From Granulicella sibirica (GTDB taxonomy: Bacteria > Acidobacteriota > Terriglobia > Terriglobales > Acidobacteriaceae): a DNA stretch of 64,000 nt. A model generated the notes under the pieces. That model did not search any database. It was not told where the DNA came from and saw only the letters and a list, made by a program, of their open reading frames with translations. A program made the position numbers and the translations under genes. The DNA lies in NCBI RefSeq assembly GCF_004115155.1, contig NZ_RDSM01000003.1:1-64000 (forward strand), read 5' to 3'. This document shows, in pieces, positions 1-64,000 of the stretch. How positions within the stretch are numbered: position 1 is the first letter of the stretch; each line of letters starts with the position of its first letter.

Positions 1-2
1 CA

Positions 3-167
3 TGGCTCGGTCATGTCTCCATCGACACCACCAACATCTACGCCGAGGTCGATCTGCAACGTAAGGCCGAAGTCCTCGCCCACTCAAACGACTTCAGCAC
101 AACACCCACCACCAACCAGCGATGGAAGGACGACCCATCGCTGCTCGCTTTCCTCCGCTCACTCTAA
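3..167 (+). CDS. Tyrosine recombinase/integrase, C-terminal fragment (5' end outside window)
   Basis: This is the last 54 residues of a protein whose start lies left of the window. It reads WLGHVSIDTTNIYAEVD near its start, the typical end of the catalytic domain of tyrosine recombinases: the LGH histidine and, nine residues on, the Tyr of NIYAEVD that would be the DNA-cleaving nucleophile. The tail after that is short, as in transposon-type and XerC/D-like recombinases. It stops 4 bp before a dense group of inverted repeats (171-284) that look like recombinase sites. The TTNIYAEVDL wording is, from memory, common in recombinases that occur in trios (RIT-type elements); the upstream genes needed to test that are not visible. 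Confidence 0.85.
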   Translation, partial: WLGHVSIDTTNIYAEVDLQRKAEVLAHSNDFSTTPTTNQRWKDDPSLLAFLRSL

Positions 168-170
168 ATA

Positions 171-237
171 GTTATGTTGTGTACGCAGGGCTCGAACCCG
201 CATGTTCAGCGGCAACGAGCCCGCTACGCAACATAAC
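171..237. repeat. Imperfect inverted repeat after the recombinase gene
   Basis: The arm at 171-194 (starting GTTATGTTG and ending GGGCTCG) is mirrored by 216-237 (CGAGCCC...CAACATAAC). Nine outer and seven inner bases pair perfectly around a short mismatched centre, and the arms are separated by about 21 bases. The core TTATGTT/AACATAA recurs at 172, 230, 247 and 273, so this block looks like an array of recombinase-binding half sites at the end of a mobile element. Confidence 0.7.
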
Positions 238-254
238 TGCGAACACAACATAAA

Positions 255-284
255 TGCGCTTATGTAGTGCTCAACATAAGCGCA
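255..284. repeat. Perfect 11-8-11 palindromic site (loxP/dif-like layout)
   Basis: TGCGCTTATGT (255-265), an 8-base spacer (266-273), then ACATAAGCGCA (274-284). Two perfect 11-bp inverted arms around an 8-bp spacer match the layout of tyrosine recombinase core sites (Cre/loxP has 13-8-13, Xer/dif 11-6-11). It lies directly between the recombinase gene and the first intact codons of a truncated ardC-like gene, so it probably marks the end of the inserted element. Function is inferred from layout only. Confidence 0.6.
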
Positions 285-582
285 CGAGATGATGCACAAG
301 GCCGAGCGGCGCACCGCGACCACCAAGACCGTGCGCGAGACGGAGGCCGAAGCTGTCGCCTTCGTTGTCGGGAAAGCGATTGGTCTAGTTACGGGCAGCG
401 CGTCAGCGGACTACATCAACCTTTATCACGGCAATGCTTCTCTCTTGGCCGAGAGCTTGGAGGTTGTGCAGCAAGTCGCCAACGTCATTCTCGCGGCTTT
501 GGAACCTTCCGTGCCGGATGAGGCAGAAGCGACGACCGCAGCCCAGGAGACGGGTGAAGAGCAACTGCAGGAGGCGGCGTAA
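280..582 (+). pseudogene. ArdC-like/ImmA-IrrE-type zincin metallopeptidase, 5'-truncated remnant
   Basis: The open frame begins right after an in-frame TAA at 277-279 with the residues AHEMMHKAERR. HEMMH is an HExxH zinc-binding motif, and the following ETEAEAVAFVV and SADYINLYHG segments match the C-terminal half of ArdC-like antirestriction/zincin proteins carried on plasmids and integrative elements. All of the protein upstream of the HExxH motif is missing and is replaced by the recombinase-associated repeats, so the gene was cut by insertion of the neighbouring element. A 97-residue product could start at the ATG at 289, but no ribosome site precedes it. It overlaps the next gene at TAATG, which preserves the original operon joint. 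Confidence 0.75.
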
Positions 583-998
583 TGGACACCATTCTCCGCA
601 TCCTCAAAGACGCAGGAGGCTGGCATCACGGCCTCCACCTGCGCATCGAAAACCCGCCTTACATGGCGTTGGTAATCGAGGCAACCGATGAATCCGGCCC
701 GTGTGGTTTGCCCGCTCTGTCCGTTTGTCATTACGCAGAACAGAACGGCGACGCGATGCGTGACCCGGAGATGTGTTTCGAGCTGGGATTCGCGGCAGGT
801 CCCCACCTGAACCCGTTCTATTGGCGCAATGACTATCTAGGCGTTGAGCAGTGGAGCCGATTCATCCGTGACGCCCACTACTGCTACCACACGCTACTCC
901 ACACCGAGCATGAACGCTTCGCCAAGCTGTGGGACAGAAACCTTCAACAGCAGGGCTTCGCCGAGGCCTTCGAGCGGCAGCGACAGCGACACGCATAA
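582..998 (+). CDS. DUF6908-type mobile-element protein
   Basis: A 138-residue soluble protein with the recognisable core LRIENPPYMALVIEA, LPALSVCHYAEQNGD, MRDPEMCFELG and PFYWRNDYLGVEQWSRF. This pattern recurs in small proteins encoded beside ardC- and parB-like genes on acidobacterial and proteobacterial mobile elements (DUF6908, name from memory). Its function is unknown. The start ATG overlaps the upstream stop (TAATG), so it was translationally coupled to the ardC-like gene. The gene itself looks complete although its upstream partner is broken. About 85 bases separate it from the parB-like gene. Confidence 0.7.
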   Translation: MDTILRILKDAGGWHHGLHLRIENPPYMALVIEATDESGPCGLPALSVCHYAEQNGDAMRDPEMCFELGFAAGPHLNPFYWRNDYLGVEQWSRFIRDAHYCYHTLLHTEHERFAKLWDRNLQQQGFAEAFERQRQRHA

Positions 999-1084
999 AA
1001 GCCAAGTTTCCCCGCCTACGGAGCGGATACAGGGCAGCGTGTGCGCTCCACAACCCCAACCTTCACAGCCCAAAGGAGGGCACC

Positions 1085-2757
1085 ATGCAGGACAGCAGCG
1101 CATTCCAATACATCGCCGTTGACCAGATACACGAGTCCACCACCAACCCACGCCAGACCTTCGAGCAAAACAAGCTGGAAGAGCTTGCCGAATCGATCCG
1201 CCAACATGGTCTGATTCAACCCATCACCATCCGCCCGAACGCTAGCGGATTCGAAATCGTCGCAGGTGCAAGGCGCTTCCGCGCGGCGCAGCTTGCAGAA
1301 CTGTTTTCTCTTCCCGCCCGCATCGTAGAACTGGACGATGCCGCCGCGATGGAGTGGCAGCTGGTCGAGAACTCACAGCGTGTGGACGTTCACCCTTACG
1401 AAGAGGCGCAAGGCTTTCAGCGTCTCCTAGATCTCCCCGGCTACGACGTAGCCGCGCTTGTCACCAAATCAGGCAAGAGCGCAGCGCACATCTATGCGCG
1501 CTTATCACTGTTACAGCTTGTCCCCGATGTCGCGGAGGCCTTTGTGCACGAGCGCATCACCGCCAGCCACGCCAACCTGATCGCTCGTCTACCCCAAGAG
1601 CATCAAACGGAGGCGTTCGAAAACTGCTGGCGCAAAGACTGGCAGGACAAGGAAGCGCACCTGCTTCCCGCCAAGCACCTGAGCGCATGGATACAAGCCA
1701 ACCTCTACCTGAGCCTTGCCGAAGCGCCGTTCGACCTCGAAGACGCCACCCTCAACCCAGAGGCCGGGGCTTGCATCACCTGCCCGCGTCGCAGCGGTTT
1801 CAATACCAGTCTGTTTGCCGACGTGCATGGCGACCAGTGCCTTGACGCGCCATGCTTCCAAGCGAAGGTGACGGCTCACATCGACCGCGAGATTGCCGCG
1901 CGGCCTGAGCTTGTAACCATCGAGACAGCGTGGAGAGCGCCGAAGGAGCAGCGTCCCGGTGCCTTGCAGAAACACCAATACCGCGAACTCAACATTCCCG
2001 ATAACCCGGACGCCGAGCCGCCATGCAGTCACACCAAATCCGCCCTGATCGTGTTCGGCAAACATGCCGGGCGCACGCTCACGGTCTGCATCGAACCCGA
2101 TTGCCCGGTACACAACCCGCGCGAAGTTGCGCGTGTTGCCGCTGACCCACCTCCTGTCATGGCTCCCCCCGCCGAACAGGAGACGGAAGAGGAGGCAGCA
2201 CAGCGCGAAGCCGAGCACGAGCAACGGATGGCCGAGTATAGAGCCGAACAGGAGCGCAAAGAGGAGGAGCGCAAAGCCGAGTTCGACCGTCAGCAGAAGG
2301 AGTATGAAGCCGAGCAAGCGCGTCGCGACAAACAGTGCAAGGCTCGGGTTGCCACTTTCGACCGCATCCTCGACCAGGCACCCGCCGTTTTCACCACCCC
2401 CAGCTTCGCTTGTTCCTGCGGTTGGTGGTCTACATCGACCCCTATAGCTTCCTTGAGGAAGTAGCTAGCCATTTCGCGGGGAACGATGAAAACTTGGAGC
2501 AGACCGAACAGGAGATCGTACTCGCTGCTCTCGCCGACAGCGCAGACGACAAGCTAACCAGCTTCGCCTTGCGCCTTGCATTGAGCGATCACTTGGCCAT
2601 ACCGCGCGATACCGACCCCGACCTGCTTTCCGAGGCTGAGGCACTATTCGCACCCGCCCAGGCCCGGACCAAGAAAGCAAGTAAGCCAAGAACCAATCCA
2701 ACCCTCGTCAAACCAGCCGAGAAAACGGCGACTGCCAAGAAGCAGAAAGCCGCCTAA
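1085..2757 (+). pseudogene. ParB/RepB/Spo0J-family nuclease-like protein, frameshifted near base 2400
   Basis: The ATG at 1085 is preceded by AAAGGAGGG. Residues about 5-100 form a ParB N-terminal domain: NPRQTFEQNKLEELAESI, then AGARRFRAA (equivalent of the GERR box) and QLVENSQRVDVHPYEEA. A helix-turn-helix region follows around KSGKSAAHIYARLSLL, a Cys-containing middle region (CITCPRRSG, CTVCIEPDC-like), and a Glu/Arg-rich coiled-coil from about 395 to 475. At the five-C run 2397-2401 the frame breaks. The upstream frame runs out at 2464, while the family-like continuation (LRLFLRLVVYIDPYSFLEEV onward) sits in the next frame to 2757. One extra C would restore a continuous protein of about 557 residues. 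This could be a real inactivating deletion or a homopolymer sequencing error. Such large ParB-like proteins are usual cargo of integrative elements rather than the chromosomal partition protein. Confidence 0.8.
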
Positions 2758-2770
2758 ACTGGTTCACTCT

Positions 2771-2800
2771 GGCCCCGGATTCTTCCGGGGCCGCTTTGTC
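2771..2800 (+). terminator. Hairpin downstream of the parB-like gene
   Basis: GGCCCCGGA (2771-2779), a four-base loop, then TCCGGGGCC (2784-2792), a 9-bp perfect stem followed by a T-rich stretch. It lies 14 bases after the parB-like stop, where a Rho-independent terminator is expected. Confidence 0.6.
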
Positions 2801-3074
2801 TCTTAACCGGCCTCTTAATCGCGGCGGGAGAACCCTCTTCGGTTTCTCCCGGCCCTCATCCCGCTTAGCACCGGCCTCGCTCGCCGGCTGCGCGGCAGAA
2901 GACGTTCCCCCTTCTGCACTTTCCCCTTCACTGCCTGCGGCGCTCATGACGAAAGGAGCGTTTGTCGCGAATTTGAAAGGGAGAAGCGTAGCCACAACAC
3001 AGACCTCGGGGAGAACATGATGCTGGGATTGGCGGGTGCGTTTGTTGCCATACATATTGCCGCGCCAGTCAACT
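2801..3074. other. Non-coding junction between mobile-element module and SDR cluster
   Basis: No convincing gene. A GGGGAGA site precedes an ATG at 3017 that opens only 34 codons, beginning MMLGLAGAFVAIHIA, which run antisense into the end of the neighbouring SDR gene. It looks like the first codons of the next mobile-element gene, lost when the segments were joined. Confidence 0.4.
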
Positions 3075-3824
3075 CTAAACCTGGCCTAGACCACCATCGA
3101 CAAAGAGTTCCGCTCCGGTGATGTAGCTGCTGTCATCTGAGGCTAGGAACAAGACCGCCTTCGCGACCTCATCCGGATGCCCGGTTCGGCCGATGGGGAC
3201 TGCCTTAGCCAAGCTGGTCATACGCTGCTGGCCGACCGGTGACTTTCCTACCAAATCCCGGAATCCCTCTGTATCGATTGAACCTGGACTAACGACGTTG
3301 ACGCGGATTTTGCGATCCCTGAGGTCAGTGGTCCAAGTCCGCGCAAACGAGCGTATAGCAGCCTTGGAAGCGGCATACACCGAATTGGATGAGAAGCCCT
3401 TGCTTCCAACGACTGAGCTGGTCAGGACGATCGTCGAACCCTCACGCATAAGCGGGAGAGCCTTCTGGACGCTAAAGAGCAAACCCTTGACGTTTGCGTT
3501 GAATATGCGTTCGAAGTGGCCTTCATCGATCTGGCCCATTTGCGCGTATTCCGCCGTTCCGGCATTTGCAAACACAATATCAAGCCGTTCGTGTGCTTCT
3601 GCGATTTGCTTGAAGAGGCCATCGAGGTCGCCCATATCTGCGACATTCCCTTGCACGCCGATGCAGCCTTTGCCGATCTTTGTCACGGCCGCATTAACTT
3701 TGTCCTTGTGACGGCCGGTTACATAGACCTGTGCGCCTTCGGCCACGAAAACCTTTGCAGTCGCAAAGCCGATTCCGCTCGTCCCGCCTGTGATCAATGC
3801 CACTTTTCCATCGAGCTTTCCCAT
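3075..3824 (-). CDS. Short-chain dehydrogenase/reductase (classical SDR)
   Basis: A 249-residue classical SDR, the usual length, that should oxidise or reduce a small carbonyl or alcohol with NAD(P). The Rossmann motif TGGTSGIG is at 12-19, ANAG at 86-89 (usually NNAG), Asn110, Ser136/137, and the YAASK active site with Tyr150 and Lys154. The C-terminus ends VDGGLGQV as in SDRs annotated as 3-oxoacyl-ACP reductase or glucose 1-dehydrogenase, but the substrate cannot be read from sequence. The ATG at 3824 was chosen because AGGAGA lies just upstream; a longer frame to 3923 adds 33 unlikely residues. It is the last gene of a minus-strand run with a 63-residue protein and a second SDR. Confidence 0.85.
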   Translation of the reverse strand: MGKLDGKVALITGGTSGIGFATAKVFVAEGAQVYVTGRHKDKVNAAVTKIGKGCIGVQGNVADMGDLDGLFKQIAEAHERLDIVFANAGTAEYAQMGQIDEGHFERIFNANVKGLLFSVQKALPLMREGSTIVLTSSVVGSKGFSSNSVYAASKAAIRSFARTWTTDLRDRKIRVNVVSPGSIDTEGFRDLVGKSPVGQQRMTSLAKAVPIGRTGHPDEVAKAVLFLASDDSSYITGAELFVDGGLGQV

Positions 3825-3891
3825 GTCATTCTCCTGCATGCCGTCGAAGGGTCCCGCTAGATGGTTTCCACTCCTCCAGCGTGACGACTTG

Positions 3892-4083
3892 CTACCCTTT
3901 AGGTTTGAAGGTTGACACCTCAACTGTTTCGACCTTCTCTCGCATGCCTTTGGGCGAACGTTTCTCGCTAACTTCCGGGTCGGGCTTGGGAGCTTGTGAT
4001 TTTGGTGGATGAACGTGCTGTTCGGTCAATTTGGCCTGTAGTTCTTCTTCAAGTTCCGGGCGGTTCGTGATATTTTCCCTCAT
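3892..4083 (-). CDS. Small charged hypothetical protein
   Basis: A 63-residue protein beginning MRENITNRPELEEELQ, rich in Lys, Glu and Pro, with no membrane segment and no recognised domain. An AGAGGAAAC element precedes the ATG. It lies between two SDR genes on the same strand, 67 bases from the downstream one and 133 bases from the upstream one, so it is probably co-transcribed with them. It resembles small disordered hypothetical proteins; no function is proposed. Confidence 0.55.
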   Translation of the reverse strand: MRENITNRPELEEELQAKLTEQHVHPPKSQAPKPDPEVSEKRSPKGMREKVETVEVSTFKPKG

Positions 4084-4216
4084 TGTGTTTCCTCTCTAGG
4101 AGCTCAAAAGAGCGTATTGGAATTGGGTATCGATTCAGCGAACATGAAGAAGTCCGGGCAGTCTGCCTCTCGGTAAGATCGTCTGCGCGTAGACCCAGAG
4201 GCTCAACCAGTTTGCT

Positions 4217-4972
4217 CTACTGCAGGCCGCCCGAAGCTTGTATGATCTGCCCGGTGACCCAGCGTGATTTGTCAGAGGCAAGAAAGGTAACGACATCCGC
4301 AATGTCCTGGGTCGTTCCAGCGCGCCCCAGTGGCGTTTGGGTAACAAGGTCTACGACAAAGGCCGTCTCAGAATTCATTCCCAAGGCACTGACACCCTCG
4401 GTCAGCACAATCCCGGGATTCACCGAGTTCACTCGGATACCGCGCCTGCCTAGTTCCTTGGCGAGAACATGGGTGATGGAATCGGAGGCTGCTTTGGTTG
4501 CCGTATACATCACCGTGCCAGGCAGATTGAGGGTCGTACCGGCGGTGCCGATGTTGATGATGCTTCCGCCGGCGTCACCAAAGCGGATGGAAGCTTCCTT
4601 GCACATCAGAAGTGTTCCCAAGACATTCGTATCGAATTGCCTCCGGTACTCCGCCTCTTCGATCTCCGCGAGAGGACCAAACGTGTAAACGCCTGCGTTA
4701 TTGACGAGGATGGCTACCTTACCGAAAGCCGCAATCGTCTGGTCGAAGATCCGCCTCACCTCCGACAGGTCACTAACGGATCCCTGAAGGGCGATCGCGA
4801 TGCCGCCTGCCGCAGTGATTGCGGCCACAGTCTTTTCCGCGCCGGTTTTGTCTGAAACATAATTCACGACTGTTGACGCCCCTTCGGCTGCCAGCGCCTT
4901 TGCGATCGCCGAGCCGAACCCTTTGGAACTTCCGGTGACGATCGCGACTCTACCGTCTAGATCCTTATGCAT
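4217..4972 (-). CDS. Short-chain dehydrogenase/reductase with Thr in place of the catalytic Ser
   Basis: A 251-residue SDR. The cofactor motif TGSSKGFG is at 13-20, NNAG at 91-94, Asn116, and YTATK places the catalytic Tyr at 156 and Lys at 160. The position usually held by the catalytic Ser, thirteen residues before Tyr, is Thr143 (IINIGTAGT), a conservative change that may alter activity. The end (SRWVTGQIIQASGGLQ) is typical of the fold. AGGGAG lies 5-6 bases before the ATG. It is the first gene of the run 4972-3075. An imperfectly spaced palindrome (4996-5009) sits just upstream and may be an operator. Substrate unknown. Confidence 0.85.
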   Translation of the reverse strand: MHKDLDGRVAIVTGSSKGFGSAIAKALAAEGASTVVNYVSDKTGAEKTVAAITAAGGIAIALQGSVSDLSEVRRIFDQTIAAFGKVAILVNNAGVYTFGPLAEIEEAEYRRQFDTNVLGTLLMCKEASIRFGDAGGSIINIGTAGTTLNLPGTVMYTATKAASDSITHVLAKELGRRGIRVNSVNPGIVLTEGVSALGMNSETAFVVDLVTQTPLGRAGTTQDIADVVTFLASDKSRWVTGQIIQASGGLQ

Positions 4973-4995
4973 GAGGACTCCCTATATCTTTCGAG

Positions 4996-5009
4996 CGACG
5001 AACTCGTCG
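4996..5009. promoter_or_regulatory. Candidate operator upstream of the SDR run
   Basis: CGACGA-AC-TCGTCG, two perfect 6-bp inverted arms around two bases, centred about 30 bases before the SDR start at 4972. The architecture suits a small dimeric repressor, but the sequence differs from the palindrome at 5533 and 7341. Confidence 0.35.
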
Positions 5010-5136
5010 GTCATTTCCTAGACTACGAATCTGGCTTCAAGGCGTCTTGGCAAATGAGCTTCAGGATTGTTCGAAACAATCGACAGAGTGACGCGAGTCT
5101 GCACAATCCTCAGAATGTCAATGTCGGGTTCACCAA

Positions 5137-5490
5137 TCAAGCCTGCGAAGGAGGGACCTTTGCTCTTGCTTGCAAGATCTTTCCCCAAACGGCCAGATGA
5201 TCCAAGATCGTCCAGATTGTCTCTCTCGTGTCATCGACAAAGTCGTATTCAACATGAAGCAAGGTATCGCTCAAATCCCTTCTCACAACGATCCGTGCGG
5301 ACTCCAAGGATCGAAGATTGGCTCTTAGTGCCTTCTTCGACGCCTTGGGAATGAGCCTCATGAGCCGACTGAGACGAACGGGTTCCGTTCGCATGGCGCA
5401 TAGGATTTCCAAGCTCCATTTGCCCTGTAGGACCGTTTTTACTCCAGAAACCCGCTGAATGTAACTTGCGCATTCGTGATAGTCCTGCAT
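5137..5490 (-). CDS. HxlR-family winged-helix transcriptional regulator
   Basis: A 117-residue protein with the HxlR/YybR layout: a Cys in the N-terminal region (HECASYIQ), then GKWSLEILCAM, LSRLMRLIPKASKKALRANLRSLE and the wing VRRDLSD...VEYDFVDDTRETIWTILD. These regulators act as dimers and often sense electrophiles, reactive aldehydes or oxidants through cysteine, regulating adjacent reductases. That suits its position upstream of, and on the same strand as, two SDR genes. The ATG at 5490 is preferred over a TTG one codon earlier. A palindrome at 5533-5546 lies about 45 bases upstream and is shared with the AraC gene. Confidence 0.85.
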   Translation of the reverse strand: MQDYHECASYIQRVSGVKTVLQGKWSLEILCAMRTEPVRLSRLMRLIPKASKKALRANLRSLESARIVVRRDLSDTLLHVEYDFVDDTRETIWTILDHLAVWGKILQARAKVPPSQA

Positions 5491-5532
5491 CAATCACCCC
5501 AAGTCCAAGCAACACTTGGGCTGTCTGAATAA

Positions 5533-5546
5533 TACGACCAGTCGTC
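5533..5546. promoter_or_regulatory. Palindromic operator candidate, copy 1 (HxlR promoter)
   Basis: TACGAC-CA-GTCGTC, nearly identical to the site at 7341-7354. It lies 43-56 bases before the HxlR start and about 200 bases before the divergent TetR gene at 5749. The arm length and spacing fit a TetR-type operator. Confidence 0.55.
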
Positions 5547-5748
5547 TTATCGTGCCGTGACATTCAGCGATTATGTCAACTTCTTCTTTGACGGTGTCTT
5601 CAGACAAAACTTAGCGCGATATGCCAAGCATTCGGCTGATCGGCACCATATCGTTATCTGGTTGCCATTGAGACATCCCTGGCGCAGATAATCGAGCAGC
5701 CTCTGCGAGGCTGTTCACCTTCTGTCAACGATGAAGAAATGAGCCAGC

Positions 5749-6351
5749 ATGACTGTAAGACGAAATGAGCAGCGGACCCGGTCGCTCATACTTCAAGCTG
5801 CATTCGAGATCGTCTGTATCTATGGGTTTTCCGGAGTGACATTAGGGAATCTCGCAAAACACATAGGAATGTCGAAGAGTGGCCTCTTTGCTCATTTCAA
5901 ATCGATAGAGCAACTTCACCGGGAGCTGATTAAACACATTGGCAGTGTCTTTCGCACGGAAGTTGTGTCCCCAGCTCTCAATGTCGCCGAAGGGCTCCCT
6001 CGATTGGAAGCCACCATCGCAAACTGGTTGACGTGGGCGTCTCGTCCGACGGCCTTAGGCGGCGCTCCACTCTTAGCGGGCTTTTTCGAATTCGATGACC
6101 GTGAAGGTTCGGTCCGAGATTCTCTCTTAGAGGAAGGAATTCGCTGGTGCACTCACCTGCGGCAGCTCGTTACCCAAGCCATCGCAATGGACGACTTCCG
6201 CCAGGATCTTGACGCGGAGCAGTTTGTCTTCGAGCTTTGCGGTATCTACTTCAGCTTCCATGTCTCGGAGCGCTTCATGCGCGATTCAGGCTCGCGTGGT
6301 TTCGCAAGACTGGCTGTCGAAGAACTCATCAACCGTGCTCGCAGGCGTTAG
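5749..6351 (+). CDS. TetR/AcrR-family transcriptional regulator
   Basis: A 200-residue one-component repressor. The N-terminal helix-turn-helix runs over residues about 10-57 (TRSLILQAAFEIV, YGFSGVTLGNLAKHIGMSKSG, LFAHFKSIEQLHREL). The remainder is an all-helical ligand-binding domain resembling the TetR_C group found in regulators that control short-chain dehydrogenases and exporters. It is divergent from HxlR and convergent with AraC (38 bases between ends). Because the same palindrome occurs at the promoters of both HxlR and AraC on its two sides, this TetR is the most economical candidate for the protein that binds it. That link is inference. Confidence 0.85.
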   Translation: MTVRRNEQRTRSLILQAAFEIVCIYGFSGVTLGNLAKHIGMSKSGLFAHFKSIEQLHRELIKHIGSVFRTEVVSPALNVAEGLPRLEATIANWLTWASRPTALGGAPLLAGFFEFDDREGSVRDSLLEEGIRWCTHLRQLVTQAIAMDDFRQDLDAEQFVFELCGIYFSFHVSERFMRDSGSRGFARLAVEELINRARRR

Positions 6352-6388
6352 CGAGTCATTCGATATGCAAACTCCACAACGAGGGAGA

Positions 6389-7303
6389 CTACACCTTGAA
6401 GTCCCTACGCCAGCGGCCGGGGCTGGTGCCAGTGAGCTTCGCGAATGTTCGATTGAACGACGCTTGGTCACAAAATCCGGCTTGGAATGCAATCTCTATC
6501 AAAGATTCATTGGAGTTGAGAAGGAGTTGTTTAGCGTGATCGACGCGCTGATCGATAACCCAGCGGTGAACAGGAAGTCCGAAGGTTTTCTTGAAGGACC
6601 GCGCGAAATGGCTCACAGACAAGCGGCACTCTTTGGCAATTACCGCCAGCTTGACATCGTCGTACGTTCCCTTTGACAAGAGCTCCATCGCCCGCCGCCT
6701 CTGCCAGGTGGAGAGACCGCCGCGATGTACCTCTTCATCCTTCGACCGGGAGCTCCAAAGATGAACCACATGTGAGCAAAAGAGCATCACGAAGTGATTC
6801 ATGAAGGTGGACGAGAAGAGAGAGGGCGCTTCAATGCAGGGAATGATAAGGCTCGTGAGCTGCGCAAAGACCGGAGACTCACTCAAATCCCCATGGCATT
6901 CAATGGAGAGTCGAGGCAGCCCGTTGGCGTCGGTGAAGTCGTTGAGCGTCGTCCGTGGAAGATGAAACTGCACGGAATCGCACGTATGAGCCACCTCAGG
7001 TGAAAGTGCCCAGTCGGCGTCGATACTGAGGTTTTCGGCAGTGTCGATCTTGGGATCGGCAGAAACATCAAGCAGCCACCGTTGTTGCACCCGGACAGGG
7101 TTGAGATGGACGGTGACGACCAGCCTTGGCAGATGAACGTAGTCAACCGAAGCATTTGTCGTTCGGGTGTGAGGCAATAGAGGTATTACTGCCGTTCTGC
7201 CGCGCGTCTCTGATGTGGGCGCGGTACACACGCTGTCTGCGATTGAAGGGAGCGGGCTCCCTTGAACGCTTTTGTAGGGCTGTGGGTTGCGTCTGTCATT
7301 CAT
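6389..7303 (-). CDS. AraC-family transcriptional regulator
   Basis: About 304 residues. The last 100 hold the double helix-turn-helix AraC domain: RRAMELLSKGTYDDVKLAVIA, CRLSVSHFARSFKKTFGLPV, RVDHAKQLLLNSNESLIEIA, FQAGFCDQASFNRTFAKLTG. The N-terminal portion is a variable effector domain. Close relatives often regulate a neighbouring reductase or efflux gene. The open frame extends to 7366, but that would place a perfect palindrome (7341-7354) inside codons 5-9. The ATG at 7303, preceded by AAGGCGG, or the one at 7321 would leave the palindrome upstream as an operator. I give 7303; the 5' end is uncertain by up to 21 codons. Confidence 0.82.
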   Translation of the reverse strand: MNDRRNPQPYKSVQGSPLPSIADSVCTAPTSETRGRTAVIPLLPHTRTTNASVDYVHLPRLVVTVHLNPVRVQQRWLLDVSADPKIDTAENLSIDADWALSPEVAHTCDSVQFHLPRTTLNDFTDANGLPRLSIECHGDLSESPVFAQLTSLIIPCIEAPSLFSSTFMNHFVMLFCSHVVHLWSSRSKDEEVHRGGLSTWQRRRAMELLSKGTYDDVKLAVIAKECRLSVSHFARSFKKTFGLPVHRWVIDQRVDHAKQLLLNSNESLIEIAFQAGFCDQASFNRTFAKLTGTSPGRWRRDFKV

Positions 7304-7653
7304 GTCCGCTACCGCCTTCATGTGCTTCTGCAATTGATAATACGACCAGTCGTACTCGGGAATCATGAAAAGGAATTACCCATTCGTGGGGGGTCCTTTA
7401 GGGTGTTTCCTCCCTTTTGAGTGATTCGACGATCAGCGACAGCCAATATATTGACAGGCAACAGGTTCCAACGACGCGAAACCGCCAGAGATTCGCAGAA
7501 CAGTCGTTGGAGGTCGGAACCTCGTGCCTCACGGACGCCTTTCTGGCCTGTTCCGCTAAAAGCCGAATGGCTTCGACAAGAGAACTCGGCGTATGTCAGT
7601 TACGGTTGCGGTAGTCGATTGCACACAGATTCGTTTGCATTTGGAGGTTCATT
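7304..7653. other. Promoter-containing intergenic region
   Basis: No gene supported. It holds the palindrome at 7341-7354 and the divergent upstream regions of the AraC gene and the receiver gene at 7654. If the AraC gene starts at 7366, the non-coding part begins there. Confidence 0.4.
7341..7354. promoter_or_regulatory. Palindromic operator candidate, copy 2 (AraC promoter)
   Basis: TACGAC-CA-GTCGTA, perfect 6-bp inverted arms around two bases, 12 of whose flanking and arm positions match the copy at 5533-5546 (both are preceded by AA). It lies 38 bases before the preferred AraC start at 7303. Confidence 0.55.
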
Positions 7654-8055
7654 TTGCGCGGAAGAGAGAACACCGCATCAGCCGGACACCGGATCTTATG
7701 TGTGGACGACGATCTTGTATGTCTTAAGCTCCGTCAGACTCTTCTTGAAAGCAACGGATACGCTGTGATCATCTCAGATCGACCGTTTGAGGCTTTAAAG
7801 CAAGACTTCGACGCTGTCGACCTAGCGTTCGTGGATTACGACATGCCTGAGATGAATGGCAGAGAGTTGCTGCTCAGAATGCGCGCGTCAAACGCGACAT
7901 TTCCGATTGTTCTCCTGAGCGGGCGAGCCTATACCTTGCCGGTCGAGGTGCGCGGCCTCTTCTCAGCTTGCATCGATAAGGGCTCGCCGGTAGGAGAAAT
8001 GCTCGAAATCATCGAGCGGTTTCGGACCCAGGGAGACGTGAAGGATTGGGGTTAG
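7654..8055 (+). CDS. Single-domain response regulator (receiver only, CheY-like)
   Basis: A 133-residue receiver domain with no output domain. Acidic pocket Asp18-Asp19 (ILCVDDD), phosphoacceptor Asp61 in FVDYDMPEMNG, a Ser in the threonine position (VLLSGRA, about residue 91), and Lys in CIDKG near 110. All catalytic positions are present, so it should accept phosphate. The start is TTG at 7654, eight bases after GGAGG; no ATG fits. It sits alone between AraC and TetR genes with no histidine kinase adjacent, so it may be served by the hybrid or propeller kinase at 9483-12545 or by a kinase elsewhere. Confidence 0.8.
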   Translation: MRGRENTASAGHRILCVDDDLVCLKLRQTLLESNGYAVIISDRPFEALKQDFDAVDLAFVDYDMPEMNGRELLLRMRASNATFPIVLLSGRAYTLPVEVRGLFSACIDKGSPVGEMLEIIERFRTQGDVKDWG

Positions 8056-8170
8056 GCAAGGTGCATTCAGCTCTCAGACCCGAGTTGCAGGTCGGTTTTC
8101 AAGCCAACCAGCACTAGACCAGCGACAGGTGGCCTCAGCTTCGCTATGATTGCACTGTAAACGGAGTGCC

Positions 8171-8827
8171 ATGGCAAACACCGGAACTCGCGAGAAGATC
8201 ATAGAGGCAGCGTATGTCCGATTCTATGAGTTCGGATACAACGGCACGAGTGTACAAGACATCGTCGATCTGGTCGGCGTTCCCAAGGGAACCTTCTACA
8301 ACTATTTTAAGAGTAAAGAACTTTTAGGCCTTGAGGCGCTCGATCTCTATGCTTGCGTCGCCGACAAGGTGTTCACGCCACCCGACGTCGCACAAGGATC
8401 GCCCAGGTCGAAGAAACCTCCGCCATCGGAGATTGCACGCCTCCGCGGCCAATTTGAGGAAGCTCTTAAGTTTCAGGAGCGGCAGAAGATATCTCTCGGC
8501 TGCCTTATGGGAAACTTCACCGCGGAATCTTCTGCATTGCCAGAGAGTTTCGGGAAGTTGATTGAAAAGAGCTTTAGTCGTTGGATTGCTGCGGTCTCTG
8601 CTTCCCTCCGAGCAGCTCAAGTGAGTGGGGAAGTTGCCCACTCGCATGATCCGGATAGTCTTGCCAGATACCTGATGGCTGCATGGTTTGGCTCGTTGCT
8701 GTTGATGAAGAATTCGCAAAAAAAGACACCGATCGATGATTTTTTCAGACTAAGCTTTGATACGCTCCTGAAAACTGCGCCTCCGCTAACTAAAAAGAAA
8801 GTGCCGCAACGTCGCAACGGGAAGTGA
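8171..8827 (+). CDS. TetR/AcrR-family transcriptional regulator (AcuR-like)
   Basis: A 218-residue regulator. Residues about 5-50 form the DNA-binding domain (REKIIEAAYVRFYEFGYNGTS, VQDIVDLVGVPKGTFYNYFKSKE). The C-terminal domain has SLGCLMGNFTAESS and RYLMAAWFGSLLLMKN, as in the TetR_C group of AcuR/YxaF-like repressors that often control NADH:flavin or enal/quinone reductases. The ATG at 8171 is chosen because ACGGAG precedes it; a TTG at 8150 would add seven residues. The gene is convergent with the NarL-type regulator. A Lys/Arg-rich tail (PLTKKKVPQRRNGK) ends the protein. Confidence 0.85.
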   Translation: MANTGTREKIIEAAYVRFYEFGYNGTSVQDIVDLVGVPKGTFYNYFKSKELLGLEALDLYACVADKVFTPPDVAQGSPRSKKPPPSEIARLRGQFEEALKFQERQKISLGCLMGNFTAESSALPESFGKLIEKSFSRWIAAVSASLRAAQVSGEVAHSHDPDSLARYLMAAWFGSLLLMKNSQKKTPIDDFFRLSFDTLLKTAPPLTKKKVPQRRNGK

Positions 8828-8863
8828 GAGACTTCGATCTCGGTGCGGAGACGAGATGATGCA

Positions 8864-9493
8864 CTATCCGTCGAGGAAGCCACGCCTCATCGCGATCGTC
8901 ACAGCATGAGTTCGATCTTGCGCCGAGAGCTTCGACAGGATACTCCCCATGTGATTTTTCACCGTGTCTTCTGAGATCGATAGTTGCTGCCCGACTAGCT
9001 TATTCGAATGTCCGTTCGAAACTAATCGGAGTACCGCAATTTCTCTTGGAGTCAATGAATCATGATCGAAATTATCCGCGATCCGCTCCGCAACTTCTCT
9101 AGGGATGCAACGTTTGCCGGCATAAACCATCCTTATGGTTTCGAGGAGCTCTTTGCGCAGCATGCTCTTGAGCAAGTATCCCTGAGCCCCGGCACGTAAG
9201 GCGCGAACCACTTGTACATCTCCATCATAAGTTGTGAGCATAATGATCCGTGCCGAAGGAAACTCAGATCGAATCACTGTGAGAGCTTCCGTCCCACTCA
9301 TGACAGGCATCTGTAGATCCATGAGTGCGACGTCCGGTTGGAGCCTTCTGAAGGCTTCAATGGCCTCTTGACCATTCGTTGCCTCTCCGACGAGTGTCAT
9401 ATCCGATTCCAAGTTAACCGCACCTGCGATTCCCTCTCGGATCATCGGATGGTCGTCAACAGTAAGGACAGTAATCTTCTTATTAGCTTGCAT
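8864..9493 (-). CDS. NarL/FixJ-family two-component response regulator
   Basis: A 209-residue regulator. The receiver has Asp13-Asp14, phosphoacceptor Asp59 in LMDLQMPVMSG, Thr in MLTTYDG and Lys in YLLKSML. The LuxR-type helix-turn-helix is at about 145-205 (LTPREIAVLRLVSNGHSNK, ISEDTVKNHMGSILSKL). Its start overlaps the end of the upstream histidine kinase gene by 11 bases, so the two are translationally coupled and form a cognate pair. Targets are not known; LuxR-type regulators in this arrangement usually control nearby transport or degradation genes. Confidence 0.9.
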   Translation of the reverse strand: MQANKKITVLTVDDHPMIREGIAGAVNLESDMTLVGEATNGQEAIEAFRRLQPDVALMDLQMPVMSGTEALTVIRSEFPSARIIMLTTYDGDVQVVRALRAGAQGYLLKSMLRKELLETIRMVYAGKRCIPREVAERIADNFDHDSLTPREIAVLRLVSNGHSNKLVGQQLSISEDTVKNHMGSILSKLSAQDRTHAVTIAMRRGFLDG

Positions 9494-12400
9494 CTAAGGG
9501 GCCTCGGCTTCGGACTCGCCTCCAAAAGAAGGAAAGGTACCCTCCTGTTGGCTTATCCACGTAAGCCAAATCAGCGGGTACCCGCAAAGTTATCTCCGTA
9601 CCCTCATCGGTGCGACTCAGAATGCCGAACTTTGCCCTAATCTTTAGAGCGCGTTCGCGCATGCCACCCAGACCCCAGTGGCCCGCGCGACCAAATTCTA
9701 TTACTTGCCTATCAATTCCGCTTCCGTCGTCCCGGATCCCAAGGGCAAAAAATCTTCTCTGAAACGTAATCTCGCATTCGACGGTCGTCGCGTGCGCGTG
9801 GACAAAAGCATTTGTGAGAGCTTCGCGGCCGATTGAGTAAGTCTCGTCTTTTACGATAGGGTGCAGGTCGAGCGGATCACCCCTGAGACTAAGTAAAAAC
9901 TTCACATGATAGGTCGATTGCAGTTCTTCGCCGATCAAACGTAAGGCCTCTGCCAAGTCTGTCACATCTGAACCTTCGGCACGCAGGTTCCGAACTTTGT
10001 TCCGCCCCTCCTTTAACACTTCATCCGCCTGATCAAGAGCACTGTTCATCATGGTATGAGCAGGTTCAAGCTGAGGTATCTGCGTTGCTACATTTTGAAA
10101 TTTAAGGACCAGACCCTGGAAGCCTTGCAGAAGAGTGTCGTGCAACTCGCGGGCGATCCTTTCGCGTTCAACCATTCTTTCTGAAAGATGTGCCTTCATT
10201 CGGGCTGTCATGGTCCTGAATCGCCAGGCAACAACTAGAGTGATCCCACATGCAACTGCGAGAAAACATAGGATTCGAAACCAAAGGGACTCCACCGTAG
10301 TAGGCGGGACTATAAAGGAGAAGGTTGTTCCTGCCTCATTCCACAGACCATCGTTGTTCGCCGCAATGACATGGAAGTGATAGGATCCGGGACCGAGCTT
10401 AGTATAGAACGCTTGCCTGCGTGTTCCAGCGTTCTGCCAATCCTTGTCAAAACCATCAAGGCGGTACCGGAACTGAACCCTTTCCGGAACAGTTAGACTC
10501 AAGGCTGTGTAATCTATGCGCACGCTATCGGGGTCAGGAGTCAGTTTTAACGCTCGAAGATCCGAGTAGACGACTGAATCCGAGGTAAGAGATTGGATCG
10601 CGACTGGCGGTGCAACCTTATTTTGTGGACTATGCGCAGGATCTATCATGCCCACAGCGTTTTGAAGCGCGAACCACATCTTTCCGTTATCACCTTGAGC
10701 GATCGTAGGGTTCACATCTTCACCTGACGACCCCGCGGTGATGCCGTCCAGAACGTCGTAGACGCGAGCCTTCACCATGATTGATTTACTCGACGACGGG
10801 CGGTTGAGTTCCGAAGCAGGGATCATCACAATGTTGAAGGCACCATTCAACCAGAGATCGCCGTTTGACGTCTCTGAGATCCCCGACAAACCCAGAAACT
10901 GATTTCCTTGTGCATCTTCGATTTCTTGAAAGTGTCCGTCGACAAAACGTCGAAGCCCGTTTTCGCCACCGATCCAGATGTGGTTGCCCCGGCAGTGAAA
11001 GGACAACACGTTGCCAATTTTCTCGTCGTCATCTTGTGTCATCACACTTACGTGACCAGACTTCTCCAAAATAGCTACTCTGCTGGAGCTATAGCCGAAC
11101 CAGATGCGTCCCTGTTCATCGGTCATGGCAGCCCTGGCGCTTCTCGTGGGTAACGCCGGATTGATGTCAGAAGTAGTCCAGAGCCCATCGTGAAAATGGA
11201 AGAAGCCGTTACGAATTGGAAACGTCACCCAAAGACCATTTCCGCCATCGGAAGTGACGGATTCGACTGGGAGATTAGGTTCTGGAAGGATCGGAAGAGG
11301 ATATTTGCTAAAGCCATGTGCGGTCTGTTGCCAGAGAAAGTGCCTGCCGACGAACCATGTGCGACCATTAGGAGAGCGATAGGCGAGATTAAGGTCAGTT
11401 GGAATAATCGGCGTCGCCGGCAGAGCCTCGGGTTCTCGACTGAGTGCCCCGACCGGATGGGCAATGTATACGTTGCCCTTATCAGCTTCTAGCAAAGCTG
11501 ATTTAGAGTGAACCTTCTCTATTGGTAACAGGCTAAAGGCGCTATTCCGGAGACGATCAAGTCCCCGAGATGTTGCGGTCCAGATATTACCTTCATGATC
11601 TTCAAAGATTTGATAAACAGTCTCACCGGATAGCCCTCCATTTGGTAGGGAGAGGCTCTCAACTTTCTCGCTATGGAGCCCGATACCATAGCGGTCGAAG
11701 TCCCGAATTCTGACAATGCCCATCGTCGTTGTCGCAATCCAAAGGTCACCTCGCCGATCAAATAGCGCTTTCAGCATTTGTCCTGGAAGGCCTAGGGGCC
11801 GGCTTTGGTGTTTACCATCGGGTGAGCCGAGCACAATCATCGTGCCTTTCGAATCTAGCCCCCAGACAATGTCCCTTGCATCTTGGGTTATGGAAACGAT
11901 CTCCTTTCCGGAGAGAACCAAACGGAACGAGGTATCGGACTTTGAGAGGGCATACACATCTCGGCGACCGGCGCCCACCCACATGGTTCCATTCCTGTCG
12001 GTAAAACCGTAAGGATAGGTCGCACCAGAGTAGCCCATGCCGGAACCAAGCGGCTGCCACCGGTTATTCTGTAAACGATACATGCCCTCAGGGGAAAAGG
12101 CCCAGATGCGGCCTCGACCATCTTGCTGAACACCATTCACGGTGCCGCTAGACAGGCCAGACTCTTCACCGTAGTTCACGAGCCGCCCGTCCTTAAGTTG
12201 ACTCAATCCTTTTACATTCCATCCGATCCAAAGTGAGCCATCATTCGTAATGTCTAAAGATTGAATGTTTGTATTTGGCAGCGGTGGACCGGCCACCGGT
12301 GTGAAACGTTCAAAGCGGACACCGTCGAAGCGATACAGCCCGCTTCTCCCGCCGAGCCAAAGGTATCCGTCTGCGGTCTGTGTGAGATCCCAGCTGATGG

Positions 12401-12545
12401 GCGCACCGTCTCGAAATGTCCACGCGGTATGGTAGAGCTGCTGCAGCGATTGGTCAGGACTTTGCGCTCCTGATGAAGAACTCAAGCAGGCGAAACATGC
12501 GCCGAGCAAGATCGGAAATTGGCGAAGACACCTTGCGGTCTTCAT
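9483..12545 (-). CDS. Periplasmic beta-propeller sensor histidine kinase (Reg_prop / Y_Y_Y / HisKA_3)
   Basis: About 1020 residues. A signal peptide (MKTARCLRQFPILLGACFAC) is followed by a long series of propeller repeats with Trp/Gly motifs such as DGYLWLGGRSGLYRFDG, DGSLWIGW, GNIWTATSRGLDRL and GRIWFGYS. Then come a Y_Y_Y domain (VRIDYTALSLTVPERVQFRY, GSYHFHVIAANNDG), one membrane helix (WFRILCFLAVACGITLVVAW), the HisKA_3 dimerisation helix with phospho-acceptor His in ERIARELHDTLLQGF, and the ATPase domain (EALTNAFVHA, DDGSGID, GLGGMRERA). In this family the periplasmic propeller senses extracellular ligands, often saccharides. I start at the ATG at 12545 because it begins with a signal peptide; the frame stays open to 12626. 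It is coupled to the NarL regulator. Confidence 0.9.
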   Translation of the reverse strand: MKTARCLRQFPILLGACFACLSSSSGAQSPDQSLQQLYHTAWTFRDGAPISWDLTQTADGYLWLGGRSGLYRFDGVRFERFTPVAGPPLPNTNIQSLDITNDGSLWIGWNVKGLSQLKDGRLVNYGEESGLSSGTVNGVQQDGRGRIWAFSPEGMYRLQNNRWQPLGSGMGYSGATYPYGFTDRNGTMWVGAGRRDVYALSKSDTSFRLVLSGKEIVSITQDARDIVWGLDSKGTMIVLGSPDGKHQSRPLGLPGQMLKALFDRRGDLWIATTTMGIVRIRDFDRYGIGLHSEKVESLSLPNGGLSGETVYQIFEDHEGNIWTATSRGLDRLRNSAFSLLPIEKVHSKSALLEADKGNVYIAHPVGALSREPEALPATPIIPTDLNLAYRSPNGRTWFVGRHFLWQQTAHGFSKYPLPILPEPNLPVESVTSDGGNGLWVTFPIRNGFFHFHDGLWTTSDINPALPTRSARAAMTDEQGRIWFGYSSSRVAILEKSGHVSVMTQDDDEKIGNVLSFHCRGNHIWIGGENGLRRFVDGHFQEIEDAQGNQFLGLSGISETSNGDLWLNGAFNIVMIPASELNRPSSSKSIMVKARVYDVLDGITAGSSGEDVNPTIAQGDNGKMWFALQNAVGMIDPAHSPQNKVAPPVAIQSLTSDSVVYSDLRALKLTPDPDSVRIDYTALSLTVPERVQFRYRLDGFDKDWQNAGTRRQAFYTKLGPGSYHFHVIAANNDGLWNEAGTTFSFIVPPTTVESLWFRILCFLAVACGITLVVAWRFRTMTARMKAHLSERMVERERIARELHDTLLQGFQGLVLKFQNVATQIPQLEPAHTMMNSALDQADEVLKEGRNKVRNLRAEGSDVTDLAEALRLIGEELQSTYHVKFLLSLRGDPLDLHPIVKDETYSIGREALTNAFVHAHATTVECEITFQRRFFALGIRDDGSGIDRQVIEFGRAGHWGLGGMRERALKIRAKFGILSRTDEGTEITLRVPADLAYVDKPTGGYLSFFWRRVRSRGPLDAS

Positions 12546-13035
12546 ATGTTGAGCCCTCGCGGCGACGTTTCCTGCGGACGCTTGATTCCCGACAGGGTAG
12601 GTCGTCCCATTCGTTGCCTCACTCACTAATTACCTGCTGTTCAGTCGTCCCTTCGGGATACGGAGGAAGGCGCACATTGTGTATGCTGCAGTCGAGTGAA
12701 GACGCCTCACGCTGTTTCCGTCCGGATTTCTTGATACGGCTTGATTGCGAGAATCCCGGGGAGGCTGAGAGGAGTATTACATCGCTCTTAGAGCAAATCG
12801 TAGCTCAGACAATAAGAATGAGCGAAAAGCACAAAATGTAGCGCATTTCGTCAAGAAGCTTCAACCGTTTCTCGTGGCCGGATGCCAAGATAATTGATGA
12901 GTCATACTGAGCGCCAGCCTTCTATCGCGCGGAACTTCGATGACACGCACTATGAGATTCGCTCGGATCGGAATGCCTAGCAATCGAGATGAGTGTGCGT
13001 TGTGTCTTCAGGCTGGCGACGATATCTTGATGCGG
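12546..13035. other. Intergenic region, no gene recognised
   Basis: About 490 bases between the start of the sensor kinase gene and the 3' end of the exported hydrolase gene. Open frames here have no recognisable similarity and no ribosome sites. It presumably carries the kinase promoter. A short frame from 12950 (starting MRFARIGMPS) is only about 30 codons and is not called. Confidence 0.4.
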
Positions 13036-14049
13036 CTACCGCTCTGCTAGAAGGTAGCGTCCGACATCTTCTGGCAGATCAAGTTGTGGCCAATGGCCCG
13101 CATCGAGCAGATGTACCGTCGCCCCTTTGAAGTGGCCGGCAAGATCCTGCGCAACCCCAACATTGAGATACGCGTCGCTCTTTCCCCAAACGATGGTTGT
13201 CGGAATGCCCAACTCTGCAAGCTTGTTGACTCGCTGATTGTTTATAGCGACCTGGGGACGAAGGTCTGCAGCTAGAGCCGCGAAGGCGGGCCCGGCACTC
13301 GGCTGTTGAGCAAAATTATTGAAGATGAGAGGCTGTACCAGCTTGTCAATGACGTCGATCTGGGCTTGCGGTACGCCGATTTCAAACTGGAGCTGCTGAA
13401 ACCTTAGAAGGAAAGCGAGTTCCTTGGGGTCGGAAGCCATAGCTAGTCCAAACGCGCGTGTCTGGGGTAATGAAAACAGTTCGATTAGTTCAGGTATACG
13501 GAGCGTTGGCGCATCTGCATAGAAGGTGTTCAATAGGACGAGGCCTGCGATTGACTTTGGTTTCGCCATGGTGAAGTTGATGGCGGCCACGCCACCGGCA
13601 TCATGGGCGACCGGCACGATACTGTTGAGTTTGAGGAAGTCGACAACCGCGTGTAGATCTCCGAGTTGCTGTCTAAAGCCATAGTCGCCTCCAGCAGGTT
13701 TGTCGGAAGCCCCAAAGCCAAGGAAATCGAAGGCTACGACATGACGGCCAGCAGCGACGAGTACTGGGATCAGCAGGTCGTAGATATGCAGATTGTCAGG
13801 ATAGCCGTGCAAGAGAACAAACGTCGGTCCCTCCCCCTTGTACTCGCGGGCATACAGGAAATGGCCTTCTCGTGGGACGCGGTGTTCTAGGAAGGGGGGT
13901 ATGGAATCCGTACCCTTTGGTTGCGATGCTCCCCCCCCACTCAATAGGTTTTCAGGTTGGTGCTTATCCACCTTTGCTCTTGTGGATGGTGGCAATACGA
14001 GCAAGGCTGCGGCGGCACCCATTCCGGTTACTATCTCTCGTCTGTTCAT
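13036..14049 (-). CDS. Exported alpha/beta hydrolase, haloalkane-dehalogenase/epoxide-hydrolase-like
   Basis: A 337-residue protein with a Tat-like leader (MNRREIVTGMGAAAALLVLP, Arg3-Arg4), so it should be exported folded. The alpha/beta-hydrolase core has the oxyanion motif HGYPD at 81-85 and a nucleophile elbow VAHDAGG with Asp150 rather than Ser. Asp nucleophiles are characteristic of haloalkane dehalogenases and epoxide hydrolases. The catalytic His is in DAGHWPQLDLPE, and an acidic residue is in WGKSDAY. An AGGGTAG site precedes the ATG. It is divergent from the efflux operon at 14275, suggesting joint control of detoxification and export. The substrate is unknown; dehalogenation is only one possibility. 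Confidence 0.83.
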   Translation of the reverse strand: MNRREIVTGMGAAAALLVLPPSTRAKVDKHQPENLLSGGGASQPKGTDSIPPFLEHRVPREGHFLYAREYKGEGPTFVLLHGYPDNLHIYDLLIPVLVAAGRHVVAFDFLGFGASDKPAGGDYGFRQQLGDLHAVVDFLKLNSIVPVAHDAGGVAAINFTMAKPKSIAGLVLLNTFYADAPTLRIPELIELFSLPQTRAFGLAMASDPKELAFLLRFQQLQFEIGVPQAQIDVIDKLVQPLIFNNFAQQPSAGPAFAALAADLRPQVAINNQRVNKLAELGIPTTIVWGKSDAYLNVGVAQDLAGHFKGATVHLLDAGHWPQLDLPEDVGRYLLAER

Positions 14050-14274
14050 CTGTCACTACCCTTCAGAGCGCACGCTCATTGTGATCATTTGGAGCGGCAT
14101 ACCATCTGACCATAGAATTCCCTGCGCCCCTGGTCTTCCCAAATAAGCTCACGCTTTGACGGGAACAGCCTAAGATCGCTTGCGCTTGATCATCGATTCG
14201 CTTTTGAGTTGGAAATGGGAAAATGCGGTACTTTCTACAAAGAGATGTCTCGCGCCAGCACGTAGTGTCGAACG

Positions 14275-15891
14275 ATGACACAGTCAGCTCACGCAGCGTC
14301 AATCGGGACTGTTGGTGCTGATAAAAGAAGGGAACTCAGCAGGTCTGTCACGCTTGCCGCACTGACACTTGCCAGCGCAGCGGAGACTTGGACCACCTCT
14401 GGCGTGAGTCTGACCCTTACCGATCTAACGGGCACTCTAAGCGCCTCCAGCGATCAGGCTAGTTGGGCTCTAACGGTATACATGGCTGCGTTCGCCGTCT
14501 CGATCGCTCTGTCAGATCGCCTCTCCCTCAAATATGGAAATCGACATTTCCTCACAGCTCTCTCCCTTTCTTATGCGGTCGCATCGGTAGGATGCGCGCT
14601 CAGTACCGACCTGAGTACCTTTCTTCTCTTTCGCGCTATCGCTGGATTCGCGGGAGGAGCATTTCTTGTCCGTGCATTCGTTTTCTTCACACAGCAATAT
14701 GAGCCTGCGGTTCGTCCTATACCCCTGGTCGGCTACGCGATCGCCTACTTCTTTGTTGGTAGGTTCTTGTCGCCGGTGATATGCGGATGGCTCGCAGATG
14801 TTGCTTCGTGGAGATTCCTGTTTGTTGTGCCAACTGTCTTCATGCTCACGGCCGCCTGGTTGTTCAATCGGCACGGAGCGGATCACTGGGCGGAGGAGGA
14901 TTCGCGTAAGCCTCTCGACTCGCTCGGCATAGGGCTTCTTTTTCTCGGTGCGGTCTGTCTGCAAACCGCCTTGAGCCGCGGCGAGGTAGACGGCTGGTTC
15001 GAGTCTTCGACACTTTTCACCTTTTTTCTGGTGGGTATTACTGCAAATTCAATCTTTGTGCTGTGGCAACTTTCTTCTTGGAACAAACACCCCCTTCTTG
15101 ATTTTGCGATCCTTCGCAATTCTTTAGCTCGCGGCGGCGCCATCCTAGGCTTTCTCGTAGGGTTGCTGCTGGCCGGCAGCCTCTACGTCATCCCCCAGTA
15201 CCTACGGAATCTTGAAGTTCATTCTGCTCTTCAGACAGGTTTGCTTCTCAGCATAGGCGGTGCGGCCTCTGTACTGGTCCTTTGCTGCTTCCGTTCGATC
15301 ATCCCTCTATTCGCGAAGATCGGCGGGACCAGCGTACTTCTTTTCGCCCTCGCAGTAGAGATAGCGTCGCAACTCCTCTTTGCGCACTTCGTAACGACGG
15401 ATACTCCCGATCGAGATCTGTGGCTGCCCTTAGCACTAAACGGGATATTCGTTGGTCTATCCGTTCCTACCCTCGGGATTGTGGCGTTCGCGACAGTCGA
15501 CAACCAGAAGGCTTCGAACGGTCGAGCAATGTATTACGGATGCAGACAACTCGGCGCATCCGTGGGGGTTACCCTATCGGCGGTCCTCATTGACCGCAGG
15601 ATGTCCTTTCATTCGTCGAGGCTCCTCGACGCCTTTGCTAATCGAAACCTTTCCGTCCTTGGTCAAGCTTCAGATCTCAGTGACAGAACACTGTCCGCGA
15701 TGGTTCGGAAGCAAAGTTCGGTGTTGAGCTTTGCCGATACGTTTTACACGATGGCTCTTGTGGCCGCGGTCACCGTGTTCTTCGTTCCACTTCTTTCCGC
15801 GCCTGCGCCAGCCCCATCACCCGCGCGCAGTCCTCTGGACGAACAGGGTTCCGCCGCGCTTCCGCAAGCCATCGCTGGAGTGGGCCGATGA
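14275..15891 (+). CDS. DHA2-family MFS drug:H+ antiporter (EmrB-like)
   Basis: A 538-residue polytopic inner-membrane transporter, about 14 helices, typical of the EmrB/QacA group. The first helices read TLSASSDQASWALTVYMAAFAVSIALSDRLSLKYGNR, in which SDRLSLKYGNR is the loop 2-3 motif of the superfamily, followed by LFRAIAGFAGGAFLVRAF. Its stop overlaps the TolC-like gene by ATGA, and an EmrA-like gene follows, so it should form the inner-membrane part of a tripartite efflux pump that exports small toxic compounds directly outside. Substrate unknown. The start lacks a strong ribosome site. Confidence 0.88.
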   Translation: MTQSAHAASIGTVGADKRRELSRSVTLAALTLASAAETWTTSGVSLTLTDLTGTLSASSDQASWALTVYMAAFAVSIALSDRLSLKYGNRHFLTALSLSYAVASVGCALSTDLSTFLLFRAIAGFAGGAFLVRAFVFFTQQYEPAVRPIPLVGYAIAYFFVGRFLSPVICGWLADVASWRFLFVVPTVFMLTAAWLFNRHGADHWAEEDSRKPLDSLGIGLLFLGAVCLQTALSRGEVDGWFESSTLFTFFLVGITANSIFVLWQLSSWNKHPLLDFAILRNSLARGGAILGFLVGLLLAGSLYVIPQYLRNLEVHSALQTGLLLSIGGAASVLVLCCFRSIIPLFAKIGGTSVLLFALAVEIASQLLFAHFVTTDTPDRDLWLPLALNGIFVGLSVPTLGIVAFATVDNQKASNGRAMYYGCRQLGASVGVTLSAVLIDRRMSFHSSRLLDAFANRNLSVLGQASDLSDRTLSAMVRKQSSVLSFADTFYTMALVAAVTVFFVPLLSAPAPAPSPARSPLDEQGSAALPQAIAGVGR

Positions 15892-17381
15892 AAAGGTCTC
15901 CGTGGTCGTGTGTTCTTACAATCTGTGTCACTCTCGGTGTGGCAGTGTGTTTGACAAGAACTGGCCGAACGCAAAGTACCGGAAACGGGAACTCCGCGCA
16001 AAATACGGTCGACACACCTCGTCCCTTTAACCCCGGTCAGAACACCACCAACCCAAGCGCGTTTGCCGTGCAGTCGCAGAATCCTTTCCTTGGCAGCGTG
16101 CCGACAGGACTGGTAATCCCCGGGGTACTCCAGCTCTCATTACACGCCGCAGTGGACTTAGCACTTCGTACAAACCTTGGTTACATCGACTCGGAACAGG
16201 ATCATCAGCGGTCGCGTGCTGCAAGGATCCGCGCACTCTCGACATTGCTTCCTCAAATCGGAGTCGAGTCCACCGAAGACTACAGAAATCTCGTGATGGA
16301 CGCCTTGGGCACCGAGAAGCTCGGAGTTCCACATGTCGTCCAGGGCTACAACTACCAGGCAGCTCACGCCACTCTCCAGCAGCAAGTTGTAGATTTCCAG
16401 GCACTTCATGAGGTGAAAGCTGCAAGCAAAGAGATGGAGGCTTCTGCGGCGTCGATGGCCGATGCCAGGAACATCGTTGTTCTAGCTTCAGTCAGTTCTT
16501 ACCTGCTAGTTGCGGCGAGTCAAACAAGGCTGGAAACCGCGCGGGCACAATTCGAAACTGCCAAGACCATAGAGTCCATTCTGTCGAGCAGAGTGGTACA
16601 TGACCTCTCTCCTCAGATCGACGAGATAAGGGCGCACGTCGCCATGCGTTCTGCGGAACTTCGAGTGACTCTTGCGACGACCACGCTGGAGAAGGACAAG
16701 CTAGCCCTGACCCGGATCATTGGCCTTCCCATTGAGCAAGAGTTCACCTTGACGGATGGGTTGAGGTTCCTTGAAACCCCGTCCGCCGATCAGGCGGAGC
16801 TGCTATCAAAAGCCTCAGAAAAGCGCCAAGACTTACGAGCTGCGAGGGCGCGCCTTGATGCAGCTGAACAGAGTGTGAAGGCGGAACGAGCACAGCGGTT
16901 GCCGAAGGTGGAGATACTCGCCAATGGCGGCGAAACAGGCATCACCTATGGACACCCCTATCGAGACTATGACGTCGAGGGGAGAATCTCAGTGCCTATC
17001 TTTACTGGGAGGCGAATCGAGGCGGATGTCCTGGACGCAAAGGCAACTGCCGACCGGCGGAGAGCCGAGTTCGCGGACACGCGGGCAAGGGCAGTATTCG
17101 ATGTCCGGACGGCCCTTCTGGATTTGACAGCTGCCAGCAAGAGCGTCGAAGTCTCCCTGGAAAATCAAGCCTTGGCCGTCGAGGGCCTGCGCCAGGCAAA
17201 GGACCGATTCGACGTTGGTGTGTCGAATGCGGCCGATCTCATCCAAGCTCAGCAGTCCGTGTCTGAGGCAGAGGATAACCGGATCGCCAGCATTTATGCT
17301 CACCAGGTCGCGAAGCTGATGCTGATCCGAGCGACCGGCACAGCAGAACAAGACTACGTATCGTACCTGGGGGTGCACTGA
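15888..17381 (+). CDS. TolC-family outer-membrane efflux protein
   Basis: A 497-residue protein starting with a signal peptide (MKRSPWSCVLTICVTLGVAV) and containing the two long coiled-coil repeats of outer-membrane factors: LSLHAAVDLALRTNLGYIDSE in the first half, and the matched helix set around RQDLRAARARLDAAEQSVKAE, VEGRISVPIFTGRRIEAD and LRQAKDRFDVGVSNAADLIQAQQSVSEAE in the second. It should form the trimeric exit channel for the MFS pump. It overlaps its upstream partner by four bases (ATGA) and the downstream EmrA-like gene by one base, so the three are a tight operon. Confidence 0.9.
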   Translation: MKRSPWSCVLTICVTLGVAVCLTRTGRTQSTGNGNSAQNTVDTPRPFNPGQNTTNPSAFAVQSQNPFLGSVPTGLVIPGVLQLSLHAAVDLALRTNLGYIDSEQDHQRSRAARIRALSTLLPQIGVESTEDYRNLVMDALGTEKLGVPHVVQGYNYQAAHATLQQQVVDFQALHEVKAASKEMEASAASMADARNIVVLASVSSYLLVAASQTRLETARAQFETAKTIESILSSRVVHDLSPQIDEIRAHVAMRSAELRVTLATTTLEKDKLALTRIIGLPIEQEFTLTDGLRFLETPSADQAELLSKASEKRQDLRAARARLDAAEQSVKAERAQRLPKVEILANGGETGITYGHPYRDYDVEGRISVPIFTGRRIEADVLDAKATADRRRAEFADTRARAVFDVRTALLDLTAASKSVEVSLENQALAVEGLRQAKDRFDVGVSNAADLIQAQQSVSEAEDNRIASIYAHQVAKLMLIRATGTAEQDYVSYLGVH

Positions 17382-18577
17382 TGTCATTGACCGAGACCAA
17401 GAGCAGGAAGGCTAGCAACACTCTGCTCGTTGCACTATTCGTCGCGGTACTGATAAGCGCACTGTTGGGCTGGCACTTTGTGCTCCATCCCAACGAGGTG
17501 AGCACAGATGACGCGCAGATAGACGGGCACGTTCACCCGATCAACACTCGAATCGGAGGAACCATCACCTGGGTGAACCCAAATGTTGAAGATACCTACT
17601 ACGTGACGGCGGGCACTGTGATCGCACATTTGGATCCCAACGACTATCAACCAACCGTCAATCGATTAGAGGGCGATGTACAGGCGTCCGTAGCGCAGGA
17701 GCGGGCAGCAGCGCTGAACCTTCCTATCGCTTCAGAGACCGCTCTGAGCAGGCTAACCTCAGCTCAGGCCTCGCTTGTAGAAGCAGAGGCAGACTTGGAA
17801 TCTGCCTTGTCTCAAAAGACCGCATCCGAAGCAACGGTTGCTCAGACCGAGGCGAACTATCGCAGAGCAGAAGATGATAGGGTCCGATATCAAGCACTTG
17901 TGGCGACACACGAGATCTCACGATCCGAGTACGATCAGCGCGAGGCGGACTCTAAAGGTACGGGGGCACTCCTCGCCGCCGCTCAGGCCAACAGCGCCGG
18001 TGCCGATCAAAAGATCGAGGCTGCGCGCCAAAAAATCAAAGAGCGGCAGAGTGATCTTCGCATGGCCGAAACCGCTCCAGCGTCGATCGCGAGTGCGCGT
18101 GCAAACGTGCTCCGCGCTTCAGGTGAAACGAAGAAATCGCAAGCCGCGCTTTGGAATGCGCAGCTTGACCTCGGCTACACAAACCTGGTCGCACCTGTCA
18201 GTGGAATCGTGGGTCGTAAATCTATGGAAGTTGGGCAGCGGGTGGCAGCCAATCAATTGATGCTAACTCTCGTGCCGCCTAAGGACGTGTGGGCCATTGC
18301 CAACTTTCGCGAAACGCAGATGAAGAAGATGCGCATTGGCCAGTCTGCAACTGTGCACGTCGATTCGGTAGGTCGTGATTTCCAAGGAACTGTAGAAAGT
18401 ATCGGAGGGGCGACCGGGTCCAAGTACTCAGTGATCGCCCCAGACAATGCAACCGGCAACTATGTGAAGGTCGTGCAGCGCATCCCTGTGCGGATTCGGC
18501 TGAATGGTCTTGAAGCGGCAGGTCCGCTCTTGTTACCTGGTATGTCGATCGAAGTTTCAGTTCGAGTGAGCCCATAG
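17381..18577 (+). CDS. HlyD/EmrA-family membrane fusion protein
   Basis: A 398-residue periplasmic adaptor. One N-terminal membrane anchor (about 16-35, LLVALFVAVLISALLGWHFV) is followed by the first half of the biotinyl-lipoyl-like domain (HVHPINTRIGGTITWV, VTAGTVIAHLDPNDY). A long coiled-coil hairpin spans about 100-250, then the second lipoyl half (LGYTNLVAPVSGIVGRKSME, GQRVAANQLMLTLVP) and a beta-barrel ending RIRLNGLEAAGPLLLPGMS. It bridges the MFS transporter and the TolC-like channel encoded immediately upstream. Gene order transporter-channel-adaptor differs from the emrAB order of enterobacteria. Confidence 0.9.
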   Translation: MSLTETKSRKASNTLLVALFVAVLISALLGWHFVLHPNEVSTDDAQIDGHVHPINTRIGGTITWVNPNVEDTYYVTAGTVIAHLDPNDYQPTVNRLEGDVQASVAQERAAALNLPIASETALSRLTSAQASLVEAEADLESALSQKTASEATVAQTEANYRRAEDDRVRYQALVATHEISRSEYDQREADSKGTGALLAAAQANSAGADQKIEAARQKIKERQSDLRMAETAPASIASARANVLRASGETKKSQAALWNAQLDLGYTNLVAPVSGIVGRKSMEVGQRVAANQLMLTLVPPKDVWAIANFRETQMKKMRIGQSATVHVDSVGRDFQGTVESIGGATGSKYSVIAPDNATGNYVKVVQRIPVRIRLNGLEAAGPLLLPGMSIEVSVRVSP

Positions 18578-18630
18578 CTCAAGGTCGGGCCTGTCCTCGC
18601 CTTTATCCACTAAGCCTGTGATTCGCCAGG

Positions 18631-18798
18631 CTAGAGATGGCGTATGAGTACGAAGAACACAAACACAGCCAGAACCACCATTCCCACGAGCAGAGTCGAC
18701 ACAAAGATGAGCGCGCCGCGCTCCTTTGCAGGGGTCGGAGGTGTGATACCAACGGTGAGGATAAACGCTTGTGAGATCGCCCGCAGCGGATTTTTCAT
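18631..18798 (-). CDS. Small single-pass membrane protein (55 residues)
   Basis: A short minus-strand frame starting MKNPLRAISQAFIL, followed by TPPTPAKERGALIF and one strongly hydrophobic helix (VSTLLVGMVVLAVFVFFVL), ending RHL. Basic N-terminus and a single C-terminal helix suggest an inner-membrane microprotein. No strong ribosome site is visible. It points towards the end of the efflux operon, 53 bases away. It resembles small membrane proteins that accompany transporters, but a role is not established, and the gene call itself is moderate. Confidence 0.45.
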   Translation of the reverse strand: MKNPLRAISQAFILTVGITPPTPAKERGALIFVSTLLVGMVVLAVFVFFVLIRHL

Positions 18799-19110
18799 GG
18801 TGTATTAGCGTCGCTTGATCTATCGCGGATAGATGTCGTACAAGCAGCAACGATAGAAGAACTAGGGGCGGGGTTCTTTACGAAAACGACTGTCATTTGT
18901 CGCAGACGATAGAGATCTTCGCCAAACCCTAGGTAGGGAGAAGTTCGCCTAAGAGAACAAAATCTTTTGGCAGCAGCACTGCCAAAATGCAGTGCGATTT
19001 GAAAATCCTTCTTGGAGCAAGGCCAGTAGTCTCGCTGTATTGGCAACCGGGACATTGTCTTTGGTAGCTGGTCTGGTATCTGTACAACCAGGCGGAACAA
19101 AGGAGATGCA
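18799..19110. other. Intergenic region upstream of the NmrA-like gene
   Basis: No gene seen in these 312 bases. The only distinct structure is the perfect inverted repeat at 18965-18987. Confidence 0.4.
18965..18987. repeat. Perfect 9-bp inverted repeat
   Basis: TTTTGGCAG (18965-18973), five-base loop, CTGCCAAAA (18979-18987). No T-run follows on either strand outside the stem. It may be a terminator or an operator; it lies 124 bases upstream of the NmrA-like gene. Confidence 0.5.
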
Positions 19111-20022
19111 ATGACAAAGTCAAAGATTTTAGTGACCGGCGCGACCGGGGGAACCGGCGGCGCGGCGACGCGCTTCCTTCGCAATGAAGGGCATGAAGTA
19201 CGAGCATTCGTCCTGAAGGACGACGCGCGGGCCGACGAATTGCGCTCCCTGGGGGCGGAGATCGCGGTAGGCAATCTCCTGGATATCGATAGCGTCCGCG
19301 CGGCGATGGAAGGCGTTGGTGCTGCATATTTTGTCTACCCTCTTGCCCCACAACTCCTGGAGGCAACGGTCGCCTTCGCACAGGCAGCAAAGGAAGCGGG
19401 GGTTGGTGCCATCGTCTACACCTCTCAAATGACCTCAAGGCGCGATTCTAAGAGCCATGCGGCTCAGAGCCATTGGCTCGCCGAACAGGTGTTCGACTGG
19501 TCCGGTGTGCCTGTCACCCACCTTCGGCCAACATTGTTCGCCGAGTGGTTGCTTTACCCCTTCTCGTGGAAGGACTATGCGACCAAAGAGACACTCGCGC
19601 TTCCATTCGGTCACGGAAAGTTTGCGCCGATCACTACGGAGGATCAGGGACGCGTGATTGCAAAGATTTTGGCAGATCCCGCTCCCCACGCGGGCCATCT
19701 CTACAAATTGCTTGGTCCGGTCGAACTTGACGTATATGGGATCGCCGCCGCCGCCAGTGAAGTGCTGGGACGCACCATCACGTACACTCCGCTCGAAGTC
19801 GATGAGTTCTTAGCGATTCTCGGGAAGATCCCAGACTACTCCTCGCCTTTCTTTACCCAGCACATCGGGGCAGTGGCCTTGGATTGTCAGAATGGGATAA
19901 CCGGCGGAACGAACGACGATGTTGAGCGGATTACGGGACGCCGACCGATGACCATCCAGGAGTTCGTCACCAAACACAAAGCCGCGTTCGAGATTACCCC
20001 GAACTCCAAAACAGCCGGTTAG
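19111..20022 (+). CDS. NmrA-like NAD(P)-binding protein (first copy)
   Basis: A 303-residue atypical SDR. The Gly-rich cofactor motif GATGGTGG lies at 10-17, followed by GAEIAVGNLLDIDSVRAAMEG and YFVYPLAP. It lacks the YxxxK active site, so it is expected to act as a redox sensor, as for the fungal regulator NmrA, or as a quinone/isoflavone-type reductase. AAAGGAG precedes the ATG. A second, clearly related copy lies at 31352-32263; both share the HWL-EQVF-WSG-PVTHLR block and FAEW. Function in this island is unknown. Confidence 0.83.
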   Translation: MTKSKILVTGATGGTGGAATRFLRNEGHEVRAFVLKDDARADELRSLGAEIAVGNLLDIDSVRAAMEGVGAAYFVYPLAPQLLEATVAFAQAAKEAGVGAIVYTSQMTSRRDSKSHAAQSHWLAEQVFDWSGVPVTHLRPTLFAEWLLYPFSWKDYATKETLALPFGHGKFAPITTEDQGRVIAKILADPAPHAGHLYKLLGPVELDVYGIAAAASEVLGRTITYTPLEVDEFLAILGKIPDYSSPFFTQHIGAVALDCQNGITGGTNDDVERITGRRPMTIQEFVTKHKAAFEITPNSKTAG

Positions 20023-20169
20023 AGATGACCAGCCGCCCAGTTAGACGCGCCAATACTGCCTGCAGCCGACGCGGGTGATTCAAACGGCTAGTTCGTATCC
20101 CGCGTCGAGGTCTTATCCCTAAAGTAGTCGCATGTGTGACGATCATTGTTTTCACACCAGGGGCCGCAA

Positions 20170-20802
20170 ATGTACAACGGACTCAGATCATCGAATGCGG
20201 CTCGAGACACCCGAATGGGGGTAGGGAGCGAACACGTACCTGACGATCGCCTTGTCGAACAGATCAGGATAGGAAGTCATGAAGCCTTCGAGATTCTTCG
20301 AGGTCGGCACGAGAAGCGTCTACTCAACACGGCGATTCATATCCTGCGGAACAGAGAAGATGGCGAAGACGCCGTGCAAGATTCGTTCCTGAAGGCCTAC
20401 CGGCGCATCGAAACCTTCAATGGACGGTCTGCCGTTTCGACCTGGCTGACTCGAATCGTCATCAACACATGCTTGATGCAGTTGCGAAGGCAGCGAACGA
20501 GACCCAGCGTCTCTCTCGATGATCCCAACGAACACGGTCTTTCCAGGCTAGATGGCATACCCGACCGAACAATTAGTATCGAGGCTTCTTACGCCGTACG
20601 GGAGAGGCGTGAGTTACTGTCAATTGCAGTGTCCCGGTTGAAACCCTCACTGCGTTCCGTGGTCGACGCCTACCGTCACCACGACTACACGATGGCCGAA
20701 CTCGCGGAACAAAGCGGCTTGTCGGTACCTGCCGCTAAATCTCGTTTGCGGCGGGCGCGTCAAGCTCTGGAGAGATCCCCGGTTATGACCGCATGTCGAT
20801 AG
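20170..20802 (+). CDS. ECF-type RNA polymerase sigma factor
   Basis: About 210 residues. Region 2 reads LVEQIRIGSHEAFEILRGRHEKRL, NREDGEDAVQDSFLKAYR, FNGRSAVSTWLTRIVINTCLMQLRR. Region 4 reads LKPSLRSVVDAYRHHDYTMAELAEQSGLSVPAAKSRLRRARQAL (segments quoted separately in the protein). This is the two-domain extracytoplasmic-function class that recruits RNA polymerase to stress promoters. The ATG at 20170 follows AGGGG; a TTG at 20146 would add eight residues. No standard anti-sigma gene is adjacent. The next gene, 58 bases on, encodes a polytopic membrane protein that could take that role, which is speculation. Confidence 0.88.
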   Translation: MYNGLRSSNAARDTRMGVGSEHVPDDRLVEQIRIGSHEAFEILRGRHEKRLLNTAIHILRNREDGEDAVQDSFLKAYRRIETFNGRSAVSTWLTRIVINTCLMQLRRQRTRPSVSLDDPNEHGLSRLDGIPDRTISIEASYAVRERRELLSIAVSRLKPSLRSVVDAYRHHDYTMAELAEQSGLSVPAAKSRLRRARQALERSPVMTACR

Positions 20803-20860
20803 TCTTCTCCACGATGTTGTTGCACGCATCGCCAAAAATTTGCCTTCAAGGAGTTCGCCG

Positions 20861-21544
20861 ATGAATTACCTCCCGCTTCCTATCAGTGTCTTTTTTCTGG
20901 GAGTCAGTGCTCTGGCTCTCTTCTTGTTTGGCAAAGCCGTTCGCGGGTCCAAGCCGGCGATCGTGCTTTCGCTGGTTTGGATGGTGTTGCAATCGGTTAT
21001 CGCAGTCAGTGGCTTTTACCTGATCACGAGCACGATCCCGCCACATTTCATCTTTGTGGTCGCCCCGCCCATCCTTCTAATTGCTGGCTTGTTCCTCACG
21101 GGAGCTGGTAGGCGCTTCGTTGATCGGATGGACCTGAAGTGGTGCATCCTCGTACACACGATCCGGATCTTTGTGGAGGCTACTCTCTACTGGCTATTCC
21201 TTTACAAGCAAGTACCCGCGCTGATGACGTTTGAGGCTGGTAATCTCGATATCCTGGCCGGTGTAACGGTGCCTTTCGTGTGGTGGGCGTTCAGCGCCGG
21301 AAAGATGGGAAGAAGAGGTTTGTTTATTTGGAACGCCCTCTGTCTACTCAGTGTGCTCAACGCTCTCGGCCGAGCGATGCTCTCCGCCCCGTTTCGCTTC
21401 CAGCGCTTCGCCTTTGATCAGCCGACAGTCGCTATTCTTCATTTCCCGTTCGTCCTGCTGCCCGCGTTCATCGTTCCAGCTGTTCTGTTGTGCCATTTTG
21501 CGGTGTTTAGAAAGCTAACTTCTTCGATGAGCTTGCCCCAATAA
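20861..21544 (+). CDS. Polytopic membrane protein of unknown function
   Basis: About 227 residues with roughly six or seven hydrophobic helices, for example ISVFFLGVSALALFLFG, AIVLSLVWMVLQSVIAVSG, FIFVVAPPILLIAGLFL, FVEATLYWLFLYK and VAILHFPFVLLPAFIVPAVL. AAGGAG precedes the ATG at 20861. No transporter or enzyme motif is recognised. It follows the ECF sigma gene on the same strand with a 58-base gap, so co-transcription is likely. It is convergent with the MFS gene at 21597. Confidence 0.7.
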   Translation: MNYLPLPISVFFLGVSALALFLFGKAVRGSKPAIVLSLVWMVLQSVIAVSGFYLITSTIPPHFIFVVAPPILLIAGLFLTGAGRRFVDRMDLKWCILVHTIRIFVEATLYWLFLYKQVPALMTFEAGNLDILAGVTVPFVWWAFSAGKMGRRGLFIWNALCLLSVLNALGRAMLSAPFRFQRFAFDQPTVAILHFPFVLLPAFIVPAVLLCHFAVFRKLTSSMSLPQ

Positions 21545-21596
21545 CGTTGTTCTGGGTGCGCTGTAGCCAGTCGCTTGGATATCTCGCCTAAGGCAT

Positions 21597-23222
21597 TTAG
21601 AGACGGCCCTCAGTCTCAGCGACGTCCAGCGCGTTTTTGGACTTCCGCACTGTCGTCAGGATTACAAGTGTGCCGACGAGGGTGGTTAGCGCACAGCCAA
21701 ACATCACATGCCGGTAGGCGGTTACAAACGAGCTTTCTACCATTCCTTCCGCACGCAACGCCGGCGAAGACCCAAACTGTTGAGGGATCGGGATAGCAAG
21801 CATCAACCCTTCTGAGTGAACGAGTATGCGTTGCATCTCGACCGGTAAGCCCGACGATTGCATTTGCCTTCCAAACTCATGGTTGAACGTGTGGCTCACA
21901 GCCACGGCCACGATTGAGACTGAGATGAGACCGCCAAGCCTGGATACGGAGTTGTTCACTGCGGATGCGACCCCCCTGCGGCTGGCGGCGACGGAGGCCA
22001 TGAGAAAAGACGTGAGAGGTGCAACGGTCAAAGTGATGCCCACACCCAATACCAGGACTCCAGGCAGAAAGCCATAAGAGTAACGGGTTTCCTTCGAGAC
22101 CAAGCCTAATAAGGCGAAACCTCCCGCTGTCAGGGCTGAGCCCGCCACCATGAACTTTACTTCGCCTACTTTGGCAGCTATCGTACCGACCCTTCCGGAA
22201 AAGGCGAACATGATCGCAATCATCGGCAAAAAAGCAGCGCCCGCGGAGCTGGGCAAGAGATGCCGTGCGCCAATCAGGAAGTACGGAACAATGTAGAACG
22301 CCCCGCCGAGCGCCCCATAGGCAAGGAAGGTCAGGACATTCGCACCAGAAAATGCGGAACTTCGAAACAACGAGAGCGGAACGAGAGGGTTTTTGCTACT
22401 TCGTTGTGACAGCACGAAGACAATAAGCAAAACCAATCCAGCGAAAAGTGAGAGCCCGATGCGCGGATCTTTCCAGCCGAGTTGCGGCACGAAAGACAGG
22501 GCGAAAACGATCGCGGCGAATCCTAGAATGTTGAGCGCTGCGCCCCGATAATCGAGAGGAGCAGGGGCGGCTGCCGAACGGGCAGCTGTTGCGCGCCTAA
22601 GCTTGGGGGCGAGCCACATTATCCAAGCAGTCAGGGGAATATTGAGAAGGAAGATCGCTCGCCAGCTAGACACCTGGATTAGCCATCCGCCGACTATGGG
22701 GCCAATTGCGATCGAAACAGAAGTCCAAGCTGACCACGCTCCGATGGCGCCGGCGCGCTCGCCTTCTGGGTAGGTATCAGAAAGTATTGCGAGCGCTTGC
22801 GGGATCAGTAGTGCTGCGCCGAAGCCTTGGATTGCACGCGCCAAGATCAGCTCGGTAAGGTTCAACGACGCTGCACAGCCGATCGAGGCTAGAGCGAATA
22901 CAGCGACACCCAACAGGTACATTCGCGTTCGGCCGAAGCGATCGCCCAAAGCTCCGCAAAACAGAAGCAGCGCCGAGCCTAGAAGAGAATAGGCCTGGAC
23001 AACCCAGAGGATGTGGGAGGAAGTGGCCCTGAAACTAGCCTGAAGCGTCGGTAAAGCCACATTCACAACGGACCCGTCCATGAATGCCATGGATGATCCC
23101 AGCACAGTGAGTACGAGGATTGATCGTCGATCGGAGGCAAGGCACCGCGAGTCCGCTGCGGCCTGCACCCCGGCTGCGACACATGGCGGACTCATCGGCG
23201 ACCGAGAAACGGCAGATGTCAT
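21597..23222 (-). CDS. DHA2-family MFS transporter
   Basis: A 541-residue transporter of the 14-helix drug:H+ antiporter group. MAFMDGSVVNVALPTLQASF in the first helix is the hallmark of the family (the D of helix 1), followed by GALGDRFGRTRMYLLG (loop 2-3), ARAIQGFGAALLIPQALAIL and IGPIVGGWLIQVSSWRAIFL (the antiporter motif C region). The N-terminal 30 residues are a variable cytoplasmic tail. It starts only 3 bases after the SnoaL-like gene on the same strand, so the two are an operon. No adaptor or channel gene is adjacent, so it may act alone in the inner membrane. Confidence 0.88.
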   Translation of the reverse strand: MTSAVSRSPMSPPCVAAGVQAAADSRCLASDRRSILVLTVLGSSMAFMDGSVVNVALPTLQASFRATSSHILWVVQAYSLLGSALLLFCGALGDRFGRTRMYLLGVAVFALASIGCAASLNLTELILARAIQGFGAALLIPQALAILSDTYPEGERAGAIGAWSAWTSVSIAIGPIVGGWLIQVSSWRAIFLLNIPLTAWIMWLAPKLRRATAARSAAAPAPLDYRGAALNILGFAAIVFALSFVPQLGWKDPRIGLSLFAGLVLLIVFVLSQRSSKNPLVPLSLFRSSAFSGANVLTFLAYGALGGAFYIVPYFLIGARHLLPSSAGAAFLPMIAIMFAFSGRVGTIAAKVGEVKFMVAGSALTAGGFALLGLVSKETRYSYGFLPGVLVLGVGITLTVAPLTSFLMASVAASRRGVASAVNNSVSRLGGLISVSIVAVAVSHTFNHEFGRQMQSSGLPVEMQRILVHSEGLMLAIPIPQQFGSSPALRAEGMVESSFVTAYRHVMFGCALTTLVGTLVILTTVRKSKNALDVAETEGRL

Positions 23223-23225
23223 AAG

Positions 23226-23618
23226 TTATTGGGCTGGAGCGAACATGGCGTTGCCGCTGACTGTTTTCTCAGGTGGCACTTCCTCCTGCATTACATCCCA
23301 ATGCTCAACGAGCTTGCCGGCGACAACCCGAAAGATATCGACTGCAATCAAAGGCTTGGCTGCCCAACCCGTGTACCGGCCGTGAATGGCAACGAACTCG
23401 CCTTCAGCGATGACCATGCCCATTTCGTACCTAAATTCGGCCGGCAACGCACGAATCAGCTCAGGGATAGCGACGCTGCCATTCGCAATTGTAGGGTTGT
23501 GTTGCGTGTAGTTCATATTGAACAGCTTTTGGGGCACATCGGTGTCTCGTTTGATAAAGACCCCTGTGATCGCCTCGATAGCAATCGCCCTGTTCCTTGC
23601 AGTTATCTCGTCACTCAT
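23226..23618 (-). CDS. SnoaL-like (NTF2-fold) protein
   Basis: A 130-residue cone-shaped NTF2-fold protein. The pattern is typical of the SnoaL-like polyketide-cyclase/steroid-isomerase group: an N-terminal helix with RNRAIAIEAITGVF, NMNYTQHNPTIANG with the conserved YxQHNP, VAIHGRYTG, and the end VDIFRVVAGKLVEHWDVMQEE. Many such proteins are stress-associated and of unknown substrate. It lies between a Tat-exported unknown protein and the MFS transporter, all on the minus strand, with only 3 bases to the transporter. Confidence 0.82.
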   Translation of the reverse strand: MSDEITARNRAIAIEAITGVFIKRDTDVPQKLFNMNYTQHNPTIANGSVAIPELIRALPAEFRYEMGMVIAEGEFVAIHGRYTGWAAKPLIAVDIFRVVAGKLVEHWDVMQEEVPPEKTVSGNAMFAPAQ

Positions 23619-23673
23619 CGGATCTCAATTCTCATGGGTGTGGGGCAAAGATTTAATGCCGGTCACTTGCGGT

Positions 23674-24354
23674 TCATGGTCGAGCGTAGTCCATGGTCCA
23701 TACAGCCTTGTCGCCGACATGATATTCGTTACCTTCCCAAGGACTCCCGCAGACGTGCAGGTAGGAATAGGGCGTTCCTGAGAACATCACCCAGGCTCCT
23801 CTATCCCGGACCGTAGTTGGAAGTCCATTGGCCTGAGCATCGAACGGCCAGGTAATCATCCAGTGAGGGCCGATTGGGATCGCGGGACTTGTCGTGTCTC
23901 GTGCGTCCGTATTACTCCGCTGAGTTGCGCCGCAGAGCATATAAATCATGCCGGGCGCTGCATTCGTCGGCTTCGGCTTGCCCTGCATTGCATCCATCAT
24001 CCACTGCATACCGAGCGAATTCATACACATTGGCGGCGAACCAATTCGATTCTCGTCTCCTGGGACGCACACCCACTCGTTCGATCCTTGAACCAAGACC
24101 TTCATGACCCCGTTCGGCCCAAGTTCGGCCACGGTTGCATTCTTCGTAACCTGCGCCGGCCCTGAGAGCCGCGCTCTGGTGATCCTTGGATCCTCTGCTT
24201 GGTCCTGCATATGTTTGCCCCTTTCCGTCTTTCCGAGCTTGTGTTCTGACTCCGCCGCGCCTCCGGCTAAAGCGCCTGAAGTTTGGCCTGAGCTGCTCGC
24301 CAACGAAGCTGCTGTGGCAATCGTCGCGGCGATGAAAGTTCTACGAGTTGTCAT
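23674..24354 (-). CDS. Exported protein of unknown function with Tat-like leader
   Basis: A 226-residue protein beginning MTTRRTFIAATIATAASLAS, with Arg4-Arg5 before a hydrophobic stretch, a Tat- or Sec-type export signal. After it come ARLSGPAQVTKNATV, NEWVCVPGDENRIG, PPMCMNSLGMQWMMDAM and a C-terminal GTPYSYLHVCGSPWEGNEY. Four Met/Cys-containing stretches (CVPG, MCMN, MLCG, HVCG) could bind metal or form disulfides, but I recognise no family with a known function. It is followed 55 bases on by the SnoaL-like gene and preceded by an exported hydrolase on the same strand. Confidence 0.7.
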   Translation of the reverse strand: MTTRRTFIAATIATAASLASSSGQTSGALAGGAAESEHKLGKTERGKHMQDQAEDPRITRARLSGPAQVTKNATVAELGPNGVMKVLVQGSNEWVCVPGDENRIGSPPMCMNSLGMQWMMDAMQGKPKPTNAAPGMIYMLCGATQRSNTDARDTTSPAIPIGPHWMITWPFDAQANGLPTTVRDRGAWVMFSGTPYSYLHVCGSPWEGNEYHVGDKAVWTMDYARP

Positions 24355-24461
24355 ATCGAAGGCATACCCTACTTGGCAATCTTGCTGCCCAGCTCAGTCA
24401 ATAATGGGGCGCAAGGGGCTCTAGTACTCTCCCTCGCGCCGTCTGGAGCCAGCCAGAAAAC

Positions 24462-25481
24462 TCAACCCTTGATGAACGCGAGCACATCAGCGTTGACCTG
24501 ATCGGCGAAGGTGGTGCAAAGCCCATGTGGCTGACCAGGGTAAATCTTCAGCGTGGAGTTTTTGACCAGCTTGGCGGTGAGAGGCGACGAGATCTGCAAA
24601 GGGACAATTTGATCGTCGTCACCCTGCAGGACCAGCGTCGGAATCGTGATCTTTTTCAGATCCTCCCGAAAGTCCGTTTCGGAGAATGCCTTGATGGAGT
24701 CCAGTTCGCCTTTCACAGAACCCAACATTCCCTGAAGCCAGAAGGAATTCTTGATGCCTTCCGAAACCTTCGCATCCGGTCGGTTGTAACCATAGAACGG
24801 AACGGAAAGACCACGGAAAAACTCGGCGCGATTGTTCACAACGCCTTGTCGTAATCCGTCAAAGACCGACATGGGGGCTCCGGGATGATCGGGAGTCCCG
24901 AGCATGAACGGCGTTACAGCTGAGATGAGGACTGCTTTCGATACGCGCTTGCTTCCGTGCCGTCCGAGGTACCGGGCAACTTCGCCGCCGCCGGTCGAAT
25001 GGCCAACCAGAACAGCATCCTTTAAGTTCAATTTCTCGATCAGCTCCGAAAGATCGTCGGCATAGGTATCCATATCATTCCCGTTCCAGGACTGGCCGGA
25101 ACGGCCGTGGCCCCGACGATCGTGAGCGATGACCCGATACCCTTGCTCGCCGAAGAAGAGCATCTGCGCATCCCAGGCGTCTGCCGTTAGCGGCCAACCA
25201 TGTGAGAAGACAATCGGTTGACCCGCGCCCCAGTCTTTGTAGTAGATGGATGTTCCGTCTTTGACTTTGAGCATGTCCAATGAATCCTCTCCGGAGTGTG
25301 GCCTCGAAGGAGAATCCCCCGTGGCGTGTTGTGAAGCAAAAGACTCAAGCGGAAGCGCCAAGGATGTAGCCATTGCGGCGCCGCCGATCAGGATAGTTCT
25401 ACGTGAAAACTGGCTTGGCCCATCAACGTGCTGAACGTGGTCTTCACCCTCTTCTAGCAATTTGTCCTCAAGGTTTGACAT
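24462..25481 (-). CDS. Exported alpha/beta hydrolase, cofactor-free haloperoxidase/arylesterase-like
   Basis: A 339-residue protein with a long N-terminal extension carrying a Tat signal ([19 protein letters not shown], Arg27-Arg28). The core is the non-heme chloroperoxidase/esterase fold: [29 protein letters not shown], nucleophile Ser162 in GHSTGGGE, acidic residue in QGDDDQIVP and His in GQPHGLC. Members hydrolyse esters and, with acid, catalyse perhydrolysis. AGGAGA precedes the start. Usual family members lack the export leader, so this is a periplasmic version. It is divergent from the lipase-like gene at 25876, with a 394-base gap containing palindromes. Confidence 0.88.
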
Positions 25482-25646
25482 GTCGTTCTCCTGGGATTTG
25501 GCGCGTTATATGGATATCGACGATCAGCAGCCGTAGTTATTGAGGATGGCGCATTTTCCAAGCTCTAAGGTGTTTCACCGCGGTTGATCGATTCTGACTG
25601 TTCTCCAAGCTACCGGAAGAGAAAGCGATCCTCTTTCTCATTGCAA

Positions 25647-25666
25647 CTGTATTTTGACGAATACAG
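25647..25666. promoter_or_regulatory. Inverted repeat in the divergent promoter region
   Basis: CTGTATT-TTGACG-AATACAG, 7-bp perfect arms, 6-base spacer. TTGACG in the centre resembles a -35 element, so a bound protein could block a promoter. Function inferred. Confidence 0.35.
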
Positions 25667-25804
25667 CTTCGATGTTTCGGCACGCTTCGCGCTCCTGACC
25701 TAACGTGCAAGCGTGGTTGAAACACGTACGGATTAGTCCTTCCTTTCGACAAAACCTAGCCGGTTTGGCAAAGAGAGATCATGCGACCCGGCTCTATGGT
25801 CACA

Positions 25805-25818
25805 ACAGACATGTCTGT
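25805..25818. promoter_or_regulatory. Perfect 14-bp palindrome, operator candidate
   Basis: ACAGACATGTCTGT, a perfect palindrome 58-71 bases before the lipase-like start at 25876. This size and style are typical of TetR-family operators, but no regulator gene is adjacent. Confidence 0.45.
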
Positions 25819-25875
25819 GGGCGTAACTGCCGTATCAGCGTCACCAGAAACCAATAAAGCACTCAGGAGATTCTT

Positions 25876-26751
25876 ATGAGCATAAAAAGCCAAGAAACAA
25901 TCCAGGACGCAGATGACCTGAAAATATTCTTTCGGTCCTGGCGTCCTGAAACGAAAGCCCGCGCCACCGTAGTCATTGTGCCTGGATTCAACGCTCATAG
26001 CGGGTACTACGAACATGTAGCCGAGCACCTCGTTGCCGACGGCCTATCCGTATACGCGGTCGATCTTCGTGGCAGAGGTAACTCTGAAGGCGAGCGATTC
26101 TTTGTTGAATCGTTCGATGACTACGTGCGTGACGTCGAGGCGGTCATGGAGATCGTGAAAACCCGCGAACCGGCGCTCCCGATGTTCATGCTCGGTCATA
26201 GCGCCGGAGGTGTCGTCGCGTGTCTATACACGCTCGATCACCCAGCCGATCTAACGGGGCTAATCTGCGAGAGTTTCGCCCATGAGCTACCCGCTCCCGA
26301 CTTTGTTCTGTCAGTCTTCAAAGGATTGAGCCATCTCGCTCCGCACGCACACATCCTTCATCTCCCGAATGAGCGATTCTCAAGGGATCCTGTTGTTGTA
26401 GAAACGATGAACAACGATCCGCTGATTGAGAACGAGACTCAGCCTACACAGACCATGGCCGCGATGGTTCGGGCGGACGAACGCCTCAAGCAGGACTTCC
26501 CGCAGATCACGCTGCCTGTTCTCATTCTTCACGGAACAGAAGATAAGAACACACGGCCAAGTGGTAGCCAGCACTTCTACGACAATGCTGGCTCTCCCGA
26601 CAAAACGCTCAAGTTCTATGAGGGCGGATTCCACGACCTCCTGAACGATGTGGATAAGGAAGTGGTATTGGCCGACATCATTGGCTGGATCAACGCTCAT
26701 TTGGTAGTGACCGCGCACATTTCCGAAGAACTCCCTGCACTTGCGCATTGA
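25876..26751 (+). CDS. Alpha/beta hydrolase, monoacylglycerol-lipase/lysophospholipase-like
   Basis: A 291-residue cytosolic serine hydrolase of the Hydrolase_4 group. VVIVPGFNAHSGYYEHVAEHL and YAVDLRGRGNSEGERFFV precede the nucleophile elbow LGHSAGG with Ser109. The acid lies in LHGTEDKNTRPSGSQ and the His in EGGFHDLLND. Members cleave monoacylglycerols and lysophospholipids. AGGAG lies before the ATG. A clear hairpin terminator follows (26785-26821), so it is probably a single-gene transcript separate from the flavoprotein gene behind it. Confidence 0.88.
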   Translation: MSIKSQETIQDADDLKIFFRSWRPETKARATVVIVPGFNAHSGYYEHVAEHLVADGLSVYAVDLRGRGNSEGERFFVESFDDYVRDVEAVMEIVKTREPALPMFMLGHSAGGVVACLYTLDHPADLTGLICESFAHELPAPDFVLSVFKGLSHLAPHAHILHLPNERFSRDPVVVETMNNDPLIENETQPTQTMAAMVRADERLKQDFPQITLPVLILHGTEDKNTRPSGSQHFYDNAGSPDKTLKFYEGGFHDLLNDVDKEVVLADIIGWINAHLVVTAHISEELPALAH

Positions 26752-26784
26752 TGTCGTGCCACCAACGTTATGCGCCCCTTTCCT

Positions 26785-26821
26785 CTGCCGCGCTGCGTTA
26801 TGCCGCGCGGCAGCTTTTTTT
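26785..26821 (+). terminator. Rho-independent terminator after the lipase-like gene
   Basis: CTGCCGCG (26785-26792) pairs with CGCGGCAG (26806-26813), followed by C and seven T. Stem, loop and U-run are all present. Confidence 0.85.
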
Positions 26822-26877
26822 GCTCCTAGGGTCCGAGCGATGAAGCGCGACGAGATCAATGGAAAGGAAGTTTTGTT

Positions 26878-28269
26878 ATGACTGTGGAGAACTACGAAAA
26901 CGTCGTCATCGGCAGCGGCGAAGGTGGCAAATACCTCGCTTGGCATTTGTCACAGTCTGGACAACAAGTCGCTGTAATCGAGCGGCGCTGGATCGGGGGA
27001 TCCTGCCCGAATGTAAACTGCCTCCCGAGTAAGAACGAGATTTGGAGTGCCAAGGTCGCGTACCTCTCGCAGCACGCAAGCACCTTTGGTGTGGCTCCCA
27101 CCAAACCCCCATCTGACATGGAGGCGGTCCAAGAGCGCAAGCGAAGAATGGTGCAGGGCCTAATCGCTACGAATTTGGAGCACTACAAGAGTAGTAGCAC
27201 TGAGCTTGTGATGGGTGAGGCAAAGTTTGTTGGTCCGAAGACGCTTGAAGTCCAACTAAACGACGGTGGGACTCGAACACTGAAAGCAGAGCGGATCTTC
27301 CTCAACCTGGGAACCCACGCCTCTATTCCCCCGGTGCCGGGCCTCGCAGAGGCTCGGCCCTTAACGAATATCGAGCTTCTTCAACTCGATCGCATCCCCG
27401 AGCACCTTATCGTCTTGGGGGGAGGATATGTCGGGCTCGAGTTCGCTCAGGCGTTTCGTCGTTTCGGAAGCCGAGTAACGATCCTGCACCGAGGGTCGCA
27501 GTTGTTGACGAACCAGGATGCAGATATCGCTGGCTCTCTACTTGAAACGATACTCAAAGAGGAAATCGAAGTGATTGCCGTCTCCGAGACTCTGAGGGTG
27601 GCGGGGACATCGGGCTCTAGCGTCACTTTGCTCGTAAAAACTGATGCTGGAGAAACCATGGTTGCAGGAAGCGATATCCTCGTCGCGACCGGCCGAGCCC
27701 CGAACACCACCTCAATAGGTCTAGAGATCGCTGGTGTTCAGCTCACTGAACAGGGGTATGTGAAAGTGGATGATCGTCTCCAGACGACCGCTGCGAGTAT
27801 ATGGGCAATCGGGGAATGCGCAGGGAGTCCGCAGTTTACTCATATTTCCTACGATGATTTTCGTGTAATTCGTGACAATCTCGCCGGCATTGATCGGACG
27901 ACAGCCGGCCGCCTGGTACCCTCCTGTCTCTTCACCGATCCACCGGTCTCGCAGATTGGTTTGACAGAGGGGGAGGCTCGCCGTCGCGGAATACCTGTAC
28001 GAGTAACCAAGTTACCCATGGCTGCTGTGCTAAGAACGCGAACCCTCGATGAGAGCCACGGGTTCATGAAGGCACTGCTTGAGGTGGGAGGGGACTGCAT
28101 TCTGGGCTTTTCCATGATTGGACCGGAGGCGGGCGAGGTCATGGCCATCGTGCAAGTAGCAATGCTGGCCGGTCTTCCTTATACGACCTTGCGTGACGCC
28201 ACATTTACACATCCGACGATGGCCGAAGGCCTCGTCTTTCTCTTTTCACAAGTGGAGCCACGACGTTGA
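26878..28269 (+). CDS. Pyridine nucleotide-disulfide oxidoreductase (mercuric-reductase/dihydrolipoamide-dehydrogenase-like)
   Basis: A 463-residue class I flavoprotein. The FAD motif GSGEGG lies at 12-17, and the redox-active pair Cys43-Cys48 sits in GGSCPNVNCLPSK (C-x4-C, as in lipoamide dehydrogenase and MerA). The NAD(P)H motif is LGGGYVGLEFAQAF, the second FAD motif is IWAIGECAG, and the interface motif THPTMAEGL supplies the catalytic His. There is no N-terminal HMA domain and no C-terminal Cys pair, so mercury reduction is unlikely; a soluble disulfide or quinone reductase is more probable. GGAAAGGAAG precedes the ATG. It is followed 52 bases on by the DinB-like pseudogene. Confidence 0.87.
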   Translation: MTVENYENVVIGSGEGGKYLAWHLSQSGQQVAVIERRWIGGSCPNVNCLPSKNEIWSAKVAYLSQHASTFGVAPTKPPSDMEAVQERKRRMVQGLIATNLEHYKSSSTELVMGEAKFVGPKTLEVQLNDGGTRTLKAERIFLNLGTHASIPPVPGLAEARPLTNIELLQLDRIPEHLIVLGGGYVGLEFAQAFRRFGSRVTILHRGSQLLTNQDADIAGSLLETILKEEIEVIAVSETLRVAGTSGSSVTLLVKTDAGETMVAGSDILVATGRAPNTTSIGLEIAGVQLTEQGYVKVDDRLQTTAASIWAIGECAGSPQFTHISYDDFRVIRDNLAGIDRTTAGRLVPSCLFTDPPVSQIGLTEGEARRRGIPVRVTKLPMAAVLRTRTLDESHGFMKALLEVGGDCILGFSMIGPEAGEVMAIVQVAMLAGLPYTTLRDATFTHPTMAEGLVFLFSQVEPRR

Positions 28270-28321
28270 CGGTTAGTTAGAGCCCCTCACAAGGGGCTGC
28301 GGAGATAGGAGAGGAAGTGCT

Positions 28322-28858
28322 ATGGCAACACACGGATTCGGTGCGCAACTTAGTAATCGAGAGTTTTTCATCAAACGTTGGCAGCAAGAGCACTCTGCCT
28401 TTGTCAATGTGATCGCGGCATTGCCGATCGATCTCTTGGACTTCCGGCCACATCCTCTTTCGCGTTCAGCGGCACAGCTAGTTGCGCTGCTCATCTCAGC
28501 CCAGCGGAGCTGTATTCAACTCTGCGACAACAAAAAGAGCTCATACACTGGGATGCACTGGCAAGAACCAACCACCTTGGATGATCGTCTTCACACTGTG
28601 GCAACCTACGAACGCGACCATAGCGAATTGAGAGTTCAGCTTGGCGCCTAGGACGATGAGAGTTGGAATCATCAAGCCTGGTTGATCCATGGTAAGGACG
28701 AAATCCTACTAAGGGATACTTTGGGTGGGCTTCTGTGGATTGCTCTCTTCGATACGGTTCATCACCGCGGCCAGTTGACTACCTACATCCGTCCCATGGG
28801 TGGTAAGGTCCCGAGCATCTATGGCCCGTCGGCCGACGACCAAAGGGAATGGCACTAA
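28322..28858 (+). pseudogene. DinB-family protein interrupted by an in-frame amber codon
   Basis: A GAGGAAG site and ATG open a frame that runs 109 codons to a TAG at 28649-28651 and then continues in the same frame for 68 more codons to the TAA at 28856. Both halves belong to one DinB/YfiT-like four-helix protein: RPHPLSRSAAQLVALL and HWQEPTTLDD before the stop; DDESWNHQAWLIHGKDEILL and LFDTVHHRGQLTTYIRPMGG after it. The HHRGQ histidines would be metal ligands. One CAG-to-TAG change would explain it. The family is thought to include bacillithiol/mycothiol-type thiol transferases and damage-inducible proteins. As it stands the gene probably yields no functional protein. Confidence 0.8.
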
Positions 28859-28952
28859 TGGGTCGGACGAAAGGTCCATTCTTAGGGTCCGCAGCGTCGA
28901 CGCGTCGGTCATAGTCGAACGCACAACGCCGATCGGAGCAGGAGACTTGCAC

Positions 28953-30596
28953 ATGTCGACCGATAACAACGAGAACCACTCAGTACTCTTTCCTCGCCTT
29001 GACGCTCAAAGCCTTAGAACGCTTCAGAGAAAAGGTACTGTGCGAAAGACCACGGTGGGTGAGGTCCTGTTCAACCGGGAAACTCTACAGCATGGGCTCT
29101 TCGTGGTGCTGAGCGGCAGTATTGATCTCGTCGGCGTTGCAAACGGGCATGATTCCATTATTAGCGTGCTCGCTCAGGGTGAGTTCACGGGCGAGTTGAC
29201 TCAGCTCTCTGGTCGGAGAAGTCTTGTCTCTTGTCGAGTCTCGACAGCCGGCGAAGTTCTTGAAGTGGATCGTGCATCGTTGCGCCACATCATGCAAACG
29301 GATGCCGTCGTCGGCAACCTGCTGCTTAATGCGTTTGTGCAACGAAGAATCTATCTGATTGCGAATGCCGTGGGCGACGCAGTCCTAATCGGCTCAACCC
29401 ATTCCAGTGACACCCTACGCTTGCGCTCGTTCTTGGTACGTAACGGGCACCCCTATACCTATCTGGACATTGATGAAGATCCCGATATCCAAAGCGTTCT
29501 AGATCAGTTTGGCATTGAAGTGGCCGACATTCCGGTTCTGATCTGCAGAGGGGACGTGGTTCTGCGTGCTCCTAGCAATGCAGAAGCAGCCGTATGTTTC
29601 GACTTGAACGCTGGGGTGGACCAAACGGATGTGTTCGATGTGGTCATCGTTGGAGCTGGACCATCTGGATTGGCGGCTGCAGTTTATGCAGCATCCGAAG
29701 GACTCAACGTATTAGTTGTTGAGAGCAACGCTCCTGGTGGGCAGGCTGGATCGAGCTCCCGCATCGAGAATTACCTCGGATTCCCCTTCGGGATTTCAGG
29801 ACAAGAGTTGGCGGACGCAGCTTACATTCAGGCAGAAAAGTTTGGCGCTAGGTTATCCATTGCTCGAAGCGCCTGTACCGTGCAATGCGAGCAGCATCCT
29901 TATCGGATCAAGCTCGATGACGGAACTTTAATCCAGACCCGAACTGTTGTCGTTGCCACCGGATCTCGTTATCGTCGATTGGATATCCCTAATGTCGCTC
30001 GCTTTGATGGTAACGGAGTCTATTACGGGGCGACACAACTTGAGGCTCCTCTGTGTCAAGGCGAAGCGGTTGTAATTGTCGGAGGCGGAAATTCTGCCGG
30101 GCAAGCTGCGATCTTCCTTTCGAGTTTCGCGACTAAAGTCTATCTGCTTGTTCGTGGGCCAAATCTCAAGACCAACATGTCCAAATACCTGATCTCAAGA
30201 ATTGAGGCTTCGCCAACCATCATCCTGAAGACGCGCACGACTGTAGTGGCTCTGGAAGGTGGAGACAGGTTGGAGGGTATTCGTTGGATGGATCACTTGA
30301 CAGGCGAATCGGAAGACCATGAGGTCCGACGCCTGTTCATGATGGCTGGGGCCGACCCAAACACAAGCTGGGTGAGCGGCTGTCTTTCCTTGGACACCAA
30401 GGGATTCATAATGACGGGTACGAGCGTGCTTGCAGACTGGAGTCTCCAGCGTGCTCCCTATCCCCTAGAGACAAATGTGCCAGGAGTGTTCGCTGTAGGA
30501 GACGTGAGGGCTGAAAGCGTAAAGAGGGTAGCGTCGGCCGTGGGAGAAGGTTCCATGTGTATCCAGTTCGTTCATCGTGCACTGGCGAATCAATGA
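28953..30596 (+). CDS. Fusion: cNMP-binding domain + glutaredoxin-like domain + thioredoxin-reductase-like flavoprotein
   Basis: A 547-residue multidomain protein. Residues about 10-125 form a cyclic-nucleotide-binding/CAP effector domain (VLFNRETLQHGLFVVLSGSID, LAQGEFTGELTQLSGRRS). Residues about 140-205 resemble a glutaredoxin-like module without cysteines (SFLVRNGHPYTYLDIDED, VADIPVLICRGD). From about 225 to the end is a TrxB-like flavoprotein: VVIVGAGPSGLAAAVYAAS, GGQAGSSSRIENYLGFP, VIVGGGNSAGQAAIFL, FAVGDVRAESVKR. The catalytic CxxC of thioredoxin reductases is replaced by a Cys-free stretch (YYGATQLEAPL). The start at 28953 follows AGGAGA; an open frame extends to 28800. It overlaps or adjoins a beta-carbonic anhydrase gene. 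A regulated NAD(P)H-dependent reductase is inferred; the substrate is unknown. Confidence 0.87.
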   Translation: MSTDNNENHSVLFPRLDAQSLRTLQRKGTVRKTTVGEVLFNRETLQHGLFVVLSGSIDLVGVANGHDSIISVLAQGEFTGELTQLSGRRSLVSCRVSTAGEVLEVDRASLRHIMQTDAVVGNLLLNAFVQRRIYLIANAVGDAVLIGSTHSSDTLRLRSFLVRNGHPYTYLDIDEDPDIQSVLDQFGIEVADIPVLICRGDVVLRAPSNAEAAVCFDLNAGVDQTDVFDVVIVGAGPSGLAAAVYAASEGLNVLVVESNAPGGQAGSSSRIENYLGFPFGISGQELADAAYIQAEKFGARLSIARSACTVQCEQHPYRIKLDDGTLIQTRTVVVATGSRYRRLDIPNVARFDGNGVYYGATQLEAPLCQGEAVVIVGGGNSAGQAAIFLSSFATKVYLLVRGPNLKTNMSKYLISRIEASPTIILKTRTTVVALEGGDRLEGIRWMDHLTGESEDHEVRRLFMMAGADPNTSWVSGCLSLDTKGFIMTGTSVLADWSLQRAPYPLETNVPGVFAVGDVRAESVKRVASAVGEGSMCIQFVHRALANQ

Positions 30597-30706
30597 TCGC
30601 AAACCAGACAGACAGAGAGCAATTTCTTTTGACAAACGCTGGCGGCTTCCGCAAAGACTTCCCCCTCGAAGAGATCCTATCGTTGGAATCAGCTTCCGGA
30701 GAAATC

Positions 30707-31249
30707 ATGACCTTCACTGACACAATTGCTCTACGAAACGCCGAGTTTGCCAAGAAACGGTATTCGTCTGATCTGAAGATTATCCCCTCAGCGAAGACCA
30801 TCATCATCGGGTGCCTCGATCCCAGGGTCGATCCGGTAGACGTTTTCGGTTTGAAGTCGGGGGAGGCAGCGATTTACAGAAATCTTGGCGGCAGGCTCAA
30901 TCCCGCCCTCGTCGAAGCCATGGTCTTGCTCCCGATCGTGACCAGAGCCGCAGGCCAAGAGATGGGCGTAGGGTGGGACCTCATCATTCTCCACCATACC
31001 GAGTGCGGCATTATCGGCTGTTATAAACACGCGCCTGATCTGCTCGCAGTCCATCTTGGTGTTAGCAGGCCCCAACTCGATCTGATGGCGATCGCCGACC
31101 CACGCAAAGCTGTGGCCATGGATGTTGAAGCCTATAGGAGCAATGAAGACATCCCTGGTGGATTCATGATCACTGGGCTTGTCTACGACGTTGCAACAGG
31201 GTTGATCGAAGTCGTCGTGCCCCCAAGCCGACTCCGCTTGGGTGCGTAG
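30707..31249 (+). CDS. Beta-class carbonic anhydrase-like protein
   Basis: A 180-residue protein. Cys36-x-Asp38-x-Arg40 (GCLDPRVDP) and His97-x-x-Cys100 (LHHTECG) are the zinc ligands and the Asp-Arg dyad of beta-carbonic anhydrases, which interconvert CO2 and bicarbonate. YRNLGGRLNPALVEAMVLLP matches the core helix-strand. The ATG at 30707 follows CGGAG and gives the usual family start. An ATG at 30593 overlaps the stop of the upstream fusion protein (ATGA) and would add 38 residues; that would mean translational coupling. Either way it is in one transcript with the fusion protein. Confidence 0.83.
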   Translation: MTFTDTIALRNAEFAKKRYSSDLKIIPSAKTIIIGCLDPRVDPVDVFGLKSGEAAIYRNLGGRLNPALVEAMVLLPIVTRAAGQEMGVGWDLIILHHTECGIIGCYKHAPDLLAVHLGVSRPQLDLMAIADPRKAVAMDVEAYRSNEDIPGGFMITGLVYDVATGLIEVVVPPSRLRLGA

Positions 31250-31351
31250 GGTCAAGCCCGCGCCGGACGGATTCGACCCTCGCCCTCCTTCCAAACCGTA
31301 AATCAGCAACGCATAAGTGATTCTGATTCCTAAGATCGAGTGAGGCGAGCC

Positions 31352-32263
31352 ATGAACTCTGATCAGGTAAGCAAGCGTAGTGCAGCATCTGACATGGACA
31401 CAAAGCTGATACTGGTTACCGGTGGAACAGGCGACACTGGACGGCCAACGGTGAAGCTCCTGCTAGAGAGAGGTCACCGAGTAAGAGCATTGGCGCGCAA
31501 ACAAGATGTGCGCTCCAGAGCACTTCAGGCGCTTGGCGCCGACGTTGTCTTTGGCGACATGTTGATGATTGGGGACATCAGGGCTGCGCTGAAGGGTGTC
31601 AGGAGTGCCTATTTCGTCTATCCTCTGGCGCACGGACAAGTTGAGGCCTCGGTAATTTTTGCCAAGGCCGCGGAAGAAGAAGGACTGGAACTCGTCGTAA
31701 ACATGTCCCATAAGCAGTCTCGGCCTTTCGCGAGAAGCCAAGCAACGATGGCTCATTGGCTTTCGGAGCAAGTTTTTAACTGGTCAGGAATACCCGTAAC
31801 GCACCTCCGGATTACGTTCTTCGCCGAATGGATACTTTACATCTCCGCCTTTATCCGCAAGGGGCGTTATGTTGTTCCGTTCGACGGGGAAAGCCGTTTT
31901 GCCCCCATCGCGTCAAGTGATATTGCGCGGATCGTGGTCGGTCTACTTGAAAATCCAGCGAAACACGTCGGGCAGGCCCTATCCCTACACGGGCCCGTTG
32001 AATATAGCCATGTCGAGCTTGCGGCCCTTATCGCGCGGGTCCTCGGAAAAGGCGTTCGATTCGAACAAGTCTCTACTCCCGAGTTCCTTGAGTTGCTTGG
32101 CATTCCGAACGACACCGCAAAGGGAGCGCACTTCGAGGCGGTGAAGATTGATCAGCAGGAGGGACTTCTCAGCGGAACCGACAGCCTAGGATCGGAGATC
32201 GCCGGCGGCCCACTCATGACGATGGAAGAGTTCGTTGCAAACCATCGTGCGCAGCTGATGTGA
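31352..32263 (+). CDS. NmrA-like NAD(P)-binding protein (second copy)
   Basis: About 303 residues, homologous to the protein at 19111-20022. GGTGDTG forms the cofactor loop, then GADVVFGDMLMIGDIRAAL, YFVYPLAHG, and the shared block AHWLSEQVFNWSGIPVTHLR with FFAEWILY. It has no YxxxK site. The ATG at 31352 follows a GAGG; the frame is open to 31340, and an alternative ATG at 31394 begins MDTKLILVTGG, directly at the family core. It precedes a DHA2 exporter on the same strand by 133 bases. Probable redox-sensing or quinone-reductase function. Confidence 0.82.
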   Translation: MNSDQVSKRSAASDMDTKLILVTGGTGDTGRPTVKLLLERGHRVRALARKQDVRSRALQALGADVVFGDMLMIGDIRAALKGVRSAYFVYPLAHGQVEASVIFAKAAEEEGLELVVNMSHKQSRPFARSQATMAHWLSEQVFNWSGIPVTHLRITFFAEWILYISAFIRKGRYVVPFDGESRFAPIASSDIARIVVGLLENPAKHVGQALSLHGPVEYSHVELAALIARVLGKGVRFEQVSTPEFLELLGIPNDTAKGAHFEAVKIDQQEGLLSGTDSLGSEIAGGPLMTMEEFVANHRAQLM

Positions 32264-32396
32264 CTGCGCGGATTCAGACGGATACCGCGGACCGCCAGCG
32301 CTCGAAAGCAGTGCCTTCTCGTTTTGCCCGATCCAGCAATCGTGCTATGAGCATTCCACTTGTTCAAAGTCTTGATCGCATTTAGCGGAGACGTAC

Positions 32397-34022
32397 ATGG
32401 TGACTGAGATCGCAGATAGCACCGCAAGGATCGATCTAGGTCATCAGGTCTCCACCGGCATCAGCCCCTGGGTGGTTGCACTGACTGTAACGCTTGCTAC
32501 CTTCATGGAACTCCTGGATACGTCCATTGCGAACGTTTCCTTGCCATATATCGCTGGCGGTCTCGGTCGCTCCTTCGATGAGGTGACATGGATATTGACC
32601 ACGTATCTCGTTGCGAATGCAGTAGTCCTCCCGATGTCAGCCTGGCTTTCGCGCGTATTCGGCCGGAAGAACTACTACATGGCATGCGTATTTCTCTTCA
32701 CCGTTACTTCCTTTCTGTGTGGGATTGCCCCAAGTCTCCAGGTGATCCTTATCGCGCGTGTGCTCCAAGGCATTGGGGGAGGAGGCCTCGCCCCTGTCGA
32801 GCAGGCCATCCTAGTCGACGCATTTGAGCCTGCTAAGCGGGCTTCGGCGTTTGCGCTTTACACCGTAGCAATCGTGACAGCACCAGCAATAGGACCGGTG
32901 TTGGGGGGATACATCACTGACAACTTCAGTTGGCGTTGGGTGTTCTTTATCAACATTCCAGTCGGCATCTTGTCGCTCATTTTGACGAACCGATTCGTAC
33001 ATGATCCGCCCGCCTTCATCAAAGAGCGCGCTTCGGTTCGCGTCAATGGAAAGCTGCGGGTGGACGGTATCGGGATTGCTCTGGTCGGCATCGGTTCTGC
33101 TGCTCTGGAAGTTCTGTTAGATCGCGGGCAGATTGACGATTGGTTTGGCTCAACGACCATACGCTGCTGTTCCGTTATAGCGGTCGTATGTCTCAGTGCC
33201 GCTGTGTATTGGGAGCTGCACACTCCGGAACCGATCATCAACCTAAGACTCTTGAAGGTCCGGAACTTTGCAATTGCTAACGTCTTCTACTTCGTCTTCG
33301 GCGTAGGGTTGTTCGCTTCCACCACGATGATTCCTCAAATCCTGCAGTCTCTTTTCGGATATCGAGCGATCGACGCCGGACTTGTTCTGGCGCCTGGGGC
33401 GGTGGTCATCACGTTGTTGGCTCCCCTAGGCGCTCAATTGGTTCAGCGTAAGATCATCCAACCCCGAATCTTGTTGTTTGGAGCTGTAATGGTTGTCGGT
33501 ATCTCGTTCCTGCATTACAGCCGTATGACCCTCGATACCGACTTCCAACATTGGGCGCTTGCAAGGTCGCTCCAGGGTCTCGGCTACGCCTTCTTCTTTG
33601 TTCCTCTTTCGGTTCTTGCATACTCACAACTCGCGCCCGAAGACAACAACAAAGCATCTTCCCTCACTAATTTCTTCCGGAATTGGGGAGGCAGCTTTGG
33701 AATTGCGCTGGTCACGATCATGAGCGACAGACGGGCTAGTTTTCATCAGTCAATTGTCGGTGCAAATCAGACCGCATCGACAATTCCGTTGCAAACCTCG
33801 GTGAATCAGATATCTGCTTATCTCCAAATACACGGGCTATCCCATGCGGACGCTATCCATGCTGCCACCGGTCGTATTTACGAACAGCTCCAAGTCCAGA
33901 CCAGATTCCTGGCTTTCATGGACTGCTTTTACATTTTGGGCGTTGGAACGTTGATTGCTGCACCTCTCGTTTTGCTGACAAAGGGGTTCCAGATCGGCGC
34001 AAAAGTGCCTAGCGGACACTAG
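32397..34022 (+). CDS. DHA2-family MFS drug:H+ antiporter (EmrB-like)
   Basis: A 541-residue transporter with about 14 helices. TFMELLDTSIANVSLPYIAG contains the helix-1 Asp motif of EmrB, then SAWLSRVFGRKNYYMACVFL, ARVLQGIGGGGLAPVEQAIL and IGPVLGGYITDNFSWRWVFF. It is closer to classical EmrB than the transporter at 14275. GGAG precedes the ATG. There is no adaptor gene beside it, so it may share the HlyD-like and TolC-like proteins encoded at 15888-18577, or work alone. A divergent or separate regulator is not adjacent. Confidence 0.9.
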   Translation: MVTEIADSTARIDLGHQVSTGISPWVVALTVTLATFMELLDTSIANVSLPYIAGGLGRSFDEVTWILTTYLVANAVVLPMSAWLSRVFGRKNYYMACVFLFTVTSFLCGIAPSLQVILIARVLQGIGGGGLAPVEQAILVDAFEPAKRASAFALYTVAIVTAPAIGPVLGGYITDNFSWRWVFFINIPVGILSLILTNRFVHDPPAFIKERASVRVNGKLRVDGIGIALVGIGSAALEVLLDRGQIDDWFGSTTIRCCSVIAVVCLSAAVYWELHTPEPIINLRLLKVRNFAIANVFYFVFGVGLFASTTMIPQILQSLFGYRAIDAGLVLAPGAVVITLLAPLGAQLVQRKIIQPRILLFGAVMVVGISFLHYSRMTLDTDFQHWALARSLQGLGYAFFFVPLSVLAYSQLAPEDNNKASSLTNFFRNWGGSFGIALVTIMSDRRASFHQSIVGANQTASTIPLQTSVNQISAYLQIHGLSHADAIHAATGRIYEQLQVQTRFLAFMDCFYILGVGTLIAAPLVLLTKGFQIGAKVPSGH

Positions 34023-34169
34023 CGGCGTGCGTTTGCCTACCGCTGGGCTGACGGTAGCAGACGTGGCAGCGGCTTTGCTACTTCAGGTGACGGCCTTGTA
34101 GTGTGCAGGTAGATCACTTCCGAAAAGTCGACTTAGGGGACTGACCCAGCGAGCAGCGACACTATACGA

Positions 34170-34949
34170 CTACCGCCATCGCAACGGCAACGAGATCTTG
34201 AAGGCTGTACCGCTCTTGCCTGGGCGTATGCTGCTCCGAACCCGTATCCGCCCGTTGTGACGCTCAATGATGCGTTTCGACAAGGCCAGGCCTAGACCGG
34301 TGCCCTTATCAGTCTTTGTCGTGAAGAACGGTTGGAAGAGAGCTTCCTTGTGTTGAGCCGGAATTCCATGGCCGTTGTCGGCAATCACGAAGTCCACTTC
34401 ATTCTTCCGCTTCCTCACCCGGAGGCGAAGGATACCTTCAGCCGGCAACGCATCCAAGGCGTTCACGATGAGATTTGATACCACTTGCAACATCTCTCCG
34501 GTGAAAACCTGAGCGATCGCGCCTTCACGCAAATCTTTTACAAGATGGATTCGTTTTTCTTCGATCACACGCTGATGAATGCGGATCGCAGCTTCCGCGA
34601 CAGCCACCAAATCAACCGGACGAGGCTTCTCCATTTGTTGCGAAAAACCGAGCGTCTGCCTTGCGATATGACTCAAGTTTTCCATTTGCTCCTCCGCCTG
34701 GAGCAAATACTTCCGGACCTTTTCGGGGTAGTCTGCTTCTTGCAACGCCAAATATGTCAGGTGACCGAGGGCTTCGAGGGGATTCTTGACTTCGTGCATG
34801 ACTTCCAAAGCGAGACGGCCAGCGACGGCGCGCTCTTCGGCTTTGCGCAAAGCCTCAGTCGCAATAACTAGCTGGCGCTCCGAAAGTTGGAGCGCCTCCT
34901 GCAATGCCTCTATGTCGGTTGGAAGGTCCGGTCTGGTGTTGGTGCCCAT
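34170..34949 (-). CDS. Soluble sensor histidine kinase (HisKA/HATPase_c)
   Basis: A 259-residue cytosolic kinase with no membrane segment or PAS domain. A coiled-coil (about 12-48, ALQEALQLSERQLVIATEAL) leads into the phospho-acceptor helix with His52 in MHEVKNPLEALGHL. The ATPase domain has NLIVNALDALP (N box), DNGHGIP (G1), FQPFFTTK (F) and GTGLGLALSKRII (G2). A signal must therefore enter through the coiled-coil or a partner. The ATG at 34949 is chosen; a TTG four codons earlier is possible. It follows a degenerate receiver gene on the same strand, 183 bases away. Confidence 0.88.
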   Translation of the reverse strand: MGTNTRPDLPTDIEALQEALQLSERQLVIATEALRKAEERAVAGRLALEVMHEVKNPLEALGHLTYLALQEADYPEKVRKYLLQAEEQMENLSHIARQTLGFSQQMEKPRPVDLVAVAEAAIRIHQRVIEEKRIHLVKDLREGAIAQVFTGEMLQVVSNLIVNALDALPAEGILRLRVRKRKNEVDFVIADNGHGIPAQHKEALFQPFFTTKTDKGTGLGLALSKRIIERHNGRIRVRSSIRPGKSGTAFKISLPLRWR

Positions 34950-35132
34950 AGCTATCCCCAAATGTATTTGCTCTGGAGAGAACGCCTACCTCGGCGTTGC
35001 GATCAGGGTATGCCCACAGACCAGTAGACTCAGATAGTTTGATGCAACCTGAACCTTCGACATCAGATGCAATGCTAATGCGCTATGTCGCCTATTGGGC
35101 ATAAGAAGGAGCCTCGCACACGCTTATGCTTT

Positions 35133-35576
35133 CTATAGGGATGCAGCCGGAACATTTTCCAAGAGATTCTGAACTGTCTCCACTAACCTGCGAGGGCCGT
35201 CAAAAGCACTCAGGACGGCGTCGTGAGCGCGCTCAGAGCACGGAGTGGAGCCTGCGGTGAGCACGAGACTCCGAATTTTAGGATGCTTGCTCTCTGCAAA
35301 ATCGAGCGCCGCTTCGCACTTCTCTGACGAAAGCGTGTGGCAAAGGACAAGTAGCGAAATCTTCTGACTGAGAAGGGTATTCTCTAACGCCGGAGCTTCA
35401 AGAGCTGTGAAAACGGTATAACCAGCCTTTTCCAAAACCATTGAGCGAGTTCCAAGCAATAGTTCATCACTGCCATAGACGAGAACGCTGACGGACGTGG
35501 GTAGTGCGGGTGCCGAACTCAGAGTGAACTCCAGTCGCTCGAATTGTAGGACACCGCCTCGCTTATCTATGCCCAA
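35133..35576 (-). CDS. Degenerate receiver-domain protein (phospho-Asp replaced by Cys)
   Basis: A 147-residue protein with the alternating strand-helix pattern of a receiver (SVSVLVYGSDELLLGTRSMV, LEKAGYTVFTAL, KISLLVLCHTLSSEKCEAAL, HPKIRSLVLTAG). The position of the phosphoacceptor Asp is Cys79 (LVLCHTL), so it cannot take phosphate in the normal way. The start is a TTG at 35576 with no clear ribosome site, and the 5' end is uncertain. It may be a pseudo-receiver acting by protein contact with the kinase encoded next to it or with a redox role for the Cys. Divergent from the Crp/Fnr gene. Confidence 0.65.
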   Translation of the reverse strand: MGIDKRGGVLQFERLEFTLSSAPALPTSVSVLVYGSDELLLGTRSMVLEKAGYTVFTALEAPALENTLLSQKISLLVLCHTLSSEKCEAALDFAESKHPKIRSLVLTAGSTPCSERAHDAVLSAFDGPRRLVETVQNLLENVPAASL

Positions 35577-35705
35577 TACCCGTCACAGCCGCTTTTAGAG
35601 CGTATGCTTGGACTATGGGCGGTGTGCAACCCGTTCCATACAATCAAACGTGACTGCTTGCCGTCTCCCAGATGGCCGTCCCTTGCGAATGAGCAAGGGG
35701 GCATC

Positions 35706-36425
35706 ATGCCTACCAATGACGTCAGCCGATTTCTAAGTTCACTCTCCAAGCGAAGCAGTCAGGCCCTGCTCAAATACTCCATTCCTGTAGACCTTCCTTT
35801 GGGCACAGTTCTCTACGAGGCCCAGGAGACCCCGGATTATGCCTACTTCCTTACGTCTGGCATGGCATCGGTGGTGACGGCCATGTCCGATGGCGCCACC
35901 GCGGAAGTCGGAGTGATTGGACGGGAAGGGGTCATTGGCAGTCTGCAAGTGATGGGGCCTGCCCTGGCTTCGACCCGTTGTTTTATGCAAATGGCCGGCA
36001 CGGGACTTCGCATTCCGCTTTCCGAGTTGCGGCGAGAGTTTGGCTCCTCAGAAGAGATTCGAAGCCGCATCCTCGAATTCTTGCAAGAACAAGCCATGTG
36101 CCTGGGGCAGATCGCAGGTTGCCACCGGCTCCACGAAGCGGAGCAGCGTTTGGCTCGCTGGCTCCTCATGGTTTCAGACTGCTCGCAGACGGATGAATTG
36201 AACCTGACTCAAGAATTCCTTGGAATGATGCTGGGGTCTCGCCGAACCACCGTAGGCACCGCAGTTGGCGTTCTACAAGCGAAAGGCCTGGTAGATCACC
36301 AACGAGGTCGTATCAAAATCATCGACCGGGGCCGACTCGAAGGAGTGGCCTGCGACTGCTATCAAGTTGCGAAAGAGCTCTACGCGGGCCTCTATAGTCG
36401 GGGCGCGCCCGGTAGCCAAAACTGA
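35706..36425 (+). CDS. Crp/Fnr-family transcriptional regulator
   Basis: A 239-residue regulator. Residues about 15-120 form the cNMP-like effector domain (LPLGTVLYEAQETPDYAYFLTSG, VGVIGREGVIGSLQVMG). Residues about 150-215 form the winged helix (LARWLLMVSDC, LTQEFLGMMLGSRRTTVGTAVGVLQAKGL quoted in parts). There is no Fnr-type iron-sulfur Cys cluster, and the usual cAMP-binding Arg-Ser signature is not apparent. Thus it belongs to the YeiL/unclassified Crp group common in Acidobacteria. The ATG at 35706 follows AAGGGGG. The cold-shock gene begins 55 bases downstream. Confidence 0.87.
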   Translation: MPTNDVSRFLSSLSKRSSQALLKYSIPVDLPLGTVLYEAQETPDYAYFLTSGMASVVTAMSDGATAEVGVIGREGVIGSLQVMGPALASTRCFMQMAGTGLRIPLSELRREFGSSEEIRSRILEFLQEQAMCLGQIAGCHRLHEAEQRLARWLLMVSDCSQTDELNLTQEFLGMMLGSRRTTVGTAVGVLQAKGLVDHQRGRIKIIDRGRLEGVACDCYQVAKELYAGLYSRGAPGSQN

Positions 36426-36479
36426 CATTCGGAGAGGATCTTACCAACAAGTTCGGAGTTCGAAGAATCGAGGAACGCA

Positions 36480-36752
36480 ATGGCACACTACACAGGCACC
36501 GTGAAGTGGTTCAACAACGCGAAGGGGTATGGCTTTCTCGGTCACGATGGAGGAGCCGACGTATTCGTTCACTACAGCTCGATCCAAACCGAAGGGTACA
36601 AGACCCTGAAAGAGGGCGACGAAGTCACCTTTGACATCATTCAGGGTGACAAGGGGCCTCAAGCAGACAGGGTAGAGATGCGGCATGGGAAGACCCCGTC
36701 TTCCGGACGGACATTAAATTCCGACGGCCATTCAACTGAACTGGCTGGTTGA
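36480..36752 (+). CDS. Cold-shock domain protein (CspA-like)
   Basis: A 90-residue single-stranded nucleic-acid-binding protein. [17 protein letters not shown] contains RNP1 (KGYGFLG) and VFVHYSSIQ is RNP2; [18 protein letters not shown] completes the five-stranded barrel in residues 1-68. About 22 residues of polar tail (from [11 protein letters not shown]) are unusual for CspA proteins, which are about 67 residues long. It sits between the Crp/Fnr gene and a receiver protein gene, 15 bases before the latter, suggesting co-expression. Likely RNA chaperone or antiterminator. Confidence 0.9.
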
Positions 36753-36767
36753 TGCAAAGGAGGGCGC

Positions 36768-37379
36768 ATGTCCACGAAATCGTTTCCGTACCGAATCCTT
36801 GTTGTTGAAGACGATCAAGCCTTGCGCGAAACAGGCGCCATGCTTCTGCGAACGAAGGGGTATGAAGTTCTGTGCGCCGAAGATGGTTTTGAAGGCTTGG
36901 CTGCTCTGAAGCGTTCTTTACCCGACATCATCATCTCGGATCTCCGAATGCCCAATATGAACGGATTCGAGTTCCTGTCCGTTGTACGTCGCCGATTTCC
37001 TGCCATCCCCGTGGTTGTTGTCTCAGGCGAGTTTACCGGTGTCAGTGTCCCGGAAAGCGTTTTAGCGGATGCGTTCTTTCCAAAAGGAAATTACAAGCCG
37101 GAGGAGCTATTCAACAAGATTTCAGATTTGATCCAAGAGTTACCAACACGTCCTCGACTCGGGAAGCCAAGTAAAGCAGCTGTATGGGTAAAGAATGACA
37201 AGGGCACCGTCGCCGTCACTTGCTCGGAATGTCTGCGCACCTTCCCGGCGCCGGATGCGCTCGCGGGTGTGAATGAAGTGGAGTGCGACTTCTGCTCTTG
37301 CATGATTCGCTTTGAGATTATCGGGGAGCCATTCGCTTCGGACTCCGCCCAGCCCTTTGCGCGGCGATCTCTGCAATAG
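36768..37379 (+). CDS. Response regulator with C-terminal Cys-pair (zinc-ribbon-like) domain
   Basis: A 203-residue protein. The receiver has Asp15-Asp16, phosphoacceptor Asp58 (IISDLRMPNMNG), Ser in VVVSGEF and Lys in FFPKGNY, all in place. After a linker, residues about 135-185 carry CSECLRTFPAP and VECDFCSCMIRFE. Two C-x2-C pairs of this kind usually bind zinc. There is no recognised DNA-binding motif, so the output could be protein or RNA binding. AAAGGAGGG precedes the ATG; it follows the cold-shock gene by 15 bases. Confidence 0.8.
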   Translation: MSTKSFPYRILVVEDDQALRETGAMLLRTKGYEVLCAEDGFEGLAALKRSLPDIIISDLRMPNMNGFEFLSVVRRRFPAIPVVVVSGEFTGVSVPESVLADAFFPKGNYKPEELFNKISDLIQELPTRPRLGKPSKAAVWVKNDKGTVAVTCSECLRTFPAPDALAGVNEVECDFCSCMIRFEIIGEPFASDSAQPFARRSLQ

Positions 37380-37389
37380 GAACCTGAGA

Positions 37390-38160
37390 CTATTGAAATG
37401 ATGGACTAATTTGTTCCATCCGCCAGATCGGTCCTCCTTCGTATAACGGTCCTTCTTCTCGAACAAAGGCGGGCGGAGTGCCGTCTTGGAGCCAGATGTG
37501 GTAGTCCGAGGGCTGCTTGCCGATGATCGGTGCAACGACCCCTGTCACTCCACCCAACTCTACGTGCAGCGTGAAGTCAGTAGCTTTACGTCGGAATGCA
37601 CCCACGCGAAACGTTAAGGTTCCCATCGGCTTGATGGAAAGATGAATCAGCCGGGCCTTTTTACCGGGGGCTATGTAGGCGACTTTGGTCTCGGGAGTCG
37701 TTGGGAGAATGTTGAGCAGAAGGTTCGGTGGCAGCCCGTTCGACACGTCAGCGGGTAAGTCCATGTGCTCCTTCGAGATCGTTCCGTCTTCCGCCTTGAA
37801 CGTGAGATCTCCACTCGCCATGTCGATGAGAAAGTCGATGGGTTTCGGAAACGAGGGGCCGTGCTGAATGTGGTGATCGCTAATCAAGCGAAACACACCT
37901 TGCTGTGTAAAGACAGTGACATCTTCATCCACGGAGCCGTCTTTGAAATGGAAGATCAGGCGAGACGTGACTCTCCCGCGGCTGACGACCTGAGTAGAAT
38001 CGCCTGTAGCGATGGTCACACCGTCGAGCGTCTTGAGGGCCAAAAAGCCGTGGCTTGACCCCTGCCCATAACGCACTTGAATGGGTTCTCCTGACAAGGT
38101 AGCAACGTAGACACAGCTTAAGATTGATATGAGACCGAGAGCAATGGTCGTGAAACGCAT
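37390..38160 (-). CDS. Exported protein of unknown function
   Basis: A 256-residue protein with a signal peptide (MRFTTIALGLISILSCVYVA) and a beta-rich remainder that includes SSHGFLALKTLDG, SRLIFHFKDGSVDEDVTVF, PIDFLIDMASGDLTFK and LHVELGGVTGVVAPIIGKQPSDYHIWL. The same style of protein recurs in Acidobacteria as a periplasmic hypothetical. It has no catalytic signature that I can recognise. GGGAG lies ten bases before the ATG. It is convergent with the receiver/Cys-pair gene (10 bases between ends). Confidence 0.7.
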   Translation of the reverse strand: MRFTTIALGLISILSCVYVATLSGEPIQVRYGQGSSHGFLALKTLDGVTIATGDSTQVVSRGRVTSRLIFHFKDGSVDEDVTVFTQQGVFRLISDHHIQHGPSFPKPIDFLIDMASGDLTFKAEDGTISKEHMDLPADVSNGLPPNLLLNILPTTPETKVAYIAPGKKARLIHLSIKPMGTLTFRVGAFRRKATDFTLHVELGGVTGVVAPIIGKQPSDYHIWLQDGTPPAFVREEGPLYEGGPIWRMEQISPSFQ

Positions 38161-38712
38161 GGAATTGTTACTCCCGGGAATTTGAGTGCGGTCTAGCGTT
38201 TGAACGAGCCGAAACGGCGCTGCAGCTGACTAAACCCTGCTCAAAACCTTTTGATGCAACTAGGCCGGTGACTATCGATCTTCTGATCGAATCTGTGCGA
38301 TTTTCCAAAATCCTCTTTCTGAGGGAGGAGTTTCACTCCTCACCCCTCTCCAGCCGCTGCGCGTCTTCCGCCACCTGCCTCAGCGGGACATTCCTTCACG
38401 CAACCCATCCCCAATAGTTCTTGCATACTTACGCACTCATATCGAAGCCAAAACTCGATAGGAACCTCTGCCCTGATCGCGCGCGATTAGGGGTTCCCGC
38501 AGTCTTCCTCAACTACAAACTTGGGAACGTGCATACAGCCACTCTCGCCACTGAAGCTATCCTGCTCTCAGATGTCATAGTCCGCTGAGGGAGGCCCGAT
38601 CGACGTCGCTCCGGGTAAACGCGCTTCCCGTCAGCAATGCTTCTGGATTGATGTTAATGGCCGATGCGTTCCTCGATGGACCAGGAACGGGCATTCTGCA
38701 TGTTGAGATTTA
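38161..38712. other. Intergenic region, nothing recognised
   Basis: About 550 bases with no supported gene. A small perfect inverted repeat, GAGGAGT-TTC-ACTCCTC at 38325-38341, is the only visible structure. The region may hold decayed sequence. Confidence 0.4.
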
Positions 38713-39834
38713 TCAGTTCGTTCTACGTTCCTGAATCGCAGCTTGTGAGCGCTCTAACGCATCAGCAATCAGCTTTTCATCGGGGAGAACAGTCCTGTAT
38801 TCCGCGGCAAGGACTTTGTTTGGCAGGTTATCGAGTGCGTAGTGAGCTTCCGCTACGCCTTTCTCCGTGCAAAGGATTAGACCAACGGGAGGATTCTCGC
38901 CAGGCTTCATCCAGTGTTCCTTGGCGTAATTGAGATAGAGGTGCATCTGACCGGCGTCAGCGTAGCCGAACTTGCCCACTTTTAGATCGACGATGAGCAA
39001 ACACCGCAAACGCCTATGAAAGAAGATGAGATCGATTCGAAACCAATTGTCATCTAAGCGCAGCCGACGTTGACGCCCCATGAACGCAAAATCGTCGCCC
39101 AGTTCGAGCAGGAAGTCCGCTAGATGTTGGATCAACGCTTCTTCGAGTTCTGATTCTGAATATTCGTCTTTCAGGTTGAGAAATTCGAGTATGAAAGGAT
39201 CTTTGATTGCTTCTTCCAGCGAGATCGCATCACCGGATTCCGGGACAGCAGCCTTTTCAAGCATCGCTGTCTTGTTACGGGATAGCGCAATGCGCTCGTA
39301 AAATTGGCTGCTAATCTGGCGGTCGAGCTGCCGAACCGACCATCCGGAACGCAACGCTTCGGTTTCGTAGAATTTGCGGGCCTTTTGGTTTCTCACCGAG
39401 AGCAACCGTACATAGGCGGACCACGGTAGCGGGAAGCGAGTCGCCACCGCGGTGATCTCCGATATGGTCGACGCCGCGGCAGGGAGAGGAGATTCTCCAG
39501 ACGGTGTCTGGAGAAAGTTCTTTTCCGGCCATGTTCGATAAAAACCCCTCATCTGCCAGAGATTGGCTCTGCCGAATCCGCGTCCGAAACGCCGCGTGAG
39601 GTCCTTGGCGAGTTGCTCTACCAGCTTCTCACCGTAATCCGCCCGGTTCTCTCCTCGCATCTCAGATTCAACAATGCGCCTTCCGATCTCCCAATAGGTC
39701 GCGGTCATAACCGCGTTGATGCTGCGCGCTGACGCGACGCGAGCGGCTTGCAACAAATCGACGATGCCGTTGCGAACATAGGCGTAGTCCGCATCTGGTC
39801 TATCCAGCTTCTGCTCAGCCATATCCAGGTCCAT
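38713..39834 (-). CDS. YhcG-type PDDEXK nuclease (DUF1016 family)
   Basis: A 373-residue protein with the N-terminal DUF1016 helical domain (TATYWEIGRRIVESEMRGE, YGEKLVEQLAKDLTRRFGRGF, NLWQMRGFYRTW) and a C-terminal PDDEXK nuclease domain. In the latter, NWFRIDLIFFHRRLRCLLIVDLKVGKFGYAD carries the catalytic Asp and the D-x-K core (quoted here only in part: RIDLIFF, VDLKVG). Members are thought to be mobile-element or restriction-associated nucleases and are frequently seen in defence islands. It is the last gene before the tRNA-Ala scar at 40057-40105. Confidence 0.9.
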   Translation of the reverse strand: MDLDMAEQKLDRPDADYAYVRNGIVDLLQAARVASARSINAVMTATYWEIGRRIVESEMRGENRADYGEKLVEQLAKDLTRRFGRGFGRANLWQMRGFYRTWPEKNFLQTPSGESPLPAAASTISEITAVATRFPLPWSAYVRLLSVRNQKARKFYETEALRSGWSVRQLDRQISSQFYERIALSRNKTAMLEKAAVPESGDAISLEEAIKDPFILEFLNLKDEYSESELEEALIQHLADFLLELGDDFAFMGRQRRLRLDDNWFRIDLIFFHRRLRCLLIVDLKVGKFGYADAGQMHLYLNYAKEHWMKPGENPPVGLILCTEKGVAEAHYALDNLPNKVLAAEYRTVLPDEKLIADALERSQAAIQERRTN

Positions 39835-39954
39835 CTCAATTCATTTTAGTGATTGCACTCCTCTGGTTTCGCCAACCAGGGAGACGTTGCTGACTGTGCC
39901 AAACAAGAATAGTGGTGAGCTGGCCCGCCACGACCCAGCTCACCCGCCCTCAAA

Positions 39955-39978
39955 AGTTTGTGTCAAAGTTTGTGTCAA
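39955..39978. repeat. Tandem 12-bp direct repeat near the attachment site
   Basis: AAGTTTGTGTCA occurs twice back to back (39955-39966, 39967-39978). Located 78 bases from the tRNA fragment, it could be an integrase arm-type site. Confidence 0.6.
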
Positions 39979-39993
39979 AGACCGCCGATTAGG

Positions 39994-40018
39994 CCGGTTT
40001 TGCCGGTTTTTCCGGTTG
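39994..40018. repeat. CCGGTT-rich short direct repeats near the attachment site
   Basis: Three copies of a GCCGGTTTT-like unit (GCCGGTTTT, GCCGGTTTTT, CCGGTT), 39 bases before the tRNA fragment. Probable arm-type integrase sites or incidental. Confidence 0.4.
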
Positions 40019-40056
40019 CTAACTGCTTTACCGTCAATAGCTTAGTGTTTTGAAAG

Positions 40057-40105
40057 TTCCATGGCATGGAAGAGGTCATCGGTTCGATCCCGATCAGGTC
40101 CACCA
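40057..40105 (+). other. 3' fragment of tRNA-Ala(GGC): integration (att) scar
   Basis: The sequence has part of an anticodon stem-loop (TTCC-ATGGCAT-GGAA, anticodon GGC in the seven-base loop), variable loop AGGTC, a perfect T-arm (ATCGG-TTCGATC-CCGAT) and an acceptor end AGGTCCACCA. No matching 5' half (D-arm or acceptor 5' strand) lies upstream. This is the standard product of integration of a mobile element into a tRNA 3' end. Because the fragment reads left to right and ends at 40105, the element lies to the left. Its other copy should be the intact tRNA-Ala(GGC) beyond the left edge. Confidence 0.85.
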
Positions 40106-40306
40106 AACAACCCCTTACAAACTATGCAGATACAGGAAGGCTTCGGGCTTTCAGGCGGTTGCGCGTTCCCCTCCGGAATGCAGTCGCGACAGGGGCAGCA
40201 GCCGACTTGATCGATATCGCTTAGGACCGCCTTCAGCGGGTAATAAGGTGAATGTGGGGGAATGTACCCCGTTCTTAAAATCTGCTATACACGCAGATAT
40301 ACACCT

Positions 40307-43300
40307 ATGAATTTACGTTTGCTTGTGCTGACTGCTGCGGGGCTCGCCGCTTTGCGTCTATCGTCTCAAACTCAAAGCCCAAGGCCTTCCGCGGATCCGT
40401 ATCGCGACGAGCCGTTTGTCTTTGAGCGCTACGACACGACTACCACCATGAAAGCCGACGGCACCGGCGATGTGGTGCAGCATGTGATCGTGCGCGTTCA
40501 GTCCGACGGTGTGGCGCGGCAGTTCAGTGTGTTGAATTTGTCTTACGCTTCGGCGAATTCGACCGCAACGATCGAGTTCGTGCGCGTACACAAGCCGGAC
40601 GGCAGCACGATCAACACGCCAGTCGACGAGGCCATGGAGATGCCCGCCGAAGCGACCCGCGAGGCCCCGATGTATTCGGATCTGAAAGAGAAGCATCTGC
40701 CCGTGCGCAGCCTTGCGACGGGCGATCGGCTTGAATATCAGTTCCACACCGTCCTCACCAAGGCGCAAGCTCCGGGCCGATTCTGGGGGGCGGAGCATTT
40801 CCTGGTGCAGGGTGGCGTGGTTCTGGAACAGAGCCTAACGCTCGCCGTACCGGAAAAGACCTACGTGCAGGTTTGGAGTCCGAACCACAAAGCGACGCCC
40901 ATGACGCGCGACGGGATGCAGGTGTGGACGTGGACTTCTTCCCAGACCAAGGCAAGCGCGCGCGATGAGAACGGCAAGATGACCGCGGCCGAGGTGAAGG
41001 ATCCGGACGAGGATGCCGACGGGCGCAAGCTCCCGAGCGTGGCGTGGACCAGCTTCCATAGCTGGGATGAGGTGGGTGCGTGGTACCGCAGCCTGGCCGA
41101 GGAGCGGCTCCAGCCTACGGACAGCGTGCGAGCGAAAGCCGATGAGCTCACCAGGAATGCGAAAACACCTCAGGAGCAGGCAGAGGCGCTCTATCGCTTC
41201 GTTGCGACGCAGATCCGCTATATCTCGCTTTCCTTCGGTGTTGGCCGCTTCCAGCCGCATACGCCTGACGAGGTGTTGGACCATGGCTATGGCGATTGCA
41301 AGGACAAGGACACCCTCCTGGAGAGCCTGCTGCGCGCCAAGGGGATGACCACGGCACCCGTGCTCATTGGGGCGGGGATTGCGCCGGTGATGGATGTGCC
41401 CTCACCTGCGGTCTTCAACCACGCCATCACGACAGTCGAACTGCCGGATGCCTCTGGCAAGCCGGAGCGAGTGTGGCTCGATTCCACTGCCGAGGTAGCA
41501 CCCTTCCGCGTGCTGATGCCGGTTATCCGCGATCAGCAGGCGCTCGTCATTCCGGATAAGACCCCGGCCACACTCGAGAAGACTCCGGCGAACCCTCCTT
41601 ATGCCTATTACGAGGACTTTGTTGCCGATGGCACGTTGGACAGCGAGGGCCTGCTGAAGAGCCACATGGTATTGACCGCGCGGTCTGACACCGAGTTGGA
41701 CTTGCGCTCCATGATGCAGCGCCTCTCGCCCGCGCAATGGGATGACGCGATGCAGTATCTCTCGGGGGCAATGGGCTTTGGCGGTAAGGTGAGCGGCACG
41801 GACATGCGCCAGACCGACGCAGCCGCGCCGGTCAAGATCACCTACGACTACAGCCGCGAGAAGTACGCCGGATGGGAGAACAAGCAGTCTTTGCCGCTCT
41901 TTCCCGCAGTGGAACTCACTATTGTGAGCGAAGAGAAGGCTCCCGAACACGATATCGACCTTGGCGCGCCGCGTACCGTTGAGGCTCACAGCACGATGGC
42001 CCTTCCCGCGGGTTATCGTGCGGAGCTGCCCGATGCCGTTCATGTCTCCCGGGAGTTCGCTACCTATGACAAGACCTATCGCCTGATCGACGGGAAGGTC
42101 ATTGCGGATCGCAAGCTGGTCGTCAAGGTGCATAAGCTGCCGCGCGACCGGTGGAAGGATTACCTTGCGTTTCAGAAGGCGACGCTCGTGAACGACGGAG
42201 AGCCTTACCTTCGGCTCATCCCACCCGATCACCTCACGATCACGAAGGAGGGCGCGAAGAGCGCATCCGCCGCGCCAGCAAAGGATACGAGGCCTGCGGC
42301 GGAGCCCTCGAATCCCGTCGACACGCGACAGCAGCTTGCAGAGATCAACTTGATGCTGCAGCGGAGAGATGTCGCTGGTGCGCGCATCCGTCTTGAGAGT
42401 TTACGCAAGAGCTCGCCGGATGCGCCTTACGTCCTGGGTATGCTTGGGCTCGTCAAGGCGAATGACGGGGATTTCGACTCCGGCGCCCGCGATGTCGACG
42501 CGGAGATGAAGGCGCACCCCGATGATGACCCGTGGATGGTACTCGGGCTGGCCCAGGAGTACAGCAACAAGCAGCGTTATACCGATGCCGATGCCTTGTT
42601 AAGCAAGTACAGCGGCAGCAACGAACGGGTCCAGAAGATGCGTATCTTCGTTCTTGAGAAACAGGGCGACTATACGCATGCACTCGGAGTGCTGCGCGAT
42701 CTGCAGGCGCGTCAGCCCGAAGACCGAGCGGTCGCGACGCAGGTGGCGAGCGCACTGTATGAACTGCATCGCAACGAAGAAGCCGCCATGGCCGCCAAGA
42801 AGGCGATGGACGGCAGCGATGATCCGGATGTCATCAACAACAATGTCTACGTGCTGTCCGAGACGAAGATCGATCTACCATTCGCGGAGGCCCAGTCGCG
42901 CCGCTCAGTCGATCTGCTGGAGAAGGCGACCGCCTTGCAGGTTCTGGAAGAGTCCAATACGAAGGCCTTTGCTGCGTCGGCGAACCTCACAGCCTCATGG
43001 GACACGCTGGGCTACATTCTTCTGCTGCAGGGCAAGTCGAAGGAGGCCGAGCCGTACCTGCGCGCGGCATGGTTCTCCCAGGAAAACGTCATTGTCGGCA
43101 ATCACCTGGCGCAGGCGTTCAAGGCTCTCGACCGCAATGCGGATGCGCTATGGATGTATCGGCTTGCGAAGCAGGCGGATCATGCCGCCGACGCGAAGCA
43201 GGACTATGCCGAAGTGGTCGCAGCCATCGCGCGTCTTGAGAAAGCCGGGATCAAGGCGGCCAGCGGCGAGGGTTTTGCCACGTCGATGCAGGACTTTCGC

Positions 43301-43582
43301 AGCTACCACGTGAAGAATGGCGCGGGCGCGGAGGGTGGCGGCACGGTGCGGCTACAGTTGAACGCCGATGGTGTCGCGGCAGCGATGCTCGTCTCGGGCG
43401 ATGCAAAATTGAAACCCTTGTTGGAAGAGGCGAAGTCGCTGCGTCTACCCGGCGCGGAGCCGTCCGGATCGTCCGCGCGTGTGCTGCGTGACGCGGTTGT
43501 GTACTGCGGTAAGAAGAGCTCGACCTGCGATCTGGTGTTCATGCTCAACTCTGGTATCGCGGTGGAAGGCGCGTCGGAGTAG
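40307..43582 (+). CDS. Exported DUF3857 / transglutaminase-like protein with TPR region
   Basis: A 1091-residue protein. Signal peptide (MNLRLLVLTAAGLAALRLSS), then a DUF3857 beta domain, then a transglutaminase-like domain whose catalytic triad is Cys331 (GYGDCKDKD), His372 (FNHAITTVEL) and Asp392 (VWLDSTAEV). From about 690 onward there are TPR-like repeats (RRDVAGARIRLESL, EYSNKQRYTDADALLSKY, YTHALGVLRDL, HRNEEAAMAAKKAM). The last 80 residues form a TonB-like or peptide-binding tail (GGTVRLQLNADGVAAAMLV). Such proteins are periplasmic and common in Acidobacteria and Bacteroidetes; function is not defined. The ATG at 40307 begins the signal peptide. It is the first gene of the G+C-rich core. 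Confidence 0.88.
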   Translation: MNLRLLVLTAAGLAALRLSSQTQSPRPSADPYRDEPFVFERYDTTTTMKADGTGDVVQHVIVRVQSDGVARQFSVLNLSYASANSTATIEFVRVHKPDGSTINTPVDEAMEMPAEATREAPMYSDLKEKHLPVRSLATGDRLEYQFHTVLTKAQAPGRFWGAEHFLVQGGVVLEQSLTLAVPEKTYVQVWSPNHKATPMTRDGMQVWTWTSSQTKASARDENGKMTAAEVKDPDEDADGRKLPSVAWTSFHSWDEVGAWYRSLAEERLQPTDSVRAKADELTRNAKTPQEQAEALYRFVATQIRYISLSFGVGRFQPHTPDEVLDHGYGDCKDKDTLLESLLRAKGMTTAPVLIGAGIAPVMDVPSPAVFNHAITTVELPDASGKPERVWLDSTAEVAPFRVLMPVIRDQQALVIPDKTPATLEKTPANPPYAYYEDFVADGTLDSEGLLKSHMVLTARSDTELDLRSMMQRLSPAQWDDAMQYLSGAMGFGGKVSGTDMRQTDAAAPVKITYDYSREKYAGWENKQSLPLFPAVELTIVSEEKAPEHDIDLGAPRTVEAHSTMALPAGYRAELPDAVHVSREFATYDKTYRLIDGKVIADRKLVVKVHKLPRDRWKDYLAFQKATLVNDGEPYLRLIPPDHLTITKEGAKSASAAPAKDTRPAAEPSNPVDTRQQLAEINLMLQRRDVAGARIRLESLRKSSPDAPYVLGMLGLVKANDGDFDSGARDVDAEMKAHPDDDPWMVLGLAQEYSNKQRYTDADALLSKYSGSNERVQKMRIFVLEKQGDYTHALGVLRDLQARQPEDRAVATQVASALYELHRNEEAAMAAKKAMDGSDDPDVINNNVYVLSETKIDLPFAEAQSRRSVDLLEKATALQVLEESNTKAFAASANLTASWDTLGYILLLQGKSKEAEPYLRAAWFSQENVIVGNHLAQAFKALDRNADALWMYRLAKQADHAADAKQDYAEVVAAIARLEKAGIKAASGEGFATSMQDFRSYHVKNGAGAEGGGTVRLQLNADGVAAAMLVSGDAKLKPLLEEAKSLRLPGAEPSGSSARVLRDAVVYCGKKSSTCDLVFMLNSGIAVEGASE

Positions 43583-43872
43583 ATCGCGCATGAATGGGGC
43601 GGGAGTTCGCGTCCAAAGACTCGCGTGAGCCGAAGTGTCCTGACCACTCGCTCTTGCGCACTCGATCGATGGAACCAGAGGCTGTTGTGATCGTACGTCT
43701 GGTGAAGCAGCATCCCAGATAGTTGACGCCTACGGTGGTGCGATGTGCGAGTTCGCCGGTAGGACACCGAGCGCAAGGGATGGCGTGTTTGCGCATATCA
43801 CTTACGATGCATATCTTGATGGCATAGAACCACCAAAGGCGCTCCGGCAGGTACGGGGGCGGGGAGATCGAC

Positions 43873-44271
43873 ATGCCGAAGATGACAAGGCGCGGAATGC
43901 TGCGCCAGAGCGGCCTCGCCGCAGGGGCCATTACACTCTTGTCCATGACACCACAGACAGCTTCCGCCGCGAGCAACGATTCCAGCGTCTTCCATATCTT
44001 TGCCTTTATCTGGAACGAGGGAGTCTCGGCCGCGCAGAAGGAACGGGCGCGGAAAGAGATTCTTTCCTTCCAGGGAGTGATCCCGGGATTGATGCAGACG
44101 CATGTGGGACCGAATATTTCGCCTCGCGGGAAGGGCTATACCTTCGGCGGCGTGATGCAGTTCAAGGATCAAGCGGCGCTCGACGCGTATGTGCAACATC
44201 CAAAGCACCAGGCCCTGCTTGTGTGGCTCAAACCACTGATCGACGCGGTCGAACTCGATCTGAATAGCTGA
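43873..44271 (+). CDS. Exported Dabb-domain (stress-responsive alpha/beta barrel) protein
   Basis: A 132-residue protein. A Tat-like leader (MTRRGMLRQSGLAAGAITLL, twin Arg) is followed by a ferredoxin-like Dabb domain: VFHIFAFIWNEGVSAAQKER, LSFQGVIPGLMQTHVGPN, GYTFGGVMQFKDQAALDAYV and HPKHQALLVWLKPLIDAV. Dabb proteins are dimeric and bind small molecules; most functions are unknown. The preceding ribosome site is GGGGAG. There are two possible start codons three codons apart. No clear operon partner. Confidence 0.8.
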   Translation: MPKMTRRGMLRQSGLAAGAITLLSMTPQTASAASNDSSVFHIFAFIWNEGVSAAQKERARKEILSFQGVIPGLMQTHVGPNISPRGKGYTFGGVMQFKDQAALDAYVQHPKHQALLVWLKPLIDAVELDLNS

Positions 44272-44561
44272 TCGATCCTGCGAGTTTCGACATTGGGTGA
44301 GATTTGCGTTTGTGGCGCGATCCTGGCGCCAAGTGCTTCCGGGGAAAACTCCTCAGGCGCGGGGCTATTCCAGCCGCCTGGCACGTGGAGACGCCTTCCC
44401 CCAAGCCGCAAATCGCCTGTTCGTGGCTAAGACTTGGCCCTGAAGATTTGTCTTATGGACGGTCGCGATTCGGTCTTCGCAGCGTCTCGGCCGAACATCC
44501 AGTGACGCGTGTAGTCTGTTGCGATCAAGCGCCCGTCTTACACGGGACTAGGAGTTTCGCA

Positions 44562-47261
44562 ATGAAATGGCAACCCGCTGTCATCCTTGGCTTTGCTTTC
44601 GTGGCCGTTCTTGTACCAATTTCGGGGCAGACCGTACCCGCTGAAGCGTCGAATGAGACAAGAGTCGATCGGCTTTTGTCGCAGATGACCCTGGAAGAGA
44701 AGATGAACCTGATTCGCGGGGATGTTGAGCCGGCCGCCACCAATCAGGGCCAGGCTGGCTACCTGCCGGGTGTGCCGCGTCTCGGTGTGCCGTCGCTACG
44801 CTTCGCTGATGGCCCTCCGGGGGTCTTGACGCGCGTGGCGGGACAGGCGCAGTCCGCCACCATGGCCGTGGCCGCCACCTGGAGCTTGAACGATGCCGAG
44901 CAGAACGGTGCCGCGATCGGCAAGCAGGCGCGTTCGCTGGGCATCGACGTGGTGCTGCAGCCGTTCATCAATATCGACCGCGATATCACCTTCGCGCGGA
45001 GCTACAACACGCTGGGCGAAGATCCTTTCCTGACCGGCGCGATGGGCGCGGCCGAGATCCGTGGCGAGCAGGCACAGGGCGTCATGTCGCAGGCCAAGCA
45101 TTATGTCGCCTACGACTCGGATTCCTACAACGTCTTTGTGGATTCGCAGACGCTCCACGAGGTCTACGTTGCCCCGTTTGAAGCGGCCATCCATGCCGGT
45201 GTCGCGTCCATCATGTGTTCGTACAACAAGATCAACGGACCGTTTGCCTGTGGCAACGGGGACACGCTGAAGACGATCCTGCGGGATGAGATCGGCTTCA
45301 AAGGCTTCGTTACGTCGGACTGGGGCGGCGTTCACAACGTGCATTTTCTCAACCAGGGCCTGACCATGGAGATGCCGGGGGAACTGGCGTCCGACAGTCC
45401 TTTCGCCGCCATGATGCGCACCTACTTCCGGACCAGCCCTGAAGACAGCGCAGCGCCTTCCAAACCCAACACGGGGGCCCTGGCCGGTATGCTGGGCGGC
45501 ACGATCCCGGAGGAGACGAAGGGCGGCAGCATGGATCTCGACGCCTTTCCCATGGATTCTGATTCGGCGACGATGAGGACGGCGCTGCAGGATGGCTCCA
45601 TTAACGAAGCAGCCATCACGGCGGCGGCGCGGCACGTGCTTTACGAGATTGATCGCTTCGGCTTCCTCGATGGCAAGCAGAAGCACGATGTGACGCTGCA
45701 GGACTTCAAGGCGAACGGAGAGATCATCGAGAAAACCGCCGAAGATGCAGCCGTGCTGCTGAAGAATGAAGGTGGCGTACTGCCGCTCAAGGCCAGGGGT
45801 AGCATCGCGCTGATTGGACCAACGGCGGGCCAGGTCGCCGCGATCGGCACCTTCGGCGAGCGTTCGCCGGGAGTCCCGGAACTGCAGACCGGACCACTGG
45901 CCGCGCTGAAGCAACTCGCGCCCGGAGCGAAGGTGACGTACGCGGTTGCCGATGACATGACGGGAGCGACTATCGGAGCCTCTCTCCTGAGTCACGACGG
46001 CAAGCCCGGCCTTCTCCGGACAAGCGCGGACGGAGCGAGCCGTGTCGACGCGGTTCTCGACTTCACGAAGGGCAACAGAAAAGCGCTTCCGGCGAACAGC
46101 GTGGTGACGTGGAAGGGTGAGGTTCAGATCCCGGCGGCGGGGGCGTACTGGTTCTATCTTCAGCTTCTGGGTACACGCGGAATACTGAGCATCGACGGCA
46201 AGGAAGTCGGCCGCAGCGGCGCGGTGAAGGGAACGGTTCACGGCGATGTGCAGCACGCTACGCAGGATAACGGTCTGCCGACAACGGATGGGCTGGACAA
46301 TATCCGCCGGGCCGTCGAGCTCACGGCGGGCAAACACGCGATTGAAGTGGTGACGTCGATCGATACCTCGAACGCACCGGTGCAGGTTCGCCTCAACTGG
46401 ATGACTCCCGAGGCCCGCGCAAGGGCTCACCAAGAGGCGATCGCCGCGGCGAAGTCATCTGACACGGCCGTGGTCTTCGCGTGGACGCGGGACAAACCTC
46501 ACTTCGAACTGCCGGGCGACCAGGACAAGCTCATCGAGGAGATCGCGGCAGTCAACCCGAATACGGTGGTGGTTTTGAACACGAGTCAGCCGGTGGCGAT
46601 GCCGTGGATCGACAAGGTGAAGGGCGTTGTCGAGATGTGGTGGCCCGGAGACGAGGGTGGGCCGGCCGAGGCAAAGACACTGCTTGGCCTCAATAATCCC
46701 GGCGGCAAACTGCCGATGACCTGGGCGAAATCGCTTGAGGATTATCCGGCGACGTCGCCGGCGCACCCGGAGCGGTCGGCGAAGGGCGTCGACGGGAAGA
46801 CGACTTTCTCGGAAGGGCTTCTTGTCGGCTATCGATGGTTCGACGATCAGAAGATCGAGCCTCGTTATCCCTTTGGCTATGGGCTTTCCTATACGACCTT
46901 CGAGCTCTCCGGGCTTGCGACCAAAACGGCAAGCGATGGTGGCTTCGATGTCACGTTCAAGGTAAAGAACACGGGCGCAATGCGCGGAGATGAGGTTCCG
47001 CAGGTGTATCTCGCCGCACCCGCGTCCCGCCCGCAGGGAGTACAGTTCGCTCCGAAAACATTGGTTGCGTTTGAACGTGTCTCGCTTAGGGCGGGGGAGG
47101 AGAAGACCGTGTCACTGCATGTTCCGCTGCGCGCGATGCAGTACTGGTCCGAGAGCAAGAAGCAGTGGGTCAAGGCTGACGGGCCGAGGGAGCTGTTTGT
47201 CGGAGATTCCTCGAGAGCGCTTCCGCTCAGCGGGACCGTTGCCTTACCGGGCGGGCTCTAG
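44562..47261 (+). CDS. GH3 beta-glucosidase with PA14 domain, exported
   Basis: An 899-residue exported glycoside hydrolase family 3 enzyme (signal peptide MKWQPAVILGFAFVAVLVPI). The GH3 N-terminal domain has LPGVPRLGVPSLRFADGPPG, ARSYNTLGEDPFL, QAKHYVAYDSD and the nucleophile Asp253 in GFVTSDWGGVH. The GH3 C-terminal sandwich (VLLKNEGGVLPLK, ALIGPTAGQVAAIG) is split by a PA14 domain (about 470-600, KGEVQIPAAGAYWFYLQLLG). A fibronectin-III-like end follows (YPFGYGLSYTTFELSG, GDEVPQVYLAAP). The arrangement GH3-PA14-Fn3 is typical of beta-glucosidases and xylosidases that degrade plant oligosaccharides. AGGAG precedes the ATG. A Gfo/Idh/MocA gene follows 68 bases on. Confidence 0.93.
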   Translation: MKWQPAVILGFAFVAVLVPISGQTVPAEASNETRVDRLLSQMTLEEKMNLIRGDVEPAATNQGQAGYLPGVPRLGVPSLRFADGPPGVLTRVAGQAQSATMAVAATWSLNDAEQNGAAIGKQARSLGIDVVLQPFINIDRDITFARSYNTLGEDPFLTGAMGAAEIRGEQAQGVMSQAKHYVAYDSDSYNVFVDSQTLHEVYVAPFEAAIHAGVASIMCSYNKINGPFACGNGDTLKTILRDEIGFKGFVTSDWGGVHNVHFLNQGLTMEMPGELASDSPFAAMMRTYFRTSPEDSAAPSKPNTGALAGMLGGTIPEETKGGSMDLDAFPMDSDSATMRTALQDGSINEAAITAAARHVLYEIDRFGFLDGKQKHDVTLQDFKANGEIIEKTAEDAAVLLKNEGGVLPLKARGSIALIGPTAGQVAAIGTFGERSPGVPELQTGPLAALKQLAPGAKVTYAVADDMTGATIGASLLSHDGKPGLLRTSADGASRVDAVLDFTKGNRKALPANSVVTWKGEVQIPAAGAYWFYLQLLGTRGILSIDGKEVGRSGAVKGTVHGDVQHATQDNGLPTTDGLDNIRRAVELTAGKHAIEVVTSIDTSNAPVQVRLNWMTPEARARAHQEAIAAAKSSDTAVVFAWTRDKPHFELPGDQDKLIEEIAAVNPNTVVVLNTSQPVAMPWIDKVKGVVEMWWPGDEGGPAEAKTLLGLNNPGGKLPMTWAKSLEDYPATSPAHPERSAKGVDGKTTFSEGLLVGYRWFDDQKIEPRYPFGYGLSYTTFELSGLATKTASDGGFDVTFKVKNTGAMRGDEVPQVYLAAPASRPQGVQFAPKTLVAFERVSLRAGEEKTVSLHVPLRAMQYWSESKKQWVKADGPRELFVGDSSRALPLSGTVALPGGL

Positions 47262-47329
47262 GAGTGTTTCGGAGAACAAAGGTCAAGCGGCGCTGATACG
47301 ATCCTCGGGAACATCTCTTTAGGAGCAAC

Positions 47330-48505
47330 ATGAACGTGACGCCGAATCGCCGCAGCTTCCTCATTGCGGGCGGACTGACCGCCCTTGCTTCCACGCGAGC
47401 TTTTGGTGCGAACGAGAAGATTCGCATTGGCGTCATCGGCGCGGGAGGGCGGATGCACGCGCTGCTGTCTTCCGCCGAAGCTTCGGGGGTTCCGTTCGAG
47501 ATCGTCTCGGTAAGCGATGTCTACGCGCCCAACCGCGAACAGGTGAAGACGCGGCCAAGCGCCACGGCAGCGACGACGCACATGGACTTTCGCGAGGTTC
47601 TGGACGACAAGAGCATCGACGCCGTCCTCATCGCGACTCCCGACCACTGGCACGTGCGGATCGCCTGCGCTGCGTTAGCCGCTGGTAAAGACGTGTACCT
47701 CGAAAAGCCGGTGACGCACACGCTTGAAGAAGGCGCGGCCCTTCTGAAAGGCGTGCGTTCGAGCAAGCAGATTTTGCAATGCGGCATGCAGCAACGAAGC
47801 TGGAGCCACTTCCGCAATGCCGTAGCGCTCATACAGGGCGGTGCGCTTGGGCGGGTCACGCAGGTGCGGACCTACTGGTGGCAGAACTACGACACGAACT
47901 GGGTGCCGAAGCCGATCGACGAATCGCAGCTTGACTGGAAGCAGTGGCTCGGCGGGGCGCCGGATCAGCCGTTCAACCTGGAAACATACAGCCGCTGGCG
48001 GTGGTTCTGGAACTTCGGCGGAGGCGCGATGACCGACCTTTTCGCGCACTGGATCGACGTGGCGCAATGGGCCATGAAGGCGGATGAGCCGTCGATGGCC
48101 TTCATGCTCGGCGACAACTACGTGATGAAACAGTGGCAATGTCCGGATACGATCCAGGCGGCGTTTCGCTATCCAGGGTTCGACGTAGTGTACGAAGGAA
48201 TGATGAGTTCGTCGATTGATGATGGCGGGCTGGAGTTCCGCGGGACCCAGGCGACGCTGAAGATTACGCGCTCGGGGATGACCGTGTGGCACGAGGGCGT
48301 GAAATCAGCCCAGAATCCGGTGATGAAGGAAGACAGCTTCGAGGACGGGACAACGACGCACATGCGGAACTTCTTCGAGTGCGTAAAGACGCGCAAGGAG
48401 CCGAACGCCCCGGTTGAGGCTGGCGTTGCAGCCGCGAGGGCGGGGCACATCGGGAATCTGGCCTATCACAAGGGCGGTCACACGGCCTGGCCGGCGAATG
48501 CTTAG
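47330..48505 (+). CDS. Tat-exported Gfo/Idh/MocA-family oxidoreductase
   Basis: A 391-residue protein with a Tat signal (NRRSFLIAGGLTALAS, twin Arg), then a Rossmann domain (IRIGVIGAGGRMHALL, ATPDHWHVRIACAALAAGKD, VYLEKPVTHTLEEG with the family Glu-Lys-Pro motif) and a C-terminal domain with DLFAHWIDVAQWAM. The family oxidises or reduces sugars with a tightly bound NAD(P), and exported members are characteristic of Acidobacteria and Planctomycetes. AGGAGC precedes the start. Its place right after a beta-glucosidase suggests carbohydrate turnover. Confidence 0.9.
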   Translation: MNVTPNRRSFLIAGGLTALASTRAFGANEKIRIGVIGAGGRMHALLSSAEASGVPFEIVSVSDVYAPNREQVKTRPSATAATTHMDFREVLDDKSIDAVLIATPDHWHVRIACAALAAGKDVYLEKPVTHTLEEGAALLKGVRSSKQILQCGMQQRSWSHFRNAVALIQGGALGRVTQVRTYWWQNYDTNWVPKPIDESQLDWKQWLGGAPDQPFNLETYSRWRWFWNFGGGAMTDLFAHWIDVAQWAMKADEPSMAFMLGDNYVMKQWQCPDTIQAAFRYPGFDVVYEGMMSSSIDDGGLEFRGTQATLKITRSGMTVWHEGVKSAQNPVMKEDSFEDGTTTHMRNFFECVKTRKEPNAPVEAGVAAARAGHIGNLAYHKGGHTAWPANA

Positions 48506-48510
48506 GCTCG

Positions 48511-49221
48511 TTAGCGGTTCGCTTCGAGAACCTGGATGCCGTCGGGGCTTCCGATGACGACGCGGTTCGCCATGCCAAGGAAGAGTCCGTGCTCGACGAC
48601 GCCGACGGTGTGCTTGAGCGCCTCGGCGTTCCCCTCCGTGGTCCGTTCGGAAGGCAGGGCACAGTGGAAGATGTAGTGCTGGCCATCGGTGATGTAGGGC
48701 GTTCCATCCTCTTTCATGCGCATCTCAGGAGCGAATCCAAGGTCTGAGAGGCGTTTGTAGGTGGTTTCCCACCCGAAGGGGACGATTTCGACGGGAAGCT
48801 GGAAGACCGAGCCGAGCGTCTTGACGAGCTTGCTTGGGTCAACAGCGATGAGGAGCTTGTCGCTTGCCATGGCGACGATCTTTTCGCGGAGGAGCGCGCC
48901 GCCGTGCCCCTTGATGAGATGGAGCGTTCCTTCCTGGACCTCGTCCGCTCCGTCGATCGTGACGTCGAGGCGGGGCGTGTCGCCGAAGTTGGACATGGGA
49001 ATCTTGAGCGATTCGGCTTGCTCCTGCGAGCGGAGGGAGGTGGCGATCGCGGTGATCTTCATGCCTTCGGCTACGCGCCTGCCGACTTCGGCGATGACGA
49101 GCGCGGATGTCGAGCCGGATCCCAGACCGACTTTCATGCCGTCTTCAATCTGTGATGCGGCCCACTGTGCCGCTGCGCGCTTCGCTGCCTCTGCCGGATC
49201 GTTCTGCTTCGGAAGACTCAT
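48511..49221 (-). CDS. rpiA: Ribose-5-phosphate isomerase A
   Basis: A 236-residue enzyme of the expected length that interconverts ribose 5-phosphate and ribulose 5-phosphate in the pentose phosphate pathway. GLGSGSTS at 32-39 binds phosphate, DVTIDGADEV contains the catalytic Asp, and KGHGGALLREKIVA contains the catalytic Lys/Glu region. The C-terminus has HTVGVVEHGLFLGMA. It is convergent with the Gfo/Idh/MocA gene (5 bases between ends) and divergent from the dehydrogenase at 49299. Housekeeping gene, consistent with core chromosome. Confidence 0.95.
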   Translation of the reverse strand: MSLPKQNDPAEAAKRAAAQWAASQIEDGMKVGLGSGSTSALVIAEVGRRVAEGMKITAIATSLRSQEQAESLKIPMSNFGDTPRLDVTIDGADEVQEGTLHLIKGHGGALLREKIVAMASDKLLIAVDPSKLVKTLGSVFQLPVEIVPFGWETTYKRLSDLGFAPEMRMKEDGTPYITDGQHYIFHCALPSERTTEGNAEALKHTVGVVEHGLFLGMANRVVIGSPDGIQVLEANR

Positions 49222-49298
49222 GCCCTAGTTGATATCACGTGCACGGGACAGAGCACCAGACGATAGCGCGTTTGTCCGCGTTGAGGCAGACTTGAACC

Positions 49299-50258
49299 AT
49301 GGTGCGAGTTGGTGTGGACGGAAGGATTCAAGAGGAGTTTCTTGTCGATTTTCCCAAGGATGTAGAGATTGTGCGTATTCCCGAGGGGATTTCGGAGCCG
49401 ATCGAGATCGATTTCTGGATTCCTCCGTTTGCGCGGAAGAACTCCCAGGACACCTTCCGCATGCTGCGCGGAGTCAAGGTGGTGCAGTCCATTCTGGCTG
49501 GAGTGGACTGGATCCTGCCGTGGCTGCCCAAGGACATTACTCTGTGCGACGGGCAGGGAGTTCACGATGTGATGGTGTCGGAGTGGGTTCTCGCGGCGAT
49601 TTTGACTTCGTTGAAGCGCTTTTACGTCTATCGCGATCAGCAGCACCGCAAGGAATGGCGCGGAGCTGGAGAGCCTGGAGACACGGTGCTGCACGTCGGG
49701 GAACAGTACCAGGTGCTCGGGGACGACCTGGCTGGAAAGACAGTGCTGATTGTCGGCTATGGATCGATCGGTAAAGCTATCGAGGCGCGTCTCAAGCCCT
49801 TTGAAGTCAATGTTTTACGCATTGCGAGAACAGCGCGGACGGAGCCTGAGGTTTCCACGGTTGGCGATCTGCATCGGCTGCTCCCGGACGCGGATATCGT
49901 GGTGGTGATCGTGCCCATGACGCCGAAGACCAAAGGAATGATAGGGATACAGGAGATTGCCTTGATGAAGCGGGGGGCTCTGCTGGTGAATGCCGCGCGG
50001 GGGCCGGTGGTGGTGACGGAGGTTTTGGTGGAGGCGCTGGAGGAGAGCCGGATCTTCGCGGCGCTCGATGTGACCGATCCGGAACCTCCGCCTCAGGGGC
50101 ATCCCCTTTGGAATGCGCCACATTGCATCATCACCCCGCATGTGGCGAGCTCGACGCCTGCGCTTCTGCATCGAGCTTATCGGCTTGCGGCGGATCAGGT
50201 TCGGCGGTTTGCGGGGGGTGAACCGCTCCAAAATGTGGTGGCAGAAGACGGTTATTAG
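49299..50258 (+). CDS. D-isomer-specific 2-hydroxyacid dehydrogenase
   Basis: A 319-residue NAD-dependent dehydrogenase. The NAD-binding domain has LVGYGSIGKAIE-like Gly motif (VGYGSIGKAIEARL), DIVVVIVPMTPKTKGMIG, the catalytic Arg in LVNAARGPVVV, the acidic residue in ALDVTDPEPP and the His in HPLWNAPHCIITPHVASST. The N-terminal catalytic domain contains VQSILAGVDWILPWL and VHDVMVSEWVLAAIL. Substrate may be glyoxylate, hydroxypyruvate or a related acid; not resolved from sequence. It is divergent from rpiA with a 77-base gap. Confidence 0.9.
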   Translation: MVRVGVDGRIQEEFLVDFPKDVEIVRIPEGISEPIEIDFWIPPFARKNSQDTFRMLRGVKVVQSILAGVDWILPWLPKDITLCDGQGVHDVMVSEWVLAAILTSLKRFYVYRDQQHRKEWRGAGEPGDTVLHVGEQYQVLGDDLAGKTVLIVGYGSIGKAIEARLKPFEVNVLRIARTARTEPEVSTVGDLHRLLPDADIVVVIVPMTPKTKGMIGIQEIALMKRGALLVNAARGPVVVTEVLVEALEESRIFAALDVTDPEPPPQGHPLWNAPHCIITPHVASSTPALLHRAYRLAADQVRRFAGGEPLQNVVAEDGY

Positions 50259-50368
50259 CGGTTAACTTGTGGCCGTTGTATGGCTAACAGTGTCGAGTCT
50301 GCCCCGGAGAGGCGGAACGCTCTCCGGGGGCGGTGATCTGCTACGAGCGATGAGGCGGCTTTTGAGGA

Positions 50369-50728
50369 CTAAGCGTCTTCGTCGTCCTCATCCTCTTCTT
50401 CGTCTTCGTCGTCATCTTCCTCGTCTTCGTCCTCTTCTTCCTCTTCTTCGTCGTCTTCGAGGTCGTCGTCTTCGTCCTCATCGTCGAGGTCGTCCTCGTC
50501 GTCGTCTTCGAGGTCGTCGTCATCGTCTTCATCCGCCTCTAACTCGTCGTCATCCTCGATTTCGTCTTCTTCGTCGAGGGCGGACTTGCGTCCGGCGACC
50601 TCGAGGTTTTCGCTGCCTGCGTGTTCCGTCGGGTTGGCCGGTGCGCCTGCAGGTTCAAATGCCGCGGTCGCGTCCGGGCCGATGGTGCTGAACTTGTCGA
50701 TGGGGTCCTGATTTGGCTGGATGGCCAT
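50369..50728 (-). CDS. Extremely acidic, Asp/Glu-repetitive small protein
   Basis: A 119-residue protein. The first 50 residues are polar and ordinary (MAIQPNQDPIDKFSTIG). The last 65 are almost only Asp and Glu with a few Leu and Ala, for example DDDEDDLDDEDEDDD. AAGGAGA stands just before the ATG, so translation is well supported. Predicted net charge is strongly negative, and the tail should be disordered. It could bind cations, basic proteins or nucleic-acid-binding factors. No homologue with a function is recognised. The coding DNA is a pure-looking GAC/GAG repeat run that could be slippage-prone. It lies between the dehydrogenase and YihY genes. Confidence 0.75.
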   Translation of the reverse strand: MAIQPNQDPIDKFSTIGPDATAAFEPAGAPANPTEHAGSENLEVAGRKSALDEEDEIEDDDELEADEDDDDDLEDDDEDDLDDEDEDDDLEDDEEEEEEDEDEEDDDEDEEEDEDDEDA

Positions 50729-51135
50729 GTTGCTTCTCCTTGAAGTTTAGGTGGTTCGAAGAGTGGAGTTGCGCGTTGTTCAGGGTTGGATGCAGCACGT
50801 TGCAAAGGGTGGCAGAGAAATCGGAGCGGATTGTTAAAGTTTTGGGCGATCGGGAAAGAGTCCGTGGCCGTTGATGGATCAGGGAAGACTACCCTGCCTG
50901 TTGTTACGTGTTGAATACGAAGTCGTTCCCTGGTGGCTACCAGTCCGAGGAAATGCGGCATCTATCTAGACGCAGGGTTGACGGCTTCGGGTTCGTTCTG
51001 TCCGGTCCTGCATCACGACTCCAAGCGAATAGCATGCCGGTCCGGAATTTGACGCAAGGGGCCGGTCAAGGTAATCCAGCCCGAACGCGCGAATCGTTCC
51101 GAGGATGCAACGGAATAGTTCAAGGAGCGACCGAC
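50729..51135. other. Intergenic region upstream of the YihY/BrkB gene
   Basis: About 400 bases with no supported gene. The open frame of the YihY/BrkB gene extends into it, but without ribosome site or conserved sequence. Confidence 0.4.
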
Positions 51136-52254
51136 GTGCCGACCCCGGAGATGCTCAAAGACGTATCCCGTCCTGTGCCAGCGAGCCCGCCCGCGACACA
51201 GATTGCAAGTCAACAGCCGCGCTCGTCCATGAGCGACCCCAAAGACCACAGCCTCGTGAAGAAGCCCGAAGTGCTGCGGCAGCGAATCTGGGACCACGTC
51301 TCCGCCTCGCCACTGCACTCGCTGTGGGATCTGCAGGGCGTTGCCCCGATGGTGATCGTGAAGCGCACGTTCAACTCGTTCAACGAGGACAACCTGCTGA
51401 GCCGGGCGGCTGAACTTGGATACTATTTTCTGTTTGCCCTGTTCCCCACGCTGGTGAGCGCGTCATCGATCCTTGGACTCGCGGCACGGTCGGCCTCGGA
51501 GATCTACTACAAGCTCCTGAACTACTTGTCGATCGTTGTTCCGCATGCCGCGCTTGGGATTGTTCTCGACACCTTCAACCAGACCACCGCGCATGCAAGC
51601 GGGGGCAAGATCACATTCGGGCTGGCGGCGGCGGTGTGGTCGGCATCGGTCGGGTTTACGGCGATTCAGGACACGCTGAATACCGTGTACAAGGTGAGGG
51701 AGACGAGGCCTTACTGGAAGGTCCGCGGAGCGGCGATGCTGGTCACCATCCTGCTCTCGCTGATTGTGACGGCGACGCTGGCGACGCTGTTCGGAGCCGA
51801 TTTTTCGGCTCGATACATGGAAGCGCATATGTCGAGGCCAAGCTTCGGACTTGCGATTGGCTGGCTCACCCGAGGGCTTTCGTGGATTGTAGCAGCGGGG
51901 CTCCTGATCCTTTTGTTTGCCGTGATCTATTACTTCGCGCCGGACGTGAAGAATAAGAGGTGGCACTGGCTGACACCGGGTGGCGCGCTTGGCATTGGCG
52001 GATGGCTGATTGCGTCGATCGTGCTGCGAATTTACCTGCACTATTTCGATAACTACTCGGTCACGTATGGGTCGCTGGGTGCGGTGATCATTTTGCTGAC
52101 GTGGTTCTACATCACGGGCTTGATGCTTCTGCTGGGGGCGGAGATCAACAGCGAGATCGCGGCATCGGTGGCGGAGAAGAAGCTGACGGGGACGACGCCT
52201 TCGCCGGAAGGACCAATTGCGCCCGCGGGGGTGAATCCGGCTATCGTTGCTTAG
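51136..52254 (+). CDS. YihY/virulence factor BrkB family membrane protein
   Basis: A 372-residue inner-membrane protein with six or so helices: LGYYFLFALFPTLVSASSILGL, YYKLLNYLSIVVPHAALGIV, FGLAAAVWSASVGFTAIQDTLN, MLVTILLSLIVTATLATLF, GLLILLFAVIYYFAPDVKNK and LTWFYITGLMLLLGAEINSE (each quoted in part). The family was once thought to be RNase BN, which is incorrect; the role is uncertain. The GTG at 51136 is chosen because AAGGAG stands eight bases before it; the ATG at 51229 would remove 31 residues and lacks a ribosome site. It precedes a DinB gene by 18 bases. Confidence 0.87.
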   Translation: MPTPEMLKDVSRPVPASPPATQIASQQPRSSMSDPKDHSLVKKPEVLRQRIWDHVSASPLHSLWDLQGVAPMVIVKRTFNSFNEDNLLSRAAELGYYFLFALFPTLVSASSILGLAARSASEIYYKLLNYLSIVVPHAALGIVLDTFNQTTAHASGGKITFGLAAAVWSASVGFTAIQDTLNTVYKVRETRPYWKVRGAAMLVTILLSLIVTATLATLFGADFSARYMEAHMSRPSFGLAIGWLTRGLSWIVAAGLLILLFAVIYYFAPDVKNKRWHWLTPGGALGIGGWLIASIVLRIYLHYFDNYSVTYGSLGAVIILLTWFYITGLMLLLGAEINSEIAASVAEKKLTGTTPSPEGPIAPAGVNPAIVA

Positions 52255-52271
52255 GGTAGCTGGAGGATGAC

Positions 52272-52766
52272 ATGGATGAGTTAGAACGGGCGCTGGTGGC
52301 GGACAGCGCCGCTGCGTCGCCGAGTCACATTCTTGAAGGGCTCAGCCAGGATCTTGCGGATCGGGTCGTGCCGGGTGCAACGCATACGATCTATGCCGAG
52401 GTATGGCACGTGACGTTCTGGCAGCAGATCACGCTGGACTGGGTGCATGCAAAGGAGACTCCGGTTCCTGAGCATGCGGCAGGTGGCTTTCCAGGCGAGA
52501 AGGAGCGGGCGGCGGAGAGCTGGCATGAGCTCTGTGGGCGGTTCTTTGCCGGGCTTGAAGAGGCCGCTGCGGCGGCGCGGGATACGTGCAGGTTGGACGA
52601 GTCGATTCGCTGTCCTTCGCCTGCGGGGAAGCCGGTGCGGGTGATGTCGGTGCGCGATCAAGTTATCAGCCTTGCGGCGCACAATGCGTACCACTTCGGA
52701 AGAGTCGTGCTGCTGCGGCAGATGCTTGGGGTGTGGCCTCCGGCTTCAGGCGGGTATACGTGGTGA
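52272..52766 (+). CDS. DinB-superfamily protein
   Basis: A 164-residue four-helix-bundle protein with the metal ligands expected of the DinB/YfiT superfamily: His in YAEVWHVTFWQQ and the pair in SLAAHNAYHFGRVVLLRQ. Members are thought to be metal-dependent transferases of low-molecular-weight thiols. A GGAGGATG-like site lies just before the ATG. It follows YihY/BrkB by 18 bases on the same strand and is probably co-transcribed. It is not closely similar to the interrupted DinB gene in the island. Confidence 0.82.
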   Translation: MDELERALVADSAAASPSHILEGLSQDLADRVVPGATHTIYAEVWHVTFWQQITLDWVHAKETPVPEHAAGGFPGEKERAAESWHELCGRFFAGLEEAAAAARDTCRLDESIRCPSPAGKPVRVMSVRDQVISLAAHNAYHFGRVVLLRQMLGVWPPASGGYTW

Positions 52767-52810
52767 TGGGTGGCTCAAGTGAGCCGATATTGGGGCTATG
52801 GCCGCATTCG

Positions 52811-54697
52811 CTACTTGGTCATGGGTTTCAGGATGTCGTCCAGACGGTCTGGTGTGCCCGTGACGCGGACGAGTTGGGGGAAGCGTTCGCCATCGTGGTA
52901 GGCAATGGATAGCACGCGGTAGGTTCCAGTGTTCTCGATGATGAGTTCGATGGCAGGTTTGCCTTCGCCCTTCGAACCGCGGATGGCCGCGCGTAAGAGT
53001 GCGGGTGTGTAGGCGCGGCTGTTGACGGCGAGGATCTTCATGCCCGGGCCGATGGAGGAGTGGTCCGCGATTCCGCCGACCTCGACGTCCTGGACTTCGC
53101 CCTTGGTGTTGAGCTCCATGCCGAGGGAGTACCAGAAGGACGGACCGGTGTGGGATTCGGCGATCGTCGACCAGGCGCTTGGGGTGTCGGTGTAGGTGAG
53201 CTTGTAGCCGCCGCTGGTGAGGCCCCCGAGCGGAGCACCGGGCTGGTTCGAATCGAGGCGGGTGTGGAGGAAGGTGGACCAGTCGTTGGGGACGACGGCG
53301 TTGAGACCGGCTACGACGTCGTCGAAGGTGTAGGGAACGACGCGGGGCGGGGTGTTGCCGTTGAGACCGTGAAAGGCGGCGACGAAGTCGTTGATGGACT
53401 TCTTGCCGCCGGTCTTCTCGCGAATGGTGGTGTCGACGTCGAGCCAGAGGAGTTCGCCTTCGTCGTAGAAGTCGGTGCCGCGACGCCAGTTATCGTAGGC
53501 GCCCCCGGTGGTGTAGAGGACCTGGGCCATGGTAGCGGTGTCCTGCAGGTCGCGCCAGGTGCGGCCAGGGCGGTTATCGAAGTAGGCCGCGGTGATGGCG
53601 AGGCGGTCGCGGTACTGCGCGGGTGTCCAGATGCCGCAGCGGGCGGCGAGCACGTCGCCGAGGTACTCGGTGAGGCCCTCGTAGACCCAGAGGAGGTCGC
53701 CGATCATGGGCTGCTGGTAGTTGGGCGTGGCAAGGCCGGCGGGGCGGCGGTACTTGCCGTTCCAGCTATGGGTGAACTCGTGCGGCAGCAGGAGGCCGTC
53801 GAGGACGAACTCCTGATCGTCGGTGAAGGTATTTTCGCGGACACGGTCGTCGGAGGACTCGTGGTGTTCCAGACCGAAGTGCGAGACCTGGTCGGAGAGC
53901 GTGACGAGGAAGTGATAGGAGCCGTAGTGGCGGCTCTTGTAGAGGGCTCCAGTCTCGCGGACGAGGCGGCTGAACTGGGCGATGTGCTCGTCGGAGAGGG
54001 CGATGTCCTCGGGACCGTCACCTGCCATGTCAAGGAAGTGTTTGGGCGTGATCTCGGGGGCGAGGGGGACTTCGCGGAAGTAGCGTCCGGCGAGGACAGG
54101 GGAGTCGACGAGGGTTTCGAGGGAGACGGTCTTGAAAGCGGTGGTGAGGGAAGTGCCGGTCGAGGTTGGTTCGAGGGCGGTGCCGAACTTCCATCCGGTG
54201 GGGATGGTGATGGATGGCGTGATCATGACGTCGCCGGCGTTTGTGTTCGCGGGGTAGACGACGAGCTCGTTCCAACTCAAGAGGGCCAGGCTGGCGCTGG
54301 TGGAGGCTCCGGCGGAAAAGCCCGCCGCAGCGGTGGCGAGGAAGTCCATGCGGATGTCGAGCGTGGTGACACCTGCTGGCACGGTGAGGTGGAAGGCGAA
54401 CATTTCGATCTTGTCCCGCTCCCACTTGATGCGCTGGCCGTTGCCGGTGATGACGAAGCCGGCCATGTTGTCGATGGGGCCGGAGGGCATGTGCTCGCCG
54501 GGAATCCACTTGGGATAGACGAGGGTAAGGTCGCCGGGCTGGACGGGGATGGTCTCGGTGGCGTGGATGATCTTGCGGGGGGCATCGTTGAGGTCGACGG
54601 CGAGGGTGATGGGGGTCTGGCTCGTCGTCTGGCTAAAGGCTGTGGCGGCGGCCAGGGTGGCCAATGCCGCGAAGATCCGTGCTGCTTGTACGCGCAT
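52811..54697 (-). CDS. Exported M61-family glycyl aminopeptidase-like metallopeptidase with PDZ domain
   Basis: A 628-residue protein with a signal peptide (MRVQAARIFAALATLAAATA). The catalytic motif HEFTH lies at about residues 306-310, and the third zinc ligand Glu is in WVYEGLTEYLG. The N-terminal part forms a beta domain (VDLNDAPRKIIHATETIPV), and the C-terminal part has a PDZ-like segment (GIADHSSIGPGMKILAVNSR). M61 enzymes are periplasmic zinc peptidases. The reverse strand carries a 564-codon open frame, but codon bias explains it and nothing resembles a protein family. Divergent from the symporter at 54790. Confidence 0.9.
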   Translation of the reverse strand: MRVQAARIFAALATLAAATAFSQTTSQTPITLAVDLNDAPRKIIHATETIPVQPGDLTLVYPKWIPGEHMPSGPIDNMAGFVITGNGQRIKWERDKIEMFAFHLTVPAGVTTLDIRMDFLATAAAGFSAGASTSASLALLSWNELVVYPANTNAGDVMITPSITIPTGWKFGTALEPTSTGTSLTTAFKTVSLETLVDSPVLAGRYFREVPLAPEITPKHFLDMAGDGPEDIALSDEHIAQFSRLVRETGALYKSRHYGSYHFLVTLSDQVSHFGLEHHESSDDRVRENTFTDDQEFVLDGLLLPHEFTHSWNGKYRRPAGLATPNYQQPMIGDLLWVYEGLTEYLGDVLAARCGIWTPAQYRDRLAITAAYFDNRPGRTWRDLQDTATMAQVLYTTGGAYDNWRRGTDFYDEGELLWLDVDTTIREKTGGKKSINDFVAAFHGLNGNTPPRVVPYTFDDVVAGLNAVVPNDWSTFLHTRLDSNQPGAPLGGLTSGGYKLTYTDTPSAWSTIAESHTGPSFWYSLGMELNTKGEVQDVEVGGIADHSSIGPGMKILAVNSRAYTPALLRAAIRGSKGEGKPAIELIIENTGTYRVLSIAYHDGERFPQLVRVTGTPDRLDDILKPMTK

Positions 54698-54789
54698 GTA
54701 TTCCGTGTCTCGATTCGTGGGAGGCGTGCCTGTGCCCTTAGTTTATCGGGTTAACGAACGGTGAACAGGCTACAATCTCGGCACACTCC

Positions 54790-56313
54790 ATGAGTATTTA
54801 CGCGGTAATCCTCGGCCTGATCGTCATCGTGCTTCTCACCGTTTCGCTTACCCGCATCAGCAAGGTGAAGACGAAGGCGGACTACCTCGTGGCGGGGAGG
54901 TCGCTGCCGGCGTTCGTGCTCGTGTTTACCTTGTTGTCGAGCTGGATCGGGTCGGGGTCGCTGCTTGGCGGGGCGGAGAACGCGTATCGGCATGGGTTTG
55001 CGGCATTGTGGCAGGGAGGCGGTGGATGGGCCGGGCTTGTCCTCATCTACTTCATCGCGCCGCGTGCGCGGAAGTTCGCACAGTACACGATTCCCGATCT
55101 GCTGGAGGCGCGGTACAACCAGACGGCGCGTGTGCTTGGGGTGATCGCGGTGCTGTTTACCTATACGGCGATTACGAGTTATCAGCTCATCGGCGGCGGG
55201 GACATTCTGCATCTCGTCTTTCCGGATACGGTTTCGGCGGTGCTTGGCCGGTGGATCATTGCCGGGTTCGTGATTCTGTTTACGGCGATCGCGGGGATGT
55301 CGTCGGTCGCGTACATGGATGTGGCGATCGGGCTCCTGACGACGGTGACGATGATCTGCGCGCTTCCGGTGCTGATCCACCAGGCGGGGGGATGGGCGCA
55401 GGTCCATGCTGCTCTGCCGGCGACGCACTTCCAGGTGCTTGGGGACTTCTCGCTGATCCAGGCGCTGGAGCTGTTTCTGCCGACTTGCCTGTTGATGCTT
55501 GGCAACCAGAGCATGTATCAGAAGTTTTTCTCGGCGAAGAGCGAGAAGGACGCGACGCGGGCGGTGGTGGGATGGGTGATCGGGACGGTGATCCTGGAGA
55601 CGATCATCGTGGCGATCGCGCTGGTGGGGTCAGTCTTGTTTCCGACGGGCGATGTGCATGACCACCCGCGGGAGATCCTGGCGTACACGGGCATGCATGG
55701 GCTGAACCCGGCGGCGATGCCGGGCGGGATGGGGTCGACCGTAGCGGGAAATCTGCACGCAACCTTGCAGCCGTACGCGCTTGGCGGGTCGATGTTGACG
55801 CTGCTTGGGGCGTTGCTGGTGGGGGCGATCTTCGCGAAGATCATCTCGACGGCGAATAACTATTTATTTTCTCCCTCGACGAACCTGGTCAACGACATCT
55901 TCGTGCGATATATGAAGCCTGAGGCTTCGAATAAACAGATTCTGCTGGTGAGCCGGTTGATGGTGGTGCTGCTTGGGCTTTGGGCGCTGTACCAGGCGCT
56001 GCATACGGATTCGGTGCTGAAGAAGACGCTGTATGCATACACGATCTACTCGGCGGCGCTGACGCCGGTGATCCTGGCGGCGTTCTATTGGAAACGGGCG
56101 ACGGCATCGGCGGCGGTGGCGAGCATCGGGACGGGAACGTTCGTGACGGTGTTCTGGGATTCGGCGTTTATCCATGATCATCTGCCTCAGATCGTCAGCG
56201 AACGGGACGCTATCTTTCCAGCGCTGATCGCTTCGCTGCTCTGCCTGCTCATTGTGTCGCTCGCCACGAAACCTCCCAGCGCGGAACAGTTGAAGCCATT
56301 TCTCGAAGCGTAG
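54790..56313 (+). CDS. Sodium:solute symporter family transporter
   Basis: A 507-residue membrane protein with about 13 helices. KVKTKADYLVAGRSLPAFVL, TLLSSWIGSGSLLGGAENAY, YTIPDLLEARYNQTARVLG and NQSMYQKFFSAKSEKDATRAV are hallmarks of the SSS family, which import sugars, amino acids, urea or carboxylates with sodium. ISTANNYLFSPSTNLVNDI is the helix-8/9 region. The substrate cannot be resolved. Divergent from the M61 peptidase and followed by an unrelated MBL-fold gene at 56362. Confidence 0.9.
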   Translation: MSIYAVILGLIVIVLLTVSLTRISKVKTKADYLVAGRSLPAFVLVFTLLSSWIGSGSLLGGAENAYRHGFAALWQGGGGWAGLVLIYFIAPRARKFAQYTIPDLLEARYNQTARVLGVIAVLFTYTAITSYQLIGGGDILHLVFPDTVSAVLGRWIIAGFVILFTAIAGMSSVAYMDVAIGLLTTVTMICALPVLIHQAGGWAQVHAALPATHFQVLGDFSLIQALELFLPTCLLMLGNQSMYQKFFSAKSEKDATRAVVGWVIGTVILETIIVAIALVGSVLFPTGDVHDHPREILAYTGMHGLNPAAMPGGMGSTVAGNLHATLQPYALGGSMLTLLGALLVGAIFAKIISTANNYLFSPSTNLVNDIFVRYMKPEASNKQILLVSRLMVVLLGLWALYQALHTDSVLKKTLYAYTIYSAALTPVILAAFYWKRATASAAVASIGTGTFVTVFWDSAFIHDHLPQIVSERDAIFPALIASLLCLLIVSLATKPPSAEQLKPFLEA

Positions 56314-56361
56314 CCGCAATCCGATCGGCGGCTGGCGCATCCAATAGCGGGAGAGTCCTGG

Positions 56362-57342
56362 ATGCGTTCGGTAAATCGAGTGAGTTCGCGACCGTTTCGA
56401 GTGAGGAAGCTGCAGCAGCTCTGGCGGCTTGTGCAGGAGAGCCATGAATGCCCGCTGACAGGTGAGCCTCGCAAGCCGGAACTCGTGGGGCCGGGCGAGC
56501 TTGGGGTGACGTTCATCGGGCATTCGTCGTTTCTTCTGCAGATCGGCGGAAAGAATGTGCTGATCGATCCGGTGTTTGCCAAGCGGCTTGTGGTCTTGCG
56601 GCGGCAGCGTCGGCCCGGGGTGCAGATCGCGGATCTCCCGGCAATCGACGTGGTCTTTCTGACCCACGCGCATATGGATCATTTGAATATTCCCTCGCTG
56701 CGTGCGGTGGCGCGGGCTACGCGTCGTCTTCACGGGACGGCTCCGGTGGTCGTGGTTCCGAACGGCGTTGAAGATCTGGTGCGAACCCTGGGCTTTTCGC
56801 GTGTCGAGACGATGAGCTGGTGGGAGGAGCGTGTCGTCGAGGGGCTGCATGTGACGATGACGCCGTGCCAGCACTGGGGCGCTCGCATGTTCAAGGACAC
56901 GCATCGCGAGTTTGGCGGGTATTGCATACGGCCCGACGGCGGCGGTATGAGTGTGTACCACTCGGGCGATACGGCTTACTTTGGCGGCTTCCGCGAGATC
57001 GGGGCGAGGCTGCGTCCGGACGTGGCGCTTATGCCCGTCGGAGCATATTTTCCCGATAGCTACCGCAGCGTGCATACGAGCCCGGAAGAGGCGGTGCGAG
57101 GCTTCCTCGAGACAGGTGCGGAGTGGATGGTTCCGATGCACTACGGAACGTTCCGGCTGGGGCGTGAGCCGATGGAGGAGCCGATCGAACGGCTCGCGGC
57201 GGAGTCGGCTCGGCTTGGCCTCGAAGGTCGCGTGCGGGTTGTTGCCGAGGGTGAAACCATGCGAATTTCTGGCAAAAACGATGGTACGGCTGAAACGAAT
57301 TATGCTTCCCGCGATGCGGTGGGTGCATCCAAACGAGCATGA
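56362..57342 (+). CDS. MBL-fold metallohydrolase (NAPE-PLD/UlaG-like)
   Basis: A 326-residue enzyme. The zinc motif THAHMDHL (His102, His104, Asp106, His107) is in FLTHAHMDHLNI, with FIGHSSFLLQIGGKNVLIDP at 51-70, PCQHWGAR, and the HSGDTAYF metal ligand. The family includes lactonases and phospholipase-D-like hydrolases; the substrate here is unknown. Its stop overlaps the start of the aldo/keto reductase gene (ATGA), so the two are translationally coupled, suggesting consecutive steps or one substrate. Confidence 0.87.
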   Translation: MRSVNRVSSRPFRVRKLQQLWRLVQESHECPLTGEPRKPELVGPGELGVTFIGHSSFLLQIGGKNVLIDPVFAKRLVVLRRQRRPGVQIADLPAIDVVFLTHAHMDHLNIPSLRAVARATRRLHGTAPVVVVPNGVEDLVRTLGFSRVETMSWWEERVVEGLHVTMTPCQHWGARMFKDTHREFGGYCIRPDGGGMSVYHSGDTAYFGGFREIGARLRPDVALMPVGAYFPDSYRSVHTSPEEAVRGFLETGAEWMVPMHYGTFRLGREPMEEPIERLAAESARLGLEGRVRVVAEGETMRISGKNDGTAETNYASRDAVGASKRA

Positions 57343-58202
57343 GCAACGCAACCATCAATTCGGTGAGCAAGACATTCAAAATCGGCGGCGATCTGGAAGT
57401 GAATCGCCTTGGATTCGGAGCAATGCGCATCACGGGCGAGGGTGTCTGGGGTCCGCCAAAGGATGTGGAAGGCGCGAAGGCCGTGCTGCGCAAGGCAGTC
57501 GAGCTTGGTGTGAACTTCATCGATACCGCCGACGCCTACGGCCCGCAGGTGAGCGAGCAGTTGATTGGCGAGGCGCTTTCGCCTTACAAGAGGGGCGTCA
57601 TCGTCGCGACCAAAGGCGGCCTGACGCGGCAGGGGCCGAACAAGTGGCTCCCGGTCGGGCGTCCCGAGTACCTTCGGCAGGAGGTTGAACTCAGCCTTCG
57701 TGCGCTGAAGGTGGACACGATCGATCTGTGGCAGTTGCACCGCATCGACCCCAAGGTTCCGGTCGAGGAGTCGCTGAAGGAGATTGCCAAGCTGCAGAAG
57801 GAGGGCAAGATCCGCCACGTCGGTCTATCCGAAGTGAAACCTCACGAGATCGATCAGGCGCGTAAGGTGATCGAGATCGTCAGCGTGCAGAACCAGTACA
57901 ACATCGGCGACCGCAAGCACGAGGACGTGGTCGACTACTGCACAAAGCATAACCTGGCGTTCATCCCGTGGTTCCCCGTAGCGGCCGGTAAGCTGGCGCA
58001 GCCGGGCGGCAAGCTCGATGAGGCCGCGAAGAAGCATAACGCGACTGTCGGACAGCTTTCGCTGGCGTGGCTGCTGCAGCGCTCGCCTGTGATGCTTCCA
58101 ATCCCGGGAACATCGAGCATCGCGCACCTCGAGGAGAACGTCGCCGCCGCCGATGTGACGTTGTCGGCCGAGGAGTGGAAAGACATAGAGAGCGCTGCGT
58201 AA
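57339..58202 (+). CDS. Aldo/keto reductase
   Basis: A 287-residue (beta/alpha)8-barrel NADPH oxidoreductase. The tetrad is in place: Asp62 and Tyr67 in FIDTADAYGP, Lys92 in VATKGG, His134 in LWQLHRID. The C-terminal PIPGTSSIAHLEENV binds the cofactor phosphate. The group reduces aldehydes and ketones. It overlaps the MBL-fold gene by four bases, and a bidirectional terminator lies just downstream (58219-58259), ending the operon. Confidence 0.92.
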   Translation: MSNATINSVSKTFKIGGDLEVNRLGFGAMRITGEGVWGPPKDVEGAKAVLRKAVELGVNFIDTADAYGPQVSEQLIGEALSPYKRGVIVATKGGLTRQGPNKWLPVGRPEYLRQEVELSLRALKVDTIDLWQLHRIDPKVPVEESLKEIAKLQKEGKIRHVGLSEVKPHEIDQARKVIEIVSVQNQYNIGDRKHEDVVDYCTKHNLAFIPWFPVAAGKLAQPGGKLDEAAKKHNATVGQLSLAWLLQRSPVMLPIPGTSSIAHLEENVAAADVTLSAEEWKDIESAA

Positions 58203-58218
58203 GCATTACGGCAGCAGA

Positions 58219-58259
58219 AAAAAGGCTGAGGCGCGGTTATTCCGCCCTCAGCCTTTTTC
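58219..58259. terminator. Bidirectional Rho-independent terminator
   Basis: AAAAAAGGCTGAGG (58219-58232) pairs with CCTCAGCCTTTTT (58247-58259) around a short loop, with A and T tracts on the two sides. It separates the convergent aldo/keto reductase and the exported-protein gene at 58270. Confidence 0.9.
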
Positions 58260-58269
58260 TTTTGCTGGG

Positions 58270-58986
58270 TTAGTTGTCGTCAGCCGCATCGCCTTCTTCA
58301 ACGATGGCGGCGCTGCCGACGATATCGAACGTGGATGCTTCCCCTCCAGTCGGCTGAAGCGTCACGCGCATCGGCTGCCTCTGCCACGCGGCAGGCTGAC
58401 AGACTGGGATGAAGTGGTCGGGCTGCGGCCATCGTCCGATCTGCTTTTGAATGACGGCATGCCGTGCGCCAAGCTGCGCCACGACAGCATAGAGGCCACC
58501 TTTTGCCGTTTGTCCGGTACCGCAATAAGCGGCGTAGTCGCGGAACCAGACGGCGTCCGAGGCGACGGGGTCGAAGTCCGGCAGGTGGATGGCGGCGATG
58601 TGTCCGGTGACGCGATCGACGAGGAGCCACGGACCGGGCTGCCAGGTCCAACGATCCTCCGCCTCGGTTGGCAGGCGGTCGTTGATGCGGAGGGCGCGCC
58701 GCACGGTGAAGCTTCGGTCGGTGACGTCGTGGGGTTCTCCCATGGTCCACTCGCGCTGGCGCGTGTCGACGAAGAGGGCACGAACCTTGAGAGTCGTCGA
58801 TTCCTCGTTCCGGTTATTGCGATCGGTCTCGGCGGGAGTGTATGGGACCTTGCGGACGGGACCAAGGGTAACGGCGTGAGTTTTCGGCGGCTTGGCGGGC
58901 TTGGGTTCTTCGGCGCTGGTGTGCGTGAAGCCCGCGAACGAAAGGGCGATCAGCAGAGGCACTGGAGCGGAGCGGAGGGTCTGCAT
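58270..58986 (-). CDS. Exported protein of unknown function
   Basis: About 238 residues. A signal peptide (MQTLRSAPVPLLIALSFAGF) is followed by PAKPPKTHAVTLGPVRKVPY, RALFVDTRQREWTMGEPHDVTD, DRWTWQPGPWLLVDRVTGHI and AVWFRDYAAYCG. No catalytic motif is recognised; Acidobacteria have many similar hypothetical proteins. The frame remains open far upstream (to 59868), but the upstream part has no ribosome site and overlaps the bactofilin gene, so I start at 58986. Start uncertain. Followed by the bidirectional terminator. Confidence 0.65.
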   Translation of the reverse strand: MQTLRSAPVPLLIALSFAGFTHTSAEEPKPAKPPKTHAVTLGPVRKVPYTPAETDRNNRNEESTTLKVRALFVDTRQREWTMGEPHDVTDRSFTVRRALRINDRLPTEAEDRWTWQPGPWLLVDRVTGHIAAIHLPDFDPVASDAVWFRDYAAYCGTGQTAKGGLYAVVAQLGARHAVIQKQIGRWPQPDHFIPVCQPAAWQRQPMRVTLQPTGGEASTFDIVGSAAIVEEGDAADDN

Positions 58987-59256
58987 GGGGGCAGGGTAGG
59001 CGCAAGGTGTCGGGAACGCAAGACGAAACGTCCGCATGTGGGAGGGCGCGAAGAGTCGAAGGTGTTTAGGACAACGATTGCCTGGAAGGAATCCGGGAGG
59101 AATCAGACTAATTACGGGACGGGTTTTGCACTGTTGCCCGGGTCGCCCAAGGGGTTGGCAAAGTAGTATCGTGTTCTCAGAGTGCACTCCCGCAGCGGCG
59201 GCGCCGCGCGCGGTCCAGACGGACACATTTGCAGCAAGGAAGGAAACAACGACACC

Positions 59257-59778
59257 ATGTGGAAACCGAACCAGCCCGGAAGCCCGAATCCCCAAACCCC
59301 AGAGCCGATCCGTCCTTCGACCCCGGCATCCACCTTCGAGGCTCCGTCGCGGCCTGCGGCGCCAAGTGTCTCCACCCCGTCGGCTGCCGCTCCGTCCGGC
59401 GAGCAGGCGACGATCGGCAAGTCGCTCATCGTAAAAGGCGAGCTGTCCGGTTCGGAGTCGCTGTACATCGACGGCAAGGTCGAGGGTGCGATCAATCTTC
59501 CCGGGAACCGCGTGACCGTTGGCCGCAACGGCCAGGTGGCGGCGAACATCCTGGCCCGCGAAGTCGTTGTGCTGGGTAAGGTTCGCGGCAACATTCAGGC
59601 AAGCGACCGCGTGGACATCCGCAGCGAAGGCTCGCTGACGGGCGACGTCACGGCGGCGCGTATCTCGATCGAAGACGGCGCATTCTTCAAGGGAGGCATC
59701 GACATCCGCAAGCCGGGCGCGGCGGAGACATCCAAGACTTCCGTTTCGCAGCCTGAGCCGGTCGCTGTCGACGCTTAG
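59257..59778 (+). CDS. Bactofilin-family cytoskeletal protein
   Basis: A 173-residue protein. A Pro-rich disordered N-terminus (about 1-45, PNQPGSPNPQTPEPIRPSTP) precedes the bactofilin beta-helix: TIGKSLIVKGELSGSESLYI, GKVEGAINLPGNRVTVGRNG, ANILAREVVVLGKVRGNIQ and RISIEDGAFFKGGIDI. Bactofilins polymerise without nucleotide and take part in cell shape and polarity. The ATG at 59257 is chosen; AAGGAAGGA lies 14 bases before it, rather far. A hairpin terminator follows (59804-59827). Confidence 0.9.
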   Translation: MWKPNQPGSPNPQTPEPIRPSTPASTFEAPSRPAAPSVSTPSAAAPSGEQATIGKSLIVKGELSGSESLYIDGKVEGAINLPGNRVTVGRNGQVAANILAREVVVLGKVRGNIQASDRVDIRSEGSLTGDVTAARISIEDGAFFKGGIDIRKPGAAETSKTSVSQPEPVAVDA

Positions 59779-59803
59779 TTTTTTGCTTGATTCAGAGACG
59801 AAG

Positions 59804-59827
59804 AGCCTCGGCGACGCCGGGGCTTTT
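59804..59827 (+). terminator. Terminator after bactofilin
   Basis: AGCCTCGGC (59804-59812), GAC loop, GCCGGGGCT (59816-59824), one T-G wobble, followed by TTTC. Stem and short U-run fit an intrinsic terminator. Confidence 0.7.
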
Positions 59828-59842
59828 CTGCGTTTGGGGGTC

Positions 59843-60214
59843 CTAGAACACGAGGACGCTGCGGGCAAGGGTGAAGCAGAGGGTAAGAGCGAGGGCCGGA
59901 TAGAGGATCGTCGTCGGCAGCTTCGGCCAGATGTCGGGCTCTCCCGCGAGCAGGCGGCGGTAGGTCTGCGCTGCGTACAAGAAGATTACCGGAAGCGCCA
60001 GGACGAACAAGGCATTCGCACGAAAAGCCTCGCGCAGTTGGCCATGGAGCAAGTCAGCGAGTGCCCGGGTCGCACCGCACCCCGGGCACTGAATGTGGAG
60101 AAGCTGGTAGATAGGGCAGGGCGGATAGAAGCGGCTCTGCGGGTGAACGGCAAGCACAGCCAGAGCCACCACGGACGTGGCGATAGCAAGGTTCGCCGCG
60201 TAAATCGCCTTCAT
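59843..60214 (-). CDS. DUF2752 membrane protein
   Basis: A 123-residue membrane protein with three helices (LAIATSVVALAVLAVHP, ALFVLALPVIFLYAAQT, LPTTILYPALALTLCFTLA). The signature CPIYQLLHIQCPGCGATRAL, with its Cys and Gly-Cys-Gly motif, is diagnostic for DUF2752. Function unknown. It starts 10 bases after the stop of the GYF-domain gene on the same strand, so the two are an operon. Confidence 0.88.
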   Translation of the reverse strand: MKAIYAANLAIATSVVALAVLAVHPQSRFYPPCPIYQLLHIQCPGCGATRALADLLHGQLREAFRANALFVLALPVIFLYAAQTYRRLLAGEPDIWPKLPTTILYPALALTLCFTLARSVLVF

Positions 60215-60224
60215 CAGGCGGCGC

Positions 60225-60941
60225 TCAGTAGCCCGCCCGATAGCTCATGGCGCGCTTGATGTCGTTGATGCGGTTGATATGGTACTGGAAGTAGACCCCG
60301 CCGAAGAAGAAGGTCATCACGCCAGAGAGCCGGAGCCCGACGGGGTCTGTCGTGTTGAAGTGGCGCTCGAGAGTATTGCGCATGGCGAAGCGTGCGATGA
60401 GGCGGACGATCCAGCAGACGAAGGTGATGCTGGCGTAAGGGCCACCGAAGCCCTGGGTGAAGTCGGGATGCGTGTGGTAGCCGCCACCCAGCGCCATGTT
60501 GAACTTCGCTCCAGCAAAGACCTGGAGGATCATCAGGACGGTCCCGGCGATGTAGAGAATCAGCACCTTGCTTTCGGGCACGACGCGGTTGACCCACGCC
60601 GCCATGATGAGGTTCCAGATGTACATGAAGACGGTGCAGGTGAGGAAGCCGAACAGCAGGACGAGGCCCCAACTCAGGTTTGGCGGAGCATCCCAGGCTC
60701 CTGGGATGGGTGCCGTGTACTGCGGAGGTGGGTAGCTGCCGCCGATCGGCTCGTAGGGCGGAGCACCGGGCGAGGGCGTGCTCGCGACGCCGAGGATCTG
60801 CGAGACTGGCACCCAGTCCGCCATCTCCTCGCTCTTTGCCATGTCGGTAAGCTGCACGTTGCCGGACTCGACGTAGCGGGCGAGATCTTCGAGGGCATAG
60901 GGACCGTAGATCTGGCCGTTGCGGGAAACCTGGTAGAGCAT
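60225..60941 (-). CDS. GYF-like (DUF4339) domain membrane protein
   Basis: About 238 residues. An N-terminal GYF_2-like domain (MLYQVSRNGQIYGPYALEDL, then ARYVESGNVQLTDMAKSEE) precedes a Pro-rich linker and a membrane part with about four helices (GLVLLFGFLTCTVFMYIWN, SKVLILYIAGTVLMILQVFAG, SITFVCWIVRLIARFAMRN, SGVMTFFFGGVYFQYHINRI quoted in pieces). Such proteins may recruit partners through the GYF domain; function is unknown. AAGGAG precedes the ATG at 60941; an open frame extends to 61019. It is coupled to DUF2752. Confidence 0.82.
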   Translation of the reverse strand: MLYQVSRNGQIYGPYALEDLARYVESGNVQLTDMAKSEEMADWVPVSQILGVASTPSPGAPPYEPIGGSYPPPQYTAPIPGAWDAPPNLSWGLVLLFGFLTCTVFMYIWNLIMAAWVNRVVPESKVLILYIAGTVLMILQVFAGAKFNMALGGGYHTHPDFTQGFGGPYASITFVCWIVRLIARFAMRNTLERHFNTTDPVGLRLSGVMTFFFGGVYFQYHINRINDIKRAMSYRAGY

Positions 60942-61049
60942 GGGCGACTCCTTCGTCGAGCAAGTAGAGCAGGGATGCAGCTTGAAGGAGATCAGAACAC
61001 GGTCCGGCGGTCGTGACAAGCGGTCTGACTTCGCTGGACTGCTTACTAG

Positions 61050-62711
61050 CTAGATGGTCTTGTTATCGGCGGTGTCGAGATGCGTGTCGGGCGCGGCACG
61101 GCTAAAGAGGATGCGCAGGTCGGTCACCTTGTTGAGCGCGAAGGCGGTTGGGCTTGTCGGCGCGGTGATGGCATAGAAGTCTGCGCGATGGACGTCGAGC
61201 AGAGAGAAGGACGGGCGCGCGTCGGGAACCATGGGCTGAATCTCGACGTGGCTCAACTCCAGCCGATTGACGTGGCGGAAGAGGAAGCCATGCGAAGCGG
61301 TCGTTCCGAACATGCCGGGATCGGGGTACTTGGCTTCGTTCTCGGGTGGGACGAGCGCGGCCATCGCCGCCGTGCCTCCTCCTTTGTGCTGGTGAAGCAC
61401 GTTGGCGATCTTGACGTCTTCGATGGAGTAGCCGGGGATGCCGCTGAAGATCGACGAGACGCGCGAGCCGGCGTTGTACGAGGTGACGTTGCTGATGAGG
61501 ATGCGGCGGGCGGTGCCGACCTGCGTCACCTGCTTTGGTCCGCGCAGACGTGAGCCGAGGCGAACGAAGAGGGGCGCGTAGACGATGTCGCGCATGGTGA
61601 TGTTCGAGACGGTGATGTCCTCGCAGAGCGCGCCATCTTCGCTCTCGAGCGCAAGACCCATGCAGCCTTCGAAGACGCAGTTCGAGATGGTGATGTTCTT
61701 GAAGCCGCCGTTCGACTCGGTGCCGCACTTGATGCGTCCGGTGCGTGGGACGTCGTAGCCCTCGGGGAACTTCTTCCAGGTGCCGTCGAGGACCGTCCCC
61801 ATCTGGTACGTTCCGGTGACGAAGCAGTTGGTGATGGTGAGGTTTTCGGTGGGGCGGTTGTAGCCGAGGGAGAAGCTCGACTTGGGGCAGATGCCGTCGT
61901 CCCACGGCGAGTTGACGGTGCAGTTCGAGACGCGGACGTTCTTGCAGCAGTCGATGTCCATACCGTCGCGGTCGGTATCGATGGTGAGGTTGTCGATGGT
62001 GAGGTTGTCGACGCCGGTAAGCAGCATGCCGAAGTGGCCAGCCTTGAGGATCTGGAAGTCGCGGAAGATCACGTTGTAGCAATTCTTCAGAGCGATGACC
62101 TTGTTGCCGACCCCTGCCTGTTCGGCGACGAAGGGGACGTCGAGCTTGTCGCGTCCGCGGCCGTGCGAGAGGCCGCGACCCCAGATGCGGCCGGGTCCGG
62201 TGATGGAGAGGTCGTGAAGGTTCTCGCCCCAGAGGAGGGAATTGTGCCAGTGATTGTGGCCGAAGTCCTGGTAGGTCTCGAGGCTTCCGTAGGTAATGGA
62301 GGTGTTGGGCTCGGCGGGATCGTAGGTGCCTCCCTGGTAGCCGGTGGTCTCGCCTGGCTTGGGCGAGTCGGCCGCGATGAGGACGGCTCCCTGCGCCAGA
62401 TAGAGATGGACAAAGCTGCGGAGGTGGATCGAGAACGAGAGATAGTTGCCGGCAGGGAAGAAGACCGTGCCGCCTCCGGCTGCCGCAGCCGCTTCGATGG
62501 CCTTGTTGATGGCGGCGGTGTCGACAGACTTGCCGTTGCCGGTCGCGCCGTAGATGCGCACGTCGAAGAGCAGCGGCGAGGCCGCGCCGCTCTGCGCTCC
62601 CGCGAAGGCCGAAGAGGGGAGTGTGGCCGCGGCGGCGGCGAGACCGAGTCCGGAGAGCTTGAGGAGATCGCGGCGGGAAGAGTCTGAGGTTCTTGTAGCG
62701 GGGGTTTTCAT
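61050..62711 (-). CDS. Exported glycoside hydrolase family 28 (polygalacturonase-like)
   Basis: A 553-residue Tat-exported enzyme (SSRRDLLKLSGLGLAAAAAT, twin Arg). The right-handed beta-helix starts with YGATGNGKSVDTAAINKAI and FFPAGNYLSFSIHLRSFVHL. Catalytic Asp residues are in NLTIDTDRDGMDIDCCKNV and VNSPWDDGICPKSSF, with RIKCGTESNGGFKNITI near the substrate-binding groove. Family 28 cleaves polygalacturonan and related pectic sugars. It fits a plant-litter degrading lifestyle together with the GH3 gene at 44562. Confidence 0.88.
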   Translation of the reverse strand: MKTPATRTSDSSRRDLLKLSGLGLAAAAATLPSSAFAGAQSGAASPLLFDVRIYGATGNGKSVDTAAINKAIEAAAAAGGGTVFFPAGNYLSFSIHLRSFVHLYLAQGAVLIAADSPKPGETTGYQGGTYDPAEPNTSITYGSLETYQDFGHNHWHNSLLWGENLHDLSITGPGRIWGRGLSHGRGRDKLDVPFVAEQAGVGNKVIALKNCYNVIFRDFQILKAGHFGMLLTGVDNLTIDNLTIDTDRDGMDIDCCKNVRVSNCTVNSPWDDGICPKSSFSLGYNRPTENLTITNCFVTGTYQMGTVLDGTWKKFPEGYDVPRTGRIKCGTESNGGFKNITISNCVFEGCMGLALESEDGALCEDITVSNITMRDIVYAPLFVRLGSRLRGPKQVTQVGTARRILISNVTSYNAGSRVSSIFSGIPGYSIEDVKIANVLHQHKGGGTAAMAALVPPENEAKYPDPGMFGTTASHGFLFRHVNRLELSHVEIQPMVPDARPSFSLLDVHRADFYAITAPTSPTAFALNKVTDLRILFSRAAPDTHLDTADNKTI

Positions 62712-62781
62712 GCCGGGGCCATCCTAACAGAAAGTGGTCGGACCGAAACTCCCGGGTGCCGGGCGTCATCCAACTCCCCAT

Positions 62782-63756
62782 ATGCGAACCATTACGCTTG
62801 AAGAACACTTCGTCACGAGATCCTTTCTGAAAGCCACCGAGGCTTTCTGGAGCAGCACAAATCCACGGGTGGCCGAGATGCGGCCGAAACTGCTCGATAT
62901 CGGTGCGGGCAGGATTGCCGCGATGGACGAGGCAGGCATCGACCTGCAGGTGCTCTCGCTTGCGGCTTTGGGTTTCGATGACCTTGATGCGGACATGGCG
63001 ACGCCGCTTACCCGGGAGATCAACGACGAGGTAGCCGAGGCGGTAAAGGCGAACCCGGGCCGCTTCGCCGCGTTTGCAAGCCTGGCATTGCAGGATCCCG
63101 ATTCCGCTGCCCAGGAACTGGAACGCTGCGTGAGCAAGCTCGGCTTCGTGGGGACGATGCTAGACGGGACAACCGATGGCCTCTTTCTCGACGACAAGAG
63201 CTACACTCCCGTCTTCGAGGCTGCCGCGCATCTCGGCGTGCCGATCTATCTGCATCCCGCCCCTCCACCTGCAGCCGTTCAAAAGGCGTATTACTCTGGC
63301 CTGGCTGAGCTTGGACAGCTCCTTTCGATCGCGGGGTGGGGATGGCACGCGGAGACGGGCTTGCATACGTTGAGGTTGATCGTCTCCGGAGTCTTTGATC
63401 GATTCCCGGACCTGCAACTGATCATCGGACACATGGGCGAGGGCCTGCCCTACGCGCTGGCGCGGTCAAGTGCTGTCCTTTCTCGCGCCGCCACCCTGCG
63501 TCAATCGGTAGCGGAGTACTTCAAGACCAACATCCACATCACGACGAGTGGCTACTTCACCCAGCCGCCACTACGGTGCGCGTTGGACGTCGTCGGGATC
63601 GACCGCACGATGTTCTCGATCGACTACCCGTTCAGCCCGAACACCCACGGGAGGAAGTATCTCGACGAACTTGCTGGCATGCTCGCACCGGAGGATCTGG
63701 CGAGCCTGGCGCACGGAAATGCGGAGAGGCTTCTCAGGCTTCCGGTTCAGAACTGA
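62782..63756 (+). CDS. Amidohydrolase family 2 protein, decarboxylase-like
   Basis: A 324-residue TIM-barrel protein. The first motif is LEEHF (Glu7-x-His9) in place of the usual HxH; this ExH form is seen in aromatic-acid decarboxylases such as gamma-resorcylate decarboxylase. Other ligands are in YLHPAPPP, LIIGHMGEG and SIDYPFSPN (Asp). The rest (FVGTMLDGTTDG, GNAERLLRLP) fits the family. The ATG at 62782 is chosen; the frame is open to 62734. Decarboxylation of an aromatic acid is inferred. The 5x20 repeat begins directly after its stop. Confidence 0.85.
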   Translation: MRTITLEEHFVTRSFLKATEAFWSSTNPRVAEMRPKLLDIGAGRIAAMDEAGIDLQVLSLAALGFDDLDADMATPLTREINDEVAEAVKANPGRFAAFASLALQDPDSAAQELERCVSKLGFVGTMLDGTTDGLFLDDKSYTPVFEAAAHLGVPIYLHPAPPPAAVQKAYYSGLAELGQLLSIAGWGWHAETGLHTLRLIVSGVFDRFPDLQLIIGHMGEGLPYALARSSAVLSRAATLRQSVAEYFKTNIHITTSGYFTQPPLRCALDVVGIDRTMFSIDYPFSPNTHGRKYLDELAGMLAPEDLASLAHGNAERLLRLPVQN

Positions 63757-63856
63757 TTCGCTTAGTCGAGCTCCACTTCGCTTAGTCGAGCTCCACTTCG
63801 CTTAGTCGAGCTCCACTTCGCTTAGTCGAGCTTCACTTCGCTTAGTCGAGCTCCAC
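63757..63856. repeat. Tandem repeat, five 20-bp units
   Basis: Unit TTCGCTTAGTCGAGCTCCAC repeated exactly five times from 63757 to 63856; the fourth copy has one change (CTTCAC for CTCCAC). It starts 1 base after the amidohydrolase stop. On the minus strand the last unit is the real end of the next gene (codons for VELD and stop). The other copies are duplications of that gene end. Confidence 0.95.
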
Positions 63857-64000
63857 GATCAATCCCTCGTTCGGCCATATCTCGAAGTCGCCCCAAAGGT
63901 GGCTGGTGATGTCGGTCGGACGCCACGGGTTGGTGGAGACAATGACACGGCCGCCCGGCGTCCATGCGGACTGGTTCGTTCCGGAGAGGTTAAGGATGAT
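63842..64000 (-). CDS. C-terminal end of a minus-strand gene (start outside window)
   Basis: The last 52 codons before a TAA at 63842. They read LNLSGTNQSAWTPGGRVIVS, then TNPWRPTDITSHLWGDFEIW and a tail GLIVELD. A segment of this style ends the C-terminal beta domain of several GH13-type alpha-glucosidases/amylases and similar sugar enzymes, but the evidence is thin. The final VELD-stop is embedded in the tandem repeat at 63757-63856. Confidence 0.5.
   Translation of the reverse strand: MILNLSGTNQSAWTPGGRVIVSTNPWRPTDITSHLWGDFEIWPNEGLIVELD

Follow-up and report, generated by a model that had tools for sequence, protein, structure and literature searches.

Genomic islands at tRNA genes are well known, as is the way in which they insert, and tandem accretion at such hotspots is described, for example, for the asparagine tDNAs of Klebsiella (PMC4891358). 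The locus described here, which lies partly in a 64,000-nucleotide stretch of Granulicella sibirica DNA (the window), is a tRNA-integrated island of this familiar kind, now delimited, recently moved and set in a hotspot. As in the known islands, one end has an intact tRNA gene and the opposite end a 3' fragment; it also shares with them a convergent integrase gene, deviating G+C content, variable content and, in relatives, several islands behind one tRNA. Tested against the features by which such islands are recognized, it shows intact tRNA and 3' repeat as its ends, an adjoining integrase, a deviant composition and a different content in relatives at the same site. It differs in its Acidobacteriota host, in the tRNA-Ala(GGC) site, in the near-identical copy found in a second species and in an integrase clade that has Gln instead of the customary His in the second catalytic box.

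In what follows, G000 denotes the window's genome, C3 the window's contig, and other G-numbers relatives within the genus. The sequence-only reading had described a 49-bp tRNA-Ala(GGC) 3' fragment without a 5' half, and had taken it for the right end of an island of at least 40 kb that extended to the left and whose integrase and full length lay outside the window. The fragment is present as described: window 40057-40105 comprises the anticodon stem-loop with GGC, the T-arm and the acceptor 3' strand with CCA, its 5' half is absent, and no complete tRNA was called in the window (ARAGORN; Rfam at gathering cut-off). The exact match proved even longer, since window 40057-40121 is repeated directly and without mismatch over 65 bp at C4:244313-244377, the repeat consisting of the tRNA-Ala(GGC) 3' part and 16 bp of downstream sequence. 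The runner-up matches in G000 to a 76-bp query are far weaker (three of 42 bp, 86-88% identity), so that the 65-bp match is not fortuitous, and its exact identity rules out a chance resemblance to tRNA. The intact tRNA-Ala(GGC) gene that shares the last 49 bases lies on another contig than the window (C4:244286-244361, plus strand), in the orientation expected of a partner, and is adjoined by a gene for a 440-residue tyrosine integrase, which converges on the tRNA and ends 16 bp from its 3' end. Integrase and full length were thus rightly placed outside the window, and the predicted minimum of 40 kb has become a total of about 79 kb. The fragment is almost certainly the attR of one integrated genomic island at tRNA-Ala(GGC), with the following limits (positions without a contig name are those of the window):

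C4:244313-280090: left part of the island, the unit being shown by G070
C4:244378-245700, minus strand: tyrosine integrase (PF00589, 41.7 bits, cut-off 27.1)
1-40056: right part of the island
40057-40121, plus strand: attR, the tRNA-Ala(GGC) 3' part (40057-40105) plus 16 bp, right end of the island (exact 65-bp repeat; the identity shared with G070 stops inside this copy)
40122-64000: right chromosomal flank, G+C 0.615

Base composition changes at the same limits. Mean G+C is 0.634 before the tRNA, 0.547 in the C4 part of the island, 0.546 in window 1-40056 and 0.615 in window 40122-64000, so that the island deviates from both flanks. Plotted per kb, values of 0.519-0.546 in the 4 kb left of the fragment give way to 0.592-0.620 in the 5 kb from the fragment rightward; the right side had been called richer from the letters, and the step from 0.546 to 0.615 does fall at the fragment. 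Window 1-2700 is an exception that counts against the island reading: its G+C of 0.596 is host-like, and it contains parB, one half of ardC and the terminal part of a RIT-like element.

Also counting against a single island is the location of its two ends on separate contigs, which could be joined in other ways if the overlaps were the only guide. The window begins at base 1 of C3, and C4 (280,090 bp) ends 35.7 kb past the tRNA, both contig ends lying inside a repeated element. C11 (3,373 bp), when reversed, overlaps exactly with the end of C4 (125 bp) and the start of C3 (127 bp); the C1 start and C10 end also enter C11, and the C2 end also leaves it, which makes the overlaps ambiguous by themselves. 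G070, another species, in which the region is on one contig, resolves the join, as C4 sequence up to L038 base 15971 continues there directly at window position 280 through an unbroken ardC. The six bases GCGCAC, common to both sides of the RIT insertion in G000, are shared by the two parts at the G070 join. The G070 unit bridges the gap and indicates that C4 and C3 are joined as one island, the assembly of G000 having broken at a RIT-like element of about 3.5 kb that interrupts ardC:

1-279, plus strand: 3' end of the RIT-like element (C-terminal part of the third tyrosine recombinase, 1-167, and terminal repeats), with the 127-bp overlap with reversed C11; absent from the corresponding place in G070, the rest being on C11 and the C4 end
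280-582, plus strand: 3' half of ardC, read from the sequence; uninterrupted in G070
L038:15081-15971, at the end of C4: 5' half of ardC (ArdcN match)

Provided that one RIT copy fills the gap, the island measures 35,778 + 3,121 + 40,056 = 78,955 bp; we infer that there is exactly one. C11 encodes three Phage_integrase proteins (Pfam), and the element, about 3,519 bp between its junctions if C11 is the copy in the C4-C3 gap, has three adjacent overlapping tyrosine recombinase ORFs and terminal inverted repeats. It resembles in these respects, and in its size of about 3.5 kb, the RIT elements of PMC3414803, which according to passages of that paper are often found on genomic islands; it differs from them in that six ends fall at one ardC position, whereas the same passages name radC and a transposase gene among other sites. 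These six ends (window 1-285, the C4 end at L038:15966-16090, the C1 start, and the ends of C2, C3 and C10, to which C11 is to be added) comprise three 5' and three 3' halves of ardC, and the element appears to split the genes at one position, in the codons of HExxH. Its end motif occurs seven times in G000 and was found in one of 59 other genomes searched (G006).

The same comparison bears on when the island moved. G070:C1:3351011-3414861 aligns with it over 60,228 bp at 99.97% identity (17 mismatches, one gap base), and the unit passes uninterrupted from C4 sequence into window sequence and stands between two tRNA copies. On the left, the shared identity starts at tRNA position 31; on the right, scattered matches aside, it stops in the tRNA fragment just past CCA. 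Because both limits fall in tRNA copies, the shared unit is the stretch bounded by two att copies. Ahead of the tRNA, G000 and G070 are about 76% alike, and other flank genes, in their longer matches, are 66-73% alike and located elsewhere in G070. Identity of 99.97% in the island, against about 66-76% for chromosomal genes, argues that the island has moved recently between species. The two copies are not the same throughout: G070 lacks part of the integrase together with 15 kb that adjoin it (L037:1118-16109), carries 1.4 and 2.2 kb of extra DNA, and has, behind one tRNA, a series of att copies in which its unit takes second place. Conserved synteny of the 3-40 kb genes across the genus would speak against an island and was not observed; an 8.5-kb cargo probe (window 13.0-21.5 kb, E <= 1e-200) matched 6 of 62 genus genomes, G000 included. 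Near-full-length matches outside G000 were found in G070 (100%), in G053 (88%; C9:89314-97796) and in G011 (87%; C1:4150380-4158855), the latter two being blocks that contain the exporter listed below, and the G011 block (C1:4.15 Mb) lies away from the tRNA-Ala(GGC) locus. A delimited and recently transferred island is thereby available in Acidobacteriota, a phylum abundant in soil.

The C4 part carries genes for a LysR regulator, a helicase, a DUF4011/MTES_1575 protein, DUF2130, RES and SRAP proteins, hydrolases, regulators and a transposase. In the window, the island encodes:

929-2464, plus strand: ParB-family protein (PF02195, PF17762; TIGR00180 above cut-off)
3075-4972, minus strand: two short-chain dehydrogenases, 3075-3923 and 4217-4972 (PF13561)
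5749-6351, plus strand: TetR regulator (Pfam)
6389-7366, minus strand: AraC regulator (Pfam)
8150-8827, plus strand: second TetR regulator (Pfam)
8864-9493, minus strand: response regulator (Pfam)
9483-12626, minus strand: two-component propeller kinase (Pfam)
14275-18577, plus strand: three-gene exporter of MFS permease, TolC-like outer membrane protein and HlyD/EmrA-like adaptor (PF07690, PF02321, PF13437); NCBIfam EmrB/TolC/EmrA matches are below curated cut-offs
21597-23222, minus strand: MFS transporter (PF07690)
26878-30596, plus strand: two pyridine nucleotide-disulphide oxidoreductases, the second with a cyclic-nucleotide-binding domain
32397-34022, plus strand: DHA2-type MFS efflux permease (PF07690; TIGR00711 above cut-off)
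38713-39834, minus strand: YhcG-type PDDEXK nuclease (DUF1016), last gene before attR (PF06250, PF17761; PADLOC PDC-S02)

Two of these genes are possibly defensive, namely that of the YhcG-type nuclease and that of the DUF4011/MTES_1575 protein (C4:248963-253990, i.e. L037:4963-9990; PADLOC Hhe, PDC-S37); the latter falls in the 15 kb missing from G070.

Integrative and conjugative or mobilizable elements resemble the island in site-specific integration and recent transfer between species, and an integrative and conjugative element or prophage would account for that transfer. A TraI helicase-associated model matches the helicase next to the integrase, though barely (27.5 bits against a cut-off of 27), and the island encodes ArdC and ParB, both of which are common on plasmids. 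However, a Pfam scan of 51 island ORFs recognized no relaxase, type IV secretion, capsid, terminase or tail family, and we consider an element of either type unlikely. Because no transfer genes were recognized among these ORFs, the island presumably arrived with help from an outside transfer system, and its near-identity with the G070 copy makes the transfer route a concrete question. Still less probable, and by a clear step, is the arrival of the C4 and window parts as several elements, separately, in tandem or nested. Tandem arrays do occur at the site in relatives, as in the three fragments behind one G070 tRNA, and the island is mosaic in content, its middle being occupied by a plasmid-like ardC-parB stretch whose G+C is higher; yet L037, L038 and the window hold no further tRNA-Ala 3' fragment above 30 bits, and in G070 stretches from both parts lie in a single unit between two att copies. 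The absence of an internal fragment and the G070 unit disfavour separately arrived parts for the unit that moved, while an older assembly from several elements is possible. That the fragment is a chance or inherited tRNA relic, with no island and with C3 unrelated to C4, could be entertained when the two tRNA copies were seen on separate contigs owing to the contig break, but it is refuted by the G070 unit and opposed by the 65-bp identity, 16 bp of it outside the tRNA, and by the G+C step at the fragment, which together leave it next to no probability.

For the single island, we propose that a tyrosine integrase, most likely the adjoining one, recombined the attP of the element with the segment of the tRNA gene that begins with the anticodon arm and reaches the 3' end. 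The element would have carried its own copy of the tRNA 3' part, so that the tRNA would remain whole on the left, with the displaced 3' part found at the right end. Since fragment starts in the genus cluster at tRNA positions 28-32, strand exchange probably occurred in or near the anticodon loop; among the matches listed, position 32 (14 of 42) and position 28 (9 of 42) are the commonest starts.

In the integrase, Arg218, Lys253, Arg339, His361 and Tyr371, which we take to be the catalytic positions, are invariant in 13 aligned sequences (15 loci tried, 3 dropped for an early stop). The second catalytic box of tyrosine integrases is usually HxxR; here Gln336 stands three residues before Arg339, in the place of the His. 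A search of solved structures gave no match to the integrase at E <= 1e-3. Its relatives in public records (32 loci, all titled as Acidobacteriota or groups within, some being same-genome or near copies, such as L149 and L150 with identical integrases) adjoin tRNA-Ala(GGC) sequence in 30 cases, 3-246 bp past the matched integrase part and on the opposite strand: 21 have the whole tRNA, seven a 3' fragment and two a shorter piece (L169, 21 bp; L175, 25 bp). The other two are L155, without room before the contig end, and L179, without tRNA-Ala(GGC) sequence. Within the genus, 33 of 60 genomes gave 51 integrase matches at E <= 1e-20, some of them pieces of one gene. Of these, 21 are at most 500 bp from a tRNA-Ala(GGC) copy or fragment (23 tRNA copies entered) and 30 are farther. 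Fourteen of the farther loci were fetched; 11 adjoin tRNA-Val(CAC), two its 3' fragment and one (L203) a 26-bp Ala-like piece. The 13 Val-associated loci (L193-L202, L204-L206) form a sister clade, 48-52% identical to the island integrase. In a tree of 30 sequences, the 16 Ala rows chosen (12 of the 32 public loci, together with G000, G001, G011 and G014) and the 13 Val rows split on one branch with support of 100/100, L203 falling on the Ala side; this separation indicates that target choice follows integrase descent, and the sister clades lend themselves to asking how a tyrosine integrase switches its tRNA target. We put forward, as a proposal that stands evenly balanced, that an Acidobacteriota integrase family with sister clades each dedicated to one tRNA, Ala-GGC or Val-CAC, the Ala clade having Gln for the usual His, made tRNA-Ala(GGC) a main hotspot of this soil genus and continues to move islands of 60-80 kb from one species to another without recognized transfer machinery.

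Judged from the genomes compared, the tRNA-Ala(GGC) site is a genus-wide integration hotspot. A search of 60 genus genomes with the tRNA plus 16 bp, in which full-length matches of 78-82% were left out as other tRNA genes and fragment counts are lower bounds, yielded among the matches listed an intact copy at >=91% in 54 of 60, and none at that level in G004, G019, G022, G043, G051 and G063, whose stated completeness is 63-88%. At least 42 tRNA 3' fragments occur in at least 29 of the 60 genomes, G000 included, so that the fragment is a simple marker by which such islands may be sought in other genomes of the group. In all 28 same-contig pairs among the matches listed, from 22 genomes, the fragment lies downstream of the intact copy on the same strand, 27 of them at distances of 2.9 to 270 kb and one, in G071, at 2.2 Mb, which need not bound one island. 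None of the titles found on acidobacterial genomic islands or tRNA-Ala attachment sites names a tRNA-Ala(GGC) hotspot, and we do not claim that it is unpublished. In G015 a second full-length tRNA-Ala(GGC) copy (C47:24575-24665, 91% over the query) lies near the flank cluster described below, with a weaker fragment adjoining.

The genes right of the island had been read as core genes such as rpiA. The identity of rpiA holds, but window 40-49 kb is not syntenic with the relatives examined.

48511-49221, minus strand: rpiA
49299-58202: gene cluster from 2-hydroxyacid dehydrogenase to aldo/keto reductase, with members downstream of tRNA-Ala(GGC) in G001, G002, G011, G014 and G023

Window 40122-49298 has host-like G+C (0.612) and carries DUF3857, GH3, Gfo/Idh/MocA and rpiA genes; nothing syntenic with it was found at the tRNA locus of the fetched relatives. 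A close relative of its first gene (40262-43582, DUF3857), 88% identical in DNA, lies at an unrelated location in G014, where further matches within 100 kb amounted to two short low-complexity stretches and one of 40 bp. The cluster (window 49-58 kb) is represented behind the tRNA by its first gene at 52 kb in G001 and 70 kb in G014, and by its sodium:solute symporter gene at 75 kb in G002 and 73 kb in G011. G023 shows neither a fragment nor an integrase match at E <= 1e-20; its cluster starts 6.9 kb from the tRNA, across an interval of host-like G+C with carbohydrate genes and an outer membrane protein gene. The tRNA-to-cluster intervals of other relatives vary in size and content, and G003, G041 and G070 are counter-examples, with cluster and tRNA far apart or on separate contigs. 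The block at 50908-56313 runs opposite to its neighbours' direction when compared with G001, G011, G014, G015 and G023, and on this account is probably inverted in G000. Low-complexity repeats with a periodicity of about 9 bp occupy window 50374-50597, where a minus-strand ORF would be acidic-rich, and tandem 20-bp direct repeats, TTCGCTTAGTCGAGCTCCAC, occupy window 63757-63856.
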